Shown here piece by piece: positions 1-25,154 of a DNA stretch of 25,154 nt. Below the pieces are notes generated by a model that did not search any database, was not told the origin of the DNA, and saw only the letters and a list, made by a program, of their open reading frames with translations. The stretch is from a virus, in the IMG/VR virus record IMGVR_UViG_3300049226_000086, positions 1 through 25,154 of that record. The stretch is one strand, 5' to 3'. Within the stretch, counting starts at the first letter, position 1. Each line of letters starts with the position of its first letter. The position numbers and the translations under genes were made by a program.

Positions 1-1392
1 GTAGCTGAGGAAACTGCTGCTAAAATTGCAATGAAGCAAGCCGAGCAAAAAGCAGCCGATGAGGCTGTACAAAAAGAAGTTGAGGAGAAAGCTACTGCTG
101 ACGCAGAAGCCAAATCTCGACAAGAAGAAGAAGTTAAAAGTGCTGTTGTAACTGCCGTTGAGTCAGGTACAGAGCGACTTCTAAAAGATGTAGAAGCTCA
201 AATAGCTCAGAAAGACGCTGAAATGAGTGACGTGCTAAAGCAGCACGAGGCTGATCTTAAAGAGAAAGCCGAAGAGATTGAGAAGATGCGTGATTCAAAG
301 CGTGTTTTTGAAAATCGTGGACGTGGAGACGTTACCAAGTTTGGCAAGGATTTCCTATCCGCTCACATACTTGGAAAAATCACTCGCAAAGGTTGGGACA
401 CTAGCTATGCTAAGGATATCCTACAAAAAGCTGGCGTAACTTATGATGCTACCACTGCAGCTGGTATCGACGTAAGTGTTTCTCAGGCATTTGAAGAGGA
501 AGTAAGACTTGAGCAGAAAGTTGCTCCTCTCTTCCGTGAAATTCAAGTGGCTTCTGGTGCAACTGTACTACCAATTGCTCCTGATACTGAGAACGCAAAC
601 TGGAACGCTACTGGTCTAGAGACCACTGCTAACTTGTTGGAAGAGAAGAGTGCTACCGATAATAACTATAACGTTAATCGCGTGTTGCTCCAAGCTTTCA
701 GACTAGTTTCTGGTACTTTCATCAGCAACGACACCGACGAGCAAGTTGTTATCAGCGTTCTGCCGATAATCACTTCAGCTCTTGCACGCGCACATGCGAA
801 AGCAATCGACTCAGCAATTATGGTGGGTAATTCTTCTTTCGCAGGCATAGTAGGTGGTGCTGGAACTGACGGCGGAGGTTCATTCCTCGCTCTCGATTCC
901 GTAAAAGTTGCCGACAAGGATGCTTCGGTTACTAATGGCGATGATTCCATCACAGGTGCTAACTTGCTTTCAATTCGATCTGAAATGGGCAAGTATGGTG
1001 TTAATCCTGCGGATGTCGCATACATAGTACCAATCGATCAGTATTACGAGCTTATCGGTGATGCTGCATTCTCTGATGTTTCTGAAGTAGGATCAGATAC
1101 TGCAATGAAGTTAGTCGGTGCTGTTGGTAGCATGTACGGATCTCCCGTCATCGCTTCCGATGCTCTAGCTAGCCAACTTGCTGAAACTGGTGCTATAACA
1201 ACTTCTGCTGCTTGTGCAGTTAATGTCCGTAACTATGTTATCCCCCGTCTGAAGGGAGTTAGCATTGAGACTGATTACGAAGTTGCAGGTCAGCGTACTG
1301 CAATCGTTGCCGCACAATCACTCGGATTCAACGAGTTGGTTGCAGGTGATGGTTCAGGAAACGAGCCTTCAGTAAGAATCGAGTACGCGTAA
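1..1392 (+). CDS. Major capsid protein, HK97 fold (5' partial)
   Basis: Builds the icosahedral head shell. The frame is open from base 1, so the true start lies upstream and the ATG at 31 is probably internal. The first ~105 visible residues are charged, Ala/Glu/Lys-rich and heptad-like, a coiled coil resembling the scaffolding delta domain of HK97 gp5. The next part (KFGKDF onward, about residue 114) begins the mature-type shell protein, and the C-terminal segment (YVIPRLKGVSIETDYEVAGQR, then a hydrophobic QSLGF stretch) is typical of HK97-type capsids. I infer that a phage protease removes the coiled coil near residues 100-115; no protease gene is in view. Codons look more optimised (AAC, TTC, CGT, GGT) than in the following genes, fitting very high expression. 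A terminator follows at once. Family assignment rests on overall pattern and position before the connector gene. Confidence 0.88.
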   Translation, partial: VAEETAAKIAMKQAEQKAADEAVQKEVEEKATADAEAKSRQEEEVKSAVVTAVESGTERLLKDVEAQIAQKDAEMSDVLKQHEADLKEKAEEIEKMRDSKRVFENRGRGDVTKFGKDFLSAHILGKITRKGWDTSYAKDILQKAGVTYDATTAAGIDVSVSQAFEEEVRLEQKVAPLFREIQVASGATVLPIAPDTENANWNATGLETTANLLEEKSATDNNYNVNRVLLQAFRLVSGTFISNDTDEQVVISVLPIITSALARAHAKAIDSAIMVGNSSFAGIVGGAGTDGGGSFLALDSVKVADKDASVTNGDDSITGANLLSIRSEMGKYGVNPADVAYIVPIDQYYELIGDAAFSDVSEVGSDTAMKLVGAVGSMYGSPVIASDALASQLAETGAITTSAACAVNVRNYVIPRLKGVSIETDYEVAGQRTAIVAAQSLGFNELVAGDGSGNEPSVRIEYA

Positions 1393-1404
1393 ATCGTACA
1401 CTTA

Positions 1405-1430
1405 ATTAGAGTTACATATGTAATTCTAGT
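1405..1430 (+). other. AT-rich hairpin with a 12-bp perfect palindrome
   Basis: The sequence ttacatatgtaa at 1412-1423 is its own reverse complement. Pairing extends outwards (1405-1415 with 1420-1430, two G-U pairs in RNA) to give an 11-bp stem around ATAT. It lies between the capsid stop codon and the terminator hairpin. It could be a 3'-end stabiliser, an RNase processing site or a protein-binding palindrome; the sequence does not decide between these. Confidence 0.45.
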
Positions 1431-1435
1431 AACTA

Positions 1436-1464
1436 GGGGGAGGAGATCCCTCCCCCAAGTTTTT
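1436..1464 (+). terminator. Rho-independent terminator after capsid gene
   Basis: A perfect 8-bp GC-rich stem (gggggagg at 1436-1443 with cctccccc at 1449-1456) closes a 5-base loop and is followed by aagttttt (1457-1464). This is a classic intrinsic terminator. No promoter is visible between it and the next gene, so downstream head and tail genes probably depend on read-through. It would therefore act as an attenuator that keeps capsid mRNA more abundant than the connector mRNA. Confidence 0.85.
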
Positions 1465-1476
1465 AATAATTGACTT

Positions 1477-2064
1477 ATGGCAGATTTGATAACTTTAAAT
1501 GATTATAAGGATGCAGAGGGTTTAAGTACCCCTAAAGAAGACTTGCGGATAAATGCATTGATTCCATCCGTTAGTCAATTAGTAAAAACTTATTGTGGTA
1601 ATAGTTTTGTCGACTACTATTCTTCGGCAAAAACAGAAATTCTTAATATTGATTGGGGAACTCATATTGTACAACTAACTGAGAGCCCAGTTAATACAAT
1701 TACTAGTGTTCAGGAGCGTACTTCCTATAGCGGTTCTTATACTACTCTTACAACCGCAGCTCATGAATACTACTTAGAAACTAATACAGATAGTGTTCTA
1801 AGAACTACATCAGCAGGATATAAAAACTGGCCAACAGGAGTTGGAGCAGTTAAAGTGGTTTATACTGCCGGATGGAGTGCCACACCAAGTGACTTAAAAT
1901 TAGCAGTAATTGATTTATTGACATACTACTTAAAAGATGAACATAAATCTAGACAAACAATAGCAGGCGCTAGTATACAGAATCAATCCACTAGCGGACA
2001 ATTCAATAATGTCTCTTTCCCAGACCACATTAAGAGGGTTTTAGACCTATATAAGAACTTTTAA
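1477..2064 (+). CDS. Head-tail connector protein (HK97 gp6-like)
   Basis: Probable adaptor ring that sits under the portal and joins head to tail. The N terminus has the family pattern LITLNDYKDAEGL, then DLRINALIPSVSQLVKTYCG (about residues 22-41), the helical region that packs around the portal. The C terminus (about residues 140-195) is a helix, a polar loop (AGASIQNQSTSGQ) and a terminal PDHIKRVLDLYK helix, as in gp6/gp15-type connectors. Length (195 aa) fits. An in-frame TGA at 1471 fixes the start at or after 1477. No Shine-Dalgarno sequence is visible, and the ATG lies only 13 bases past the terminator's T tract, which is odd for an expressed gene. The stop overlaps the next start (TAATG). 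Confidence 0.72.
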   Translation: MADLITLNDYKDAEGLSTPKEDLRINALIPSVSQLVKTYCGNSFVDYYSSAKTEILNIDWGTHIVQLTESPVNTITSVQERTSYSGSYTTLTTAAHEYYLETNTDSVLRTTSAGYKNWPTGVGAVKVVYTAGWSATPSDLKLAVIDLLTYYLKDEHKSRQTIAGASIQNQSTSGQFNNVSFPDHIKRVLDLYKNF

Positions 2065-3491
2065 TGTCTACTAAAACGGTACGAAAGAACCTATCTAAAA
2101 ATCTATTAAAACTTCTTAATAGTGAAACAAATAAGGCAACCAGAAAAGGGGTTTCTAATCAAAAGCCTCAACTATTGTTCTTAGAAGATTTAGAATTTAT
2201 AAATGATACTATAAAAGAGCTTATTGAAAGAAAACATATTAGTAGCCGAACAAATACTTATATATTTGAAAAGCAACACCTAGAATGGGCTAGAGGTATT
2301 GCAGAGCATTATCAAGACTTTTATCTTAGAAATAATCAAACGTGGAAAGGTGGTAAAACTGATTTTGAAAACACTCAGGCCGGTATGTATTTAAAACAAG
2401 ACCATCCCAAGGAGTATAAGAAAATTATTGATGGAAAAGCCTTTATTATAAGTAGTTGGGGAGCATTAAGTAAGTGTAAAGAAGAATTAGTTAGAGGTTT
2501 GGTAGAAACTAGCGAAAAGCAGATGAAAGAAATCCTAAAAAGGATTGACCGAGGACACGGTGCTGGTAGTGGTATAGCTGTTTCTGGTATGCAACAAGCA
2601 ATGGCAGCTAATAAATTAAGTAAGTCTGTTACAGAAGAAGAGTTTAAAGAGCTGACAGGAGAATTTAAAAAGCATATTGATAATGCTTTTAAAACCGGAG
2701 AGATTACCGCTAAAGAGCGTAATCAAATAAAATCGGTATTTGTTGATTATAAAAATATTGTTAATCCTAAAACTGGGAAAGTAAAAACAGAATTTATTCC
2801 TTTTATTACTTTTCAAGATAAATATACAAATAGAGTTACAGATCGACAGAGAGAGAGTATAGTTCTTGACATAGTACGAGATTTCTTTAACAAAATGGGA
2901 GCCGGAGAGTTAGCGTCCATGGAAGGGTCTCCCTCAGTTAGAGATAAGATGTTTGCAGCGGCTATGCAACCTTGGTTGAATCATACATTTAAAGGGTTAA
3001 ACCCAAAGATTACATTTGATAAAAAGACAAATCCTAGAGGTATGAAGTATAAGACCGCGGGCAGAACCCGGCCAGAGAAACTCTCCGTTTTAGGCGGGGG
3101 ATCTCTTTCTCTAAGAAAGGCTAAAAAAGCGGTTATGCCCCCAACCAAAAAAGAAGAGCCCCAAAGATCAGGACTAAATATTACAGCAATTCTAGGATTA
3201 TTAAATCAAAAATTACCGCAGCAGGTAGCAAACAACATGGGGCCTCCTAGACTAGAAAATGTTACGGGTAGATTTGCACAAAGTGTACGTGCTACAGATA
3301 TAATGCAAACTCCTCAGGGCTTCCCAAGTATTGGATATACCTATGCAAAAGAGCCTTATCAAGTATATGAATCTACAAGTGGTAGTAGATTCTCGGACCC
3401 AATCAGGGATCCTAGACCTTTAATTGATGCGTCAATACGAGAAATAGTAGCACAGTTTGGATTGGGGCGTTTATATACTAGGAGACAATAA
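2064..3491 (+). CDS. Putative neck / tail-completion protein with unknown N-terminal part
   Basis: A soluble, basic 475-aa protein in the position where HK97-type phages encode the head-closure and tail-completion (gp10-type) proteins. The last ~95 residues (from about 382: LNQKLPQQVANNMG, then LENVTGRFAQSV, GFPSIGYTY, PYQVYE, and DPRPLIDASIREI) resemble tail-completion domains that accompany siphovirus necks, and I infer a neck role from this and from gene order. The first ~370 residues, including a charged helical section and a Gly-rich RGHGAGSGIAVSG stretch near residues 165-180, are not recognised. The protein is much longer than usual single-domain completion proteins, so it may be a fusion or carry an extra domain. 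It overlaps both neighbours by one base (TAATG at each end), indicating translational coupling. Confidence 0.5.
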   Translation: MSTKTVRKNLSKNLLKLLNSETNKATRKGVSNQKPQLLFLEDLEFINDTIKELIERKHISSRTNTYIFEKQHLEWARGIAEHYQDFYLRNNQTWKGGKTDFENTQAGMYLKQDHPKEYKKIIDGKAFIISSWGALSKCKEELVRGLVETSEKQMKEILKRIDRGHGAGSGIAVSGMQQAMAANKLSKSVTEEEFKELTGEFKKHIDNAFKTGEITAKERNQIKSVFVDYKNIVNPKTGKVKTEFIPFITFQDKYTNRVTDRQRESIVLDIVRDFFNKMGAGELASMEGSPSVRDKMFAAAMQPWLNHTFKGLNPKITFDKKTNPRGMKYKTAGRTRPEKLSVLGGGSLSLRKAKKAVMPPTKKEEPQRSGLNITAILGLLNQKLPQQVANNMGPPRLENVTGRFAQSVRATDIMQTPQGFPSIGYTYAKEPYQVYESTSGSRFSDPIRDPRPLIDASIREIVAQFGLGRLYTRRQ

Positions 3492-3943
3492 TGACGTCAA
3501 GAACTTATGCTTCAAAGAGAGCCAATATTGTTAATGCTCTTGTTACTAAGTTAAAGACAATTAATGGACAAGGAGCTTTCCTAACAGATGTAGGAGAAAA
3601 TGTACATCCTAGGCTTAAATTCTGGGATGAAATAGACGAGTTCCCCGCATTACATTTAAATGCGGGTAGCGAAACAAGAGATTATAGAACAGCAGGTGTT
3701 AGAGACAGGTTTCTAACTATAAGCATCAGATGTTATGTTCAAAATGAGGATGCCCAAGAGGCATTAAATGAGCTAATGGAAGATGTCGAAACCGTTGTTG
3801 AAGATAACTCACGATTAGCGTATACGGATAAACTAAATGCTGTCCACTATACGCAACAAATCACTGTAATTAGTATTGATACTGATGAAGGTGTACTCGA
3901 GCCTTTAGGTGTTGGCGAAATAACTATAGAGGTTCGTTATTAG
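3491..3943 (+). CDS. Putative tail terminator protein
   Basis: Expected to cap the top of the tail tube and to interact with the neck. The 150-aa protein has the usual layout of gpU/HK97 gp10-type terminators: an N-terminal helix (RANIVNALVTKLKTI), a loop with VHPRLKFWDEIDEFPALHLNAGSE (FPA and the Gly-x-Glu turn), a beta strand RFLTISIRCYV, a helix around EALNELMEDVETVVED and a final strand pair ending GEITIEVRY. Position directly before the tail tube gene supports it. A good Shine-Dalgarno (aggag at 3480-3483 region, 'ctaggagaca') lies just before the ATG, which overlaps the previous stop. No sequence search was possible, so other small neck proteins with the same fold cannot be excluded. 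Confidence 0.65.
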   Translation: MTSRTYASKRANIVNALVTKLKTINGQGAFLTDVGENVHPRLKFWDEIDEFPALHLNAGSETRDYRTAGVRDRFLTISIRCYVQNEDAQEALNELMEDVETVVEDNSRLAYTDKLNAVHYTQQITVISIDTDEGVLEPLGVGEITIEVRY

Positions 3944-4004
3944 AAAATTCTGGCACGAATAAATATTCACGACCAGTCTTTTCAAGATCATAGGAGATTA
4001 AACT

Positions 4005-5627
4005 ATGGCAGAATATTTACATTTTAGTAGAGATTCGCGGCTCTACATGGAAAAAGACGGGTATCTTTGGTCTATTCCGGTGCTTGATGGATTCAGTTTC
4101 TCCCAAGCAACAAATTCATCAGAGATTACGTTGAATGAAATGGAAGACTCTTCAGGTAGATCACGTAGAGGACGTAAGATGTTTACTGACTCTCTATCTG
4201 CAGCGGAGTGGTCTTTTAGTTCATATATACGACCCTTTAAATCAGCAGGATCAAAAGCGTATAATAATGGCGTAGCCGATAGCAGTGCTAATCATCAGCA
4301 CGCATGTGAAGAAGCCTTATGGGTAGCAATGGCAGGTAAAAATACATATCAGCCAACTACTGGTAAATTCAAGCATGGGTCAACTGGTGGTGCTATATCT
4401 AAAGTTGTAATCGCTTCAGGCGAAACTGATAGTGATAGAACAGCAGGAACTTATACTATTGCTGTACCTACGGCATCCTCAGGAACTAGTACCGGTGCTA
4501 CTGTAGCTTCTGGTTCCGGCTCAAATACCGGCGGAACAAACGCGGTAATATCAGTAGTTGTTAATGGTAGTGGTGTTGCAGACCCTACAGTTACTGAGAG
4601 AGGAATCGGGTTCGATACTGGTAATACAATTACTATTGATAGTGAACTTATTGGTGGCGGCGCTAATGATGATAATTTAGTTCTAACTGTAACTTCGGAG
4701 TCTTTTACTTCGGACGCAACTGATCTAGATATTAACTTTTACGATTCAAGTCGTGCATCATTAGGTACGTTTAACTTATACTATGTATTTAGTGATAGAA
4801 GTGCTGGTCGCTTACTCTATAAATTAGAGAACGCGGTTGTGAATGAAGCATCTATTGAATTCGATATAGATGGTATTGCACAAATTAGCTGGTCAGGAAT
4901 GGCGGGTCAAATCAAGGAAGTAGCAACAGGTTTAGGTGCAGGGCAGTATACTGCTCAAGATGCATTTCCAAATCCAAGCGCTGCAGGAGCAATTTGGATT
5001 GACACTAATGACAGTGATAAGTTTTATATGTCAACAAGTGCAACAAATGCGGCAGCAAGCTGGACTCAAGCTAGAGACGAAGGAACTACAGATACTGGAA
5101 ACTTTATCCGTAACCGACTAACTCAGTTAACACTAGCACCTGAGAGTACCTTCCAAACAGATACAACGTTTACTAATGCGGCAGGAAACTCTGACACATA
5201 TGAGACAAGTTATTCCGTTGCACTAACAGGTGGAAATGTTACAATTAGTAACAATATTTCTTACTTAACACCGGAAGAACTCGGTAAGGTTAACCAGCCA
5301 ATCGAGCACGTTGTAGGTACTCGTACAGTTACTGGAAGCGCTACTTGCTACTTAGCAAGTTCAGATGCTGCTACTAACCGAAGTCGTGACTTGTTCGCAG
5401 ATCTAGTATCTGACGTTAACACAGTTATTAACAAGTTTGCAATAACTTTGCAAGTCGGTGGAACAGATTCAACTAAGCCTAGGTTTACTATTGAATTACC
5501 CACTGCACACTTGGAGATACCAAGCCACTCTGTAGAAGATGTAATTTCACTAGAAACCAACTTCCATGGACTGGGCACAGGTGTAGGTGAAGCGGACGAA
5601 ATAACACTCAAGTACATTGGTGTATAA
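4005..5627 (+). CDS. Major tail tube protein with inserted decoration domains
   Basis: Forms the stacked rings of the tail tube. The N-terminal ~110 residues (RLYMEKDGYLWSIP, then FSFSQATNSSEITLNE and EWSFSSYIRPFK, then an ALWVAMAG segment) and the C-terminal part (SYSVALTGGNVTISNN, then PIEHVVGTRTVTGSATCYL and LEIPSHSVEDVISLETNFHGLG) look like the two halves of a tail tube beta-barrel. Between them, about residues 125-237 form a Gly/Ser/Thr-rich beta insert (GTYTIAVPTAS, GIGFDTGNTITID), and about 310-359 contain a second insert with an IWIDTNDSDKFY motif also seen in a fibre-region protein at 20382. At 540 aa it is far longer than a minimal tube protein, so the inserts probably decorate the tail surface. 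Start: ATG preceded by ataggaga. The C-terminal half shows optimised codons, as does the capsid gene. Confidence 0.75.
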   Translation: MAEYLHFSRDSRLYMEKDGYLWSIPVLDGFSFSQATNSSEITLNEMEDSSGRSRRGRKMFTDSLSAAEWSFSSYIRPFKSAGSKAYNNGVADSSANHQHACEEALWVAMAGKNTYQPTTGKFKHGSTGGAISKVVIASGETDSDRTAGTYTIAVPTASSGTSTGATVASGSGSNTGGTNAVISVVVNGSGVADPTVTERGIGFDTGNTITIDSELIGGGANDDNLVLTVTSESFTSDATDLDINFYDSSRASLGTFNLYYVFSDRSAGRLLYKLENAVVNEASIEFDIDGIAQISWSGMAGQIKEVATGLGAGQYTAQDAFPNPSAAGAIWIDTNDSDKFYMSTSATNAAASWTQARDEGTTDTGNFIRNRLTQLTLAPESTFQTDTTFTNAAGNSDTYETSYSVALTGGNVTISNNISYLTPEELGKVNQPIEHVVGTRTVTGSATCYLASSDAATNRSRDLFADLVSDVNTVINKFAITLQVGGTDSTKPRFTIELPTAHLEIPSHSVEDVISLETNFHGLGTGVGEADEITLKYIGV

Positions 5628-5629
5628 CC

Positions 5630-5673
5630 CCTTAAAAATAATTCTTGACATTGTTGGTGTTTTGAAATATAAT
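5630..5673 (+). promoter_or_regulatory. Consensus sigma70 promoter P1 with conserved upstream box
   Basis: TTGACA (5645-5650) and TATAAT (5668-5673) both match consensus perfectly and are separated by exactly 17 bases. An A-rich box CCTTAAAAATAA (5630-5641) sits three bases before the -35 hexamer. The same box, at the same distance, precedes the promoter at 19995-20023. Transcription should start near 5680, giving the second tube-like gene (5729) its own supply of mRNA. Confidence 0.9.
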
Positions 5674-5688
5674 ATGTAGGGTAAAGAG

Positions 5689-5710
5689 AAAGGGCTCTTT
5701 TGAGCCCTTT
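5689..5710 (+). terminator. Hairpin just downstream of promoter P1 (terminator-like)
   Basis: aaagggctc (5689-5697) pairs perfectly with gagcccttt (5702-5710) around a TTTT loop. The A/T ends of the stem give the look of a bidirectional intrinsic terminator, but the tail beyond the stem (atcatatgac) is poor in T. Transcription from P1 would form this hairpin within the first ~30 bases. It may stop read-through from the tube gene, or remain at the 5' end of the P1 mRNA as a stabilising cap; the sequence alone does not decide. Confidence 0.7.
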
Positions 5711-5728
5711 ATCATATGACGGATTGAA

Positions 5729-6859
5729 ATGGCAAATTTTAGATTTTTAAAAGAAGCAAGCCTATATGTCGTTTACGGCAGTAATAAGTATAAGCTAGAT
5801 ACGAACGAAATTAGCTTCAGTCAGTCATTTAAAGAAAAAAGTTACGAAGTAAAAACTATACAAGAGCAGTCAAGTTTTGAAGGGTCTGTAATAAATGAAG
5901 CAAATCCTGCAAATTTTAGTTTCAATGTACCTTTATTAAAAGAAGTACGAAACAAAGTCGTAGTAGATAGATTAATTGATTGCGAATCATTTGACTTGTA
6001 TATATCAACCGAGCAAGATGTTCTAAAACTGCAGAAATGTGTTATTCAAGATGGGACTTTCGAGATTAATAAATCTAGACCCCTGAGATTAGCAGTATCG
6101 GGTGAGGCATCTAAGCTATCAAATTATACTGGAACGATACCTGGTACTCTTCAGAATACCACCGTAACCGCCAGTACATATACATTGGCTACTATAGATA
6201 CTCTCACACTAGGTGGAGAGGATGTATCCTCAGACGTAGTAAGTCTGACCGTAGAGTTACAAAATGATATAGAGTGGAATAAGTACAATACACTTCAAGG
6301 TACTTATAGTACGACTAGTGCAAGCACCTCAATGTATCCAAGTAATTATACAATAGGTACCAGAATGTTAGGCGGAACAATTACCAAATACTTAAAAGAT
6401 GATGCTATTTTAGATTGGGGTGTAGATAAAGAATTAACGCTAACTTTAGGCGACAATGTAGGAGGGACTGTTACCTCTGTAGCCGTAACAAGCGGAGGAG
6501 GTAGCTATAGTTCCGCTCCAGCAGTCACCATTAGTGGTGGCGGTGGATCTGGAGCAACTGTAACGGCAACATTAAATGGGGCCTCAGTTTCTGGGTTAAC
6601 AATAACCAACCCAGGTACTGGATATACTAGTAATCCTACTCTTACTATTGCTGGACCTACAATGGGAGGAAGTGGTTCAACTGCAACAGGAACTGCAACT
6701 ATATCCTCTGATGTAGTCTATGGTATAGGGTTTAATGTTAGTAAATGTTCGTATACCTTACGTTCCCAGGCGGGTGCGGTATTTGGAAGCGAATATAATT
6801 GGCGCATGACGTCACAACCGGCCGCGCTTTCGAGCGTAATAGAATATACAACTTATTAG
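5729..6859 (+). CDS. Second tail-tube-like protein (paralogue of the 4005-5627 product)
   Basis: A 376-aa protein whose first ~75 residues follow the same pattern as the preceding tail tube protein: a short strand with an aromatic (SLYVVYGSNKYKLD), then ISFSQSF, a polar strand (YEVKTIQEQ), and ANFSFNVPLLKE in place of EWSFSSYIRPFK. About residues 244-327 are a Gly/Ser/Thr-rich beta segment with two similar halves (SGGGSYSSAPAVTISGGGGS and GTGYTSNPTLTIAG), a repeat style frequent in marine phage virion proteins. I infer a minor tube or tail-end ring protein that arose by duplication. It has its own promoter (P1) and upstream hairpin. The ribosome site before the ATG is weak (gacggat). A tail-tip or chaperone-like role cannot be excluded. 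Confidence 0.6.
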   Translation: MANFRFLKEASLYVVYGSNKYKLDTNEISFSQSFKEKSYEVKTIQEQSSFEGSVINEANPANFSFNVPLLKEVRNKVVVDRLIDCESFDLYISTEQDVLKLQKCVIQDGTFEINKSRPLRLAVSGEASKLSNYTGTIPGTLQNTTVTASTYTLATIDTLTLGGEDVSSDVVSLTVELQNDIEWNKYNTLQGTYSTTSASTSMYPSNYTIGTRMLGGTITKYLKDDAILDWGVDKELTLTLGDNVGGTVTSVAVTSGGGSYSSAPAVTISGGGGSGATVTATLNGASVSGLTITNPGTGYTSNPTLTIAGPTMGGSGSTATGTATISSDVVYGIGFNVSKCSYTLRSQAGAVFGSEYNWRMTSQPAALSSVIEYTTY

Positions 6860-6862
6860 GAG
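6858..6862 (+). promoter_or_regulatory. Ribosome binding site fixing the start of the chaperone gene
   Basis: AGGAG at 6858-6862 overlaps the stop codon of the previous gene and lies 11 bases before the ATG at 6874. It favours 6874 over the longer in-frame ATG at 6799, which would overlap the upstream gene by 61 bases and has no such site. Confidence 0.75.
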
Positions 6863-6873
6863 TAAAGATAGAT

Positions 6874-7326
6874 ATGGAATTAAAACAATTAGTAGTCGAT
6901 AGTAAGGCAATGTGGATAGATTTTGCTGGCCTCGACGGGTTTTCAATAGAGATTGCTAATCTCTCACGAAAAGAATTAACAGGTATACGAAAAAAGTGTA
7001 CCACTTCAAAATTTAATAGAAAAAGCAGACAAATCGAAGAAGTATTAGACGATGATAAGTTTGTAAGAGAGTTTACCAAAGGTACAATAAAAAATTGGAA
7101 GGGATTATCACTTGAACACTTAGAAACCTTACTGCTTATTGATGCAGGAGATACAGATAAGAGCGAAGAAGTGCCCTATAGTAGAGAAAATGCGGAAATA
7201 TTAGTATCTCAATCCACTGAATTCGATACATGGCTCAACGAGGTAGTCTTTGATTTAGAAAACTTTCGTGATAAGCCAAAGGGAGAAGTGCCTAGAAAGA
7301 CTGGAAGAACTGTTCAAAAACCTTGA
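6874..7326 (+). CDS. Tail assembly chaperone (lambda gpG-like)
   Basis: A 150-aa acidic, mostly helical protein between tube and tape measure genes, the place where siphoviruses encode the chaperone that coats the tape measure during tail assembly. It starts MELKQLVVDSKAMWIDFAGLDGFSIEIANLSRKEL, continues with a charged helical section (KKCTTSKFNRKSRQIEEVLDD), and has the WKGLSLEHLETLL segment near residues 71-83 typical of such chaperones. The reading frame ends at a TGA (7324-7326) inside the start of another frame (7259-7654) that continues with protein-like sequence. This is the classical G/GT arrangement, where a minority of ribosomes change frame and make a longer fusion. The basic tail FRDKPKGEVPRKTGRTVQKP belongs to the unshifted form only if slippage occurs early in the overlap. 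Confidence 0.7.
   Translation: MELKQLVVDSKAMWIDFAGLDGFSIEIANLSRKELTGIRKKCTTSKFNRKSRQIEEVLDDDKFVREFTKGTIKNWKGLSLEHLETLLLIDAGDTDKSEEVPYSRENAEILVSQSTEFDTWLNEVVFDLENFRDKPKGEVPRKTGRTVQKP
7259..7326 (+). other. Candidate programmed frameshift region (G to T)
   Basis: The upstream frame is open to 7326 and the downstream frame is open from 7259, so the switch must happen in these 68 bases. The frames differ by +1 (equivalently -2), not the commoner -1. Candidate sites seen: UUU-C at 7264-7267 (tRNA-Phe can slip +1 to UUC), GAGAA at 7283-7287 (GAA slipping -2 to GAG), the A5 run 7316-7320 (AAA slipping -2 to AAA), and CCU-UGA at 7321-7326 (a +1 shift at a stop codon). I cannot choose among them by eye. 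Confidence 0.6.
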
Positions 7327-7654
7327 TGCTGGTTTAACTCCCGACCGGTACTTTGATATGCAAGACCAGATGGGGTTAGAGATAGAGGTAGAAGAAATAC
7401 CCCCAGAATTGAATGATTTTCCAGAAGACGTACTAAGTGCGGTAGGTATATTTGGACGATTAGGAGATAGAGTATATCCTGAAATTGGTTATATAGGAAA
7501 AGACTATATTTTATTAAATGAGTTAATGCCATTATATACAATAAATGACAAAAACTTTTTCCTAGAAGTTTTACAGTGGCTAGATGCCAGAGCTATCAAA
7601 CAATCCGCAGAGCAATTAAAGCGGGAGTATGATAAAATGAAGAGAAGACACTAG
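7268..7654 (+). CDS. Tail assembly chaperone extension (lambda gpT-like, made by frameshift)
   Basis: The T-type part of a G/GT chaperone pair; in the lambda family this domain binds tail tube subunits and recruits them to the chaperone-covered tape measure. The frame opens at 7259; the first possible independent start is GTG 7268, with no ribosome site before it, and the first in-frame ATG (7358) also lacks one, so production by frameshift from 6874 is more likely. Recognisable text: LTPDRYFDMQDQMG, then EIEVEEIPPELNDFP, LGDRVYPEIGYIGKDY (about residues 65-80), and a C-terminal FLEVLQWLDARAIKQSAEQLKREYDKMKRR helix. A fusion from 6874 would be about 260 aa. The stop overlaps the tape measure start (TAGTG). 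The GDRVYPEIGYIGKD pattern is reminiscent of other marine phage tail regions, from memory only. Confidence 0.65.
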   Translation: MISQREKCLERLEELFKNLDAGLTPDRYFDMQDQMGLEIEVEEIPPELNDFPEDVLSAVGIFGRLGDRVYPEIGYIGKDYILLNELMPLYTINDKNFFLEVLQWLDARAIKQSAEQLKREYDKMKRRH

Positions 7655-10600
7655 TGGCAAATGAAATCACTTTTAAAGTTAAACTTACTGATGATGGTGG
7701 GTTAAAAGTTGTTGCTAAAGAAGCGGACAAGGCTTCTAAAGCAACTGATAAACTTGGTAAATCTACAGAAACTTTAAATAGAGCCCGAAATAGAAATAAT
7801 AAAATTGAAAAGGGTGTTGGTCAATCAGGTCTTTCTACAGCTAAGGGATTCTCTAAACAAGCAGGTGCGATAACTGGCGGTCTTGTTCCTGCCTATGCGG
7901 TTCTTGCCGCACATATTTTTGCAATTACAGCAGCCTTTAATACTTTAAAAAATGCGGCTCAAGTCGGTATTTTAGAAGAGGGTTTCGCACGCCTAGGTAA
8001 TACTGTTGGTAGAACCTCAGATTTAATGGCTAGTAGGTTAAAAGATATAACTAACGGTGCCATATCTACAGAGCAGGCGTTGAGAAGTGCCTCTGCCGGT
8101 TTCTCGGCAGGAATGTCCACAGCAGAAATGGAAGGATTGGCAAAAATTGCTAAAGGTGCTTCCATTGCTCTTGGTAGAGATTTAGGCGATGCTTTAGACA
8201 GGCTTATACGAGGTACTGCAAAGTTAGAGCCAGAAATTTTAGATGAATTAGGTCTTTTTATAAGATTAGATGATGCAGCCGCAGATTACGCCATAACTTT
8301 AGGAAAAACTGCAAATCAATTAACACAGACGGAGAAACAGCAAGCGTTTCTAAATGCAGCGTTAGAGCAGGGCGAGAGAAAATTTGGAGCAGTACAAGAT
8401 ATAGATACTAATCCTTTTAATAAACTTGCCGCATCTTTCAAAGAATTAGCAGAGAATATTCTACAATTCATTAATGTAGGTGTGATTCCTTTCATGAATA
8501 TACTATCTAATAATGCCATGGCATTAGTAGGAGTTTTGATTCTGTTTGGAAATACTGTTTTGCAAAAAATGGTTCCGGCTTTACATGAGATGGGAGAAAA
8601 GCAATTAGAGGTTGCTGAAAAAGCAAAAAAAGCCGCCCCCGCTTTAAAAAAGGTAACTAGAGAAGCTATTAGGACGGAAGAAGCTGCAATTAAAATGGCT
8701 AAGGTAAAAGCCGGTAAAAATACTATTTTTTCTCAATTACAAGGAAAGATAGGGGCTGGCAAAGGTAGTGCGAAAGATATAGAAAAGTCTATTACGTCTT
8801 TGAATGCCTCTATTAAAAAACGACAAGCACACGCTAAGAAAACAGGGGTGGTAGTTAGTGCGGAGTATAAAAGAGAGACGCAACAGTTAATAGAGTTAAA
8901 AGCACATTATGTAGAGTTAGCAGCACTAAGAAGAGGTGCTAGTAAGAAGTCTGCCACAACAGCCTTAGATATTGGTGCGGGTGGGGCAGAAGGACAAGTA
9001 ACAAAAACCATGAGTGCAATAGAGGAAGGCGGAGCAATGGCAAGTATAGGTATTGCTACGGACGGTTTTAAGAAATTTAAAGAAGAGATAGACGGTACCG
9101 ATGAAAAAACAGAAAAGTTTACCAAAGGTGCTAGTAAAATGGGCAAGGCAAATATAGCCCTTAAAAAGGGTTTACTTGTTGCTAGCGGTGCAGTAAGAAT
9201 ATTTGGTATGGCTTTTATGAAGTTTGTCCCGTTTCTTGGCTGGGCAGTATTTGCTATAGGGTTACTAGTAGCTGCGTTTAAAAAGTTATTTATGAGCAGT
9301 GATAAAGCAAAAACACCTTTACAGGAGTTAAATACGGTTGTAGATACCATGCCTGAAAAATATAAGCAATTAGGAGAAGCTATTCAGAAGTCCAACGATA
9401 GAATGGCTGTCGCTGCTACTGAGCAGGCCAAATCCGTAGAAAGAGGATACCAAATTGGACAGGCTTGGGGTGTTGCTGATGGAGTTCTTACGGAAGTAAC
9501 CCAGTCCTACGCAAAATTTAGTGCAGAACTTCAAAAGACAGATATAGGCATACTCGGTATACTTTTAGGGTATTTTACACGATTCGCAGAATTTTTACGC
9601 AGTCTCCCAAATCTATTAGACGCAGCTGGTGAAAAGTGGGATTCATGGACAACGCGGATAACAAGCTCTGCTATATGGAAGGCCGCCGCCGCTGCTATTC
9701 AAGGACCTATGACAGCAGCAGGAGACGCAATAGATTCCGTTTTAGATCCGCAAATAGACGCTACAAAAATTGCTAACGCAACCGGCCCTTTCAGAGATAC
9801 TTTACAAGCCATGATAGATAATGGTGGCCCTGCTAAGAAAGTTCTTGAAGATATGTTTTCGAAAGCGGGGGTCTCGGGTGTACAAGAATTTATAGACAAA
9901 ATTAAAGAGTCAAATACTGTAGTAAAAGTAAATGGTAAAGTATTAAAAGGTTCAGAGAGGATAATTCACTTATATAATAAAGCTTTAAAGGATGCAAAAA
10001 CAGAAACAGGAGCCATGGTTGACGCAACAAAGGGTTTTGAAAAAGCTCTAATTGAGCAAGGTAAGAAAACAACAGCATTTTTTAGTAGTTTAAACTCAAA
10101 AGATAAATTTCAAGGTCTTTCAAATGAATTAGTACTACTTTCCGGGAATATTGATAAATCTGTTGCAACTCTAGAGAAGCAAGGGGTACAAGCTGATGTT
10201 ATTTCTAAAGTTTGGAAAGATGCAGGTAACTGGTTACAAAAATATGGTATTAGTCAAGCAGACCTTGAAAGTCAAGGTGGAGCAGCGCTACAACCTCTTA
10301 TTGATGGGGCAAACAGAGTAGTAGATGCAACTGCTAACGCTAAAAACCAAATTCAACTATTAAATGCTAGTTTAAAAAGTATAAAGCTTGATGATAAGCT
10401 TGATAAAGCCCGACGCATGAATAAGCAAATGACTGAAACCCTTATCAAAACAGGAAAGTGGGAAACAACTGTAGCACAAGATGCAAAAAATATTAAAGAA
10501 GATCGAGAGGCAGCTAGATCACTGGCGGAAGCCGAATTCGGTATTAAGGTAGCTATAATAACCCTAGAACAAGAACTTTTACTTGCAAAAATTGAGTTCC

Positions 10601-11985
10601 AACTGCAGGACAAAACCCTTAGTCAGGGGCAAATTGACGCGCTCACAACACAGAGAGATATTGTGGAAGCAATGGGCATGATGAAAGTGCAAGCAGCAGA
10701 AAAAGAAAGAGATCTAGCATTAGAGACCGCAGATATTACTGCCAAATCAGCGGGTGCAGGTTTAAAAGATAAAGCTCTTACAGAAATGGGTGGGGCATCA
10801 AATCAGGGACAAAAAGCACTAAAATTTAGTGAGCAGGCGGCATCGGGTGCATTTAGTGCAGCTACTTCCGCACTGCCTGACGATGCCACTGACGATCAAA
10901 AATCCATGGCCAAGTTAACAGATTCTAGATCCCAGTTAGAGGGGTTGAAAGCATTAACAAGCGATACTATGGAGCAGCTAAAGCAGTTAGGACCTGAAGG
11001 GGAGCTAATAGCAGCAGCAACAGAAGGAGCTTATGCAATAGGTGATGCCTGGATGGAAGCAGCTATCACTATTAAGGATGGCGCGCAGGGTATGGAAAAA
11101 GGCGCAGCTATAGCTGGTGCCATCGCTACAACTATAGGACAAATTGGTAATATAATGGCAGCAGCTTCCAAAGCACGAATAGCGGGAGTTGATAAAGAAA
11201 TAGAAGCAGAAAAGAAAAGAGATGGCAAGTCAAAAGAAAGTTTAGCAAAAATAAACGCGCTCGAAAAGAAAAAAGAAGCAATGAAGAGAAAAGCTTTCGA
11301 GCAAAACAAAAAAATGCAGATGGCTCAAGTTATTGCCAATACTGCAGCAGCAATAATGGGATTATGGTCAGGAATTAAAGACCCTTACGTGGGTCCAGCT
11401 TTAGCTACTGCCCAGATGGCAGTAGTAGGAGCGTTAGGTGCTGCACAATTAGCTGTTATTGCAGGTACGTCCTATCAGGGAGGAGGTAGTGTATCTCAAC
11501 CTTCCGGACCCTCCGGTATTGCCGTAGGTAAGAGAAGGGAATCAACTGATTTAGCCAAATCACAATCAGCTCGAGGAGAGCTAGCATATTTCCGTGGAGA
11601 TCAAGGAATAGGCGGACCGGAAAACTTTAGAGCCGCTTTCTATGGTAAGAAGCATAGGGCTTACGGAGGAAATGCAGGATACATAGTTGGGGAACAAGGT
11701 CCGGAACTATTTATGCCAGATCGTCCAGGTACTATTGTTCCTGCCGACGATACTGCAGAAATGGGAGCAGCCTCAAATGTGGTATTTAATATTAATACTA
11801 TAGATGCCTCAGGAGTTGAAGAAATGTTAGAAAGTCAACAAGGAAATATTATAGGAATGCTTAGATCGGCAGCAAATGCATATGGAGAAGATTTTATGGA
11901 ATCAGTAGATGAAACTTCAATGATTTCACCCACGGTTTCATCCTACGGAGGCCCTCAAGGGTCAGCACACAGGCGGAAAAGATAA
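7654..11985 (+). CDS. Tape measure protein
   Basis: Sets tail length and takes part in DNA ejection. By far the longest gene of the tail shaft (1443 aa), following the chaperone frames, Ala/Lys/Gly-rich and helical throughout. It starts with the usual strand and helix (ITFKVKLTDDGGLKVVAKEADKASKATDKL). Hydrophobic segments lie at about residues 72-97, 272-302 and 505-545 (FVPFLGWAVFAIGLLVAAF), suited to inserting into the host membrane. A lysine-rich coiled coil occupies about 1178-1225 and leads into a hydrophobic Ala-rich run. The C terminus carries GGNAGYIVGEQGPELFMPDR (about 1339-1358), a motif very common at tape measure ends. At about 0.15 nm per residue it predicts a tail near 215 nm. 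Start is GTG overlapping the previous stop. No lytic transglycosylase or peptidase motif was recognised. Confidence 0.92.
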   Translation: MANEITFKVKLTDDGGLKVVAKEADKASKATDKLGKSTETLNRARNRNNKIEKGVGQSGLSTAKGFSKQAGAITGGLVPAYAVLAAHIFAITAAFNTLKNAAQVGILEEGFARLGNTVGRTSDLMASRLKDITNGAISTEQALRSASAGFSAGMSTAEMEGLAKIAKGASIALGRDLGDALDRLIRGTAKLEPEILDELGLFIRLDDAAADYAITLGKTANQLTQTEKQQAFLNAALEQGERKFGAVQDIDTNPFNKLAASFKELAENILQFINVGVIPFMNILSNNAMALVGVLILFGNTVLQKMVPALHEMGEKQLEVAEKAKKAAPALKKVTREAIRTEEAAIKMAKVKAGKNTIFSQLQGKIGAGKGSAKDIEKSITSLNASIKKRQAHAKKTGVVVSAEYKRETQQLIELKAHYVELAALRRGASKKSATTALDIGAGGAEGQVTKTMSAIEEGGAMASIGIATDGFKKFKEEIDGTDEKTEKFTKGASKMGKANIALKKGLLVASGAVRIFGMAFMKFVPFLGWAVFAIGLLVAAFKKLFMSSDKAKTPLQELNTVVDTMPEKYKQLGEAIQKSNDRMAVAATEQAKSVERGYQIGQAWGVADGVLTEVTQSYAKFSAELQKTDIGILGILLGYFTRFAEFLRSLPNLLDAAGEKWDSWTTRITSSAIWKAAAAAIQGPMTAAGDAIDSVLDPQIDATKIANATGPFRDTLQAMIDNGGPAKKVLEDMFSKAGVSGVQEFIDKIKESNTVVKVNGKVLKGSERIIHLYNKALKDAKTETGAMVDATKGFEKALIEQGKKTTAFFSSLNSKDKFQGLSNELVLLSGNIDKSVATLEKQGVQADVISKVWKDAGNWLQKYGISQADLESQGGAALQPLIDGANRVVDATANAKNQIQLLNASLKSIKLDDKLDKARRMNKQMTETLIKTGKWETTVAQDAKNIKEDREAARSLAEAEFGIKVAIITLEQELLLAKIEFQLQDKTLSQGQIDALTTQRDIVEAMGMMKVQAAEKERDLALETADITAKSAGAGLKDKALTEMGGASNQGQKALKFSEQAASGAFSAATSALPDDATDDQKSMAKLTDSRSQLEGLKALTSDTMEQLKQLGPEGELIAAATEGAYAIGDAWMEAAITIKDGAQGMEKGAAIAGAIATTIGQIGNIMAAASKARIAGVDKEIEAEKKRDGKSKESLAKINALEKKKEAMKRKAFEQNKKMQMAQVIANTAAAIMGLWSGIKDPYVGPALATAQMAVVGALGAAQLAVIAGTSYQGGGSVSQPSGPSGIAVGKRRESTDLAKSQSARGELAYFRGDQGIGGPENFRAAFYGKKHRAYGGNAGYIVGEQGPELFMPDRPGTIVPADDTAEMGAASNVVFNINTIDASGVEEMLESQQGNIIGMLRSAANAYGEDFMESVDETSMISPTVSSYGGPQGSAHRRKR

Positions 11986-12755
11986 TGGCTTTTATGGATA
12001 TATTACCAGATCCTATTTATAAAAGGAGTTATTGGGGTAAAGAGGATGGTACTGGAGATCAGCCCGGGCCTGGTTTCGCGTCCGTTAGTGTCACTTCTGA
12101 TCAAGAAATGATGGTTACTAGAACTAATTCACAAAGAGTTATATCTAGGGCGTCAGCAGGACATAAATGGAAAATCAGTATAAACTATAATCCTATGACA
12201 CGAGAGGAGTTTGAGCCCGTTAATTCTTTTTTACACATGCAAAGAGGTCCTCTTACCCCCTTCAAAGTTTCTTTGCCCCAGTACAGGAATCCTAGAAACT
12301 CTGCTTTCAGTACAAATAACTATAAGAACAACTTTCAAGTTGATGGTAGTCATATAGCAGGGCGGCAGTACTTAAATATGAATAATACAAATAATAGTTA
12401 TGTACTTACAGATGCTGATGGGGCTACAGTTACTAATACAAATAAGATCCCAACAAATATTCCTGCAGAGGGCGATGCTCTCACAATAACAGATTCTAAT
12501 AACTCTAATCATACAAAAACATATTTGGTTACATACGTTGAAACTTATTATGTCTATCATAGTACACAACCTGCTTCCGCAAAAACTCTACGAGTAGGAA
12601 TACATCCTCCCTTAACAAAAACAGTGAGTGATAATGCTGATATTGTATTTTCTCCTGTTTTATTCAAAGTTATTAAACCAAATGCTGTAAGTACTTATTC
12701 TTTAGGTACTGATAATTTATTTAAGTTCAAGTTACAGCTAGAAGAATATTTATGA
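11985..12755 (+). CDS. Putative distal tail / minor tail protein
   Basis: A 256-aa protein between tape measure and tail hub, where siphoviruses encode distal tail proteins (Dit, lambda gpM/gpL). The first ~110 residues contain ISRASAGHKWKISINYNPMTREEFEPVNSFLHMQRGPLTPF, resembling the beta-sandwich of minor tail proteins whose central region measures out a short surface segment ('LHMQRG..PF'). The rest (about 120-256) is Asn/Thr-rich beta sequence ending FKFKLQLEEYL. I infer the ring connecting tube and hub. It overlaps the tape measure by one base (TAATG) and the hub by four (ATGA), so its translation is linked to both. Lambda-type gpK/gpI proteins are absent from this gap, so the tip is simpler than lambda's. 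Confidence 0.6.
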   Translation: MAFMDILPDPIYKRSYWGKEDGTGDQPGPGFASVSVTSDQEMMVTRTNSQRVISRASAGHKWKISINYNPMTREEFEPVNSFLHMQRGPLTPFKVSLPQYRNPRNSAFSTNNYKNNFQVDGSHIAGRQYLNMNNTNNSYVLTDADGATVTNTNKIPTNIPAEGDALTITDSNNSNHTKTYLVTYVETYYVYHSTQPASAKTLRVGIHPPLTKTVSDNADIVFSPVLFKVIKPNAVSTYSLGTDNLFKFKLQLEEYL

Positions 12756-15700
12756 GTACACGTGATATAGATACAAAAGTACAAGCATCCCTCCTCGCGG
12801 GGGATTCTTTTGAGTACGCTCATTTAGTAAAATTTGAGCGTGTTATAAGCACAGTCTCCTCAAAACCTTCAGAATCATCCACAGATTACTCTTATATCAC
12901 AGACGCATCTATAGATATAGCATGGGATGATGGTAGTGCGGATGTTCAAGGAAACTCTAATGGTAGCCAGACGTATATCTCTAATAGACTTACTAAGGTT
13001 GGAGGTATAAACGAAACTACTGCAGCGAAATCAACAACTCTAAGCCTGGGAGTTTCTTCAGTAGCTTTAGGGTCTTCAATTCAAGCAGGTAATAGTGATC
13101 GAGTAACTTTAACCCCTGCTGGTAGTAGTTATCCGTATACTGCTACTATAGAAATGGTAGATGCGAATGATCCTTGGGATGAGAGAGGCTTTTCTGAAGG
13201 AGACAAAATCAAAGTCTCCCATAGTACCACTACTAATACATGGCATAATGTTGACCTAACTATTGACAGATTTACTAATAATAACAGAACCGCCCATTGT
13301 ACGATTGTAGCAAATGAAAAACCCTCTACTACCATTTCCAATGATCAAGGAAACATTACAATAGATCTTGATACTGATGAGATATCTGCTATTCTTAATG
13401 ATCCCACTGATTCCACTTACGCAGGATATATTAATAGGGAAGTATTCATTTATAAAGCACATATTAATCCCAATACTGGAGAATTAATTGGGAATAGTGC
13501 AACCTCAGGACCTTACTTAGTTTTCAAAGGTATAATAGCGAAAGTAAAACTTTCAGAAGATCCCACTAAAAATTCTACAGTAACATGGTCGTTAACAAGT
13601 CATTGGGGAGACTTCGTCAGGGTAAGTGGTCGAGTCACTTCAGATGCTGAACACAGAGCTTTAGGTACAAATGGCGAACCAGATGCTAATGCATTACACA
13701 GACATGAGTACGCTGGGGATTTAGGATTTATGCATGGTGAACAAGCAATTAATATAATTGCTATTTATCAAGTCATGGAAACTAGGTACAAGATGAAGAG
13801 TTCTGGTTTATTTGGCTTAAAGAAAAAGATGGTCGAATACCAAGTTGAGGTTGATAGAGATGTTGATTTACGATTAAATTTAGAAGCCAAAGCCCTTCCT
13901 GTAATATACGGTGTTAATAGAGTTGATAGTATTCCTGTCTTTGCTGATTCTAAGTATAATGATGCCGCAATGATTTATGTAATATATGCAATATGTGAGG
14001 GTGAAGTAAGTGGTATTTATGATATTTATGTGGATGATCAATCACGTATTTGTGTAGATAAAAATGATTCTGATACTAGAGCAACCCAGACAGGTGATGA
14101 AACTATTGATGTAATTTGTGAGGGAAGAATGGATAGAGGAGATACTCTTAGTTCTTCGGCATCTTCTAGTCGTCAACAATCCAACTCTGACTTTTTAAAC
14201 ATGGGTAGTTGGTCTATATATGGACAAACAGGGATAGGTCGTATTAATGGTCGAAGATTCGGAGTTAATAATGCCCCTATAGAAAACCCTAATTCTGATG
14301 CCGGAGTGACTCATGAAAAGCAAACTCTTTTACAATATCCAATTAAATCTAAACTAATTTTTCATGCAGGACGCTCACACCAACGCTCTGATGATTTAAT
14401 CACTACTATTGCGGAGGCGGGAAAAGCCAATGTTAATAATGGATTCAAATTACAAGGAGATTTAGATTATAAAGAGAACTACTGGAGTGCTAATCATAGA
14501 TTATTAGATACTGCATATGTGGTAGCAGAGTATGAAATAGCAGAAGGAGATGTTACTATCCCTACGCTAGATTTTGTTATGCGAGGAAAGGAAATAGAGC
14601 AATACAACTATGACTACTCCTATAGAGCGGAACCTGGTACTGCTTATGATGCTACTAAGAGAGCCCTTTATCCTATTGGCTCTACTGTTGATTTTTATAA
14701 GACGGATGGTACTGCATTAGCACAAAACGTTCAAATTGTAGACTCCTATAAATACATTAATGCCAGAGAAGAAGAAATCTGGAAATACCGTTTTAGTCAA
14801 GATCCAATCACAATAGCAGGAACTACTGAATTCCGTATGGTTCTAGATGGAGTAGACTATGACCATGCTAATCATTATAAAATGGTTACCTGGGATCATA
14901 AATCTGCAACAGGTACAGTAACTAAAACCCTACGAAAAGCCGTAACTACTAATTCAAGTGATGGAAATGCTACAGTCACTGCCACTGGAGGTAGTTCTAC
15001 TGATGGTATAACTATTACTCCTGCGGATCAAGAATTACGAGATTGGATTACTTATTTATCCGGTTTAGCCGGTACTACTGTTGTATTTCAAATATTTGGC
15101 ACAACGCTCACAGCAGATGACCTACTAAATACATTAGCACAATTACAGTTAGACAGTGGAGGAGATAACCCTAATGTAACTGGTGGTTCTGGCTCTGAAG
15201 TAATTTCTGGTGCTGGAAACACTACTACAGATATGGATAAGATTACTCATCTACTTATTAGTAATGCTTGTTATATAGGAGGTTCTCAAACTACAGATGA
15301 CTTCTATAAAGGTCAAATAATAAAAGTTACACAATCAAATCCAGATGGAAGTGTTAAAACTCAAACCAGAGAAATAATCGGGTACGATGGTAGTACAAAA
15401 ATAGTTTATACAGGTAGTTTAAGTCCTATTGAAAGTAATTCACAATCTATAGGTACTTATACTGTTCCTGCGTATACGGTAAACTCTACTACGGTAGTAC
15501 TGAATAATGTTACTAACATACCTACTCCTTCTAATTCTGTTAAATTAGTTATCTCAGGTGAGCAATATGCTACTTCAATACCTAATGGTACTCAAATTAC
15601 AGGCGTAAATACAACTACTAAAACACTAACGTTGAATCAAGCCTGTAGTTTTGGTGCTGGTTCTAGCATTACTGTTTATAAATCAAATAATGCTGGTTCT

Positions 15701-18700
15701 ACTGTTGTTGAGCCCACTCCATTTGATTTCATTCCATTAGCTCCCGCAGATCTACCTGCAGGAGTACCTGCAACTACATTTGAAATTTTGCCGATGGGAG
15801 ATAAGAAAGTCTCTATTAACCCAGCTTTGCAGTTATTGGATTATATACAAAGCGAAAGATATGGAAGAGGGTTAGACTTAACTAAAGATATTAAGTTATC
15901 TACTTTTCAACAAACCGCTCGTGCTTGTGATACTAGATCAGACATTACATTAATACTAGCAGATGGTACATATGCTGTAAATGAAAAATGGTCAGCTACT
16001 AGTACAAGTGGGGGTATTGAGTATTTTCAATGGCAAGGAACCATAAAAGAAGTAACTTCTATAACCTATAATAGCGTTGCGTACAAGCAAGTAATATTTA
16101 CTGATTGTATAGGAAAAATTGCTCATAAATGGTTTGATTGGAAAACTTATGAAATAGGAAACTACATATATCACAAGATAGGTGATGTAATAAAACTATT
16201 TTTAGTTCCTGCTAATAATACAATAACAGAGCCTGTTAGTAATACTGCTAATCAAACTACTTTACCTATTAAGAAAGTAGGTACAAGTACAACTGCCAAT
16301 GTATTTATTGGTGGAAGCGGTGGCGCAACTCTTAGAGAATCTTCTTGGGATTACAATCCCGTTGTTAAAAAATATGATTCTAATAATGATGACTTTTCTA
16401 CTAATGGATACTCTCTTTATGATGCGGATGATGTCATCTATTGGAGATACTTAGGTTGGCAAGAGCACAACCAACGAGAGGTTACTAGACACCAGACTAA
16501 TGCAGTAATTCGTACGGAAACACCTGTATTTGATAACGTAAACTCAATGTTAGAGCACTTTAATGGTATATTAAGATATGCTAATGGTAAGTATGAGTTA
16601 GATATAGAACAGGCTACTCCAGTCATCCCGTCCACAGTAACGTTACATAGTACTGCATATACTGAACCTCGTAGAATAAATCAAGATGATATTGTTGGTG
16701 CAATAAGTCTTGATGATGCAGGTCTTAAAGGTAGTGCAAATAGTGTAAGTGTTGCTATTCCTGATCCTAAAGTACGATATGATACTCGTAGTGTAACATT
16801 TTTTAATTCTATTTACTTAAAAGAAGATAGAGGAATACCTAAAAAGAAAGATGTAAAAACTCCTTTTGTTACTAATTACTATAATGCAAGAATTAACGCA
16901 GAACAGTATTTGATACAATCTAGGTTCTCTAGAAAAGTTAATTTTAAAATGCACCCAAAAGGTGCTTTAATATTAGCAGGGTCTATAGTTTTGATCACCT
17001 ACGAAAGATTCGGATGGGTAGATAAAACTTTCCGAGTTAGTAATGTTCGTATAGATCCAGATTGTTTAGTACAGATAACGGCAGATGAGCACGAGGACGA
17101 TGCTTATAAAATAGATGCAAAGAAAAAGAAATTTGGGCAAGATGATGATGGGGGTCCGGGCCCGGGTCCAGATCCAGAGGGTCCAAAACCTGTTGCTCCT
17201 ACCGCCTTAACAGCAAGCACTAATGTAGATAATGCTGTAGAAGTATCATGGACTAATTCCCTAAACTTTGGAAAACCTGGAAAAGCAAAAAAACCAGTTG
17301 TATGGACTACAGAAATCCATATGAATGATAACAGTGATTATACTGCCGGAACAGGAGGCACCGAAAAAGTCACAATAGCAGGCAAGGAAGATAGTGTTCT
17401 TGTTGCTTTCCCTACTATTACTGCAGATACAACTAGGTATTTTTGGATTAAACATGTAAGAAATGGAGTAAGTTCAGCGTGGTTCCCTGCAAGTGGAAAT
17501 AATCCAGGAACAGGAATAACCGGCACAGCAATTTATAATGAGCTAAAAGATACCAAAACTCATACTGCAGAACTATTCAAAGTCTTCCCTTATAGTGAAA
17601 CTGTAGGTACCAATGCATTAACAGTATTTGATATCCCTACAATACAATGTAGTCTAGCGGATGCGACAATGGGAGATCTTAGTATACCCTCTGGAGGCTC
17701 TGGAGCTATTACTAGCGGGCAAGTTATTCAAGCAAATGGTACAGCTACTGGATGGTGGACAAGCAGTGATGCTGCAGGGTTTGGTGCAACTTCAAATACA
17801 CAACTTCAAAGAGTTTTTGTAGTAATTTCATCTTCAGACGCTGCTGTTAATATAACTGAAAGCGGAGGCACTTTTAATTGGAGTGCTCCCGAACTGGTTG
17901 CAGCTATACCTCCGGAGGCTGCTTTTGTTGCAACACCAACCAATGACAACCATTTATTCATTAATACTGGTGATACTATTTCGAATGATTTTACCTGTAA
18001 ATTTATAGTTGTATATGACGGTACTGATTTAACATATGCAACAACAGGAACTGTAGATGGTAATGGAGATCCTTATTATGGTATATTAATAACTGCGACT
18101 AGAGGGGGTCTTGCGGCATCAGGCACTTTATCACTATCTAACGGGGTTTCTACATATGGACAAGTAGTAATATCAGCAACCGGAGTTATTACAATAAATA
18201 ATGCTGCAGATATTCTTGACCCAACAGAGAGTGATGAAACTGCAGAAATTGACTACTCTATTATTAATAGAAATGATAGTAATAAAGTAATGCAAAAAGG
18301 TACTATTACTTTGGGTCGACAAAGAATCACCCGAGAAAGTGAAGAAATCACAGTCGATATTGGCGCTAGTGGCTCAGATCAGATTGATGTATCTACATAT
18401 AATGCGTGGGTCTCAGATGGTTCTCCTTGGGCGGCCACAGAGGGTGAAACTGATCAATATGCACAGGAAGCAGCGATTCACGTCATGGCAAATACTTCCG
18501 ATAACTTTATAAGACCTAATGATATTTTAACAATTACTAACGGGGTTCTTGAGACAGCCTCGAGAATATACAGTGGGCCTCATCGTAATTCTTCTGCAAG
18601 TAGTGTGCAGCACGAAAATTGGAGTAGTAAAGTTGTTAAAAGATTCGACGGTAGCGTTATTGTTGACGGTACTTTATCAGCATCTAAACTAGAAGCAAAT

Positions 18701-19396
18701 ACAACTACGACGAATCAATTAAATGTAGGAAGTATAATGAAGTTGGGTACTTCCGCAAGTGATACTGCGGCAAAATTCTATAGTCATAGCAAAACTGCGT
18801 ATGGAGACTCTACAAAAGGTTTCTTTATGGACGGTTCAGGACGTGTCCATATAGGTGATAATACAAATTATATGAAGTTTGATGGAACAAGCTTCTCGTT
18901 CGCAGGACAATTTAGTGTTACAGGACCAACTGGACCAACTGGACCAACTGGAGGAGGTGGACCTCCTGGATCCCCTGGTTCTACTGGCCCTACTGGAGCA
19001 ACTGGACCTGCAGGGGCTTCAGGTGCGACATTTGCTTTAATTACTAAAGCGAATGGAGTAGCTATGGCCGCTCCGACGACTACTGAATGGAACGCTGTGA
19101 CAGGTAGAGACCCACAAACACATGATGTTGCTGTTGTTAAACTATATAATGGTTCTGACGCAAAAAGTTATGTCTATGATGGAAGTCAGTGGAACCAATC
19201 CACTTTTATAGACGGTGATATGGTTGTATCAGGAACTATTGGAGCAAATCAAATAACCGCAAACTCAATAGATACAAATCAGTTAGCAATTTCCAACGCT
19301 TCCGGAAATAACCGTATCCATCTAGATGGAGGAAATAACCGAATAGATATATACGATGGCCCAACATTACGCGTCAGATTAGGAAACTTATCATAG
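12752..19396 (+). CDS. Central tail hub / tip attachment protein (lambda gpJ-like) with fibre-type C terminus
   Basis: A 2214-aa protein expected to close the tail tip and contact the host. J-like signs: ALPVIYGVNRVDSIPVFAD (about 381-399) followed by YVIYAICEGEVSGIYDIYVD; LLDYIQSERYGRGLDL (about 1026-1041) with ACDTRSD; and SANSVSVAIPDPKVRYDTRSV, AEQYLIQSRFSRKV and GWVDKTFRV between 1320 and 1430. A Gly/Pro linker (about 1466-1480) leads to a fibronectin type III-like domain (about 1480-1583). After an Ala/Thr-rich beta section comes a collagen-like stretch of 12 Gly-X-Y triplets (2058-2093). The end, with FIDGDMVVSGTIGANQI and RIHLDGGNNRIDIYDG, is typical of J-type tail hubs. The ATGA overlap couples it to the distal tail gene. 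Host recognition may be shared with the fibres downstream. Confidence 0.85.
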   Translation: MSTRDIDTKVQASLLAGDSFEYAHLVKFERVISTVSSKPSESSTDYSYITDASIDIAWDDGSADVQGNSNGSQTYISNRLTKVGGINETTAAKSTTLSLGVSSVALGSSIQAGNSDRVTLTPAGSSYPYTATIEMVDANDPWDERGFSEGDKIKVSHSTTTNTWHNVDLTIDRFTNNNRTAHCTIVANEKPSTTISNDQGNITIDLDTDEISAILNDPTDSTYAGYINREVFIYKAHINPNTGELIGNSATSGPYLVFKGIIAKVKLSEDPTKNSTVTWSLTSHWGDFVRVSGRVTSDAEHRALGTNGEPDANALHRHEYAGDLGFMHGEQAINIIAIYQVMETRYKMKSSGLFGLKKKMVEYQVEVDRDVDLRLNLEAKALPVIYGVNRVDSIPVFADSKYNDAAMIYVIYAICEGEVSGIYDIYVDDQSRICVDKNDSDTRATQTGDETIDVICEGRMDRGDTLSSSASSSRQQSNSDFLNMGSWSIYGQTGIGRINGRRFGVNNAPIENPNSDAGVTHEKQTLLQYPIKSKLIFHAGRSHQRSDDLITTIAEAGKANVNNGFKLQGDLDYKENYWSANHRLLDTAYVVAEYEIAEGDVTIPTLDFVMRGKEIEQYNYDYSYRAEPGTAYDATKRALYPIGSTVDFYKTDGTALAQNVQIVDSYKYINAREEEIWKYRFSQDPITIAGTTEFRMVLDGVDYDHANHYKMVTWDHKSATGTVTKTLRKAVTTNSSDGNATVTATGGSSTDGITITPADQELRDWITYLSGLAGTTVVFQIFGTTLTADDLLNTLAQLQLDSGGDNPNVTGGSGSEVISGAGNTTTDMDKITHLLISNACYIGGSQTTDDFYKGQIIKVTQSNPDGSVKTQTREIIGYDGSTKIVYTGSLSPIESNSQSIGTYTVPAYTVNSTTVVLNNVTNIPTPSNSVKLVISGEQYATSIPNGTQITGVNTTTKTLTLNQACSFGAGSSITVYKSNNAGSTVVEPTPFDFIPLAPADLPAGVPATTFEILPMGDKKVSINPALQLLDYIQSERYGRGLDLTKDIKLSTFQQTARACDTRSDITLILADGTYAVNEKWSATSTSGGIEYFQWQGTIKEVTSITYNSVAYKQVIFTDCIGKIAHKWFDWKTYEIGNYIYHKIGDVIKLFLVPANNTITEPVSNTANQTTLPIKKVGTSTTANVFIGGSGGATLRESSWDYNPVVKKYDSNNDDFSTNGYSLYDADDVIYWRYLGWQEHNQREVTRHQTNAVIRTETPVFDNVNSMLEHFNGILRYANGKYELDIEQATPVIPSTVTLHSTAYTEPRRINQDDIVGAISLDDAGLKGSANSVSVAIPDPKVRYDTRSVTFFNSIYLKEDRGIPKKKDVKTPFVTNYYNARINAEQYLIQSRFSRKVNFKMHPKGALILAGSIVLITYERFGWVDKTFRVSNVRIDPDCLVQITADEHEDDAYKIDAKKKKFGQDDDGGPGPGPDPEGPKPVAPTALTASTNVDNAVEVSWTNSLNFGKPGKAKKPVVWTTEIHMNDNSDYTAGTGGTEKVTIAGKEDSVLVAFPTITADTTRYFWIKHVRNGVSSAWFPASGNNPGTGITGTAIYNELKDTKTHTAELFKVFPYSETVGTNALTVFDIPTIQCSLADATMGDLSIPSGGSGAITSGQVIQANGTATGWWTSSDAAGFGATSNTQLQRVFVVISSSDAAVNITESGGTFNWSAPELVAAIPPEAAFVATPTNDNHLFINTGDTISNDFTCKFIVVYDGTDLTYATTGTVDGNGDPYYGILITATRGGLAASGTLSLSNGVSTYGQVVISATGVITINNAADILDPTESDETAEIDYSIINRNDSNKVMQKGTITLGRQRITRESEEITVDIGASGSDQIDVSTYNAWVSDGSPWAATEGETDQYAQEAAIHVMANTSDNFIRPNDILTITNGVLETASRIYSGPHRNSSASSVQHENWSSKVVKRFDGSVIVDGTLSASKLEANTTTTNQLNVGSIMKLGTSASDTAAKFYSHSKTAYGDSTKGFFMDGSGRVHIGDNTNYMKFDGTSFSFAGQFSVTGPTGPTGPTGGGGPPGSPGSTGPTGATGPAGASGATFALITKANGVAMAAPTTTEWNAVTGRDPQTHDVAVVKLYNGSDAKSYVYDGSQWNQSTFIDGDMVVSGTIGANQITANSIDTNQLAISNASGNNRIHLDGGNNRIDIYDGPTLRVRLGNLS
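18923..19030 (+). repeat. Collagen-like Gly-X-Y repeat in tail hub
   Basis: Twelve uninterrupted Gly-X-Y triplets: GPT three times, then GGG, GPP, GSP, GST, GPT, GAT, GPA, GAS, GAT. The first three are an exact DNA triplication of ggaccaact (18923-18949). Such stretches form triple helices in phage fibres, in keeping with a trimeric hub or fibre. Two prolines (GPP, GSP) are in the Y position, the one used by collagen-type prolyl 4-hydroxylases. Confidence 0.9.
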
Positions 19397-19407
19397 GAAA
19401 TAACTAA

Positions 19408-19974
19408 GTGAGACAAGTTGAGCAAAGTCCGATCGGAATATGGTCGGGAGAATTAGATGAGGAAACTTGCGATAGAATAATAGTTGAGGGACAACTACTA
19501 GAGCAAGAAAAAGCAACCGTATACGGCGATAAGACTGTAGATACTACTACTCGGGATAATGTAGTTGGGTGGTTTCCTAGAGATTCATGGGTAGATAGAC
19601 TTTTATTTTATTACGCACATACAACCAATGAATTAAATAATTGGAATTTTAATATAAATGATAGAGAACAAACCCAGTTTACCACCTACGGTGAAGGCGA
19701 TTTTTATAAGTGGCATAGAGATTGCAGTATTAAAAGCGATATATATAGAAAACTATCTATAACTGTACAGTTATCCAATACTAATGATTATTCAGGAGGT
19801 GAATTTAGACTAAAAGATTGTTGGGGAAATAATGAAATAGATATTACTGAAAGAGGTATGAAGAGAGGTACTATTTTAGTTTTTCCGTCTTTTTTGTTGC
19901 ATCAAGTGGAACCAATAAGAAGTGGGATGCGTTATTCTCTAGTACAGTGGTACAGCGGCCCTCCTTTTACATAA
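19408..19974 (+). CDS. 2-oxoglutarate/Fe(II)-dependent oxygenase
   Basis: A 188-aa protein with the double-stranded beta-helix of 2OG-Fe(II) oxygenases, the superfamily that includes prolyl 4-hydroxylases. Metal ligands are H103 and D105 (KWHRD) and H165 (FLLHQV), and R175 (SGMRYSLVQW) would hold 2-oxoglutarate. The conserved GGEFRL strand (130-135) and RGTILVFPSF (153-162) lie between, and all core positions are present, so it is probably active. It would hydroxylate a protein or small molecule using O2 and 2-oxoglutarate; the substrate is unknown. Start is GTG 19408 with aggaa (19395-19399) at good spacing; the gene begins 11 bases after the tail hub stop, so it belongs to the tail-tip transcript. 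The hub's collagen-like region is an obvious substrate candidate, by inference from position only. Confidence 0.85.
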   Translation: MRQVEQSPIGIWSGELDEETCDRIIVEGQLLEQEKATVYGDKTVDTTTRDNVVGWFPRDSWVDRLLFYYAHTTNELNNWNFNINDREQTQFTTYGEGDFYKWHRDCSIKSDIYRKLSITVQLSNTNDYSGGEFRLKDCWGNNEIDITERGMKRGTILVFPSFLLHQVEPIRSGMRYSLVQWYSGPPFT

Positions 19975-19979
19975 TACCA

Positions 19980-20023
19980 CCTTAAAAATAAAACTTGACT
20001 ATTTATGTCCTTTGAGATATAAT
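19980..20023 (+). promoter_or_regulatory. Sigma70 promoter P2 with conserved upstream box
   Basis: TTGACT (19995-20000; one mismatch) and TATAAT (20018-20023; perfect) are 17 bases apart. CCTTAAAAATAA (19980-19991) precedes the -35 hexamer by the same three bases as in P1, and both share TTTGARATATAAT at the -10 end. Start near 20030 gives a leader of only about 14 bases carrying tggaga as ribosome site for the gene at 20044. Confidence 0.88.
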
Positions 20024-20043
20024 TTCAACATGGAGAAATATAC

Positions 20044-20382
20044 ATGACCGCAGCAACATATGACTTAGTGATCGACCAAGGCTCCGACTTTGCCATTGAC
20101 TTGACAATTACAGAGGGAGGATCGGCTAAAAATCTTACTGGCTACTCAGGCAGGGCCCAGCTGCGTACAACCCATGCTGCTTCTAGTGCTACGGCAAGTT
20201 TTACCGTATCTGTAGTTAATGCCACAAATGGAACAATGAAAATGGAAATGCAAGCATCCACCACTGCAGGTATTGCTGCAGGTAGGTATGTATATGATTT
20301 AGAAATTCACACTTCTGGGGACGCTACTGTAAAAAGACTTATACAAGGGAGCGTGACAATAAATCCAGAGGTAACTAGGTAA
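20044..20382 (+). CDS. Small beta-sandwich virion protein (baseplate/fibre-adaptor type)
   Basis: A 112-aa all-beta protein: YDLVIDQGSDFAIDLTI, then NLTGYSGRAQLR (about 31-42), a strand ending SFTVSVVNATNGTMKMEM, and GRYVYDLEIHTSGDATVKRL with a final GSVTINPEVTR. The 'QGSDF..NLTGYS.RAQ.R...G.Y.YDLEI' layout resembles the N-terminal domain of baseplate upper proteins and short structural proteins found in many marine phages. I infer that it attaches fibres to the tail tip. It is the first gene behind promoter P2, with ribosome site tggaga 9 bases upstream of the ATG. Its stop overlaps the next start (TAATG). Confidence 0.55.
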   Translation: MTAATYDLVIDQGSDFAIDLTITEGGSAKNLTGYSGRAQLRTTHAASSATASFTVSVVNATNGTMKMEMQASTTAGIAAGRYVYDLEIHTSGDATVKRLIQGSVTINPEVTR

Positions 20383-20798
20383 TGCCAGATTCATTAGGTA
20401 CAAAAGTAGAAATAGTCGAAGAAGTAACAACAGTTTCTGTGACAAATAATAGTAGTATTGCAGTAACATTAGATGATACTAGTACTACTCTTGTTACTGT
20501 AAATAACTTAGCACTTCCAGCACAATTTCAGGATGCAGCAAATATTGCTGTAACTCCTTATAATACTATTACATCTAGTAATTTGCAAACTGCTTTGCAA
20601 CAATTAGCAGATCAAGATTTTCGCGGTGCATCGGCTCCAACTGGTTCCAATATACAGGAAGGGGACACATGGTATGATACCGATGATGAACAATTCAAAG
20701 TCTATAGAGAAACAAGTACAGGCACTTTTCAGTGGGTTCCCATAATAGTGGGTGCAGCTGCAGGCGACTCTGATACAGTAGACGCAGGATCCTATTAG
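20382..20798 (+). CDS. Hypothetical tail-fibre-region structural protein
   Basis: A 138-aa acidic protein rich in Thr, Ser and Asp. The N-terminal half is short beta strands (TTVSVTNNSSIAVTLDDTST). Then come NTITSSNLQTALQQLADQD (about 62-80), a short helix common in fibre proteins, and APTGSNIQEGDTWYDTDDEQ followed by FKVYRETSTGTFQWV, a motif shared with the second insert of the major tail tube protein. I do not recognise a specific family; position and composition suggest a fibre or a tail-tip adaptor. It is coupled to the preceding gene by a one-base overlap and ends 19 bases before the next ATG. Confidence 0.5.
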   Translation: MPDSLGTKVEIVEEVTTVSVTNNSSIAVTLDDTSTTLVTVNNLALPAQFQDAANIAVTPYNTITSSNLQTALQQLADQDFRGASAPTGSNIQEGDTWYDTDDEQFKVYRETSTGTFQWVPIIVGAAAGDSDTVDAGSY

Positions 20799-20817
20799 GG
20801 ATAATTCGGAGTTATAA

Positions 20818-21933
20818 ATGGCTCAAACAATTCAAATTAAAAGAACCACAGGCACTGGCAAACCTACTTCGGTTGCACAGGGTGAATTATTTTATGCCTA
20901 TGGTAGTAATGGAACTTATGGAAAGCGTCTTGCTATAGGAAATACGAGTGGTGGAGGAAATACTCCAGAGATTATTGGTGGATCGCATTTCATGGACATG
21001 CTTGATCATACCCCTGGGGATCTGACAGCCAGTAGTGCAGTACTTACGGATTCTAATTCTTATATCAATGAATTAAAGATTAAAAACCAAGGTGGAGTAA
21101 AACTTTATGAGCTAACTGCTAATGGAAGCAGTCATACACTTATTCGTTCTGCAGCTGCATTAGCCAGTGATGTTACTTATACACTACCTGCAGCACCTAC
21201 TAATGGCTATTTATTATCTACTAATGGATCAGGCGATCTTAGTTGGGTAGCCCAAGGAGGTAATCTAACTATAGCAGCGGACAGCGGTTCAAATGATGTA
21301 GTTGCTTTAGCTTCTCAAACGCTTACTTTTGAAGGTACTGCAAATGAAATTGAAACTACAGTATCGGATAATAAAATTAATATTGGATTTCCAACTAATG
21401 TAACAATTTCTGGAAATTTAACAGTATCAGGTACAACTACTACTGTATCTTCAACAACCATAACTGTTGCGGATTCGTTATTATCCATGGCTACGGGCAA
21501 TAATTCCAGTGATGCAGTAGATATTGGATTTTATGGATTATATGACGATTCCGGATCACAGGATGAGTATTCAGGATTATTTAGGGACGCTACTGATCAA
21601 AAATGGAGATTATTTAAAAATTTACAAGCAGAACCTTCCACAACAGTAAATACCAGTGGTACAGGCTATGCAATAGCAAGTCTTGTAGCCCACCTTGAAG
21701 ATTCTAGTGTAAGTATTACAGGTGGATCAATAACAGGTATTACAGACTTAGCGGTTGCAGATGGTGGAACAGGACTTTCAGCAGCTGCAAAAGGTTCGGT
21801 ACTTGTAGCAAACTCAGCAAATACACTTTCAGCCTTAGACGGCGGTGGATCAAATGATGGAATACTTTTATATACATCATCATCTGATACGATTTCTTGG
21901 TCAACAACTTTAGACGGCGGAACATACTCATAA
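20818..21933 (+). CDS. Tail fibre protein
   Basis: A 371-aa beta-rich protein. It begins MAQTIQIKRTTGTGKPT followed by VAQGELFYAY and GKRLAIGN, the layout of a virion-attachment domain like that at the start of major tropism determinants (IKR..G..P....GEL.Y.....L.IG). Middle text such as AAPTNGYLLSTNGSGDLSWV and VTISGNLTVSGTTTTVSS, and the later ISGITDLAVADGGTGLSAAA-like section near residues 300-330, are phrases typical of marine phage fibres. The C terminus (SSSDTISWSTTLDGGTYS) is short and polar, so a receptor-binding tip is not obvious. I infer a shaft or side-fibre component. Start: ATG with cggag upstream. It shares its N-terminal pattern with the next gene. Confidence 0.7.
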   Translation: MAQTIQIKRTTGTGKPTSVAQGELFYAYGSNGTYGKRLAIGNTSGGGNTPEIIGGSHFMDMLDHTPGDLTASSAVLTDSNSYINELKIKNQGGVKLYELTANGSSHTLIRSAAALASDVTYTLPAAPTNGYLLSTNGSGDLSWVAQGGNLTIAADSGSNDVVALASQTLTFEGTANEIETTVSDNKINIGFPTNVTISGNLTVSGTTTTVSSTTITVADSLLSMATGNNSSDAVDIGFYGLYDDSGSQDEYSGLFRDATDQKWRLFKNLQAEPSTTVNTSGTGYAIASLVAHLEDSSVSITGGSITGITDLAVADGGTGLSAAAKGSVLVANSANTLSALDGGGSNDGILLYTSSSDTISWSTTLDGGTYS

Positions 21934-21946
21934 TAGGGGACAGTAA

Positions 21947-24013
21947 ATGGCAATGATAATTAAGCCTAAACGCAAATTTACTGCGGGTGCACCGACAACC
22001 TCTGATATTGCGGAAGGCGAAATTGCAATCAATACAGCCGATAAGAAACTATATGTTAGAGATAATTCTAACAATATAGTTGAAATCGGTGGTGGTGGTT
22101 CAGCAAGTGGCGCAACTACTGACGTTACTCAGTCTAGCCACGGTCTTGCTGTCAAAGATTGTATTAGACATACTGGTAGTGCTTGGACAAAAGCACAGGC
22201 AAACTCTAACTCCACTTTAGCACTAGGAGTAGTTACTGCAGTAGCTGATAGTAATACTTTTACAGTCGCACAATCAGGACGATTTGAGTTAACCTCTCAC
22301 GGTCTTACAGTTGGACAATGGTATTACTTAAGTTCTTCTTCTGCAGGTGCACTAACAGCTACTGAACCTACAATTTCACAACCACTTGTTTATGTAGAAA
22401 GCGCAAACTTCCTATTTGTTTTTCCTTATAGACCTACAAACCTATTAGTAAGTGGTTCTGCTTCTGTAGTACCTGGCGATAATACGGTTACATCTGCAAA
22501 AATTGTGGATGGTACTATTGTAACTGCTGATCTAGCGGATGACGCTATTACTTCAGCTAAAATTGCAGATGATGCTATCACAAGTGCTCTTATAGCAGAT
22601 GATGCGGTCGTAACCGCGGCTATAGCAGACGATGCTATTACTTCAGCACTTATAGCAGACGATGCTATTACTTCAGCACTTATAGCTGACGATGCGATTA
22701 CTTCAGCACTTATAGCTGACGATGCTGTGGTTCAAGCAGCTATTGCGGATGATGCAGTCAATGAGGCTAGATTGCAAGTTAGTAACTCTCCTACTAATGG
22801 GTATTTTCTTTCTGCTCAATCAGGAAACACTGGCGGGTTAACTTGGGCAGAAGCAGTAAGTGGAACATCTTGGGATATGACTGTTAAAACTGCTAATTTT
22901 ACAGCCGTAGCAGGTAATGGATACTTAGTAAATACTACAGGTGGAGCATTTACTGTTACTCTCCCCGCTTCTCCAAGTAATGGCGATATTGTTGAGATAA
23001 AAGATGTAGCTGGAACAGCAGATACCAATAATATTTCTATCGCTAGAAATGGTAGTAAAATTAATGGGGAGGATGTTACTAAGAAGCTGCACGATGAACG
23101 TATTACAGTAACTTTACTATTTACGGGCAGCACTTATGGATGGGTTACTATTGGAGACTCAAACAACACTACATCTCCTTGGAATACTGAAACTGTTGCA
23201 GTAGAATTTTTGACTCTTGCTGGTGGAGGAGCAGGTGGAAAAGCCATCGGAGGCGGTGGTGGTGCCGGAGGATATATTGCTAGTACTTCCGCAAGTATTG
23301 ATAAAGGAGTTGCATATACAGTCACTGTAGGAGCCGGAGGCGCCGGTTCAACTAGTTCTTCTTCTTATGGAGGGAACGGAGGAAACTCTTCTTTTGCAGG
23401 CACTACTGCTATTGGTGGCGGTTCGGGAAGTAATGCCGGTAGTGAAACCACTAATGATGGTCAAAATGGGGGCTCAGGTGGTGGTGGAACTGATCTTGGT
23501 GGTACAGGAACTTCCGGACAAGGAAATAATGGTGGTACTTACGGAGGCAGTCAAAATGGTGGAAACTTCAACCGTGCAGGCGGCGGAGGGGGAGGAGCTG
23601 GTGCGGCAGGTGGAAATGCTGGTGGCTCGTATACTCCAGGTGTCGGAGGTAATGGAAGTGCTAGTTCAATTACAGGCTCCTCAGTAACTCGAGCAGGTGG
23701 CGGCGGGGGAAGCTTATACGGATATTTCGGTAATACTACCGGTGCCGGAGGATCAGGTGGCGGAGGTTTAGGCGGTAGTAATAATACAGAAGCTACTAAT
23801 GGCGGAGTCAACTTAGGGGGCGGGGGTGGCGGAGCTTGCTATCAATACAATCCTTATGATGCAAATAATGGAACAAATGGAGGCTCAGGAATAGTGATTA
23901 TTAAAGTATTAACATCTCTTTATAGTGGTACAACTAGTGGTAGCCCTACTGTGACTACTTCTGGTAGTCACACAATCTTACAATTTACTAGCTCAGGAAC
24001 TTATACGCCATGA
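21947..24013 (+). CDS. Tail fibre with decapeptide repeats and glycine-rich receptor-binding-type domain
   Basis: A 688-aa fibre protein, probably the main host-recognition candidate in view. Residues about 1-50 (KRKFTAGAPTTSDIAEGEIA, then NTADKKLYVRDNSNNIVEIG) match the attachment-type N terminus of the preceding fibre. Residues 186-275 are nine copies of a decapeptide, consensus IADDAITSAL. About 290-415 form a beta domain (GGAFTVTLPASPSNGDIVEI). From about 419 to 658 there are dense Gly runs (GGGAGG, GGGGGAGG, GAGGAG and similar) interrupted by polar segments, then GSGIVIIKV. This resembles the glycine-rich fibre domain of phages whose adhesins present variable loops on a polyglycine-helix core. 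Ribosome site agggga precedes the ATG. The stop overlaps the next start by four bases. Confidence 0.8.
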   Translation: MAMIIKPKRKFTAGAPTTSDIAEGEIAINTADKKLYVRDNSNNIVEIGGGGSASGATTDVTQSSHGLAVKDCIRHTGSAWTKAQANSNSTLALGVVTAVADSNTFTVAQSGRFELTSHGLTVGQWYYLSSSSAGALTATEPTISQPLVYVESANFLFVFPYRPTNLLVSGSASVVPGDNTVTSAKIVDGTIVTADLADDAITSAKIADDAITSALIADDAVVTAAIADDAITSALIADDAITSALIADDAITSALIADDAVVQAAIADDAVNEARLQVSNSPTNGYFLSAQSGNTGGLTWAEAVSGTSWDMTVKTANFTAVAGNGYLVNTTGGAFTVTLPASPSNGDIVEIKDVAGTADTNNISIARNGSKINGEDVTKKLHDERITVTLLFTGSTYGWVTIGDSNNTTSPWNTETVAVEFLTLAGGGAGGKAIGGGGGAGGYIASTSASIDKGVAYTVTVGAGGAGSTSSSSYGGNGGNSSFAGTTAIGGGSGSNAGSETTNDGQNGGSGGGGTDLGGTGTSGQGNNGGTYGGSQNGGNFNRAGGGGGGAGAAGGNAGGSYTPGVGGNGSASSITGSSVTRAGGGGGSLYGYFGNTTGAGGSGGGGLGGSNNTEATNGGVNLGGGGGGACYQYNPYDANNGTNGGSGIVIIKVLTSLYSGTTSGSPTVTTSGSHTILQFTSSGTYTP
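22502..22771 (+). repeat. 30-bp tandem repeat encoding decapeptide IADDAITSAL
   Basis: Nine in-frame 30-base units; the first is degenerate. Two neighbouring units (22622-22651 and 22652-22681) are identical, and the next differs at two bases, so unit number has probably changed recently by slippage or recombination. At protein level this lengthens or shortens a fibre shaft in 10-residue steps. Confidence 0.9.
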
Positions 24014-24390
24014 GTCATTTTGCTAAAGTTGTTAATGGAAAGGTTGTAGAGGTTATTGTAGCTGAAGCAGACTTTTTTGATACTTTCGTAGACACAAGCC
24101 CAGGTAACTGGATACAAACATCCTATAATACTTTTGGTGGGCAACATAAATTAGGGGGTACTCCGTTAAGAAAAAACTATGCAGGTATAGGATGGAACTA
24201 TGATCAGGAAGCTGATGCATTTTATGCTCCTAAACCATATGACTCTTGGACTTTAAATACTACTACTTATTTATGGGATCCTCCTACTGCTTATCCTAAT
24301 GATGGGAGAGTTTATGAATGGGATGAAGAAAATAAAAAATGGAAAGATTTGGCTCCTGATAACTCCACCCCTGTGGGCATGATACCTTGA
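24010..24390 (+). CDS. Conserved marine-phage protein of unknown function
   Basis: A 126-aa protein beginning MSHFAKVVNGKVVEVIVAEA, with NWIQTSYNTFGGQHKLGG (about 39-56), LRKNYAGIGWNYDQEADAFY (about 59-78) and a Trp/Pro-rich end (PYDSWTLNTTTYLWDPP, RVYEWDEENKKW). I recognise the overall text as a protein often encoded near tail fibres in cyanophages and other marine phages, but no function is established to my knowledge. The aromatic, turn-rich sequence suggests a small beta domain. It overlaps the fibre gene by four bases (ATGA) and is followed by a TTGA overlap with the cupin gene, so the three are translated as a coupled set. Confidence 0.6.
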   Translation: MSHFAKVVNGKVVEVIVAEADFFDTFVDTSPGNWIQTSYNTFGGQHKLGGTPLRKNYAGIGWNYDQEADAFYAPKPYDSWTLNTTTYLWDPPTAYPNDGRVYEWDEENKKWKDLAPDNSTPVGMIP

Positions 24391-24755
24391 AAGAAGCAAT
24401 AGAATTAGGATTTTTTGGAAATATTTGGGTTAGACAAAATGTAATGGAAGAAGCAGGAGAATCCTTCCCAGGACATAAACATAAGTTTGACCACGTTACA
24501 CTTTTAAGTAAAGGTGAGATAGAAGTAGAAGTAGAGGGTTATGAGCCTAAAATATTTAAAGCCCCAACATTTGTTGTAATAAGGAAAGAACATAATCATA
24601 AAATTACAGCTTTAACTGATGATGTACTTTACTATTGTGTATTTGCGGTTAGGGACTTGGACGGCGAGCCAGTAGATGAAATAATCGCAGACGAAATTGA
24701 TCCCATGTCTGCAAAATCAGTTGCAGATGATTATTGGGATAAGAAGGAGAATTAA
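24387..24755 (+). CDS. Cupin-fold protein
   Basis: A 122-aa single-domain cupin. Motif 1 is PGHKHKFDHVTLLSKGEIEV: H30, H32, a histidine (H36) where most cupins have glutamate, and G43 six residues later. Motif 2 is around P60 and HNHKI (H69/H71). A metal site of H30, H32, H36 and H71 is plausible; in the family such sites serve oxygenases, isomerases or simple binding proteins. Substrate unknown. The start is TTG 24387, overlapping the previous stop (TTGA); the next in-frame ATG (24444) would remove 19 residues of the fold, so TTG is preferred. The location among fibre genes suggests a role in virion-protein or host-glycan processing, by inference only. The C-terminal ~35 residues are an acidic tail. 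Confidence 0.75.
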   Translation: MKEAIELGFFGNIWVRQNVMEEAGESFPGHKHKFDHVTLLSKGEIEVEVEGYEPKIFKAPTFVVIRKEHNHKITALTDDVLYYCVFAVRDLDGEPVDEIIADEIDPMSAKSVADDYWDKKEN

Positions 24756-25094
24756 ATGTCATCATCACCAGTAGCTTCAGCAGTATCCTCAATTACAGGA
24801 ACAGTAAATACTAATTCTGTAACTGAATTTGTGTGCACTAGTAATCAAACTACTTTTACAATATCTTATACTGTTGGGGAACTAATGGTATTTTTGAACG
24901 GAATTTTACTTGATAATGGTGTTGATTATACAGCTACTAATGGTACTTCAGTAGTTTTAACAAACGGTGCAGCAGCAGATGATGTATTAACAGTTAATAC
25001 TGATAAGTTAACCTTTACAGCTACTACGACAACGCTTTTAACAACAGCAGATGTGTCGTCAACAGCAACAGCTTTGGCAATAGCACTAGGATAA
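24756..25094 (+). CDS. Small tail-fibre-domain protein
   Basis: A 112-aa Thr/Ala/Ser-rich protein. Its core, FVCTSNQTTFTISYTVGELM followed by VFLNGILLDNGVDYTATNGT and VVLTNGAAADDVLTV (about residues 25-80), is a domain common in phage fibres ('F..T.GQT.F...Y..G.v.VFLNGV.L...DYTATNG'). Here it stands almost alone, with a low-complexity TTTTTLL-type C terminus. I infer a structural subunit of a short fibre. It has a strong ribosome site (aaggag, 24744-24749) and starts directly after the cupin stop. Confidence 0.6.
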   Translation: MSSSPVASAVSSITGTVNTNSVTEFVCTSNQTTFTISYTVGELMVFLNGILLDNGVDYTATNGTSVVLTNGAAADDVLTVNTDKLTFTATTTTLLTTADVSSTATALAIALG

Positions 25095-25100
25095 TAAATT

Positions 25101-25154
25101 ATGGCAAATACATTTAAAAATGCATTCGCAGCAAGTGTAAATCACGCGGCTTAT
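25101..25154 (+). CDS. Start of a further gene (3' truncated by window)
   Basis: ATG at 25101, six bases after the preceding stop, opens a frame that runs to the window end (18 codons: MANTFKNAFAASVNHAAY). No ribosome site stands out. It is too short to identify; position suggests another fibre or structural protein. Confidence 0.45.
   Translation, partial: MANTFKNAFAASVNHAAY

Follow-up and report, generated by a model that had tools for sequence, protein, structure and literature searches.

A conserved family of putative sigma-70-type promoters in uncultured T5-like phages and its pairing with a terminator-like hairpin behind the major tail protein gene

The window analyzed here, i.e., the whole 25,154-base length of IMG/VR virus record IMGVR_UViG_3300049226_000086, carries two 44-base sites, P1 (positions 5630 to 5673) and P2 (19980 to 20023), which probably act as strong promoters of the host sigma-70 type written in a dialect of the T5 promoter; according to this explanation, in which we place good though not full confidence, P1 restarts transcription after a terminator behind the major tail protein gene and P2 starts the fiber transcript. 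The two-site motif is real and well conserved, and it appears to represent a new dialect of a known kind of promoter. The main interest lies less in a two-copy motif than in a module whose promoter and hairpin occur in interchangeable order, together with predicted leaderless starts.

RESULTS

A probable tail-module fragment of an uncultured T5-like phage

Long open reading frames on the plus strand tile the window. By comparison with PHROGs, their products comprise a head-tail adaptor, a tail terminator, the major tail protein, a second tail tube protein, two tail assembly chaperones, the tape measure, a distal tail protein, a 2OG-Fe(II) oxygenase, and fiber-type or unknown proteins; the fiber matches of a 2214-aa protein were weak, and no PHROGs family was found for the products of 1-1392, 2064-3491, and 20382-20798. 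When the major tail protein and the tape measure were used as tblastn queries, 903 and 907 phage records were matched, respectively, with 30 to 34% identity among the 20 matches listed for each, and the records opened from these matches were T5-like (Demerecviridae) phages. A match to the T5 capsid (29% identity) lies within the window, matches to terminase and D5 were found in its relatives, and T5-type tail, head, and packaging proteins, which speak for Demerecviridae-like membership, are present across the window and relatives. No match to A1, A2, or T5.026 was obtained by tblastn in the group's fragments, which are incomplete. Megablast of bases 1-25000 against 50,697 phage records returned zero matches. 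Given the T5-like protein matches and the lack of a megablast match among these phage records, the window appears to be a tail-module fragment of an uncultured T5-like phage. In IMG/VR, 538 stretches encode a relative of one of the group's tail proteins.

From the metagenome bins, and from marine phages among the matches of a 112-aa gene described below, we infer that the phage group is marine. Scanning metagenome-bin contigs for the motif gave at least 118 stretches, 16 of which had a tblastn match to the group's ORF products; among the 80 listed, many belonged to Clostridia-type bins. Clear pieces of the group's phages were seen in bins assigned to Halieaceae (L195), Parcubacteria (L224), Euryarchaeota (L236), and Bacteroidetes (L247 and L251). 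Since the pieces are scattered over such unlike bacterial and archaeal bins, the bins do not tell the host, and host assignment from bin taxonomy was dropped.

Separately, the two tail chaperone frames of the window (6799-7654) overlap, at 7268-7326 as listed. This overlap could represent a programmed frameshift, which occurs at the tail chaperones of other tailed phages.

Two sites with a shared 44-base architecture

P1 and P2 have exactly the 44-base architecture that the initial annotation described, i.e., an A-rich box, a three-base gap, TTGAC, and TATAAT at a common spacing. With up to 3 mismatches allowed, the pattern occurs in the window at these two places only, and 100 shuffles of the window yielded a mean of 0.00 matches, with no shuffle having two. 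P1 is indeed the full TTGACA-17-TATAAT consensus (12/12), P2 matches it at 11/12 positions, and the two rank first among the 45 promoter-like sites listed in 3000-22000, a total below the shuffled mean of 56. With +1 placed 7 bases past the -10, the elements are as follows.

5634..5640, plus strand: P1 A-box AAAAATA, at -46 to -40 with +1 at 5680; (nearly) invariant in 69 distinct P1 junctions
5644..5650, plus strand: P1 conserved C and -35 hexamer TTGACA, from sequence and P1-site conservation
5668..5673, plus strand: P1 -10 hexamer TATAAT, from sequence and P1-site conservation
19984..19990, plus strand: P2 A-box AAAAATA, from sequence and P2-site conservation
19994..20000, plus strand: P2 conserved C and -35 hexamer TTGACT, from sequence and P2-site conservation
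20018..20023, plus strand: P2 -10 hexamer TATAAT, from sequence and P2-site conservation; predicted +1 near 20030

A promoter family in relatives

The motif search that the initial annotation had called for found the exact 44-base pattern in 21 other IMG/VR stretches, in which the downstream sequences vary and include tail genes and early-type genes; a phage promoter family, as had been proposed, is present in relatives and ahead of other genes. Because this search demands the box, three box-free approaches were added, based on relatives of the 112-aa gene that follows P2, on core sites in 11 records, and on the junctions behind the major tail protein gene. Protein relatives of the 112-aa gene were found at 24 loci, one of which (L113) starts inside the promoter; the exact core TTGAC-N18-TATAAT lies upstream of the gene in all 23 relatives with enough DNA, about 73 bases further away in L127 and L129 than in the others. 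With the window included, these make 18 distinct P2 sites, in which AAAAAT is invariant and A is found at -40 in 16.

The core scan covered the window, records reached via the 112-aa gene (G001, G003, G004, G005, G007, and G009), and records reached via the motif (G011, L006, L015, and L021). Exact cores in these 11 records have 6 to 7 of the 7 box bases in 42/49 cases and C before TTGAC in 44/49, and an A-run at -11 to -7 before TTG is present in 37 to 47 of 48 distinct core sites. A box of at least 6 was found in 0/15 N17 cores with up to 1 mismatch, and a box in 1/9 N19 cores and 4/20 N18 cores with one mismatch. One region of this set, L135:1-4000 (G003), is GC-rich by eye, has another promoter type with 17- to 18-base spacers lacking the full box, and is possibly foreign or chimeric.

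In a whole-record search of 11 records (9 via the 112-aa gene, L005 and L012 via the motif), the pattern AAATANNNCTTGAC-N18-TATAAT with up to 2 mismatches gave 50 matches distributed over 11/11 records, and its reversed form gave 0. Five cultured T5-like genomes gave 9 matches to the family pattern in all, each with 2 mismatches, and because of this near absence the family appears to be a dialect of the present phage group.

In the 69 distinct P1 junctions, the anatomy reads AAAAATA at -46 to -40, TC at -37/-36, TTGAC, T at -22, T at -17, and then the -10, which by column counts is TATAAT in 35, TATACT in 29, and TAGAAT in 5 (the variants with one mismatch each). The -35 is TTGAC in 69/69 P1 and 18/18 distinct P2 sites. 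Of the 12-base box in the initial annotation, AAAAATA plus the C before TTGAC is conserved, but CCTTAAAAATAA as a whole, including CCTT, is not kept in relatives. The spacer had been called unconserved; it contains T at -22 in 66/69 and T at -17 in 68/69 distinct P1 sites, and the same bases in 17/18 and 18/18 distinct P2 sites, respectively.

That P1 and P2 might be a chance pair or a recent duplication has nothing in its favor except the low copy number in the window. Two matches were obtained in 0/100 shuffles, exact copies lie in 21 further IMG/VR stretches, and the sites are kept at orthologous junctions across diverged phages; this reading is already refuted, and we assign it a negligible probability.

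Box promoters at early-type and late genes

Promoters with the box precede both NAD ligase subunits (A and B), a phrog_1725 DNA-binding protein, and DNA polymerase, and also the terminase small subunit, an HNH-like gene, and the 112-aa gene. The notion of a special late-operon promoter does not hold, since early-type genes, among them those for DNA polymerase and ligase A and B, have the box as well; being found at early-type and late genes, it is no late-gene mark, and a late-specific role was ruled out.

The base after TATAAT is A in 19/19 early-type and T in 15/15 late-type sites excluding P1 (Fisher 5e-10, relatedness ignored), in groups that were defined after the sequences had been seen, with phrog_4258, phrog_4593, and kin counted as early by neighborhood and with sites of unclassed downstream genes left out (G001 78063; G003 1268, 1445, 1827, 3766, and 3981; G004 24030, 40420, 40456, and 43108; G005 13137, 39974, 40470, and 40901; L015 8863 and 10073). 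A rule by which A after the -10 means early and T means late fails in 50 distinct terminase sites among the matches listed, where A occurs in 14, C in 3, and G in 3. The dinucleotide AT follows the -10 in 16/19 early-type sites, 0/15 late-type sites excluding P1, 0/50 terminase sites (among the matches listed), and 47/69 P1 sites. P1 mostly has an early-like discriminator, AT, and it is possible that AT is a timing mark with P1 as the exception. In T5, according to a published account, the discriminator is the main difference between early promoters, where it is ATATT, and late ones (PMC7472727).

The initial annotation left two options for the A-rich box, an UP element or a regulator site. 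Its position favors the former, and the latter retains some probability: AAAAATA at -46 to -40 occupies the place of the proximal UP subsite, an A/T-rich stretch at about -46 to -38, with +1 set 7 bases past the -10. On the plain reading, the A-box would be such a subsite, presumably contacted by the alpha C-terminal domain of the polymerase. Two reports fit this reading, one describing as critical the adenines at -41 to -43 in the proximal subsite of rrnB P1 (PMC4390567) and the other an AT-rich AAAAATT near -43 in promoters of the T5-like phage AKFV33 (PMC3326045). Against it, a generic UP element would not require so uniform a box (T at -41 in 64/69 P1 sites), and this near-invariance may leave room for a dedicated protein. 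No conservation of a distal UP subsite was seen among P1 and P2 sites.

Such a protein could be a phage-encoded or phage-recruited activator whose binding site is the AAAAATA box, perhaps with TC, in place of a plain UP subsite. We consider this unlikely while taking it seriously: AAAAATA and the C at -36 are near-invariant in the 69 P1 and 18 P2 distinct sites, the distance from box to -35 is fixed at one turn, the dialect is almost missing from the five cultured T5-like genomes, and the early region contains a gene for a D5-like regulator. However, a box at early-type and late genes alike cannot alone set timing, and the A-block of T5 is similarly regular; moreover, T5 early and late genes have sigma-70 promoters, and all three T5 gene classes are transcribed by host polymerase with sigma-70, as stated in the T5 account cited above (PMC7472727).

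Promoter and hairpin behind the major tail protein gene

The region around P1 contains the following features.

4005..5627, plus strand: major tail protein gene, 540 aa (phrog_3575, E 1e-44; T5-like matches), with P1 directly downstream
5689..5710, plus strand: terminator-like hairpin AAAGGGCTC-TTTT-GAGCCCTTT in the P1 leader; the tail from the GC stem is TTTATCAT; fold z -3.27
5729..6859, plus strand: second tail tube gene, 376 aa (phrog_3889 base plate tail tube protein, E 1e-13, residues 5-185), after P1 and the hairpin

The window's major tail protein has 34 relative loci; 11 have a match short of the gene end or reach the contig end, and in the remaining 23/23 a promoter lies close behind the stop codon with a hairpin behind the promoter. 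For the G001 major tail homologue, the best 80 of 538 relatives were taken, 5 were dropped as the gene end or downstream DNA was missing, and the promoter is present in all 75 that remain. The pooled set numbers 100 junctions, 69 of them distinct, and includes the window and L012 (motif-derived). A P1-type promoter follows the major tail protein gene in 69/69 distinct junctions, each with 10 to 11 of 11 core bases (best place within 110 bases), 5 to 7 of 7 box bases, and the C. The next gene encodes a chaperone in 47 junctions and the second tube protein in 21, and one was not assigned. Extra transcription of the second tube gene, the purpose first suggested for P1, is not supported, on two counts: P1 trails the major tail gene whichever gene comes next, and in the window it is directly trailed by a conserved terminator-like hairpin, which is absent from the initial annotation. 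A set of 80 loci obtained with the second tube protein as the query was set aside, the best matches falling within residues 138-360, a repeat-like part.

Under a rule of a perfect stem of -6 kcal/mol or better, a hairpin was found in 68/69 junctions, before the promoter in 33, after it (as in the window) in 35, and on both sides in 0, the last figure partly reflecting lack of room, with hairpins within the upstream coding sequence outside the search; L378 is the sole junction in which the hairpin is absent. Stem pairing was a search condition and hence is no separate proof of selection. Random 62-mers from the same loci contained a hairpin in 140/1887 cases, and a hairpin whose tail was no less U-rich than that of the weakest after-promoter hairpin in 10/1887, each junction having been searched in up to two stretches.

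The 35 after-promoter hairpins represent 27 different sequences, and most of those before the promoter read GGGGC-UUCG-GCCCC or a closely related sequence. Median U-tract scores were 4.66 before versus 3.01 after the promoter (p 2e-10, relatedness ignored). A quick tree built from the tail protein, with long branches for L012, L360, L376, and L377, implies 5 changes of order, 4 of them forced by well-supported branches. Among 4 independent pairs, on average 2.5 had the weaker U-tract in the after-promoter form, 0.0 showed the opposite, and 1.4 were equal, which is not significant. The U-tract of the window hairpin is weak, and a simple terminator scan omits this hairpin. With a terminator-score formula, the window hairpin scored 4.5 and after-promoter leaders scored above 0 in 20/22 cases; the same formula gave at least 19.8 for 12 of 17 annotated T5 terminators, the other 5 scoring 4.6 or less or being missed. 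At gathering thresholds, Rfam gave no match.

Might the hairpin after P1 be a 5' leader element, protecting the RNA from decay or marking a processing site, and not a terminator? It begins 5 to 22 bases past the -10 in the 35 after-promoter junctions, near the predicted 5' end of the P1 RNA, and the short U-tracts and the omission from the terminator scan would agree. Nevertheless, 33/68 hairpins precede the promoter, where they cannot lead P1 RNA and where the U-tract is strong, and the after-promoter tails are U-rich as well, all scoring at least 2.16, a level reached by few of the random 62-mers (10/1887); we judge this alternative improbable.

As a terminator, the preferred reading, the hairpin would lower readthrough from the major tail protein gene, and P1 would initiate new transcription of the chaperone, tape-measure, and tip genes. 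On this reading, the window's terminator would lie within the first ~35 bases of the P1 RNA and lower both upstream readthrough and P1 output, which fits its weak U-tract; after-promoter U-tracts tend to be weak, as if tuned to pass P1 transcripts. Since the two parts occur together in either order, their job would be independent of order, namely, to cut readthrough and restart, and the best reading is that the terminator and restart promoter set tail protein dosage.

We also weighed a regulated attenuator, or a source of an RNA of ~35-40 bases, with late readthrough via an antitermination factor. The AT discriminator, found in 47/69 P1 sites as in early-type sites and in none of the late-type sites excluding P1, and the closeness of a terminator-like hairpin (within 35 bases) to a strong promoter would suit it, but there is no Rfam match, the before-promoter layout is that of an ordinary restart promoter, and L012, with a different leader, has T at the discriminator position; its probability is quite low. 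In a compact attenuator, P1 would fire throughout infection into a terminator less than 35 bases away, yielding short RNA or idle polymerase early and readthrough only late. This is very doubtful; if true, one pair of parts would act as either a constitutive dosage switch or a regulated one, their order having switched about four times or more.

P2 and the fiber cluster

Downstream of P2 lie the following features.

20032..20035, plus strand: GGAG, likely Shine-Dalgarno of the 112-aa gene, between P2 and the start in relatives except L127 and L129
20044..20382, plus strand: 112-aa gene (phrog_1084; phrog_3304, L-shaped tail fiber assembly), first gene after P2; 24 relatives

P2 lies just downstream of the oxygenase gene in the window, and in relatives without a tblastn oxygenase match there it still lies ahead of the 112-aa gene. 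P2 appears to be an ordinary strong promoter opening the fiber cluster, with a leader of ~14 bases if +1 is at the predicted 20030. A short upstream frame at this +1, ATG GAG AAA TAT ACA TGA (20030-20047), with a stop that overlaps the 112-aa gene's start, was rejected as a candidate element, not being conserved in relatives.

Some P2 relatives have symmetries of their own. In the subgroup L007, L013, L016, L018, and L019, a palindrome, TTGACATAGAATGTCAA, is made up of the -35 together with the spacer; an inverted repeat of type TGGCTAGA..TCTAGCCA, which may be an operator or an mRNA end, stops a few bases before the box. At L141:13137 (G005, plus strand), the 2OG-Fe(II) oxygenase gene and the 112-aa gene are oriented divergently, and the oxygenase gene has its own box promoter (5/7).

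Predicted leaderless terminase mRNA

In 50/50 distinct terminase small-subunit genes among the matches listed, the ATG lies 6 to 7 bases past the -10 of a box promoter; the set (L386-L465) has at least 80 loci, 77 of which were examined and 3 of which had too little upstream DNA. At 19 terminase loci that were translated, the protein is conserved from residue 1, and an in-frame stop lies within 20 codons upstream in 15. The simplest reading is that the terminase small-subunit mRNA is leaderless, as predicted from these positions; one such locus is at L134:13646-14104 on the minus strand. Starts 6 to 7 bases past the -10 were also noted, by mechanical gene calls, at G003 3981 (L135), G004 37422, 40456, and 43108 (L139 and L140), G005 40470 (L143), and L006 2042, the predicted genes including ligase A in L006.

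DISCUSSION

Altogether, the sites would be read by the main (sigma-70-type) RNA polymerase of the host, which would recognize the A-box in the UP position, C-TTGAC, 18 bases, and TATAAT, the A-box contacting the alpha C-terminal domain. Promoters of this family would drive early and late genes; P2 would start the fiber-cluster transcript ~14 bases ahead of the 112-aa gene.

The signature AAAAATA-N-TC-TTGAC-N18-TATAAT marks putative transcription starts in a large uncultured phage group and should make operons and start codons readable from contigs alone. The module of reversible order offers a natural experiment on the ratio of abundant to scarce tail proteins, and the terminase gene, if its mRNA is leaderless, would provide a conserved example of leaderless translation in a lytic gene. 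Among the matches listed in a literature search that most subscription journals lie outside of, no fitting paper was found on a marine Demerecviridae promoter motif or on a leaderless terminase.

Comparison with known systems

Like the proximal subsite of the UP elements of rrnB P1 and phage Mu Pm, the box is an A-rich stretch just upstream of the -35; unlike them, the group has one near-fixed sequence with T at -41 and no conserved distal subsite. The resemblance to T5 is broader. The annotation of T5 gives 47 promoter stretches, of which 35 that show the -10 clearly were chosen, 12 were left out (including late PJ5, which has the -10 TATACT), and 34 were aligned; an A-run at -10 to -7 before TTG is present in 29 to 33 of the 34. 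T5 sigma-70 promoters (PN25, PD/E33, P11, and late PG25) share with the group an A-run one turn upstream of the -35 in the same register and 18 bases from TTGNN to TATAAT (19 in 3/34 of T5), they serve early and late genes, and late promoters lie within the T5 tail operon (PG25 and PJ5). In contrast, the -35 is mostly TTGC in T5 and TTGAC in the group, the box is AAAA-W-T in T5 and AAAAATA-NTC in the group, and the group's pattern is nearly absent from T5 and four relatives. Because the -35 is TTGAC rather than TTGC, we would file the family as a variant of the T5-type promoter, not the T5 promoter proper.

The attenuated late promoter pR' of phage lambda is followed by the terminator tR'. P1 in the window resembles pR'-tR' in that a promoter precedes a terminator-like hairpin; the distance between the two is much shorter in the group, however, and any antiterminator in the group would be a hypothetical one.

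In the window, a further GC hairpin, GGGGGAGG-AGATC-CCTCCCCC then AAGTTTTT, at 1436-1456 behind the capsid-like gene, is terminator-like with no box promoter, and a putative terminator is likewise annotated downstream of the T5 capsid gene. The module itself resembles the T5 junction at PG25, from the tape-measure gene to T5.139, where a terminator hairpin and then a restart promoter lie between tail genes; Slocum and River4 (by eye) similarly have a terminator and then a promoter behind the tape-measure gene. It differs from the T5 type in that the order of the two parts can be reversed and in its place, the gap behind the major tail gene being 4 to 14 bases in T5, phi 3, River4, Torridgeon, and Slocum, too short to hold a promoter. 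With such gaps, and with the T5 break behind the tape-measure gene, the break of this group sits at a different junction; the group thus seems to have moved the stop and restart of tail transcription to another junction than that used by T5.

Follow-up and report, generated by a model that had tools for sequence, protein, structure and literature searches.

The window analysed here, the whole 25,154-nucleotide stretch of a viral record (IMG/VR IMGVR_UViG_3300049226_000086, positions 1 to 25,154), is a 25-kb fragment of a marine tailed phage in which a gene for a 2OG-Fe(II) oxygenase begins 11 bases past the stop codon of a tail hub gene containing a collagen-like stretch. This arrangement raises the question of whether the enzyme modifies the protein encoded beside it. 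The gene order was head-tail adaptor, tail terminator, major tail protein, two overlapping tail assembly chaperone frames, tape measure (phrog_3779), distal tail protein (phrog_1302), hub, oxygenase and fibre-related genes; the features discussed below are listed in Table 1.

Table 1. Coordinates of the hub, oxygenase and anchor gene features within the window.
Feature	Position	Strand	Remarks
Tail hub / central fibre protein, 2214 aa	12752..19396	+	3' of tape measure and distal tail protein
Hub residues 2058-2093: collagen-like stretch of 12 Gly-X-Y triplets, putative substrate	18923..19030	+	
AGGA, possible ribosome-binding site (Shine-Dalgarno-like), overlapping the hub stop codon	19395..19398	+	9 bases before GTG
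2OG-Fe(II) oxygenase, prolyl-hydroxylase-like, 188 aa, GTG start	19408..19974	+	PF13640, phrog_61, predicted structure
H103-x-D105 iron-binding motif of the oxygenase	19714..19722	+	Invariant in 35 aligned sequences
From iron ligand H165 to R175, the arginine presumed to bind 2OG	19900..19932	+	Invariant in 35 aligned sequences
Anchor gene following the slot, phrog_1084 / LtfC-like, 112 aa	20044..20382	+	Neutral comparison anchor

Residues ~200-1448 of the hub were found to align with T5-like baseplate hub proteins, and the protein is about 43-44% identical to the hub of a related locus (L008; loci are numbered with the prefix L throughout). The collagen-like stretch reads GPT GPT GPT GGG GPP GSP GST GPT GAT GPA GAS GAT, with proline at the X position in 6 triplets and at Y in 2, and threonine at Y in 7. 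This agrees exactly with the sequence-only reading, which had described 12 Gly-X-Y triplets with two Y-position prolines in the C-terminal part of the hub. The uninterrupted repeat exceeds chance, as the longest Gly-X-Y run in shuffled versions of the hub (n=5,000) did not exceed 6 triplets, and ~4e-10 runs of 12 triplets would be expected. The window hub scored below the cut-off of the Pfam Collagen model PF01391 (17.1 versus 27.2 bits), 12 triplets being short for this model, while the hub of L327 cleared it with 55.2 bits. An equally placed stretch (after ...FAGQF) was present in the hubs of L018, L024 and L047.

The oxygenase matched PF13640 (E 5.7e-15, 56.5 bits, cut-off 27) and phrog_61 (E 2.2e-34), and the H-x-D...H triad and basic residue of the 2OG-Fe(II) superfamily (H103, D105, H165 and R175) were constant in 35 of 35 aligned sequences. 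The initial description of a complete H-x-D...H...R oxygenase gene 11 bases downstream of the hub gene was thus borne out in both coordinates and invariant residues. The window enzyme is a single-domain protein of 188 residues, without the fused GT_PLOD and/or GT25 domains of PLOD/LH3-type enzymes. The C5 carboxylate of 2OG is bound by lysine in collagen prolyl 4-hydroxylases (C-P4Hs) and by arginine in HIF PHDs and lysyl hydroxylases. The position of the classical C-P4H lysine corresponds to R175, an arginine in all 35 aligned sequences, so the window enzyme was not filed as a C-P4H. A scan of genome contigs gave no cellular or prophage relative.

The structure of the oxygenase was predicted with AlphaFold (pLDDT 91.7, pTM 0.88), from an alignment restricted to sequences of the window and of fetched loci. 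When the model was compared with solved structures using Foldseek, the double-stranded beta-helix fold was recovered (E down to 1.9e-12) and the best nine PDB matches were all prolyl hydroxylases (P. putida P4H, Dictyostelium PHD and PBCV-1 vCPH), followed by human PHD2, PiuC and algal P4H. By this ranking the predicted fold of the oxygenase is prolyl-hydroxylase-like, a fold which is common to many hydroxylases.

To place the gene pair in a wider context, as had been proposed in the sequence-only reading, co-occurrence of enzyme and collagen was assessed across related phages. The anchor gene and hub N-terminal motifs were used as baits, giving 126 distinct hub-slot-anchor loci which were gathered by neighbouring genes, independently of the presence of enzyme or collagen. 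Two anchor alignments took in anchors from enzyme-bearing loci, so that relatives of these loci are somewhat over-sampled; the pattern was visible already from the first anchor scan and the hub scan alone. Genes in the slot between hub and anchor were sorted by Pfam, those other than modifying enzymes being structural-looking, tail chaperones or without match. Only perfect Gly-X-Y runs were counted, which under-calls interrupted collagen, such as that of L018 (GPTGPPGPS TP GPPGGPGPPGAS TP GPPGPG) and L326; this procedure was kept because the under-calling acts against the claim.

A modifying enzyme was found in the slot behind 13 of the 15 hubs with at least 12 triplets compared to 5 of the 111 others (Fisher P =4.8e-12). 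The association was also seen for the oxygenase alone (8/15 versus 3/111, P =7e-7), after merging of the near-identical L200, L205 and L209 (11/13 versus 5/111, P =1.9e-10), and when enzyme labels were permuted only among loci with related anchors (P =5e-5, the lowest value that this test can give). Each enzyme-bearing hub had a longer triplet run than its nearest enzyme-free relative (12 versus 4 triplets for the window, 132 versus 3 for L069, 76 versus 0 for L261 and 16 versus 4 for L296). An early reading of the enzyme-hub link as accidental, prompted by replication-module relatives of the enzyme and by the enzyme-free hub of L008, was overturned by this 126-locus comparison; in L008, whose anchor is 83% identical to that of the window, the hub has a short collagen patch and the slot is empty. 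Exceptions were L048 (tail-clade enzyme, just 5 short triplets in the hub), L293 (36 triplets, slot without enzyme), L080 (14 triplets, structural gene in the slot) and L285 (six Y-prolines, no enzyme).

Such co-occurrence could also arise by hitch-hiking, if the slot were a cargo hotspot and hub C-termini and cargo were swapped jointly without a functional link. The slot does house unrelated structural genes, and presence or absence of the oxygenase varies between near relatives. However, the structural slot genes (12 loci) showed no association with collagen (enzyme versus structural slot, P =0.002), so collagen hubs are not simply more tolerant of cargo.

The range of enzymes found in the slot also bears on this explanation. 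In a phylogenetic tree the window oxygenase fell in a tail-only clade with those of L018, L024, L047, L048, L296 and L326-L330 (support 86/88), while a second tail clade (L069, L200, L205 and L212) showed a weak grouping with the oxygenases that phages S-CAM9 and S-PRM1 carry in their collagen-fibre cassettes. Other slots contained a GT1-type glycosyltransferase (L059, L064 and L072), a capsule-synthesis-type transferase (L304), a DUF6445 protein together with an oxygenase (L212), a GNAT-like gene together with a different PF13640 gene (L220), or an oppositely oriented PF13640 gene (L187). The slot of L261 encodes a 630-residue fusion of GT25, GT_PLOD and 2OG domains, which matched human LH3 (3e-41), procollagen galactosyltransferase 1 (8e-18) and the mimivirus lysyl hydroxylase (1e-7) in the PDB. 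Slot enzymes of several kinds have thus been recruited independently into one position behind the hub. Phage homologues of the L261 protein, with the same GT_PLOD/GT25 fusion, adjoin collagen-like fibres or trail them by a few genes in S-CAM9, S-PRM1, S-8S56 and Roseobacter phage CRP-6, the cassette order in S-CAM9 and S-PRM1 being fibre, small gene, 2OG, phrog_61-type 2OG and fusion. UniProt automatic names such as 'procollagen-lysine 5-dioxygenase' are already attached to uncultured-phage proteins.

Lysine, the known substrate of the PLOD/GT25 fusion, was enriched in the neighbouring protein: it occupies 46% of Y positions in the L261 hub and 26-46% of triplets at Y across fusion-linked hubs and fibres, compared to no more than 18% among the 33 other collagen-bearing hubs (P =2e-6). 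In addition, the pattern recurred in cultured cyanophages, in a roseophage and in an unrelated lambda-J-like phage lineage (L326-L330), in which a window-type oxygenase begins on the stop codon of a central fibre gene (~2500 residues) or only a few bases from it. The central fibres of L327-L330 carry 28-37 triplets with proline at 19-57% of Y positions, and that of L326 an interrupted GPP-rich stretch. Hitch-hiking leaves unexplained why the slot enzymes should converge on collagen-type chemistry, is hard to uphold given the match between the fusion type and lysine-rich Y positions, and is considered improbable.

The wider enzyme family was then compared for its genomic surroundings. Outside the tail clade, the relatives of highest identity (48-50%) are flanked by DNA polymerase and helicase genes, and no Gly-X-Y run of at least 10 triplets was found within 6 kb in 70 such replication-module loci. 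No collagen-like stretch was found in 11 complete phages with relatives of 32-38% identity, where two pattern matches proved to be polyglycine. In pelagiphages (L112-L172) the relatives have polyglycine proteins (GGX) rather than collagen nearby and were not counted as support, and cyanophage relatives are often beside uvsW. The 70 loci and 11 phages rule out that the whole enzyme family is dedicated to collagen; the family is not collagen-specific, while the tail clades largely are. Regular occurrence of the enzyme in phages lacking collagen-like proteins, which had been named beforehand as evidence against a collagen role, was therefore observed for the wider family but not for most tail-clade members.

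These surroundings are compatible with a different target, such as a host protein, DNA or metabolism. Besides the proximity of relatives to DNA polymerase and helicase genes or uvsW/uvsY, the top single PDB match of the window enzyme was the EF-Tu prolyl hydroxylase, and a match to the DNA-repair oxygenase family (PF09859, Oxygenase-NA) was obtained at 21.9 bits, under the cut-off of 26.2. A Pseudomonas prolyl hydroxylase acts on EF-Tu. A target of this kind would, however, leave the link to collagen hubs unexplained. Replication-type contigs mostly exclude the tail region; only L336 (91 kb) includes a hub, and the others are thus silent on collagen elsewhere in their genomes. The L336 hub carries 20 triplets, so that enzymes of the replication niche may also act on collagen in trans. 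For the cyanophage relatives, a role in DNA repair or in 2OG-pool/metabolism has been proposed (PMC3037559). For the window enzyme we regard a target other than the hub as unlikely.

The composition of oxygenase-linked hubs was compared with that of other hubs. GPPG occurred in the last 700 residues of 7 of the 10 hubs linked to the first tail clade and of 2 of the 108 enzyme-free hubs (P =8e-8), a count less neutral than the 126-locus comparison because 4 of the 10 hubs were found through the oxygenase itself. Oxygenase-linked hubs were proline-rich overall (P =0.0004), with proline enriched more clearly at X (P =0.004) than at Y, where enrichment was weak (P =0.04). At Y itself glutamine (33%) and threonine (26%) are frequent and proline accounts for 6%. 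Together with the seven Y-position threonines of the window and the similarly threonine-rich make-up of glycosyltransferase-linked hubs, this would fit an enzyme which targets the collagen-like segment at Thr(Y) or another residue instead of proline, possibly as a sugar acceptor. Against this, the predicted fold matches mainly prolyl hydroxylases, the difference between first-clade and enzyme-free hubs lies chiefly in proline (GPPG and proline at X, as above), and L328 has 16 prolines and no threonine at Y; threonine or another non-proline residue is accordingly an unlikely candidate for the target.

The gene pair, the intact catalytic residues, the prolyl-hydroxylase-like predicted fold and the strong co-occurrence of enzyme and collagen in the slot suggest that the oxygenase probably hydroxylates the collagen-like segment of the hub during assembly. 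It would then act as a virion-maturation enzyme, produced together with the hub, which modifies residues of the segment, most likely prolines (at X and/or Y), before three such chains form a triple helix at the tail tip; the effect of the modification may be stabilisation of the tip. That the hydroxylation is specifically prolyl is favoured by a small degree only. The idea put forward at the outset, an oxygenase acting on the adjoining hub collagen, is hence upheld in part. Co-occurrence, independent enzyme recruitment and predicted fold speak for it, while the proline signal is stronger at X than at Y and members of the wider family also occur in replication modules and in complete phages lacking a collagen-like stretch.

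Beyond the window, it appears rather likely that tailed phages possess a general, repeatedly re-invented system of tail-tip collagen maturation, in which P4H-like oxygenases, fusions of galactosyltransferase, glucosyltransferase and lysyl hydroxylase like the LH3/COLGALT enzymes of animals, and GT-B glycosyltransferases swap in one slot behind the hub and the enzyme type matches the Y residue of the adjoining collagen. If phages do modify tail-tip collagen, some of the widespread orphan oxygenases of phages would gain a function, a full collagen-lysine hydroxylation-glycosylation cassette would exist in phages, and small prokaryotic enzymes would become available for the production of hydroxylated collagen in bacteria. 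The proposal for the window is unusually testable, since the arrangement also exists in cultured phages; S-CAM9, S-PRM1, S-8S56, S-CAM7 and CRP-6 lend themselves to a direct test.

Hydroxylation and glycosylation of collagen are generally attributed to animals, the exceptions being giant and algal viruses. A paper on phage collagens states that bacteria and viruses lack prolyl hydroxylases (PMC3368898), and viral P4H genes proved abundant in a survey of the Baltic Sea, which described their use as 'cryptic' and mentioned collagen in tail fibres (PMC9301287). No report of collagen modification by phages was found in the open-access literature, the coverage of which is incomplete, making this absence weak evidence. 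Among viruses, PBCV-1 makes a collagen P4H (Eriksson et al. 1999, as cited in PMC9301287), and mimivirus L230 is a lysyl hydroxylase-glycosyltransferase, hydroxylysine having been detected in mimivirus particles (Luther et al. 2011, as described in PMC9614988).

Several known systems resemble the window in part. The phrog_61 oxygenases of cyanophages and pelagiphages belong to the family of the window enzyme (the profile match given above) and have identical catalytic residues, but are often near uvsW/DNA helicase genes or auxiliary clusters, and the complete phages checked were without collagen. A cellular prokaryotic 2OG enzyme modifies both the X and the Y position of (Pro-Pro-Gly)n; the likeness to the present proposal lies in this substrate pattern, and that enzyme has no link to phage tails. 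The collagen-like side tail fibres of E. coli prophages are phage fibres with a demonstrated trimeric collagen domain, although no enzyme is associated with them (PMC3368898). Like the window enzyme, PBCV-1 vCPH (PDB 5c5t) is a virus-encoded, small stand-alone 2OG oxygenase with a fold similar to that predicted here (Foldseek E 2.1e-10, TM 0.71/0.73), but it comes from a virus of an algal host and is 18% identical. To our knowledge, no collagen-like tail protein neighbours the vCPH gene. Mimivirus L230 represents a virus modifying its own collagen-like structural proteins, as proposed here, and its lysyl hydroxylase domain is matched by the L261 fusion, whereas the window enzyme has no glycosyltransferase domains and is borne by a bacteriophage. 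The arrangement in the window is likely to be a bacteriophage variant of this viral collagen modification, and phages probably alter their own collagen chemically, in a manner resembling that of animals and giant viruses.

The Thr-rich hubs (tail hub proteins) preceding GT1-type glycosyltransferase genes were found to carry uninterrupted runs of 57-133 collagen-like Gly-X-Y triplets; as these genes follow Thr-rich collagen-like hubs or fibres, it is suggested that the collagen of the phages bearing them is O-glycosylated (see table).

Triplets numbered 40-80 in the hubs ahead of the paired DUF6445 and oxygenase genes, where the DUF6445 protein is possibly oxygenase-like, and 7 in the hub of L187. 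Pelagiphage-type oxygenase relatives (loci L112-L172) frequently lie near proteins with polyglycine (GGX) stretches, and their substrate is possibly of a different type. In the window, a second proline-rich stretch of the hub is a possible alternative substrate. The overlapping chaperone frames there are a candidate site of programmed frameshifting.

Features of the window and of comparison phage loci (L-numbers; locus-internal positions)
Locus	Position	Strand	Feature
L314 (S-CAM9)	2986-11842		Cassette: collagen-like fibre, PLOD-type fusion
L315 (S-PRM1)	3004-11845		Same
L316 (CRP-6)	8287-11899		Same
L380 (S-8S56)			Same
L059	8779-9930		GT1-type glycosyltransferase downstream of Thr-rich collagen-like hub or fibre
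L064	8790-9938		Same
L072			Same
L317 (S-CAM7)	10022-11074		Same
L381 (ACG-2014f)	7989-9080		Same
L261	8031-9923	+	Fusion enzyme (630 aa; GT25, GT_PLOD, 2OG domains) downstream of collagen-like hub
L187	15760-16464	-	PF13640 oxygenase between hub and anchor genes, opposite strand
L212	16807-17358	+	DUF6445 protein beside oxygenase, downstream of hub
L200	16924-17511	+	Same
Window	6799-7326		Tail assembly chaperone frame phrog_313, overlaps next
Window	7268-7654		Tail assembly chaperone frame phrog_3914, overlaps previous
Window	17149-17205		Hub proline-rich stretch no. 2, GGPGPGPDPEGPKPVAP (residues ~1467-1485)

The PLOD-type fusion of the cassettes in S-CAM9, S-PRM1, S-8S56 and CRP-6, all of them phages in culture, is annotated as a hypothetical protein. 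The hub preceding the L261 fusion gene has a run of 76 uninterrupted triplets with Lys at 46% of Y (third) positions, and this fusion is predicted to be a phage-borne collagen-lysine enzyme similar to LH3/COLGALT.
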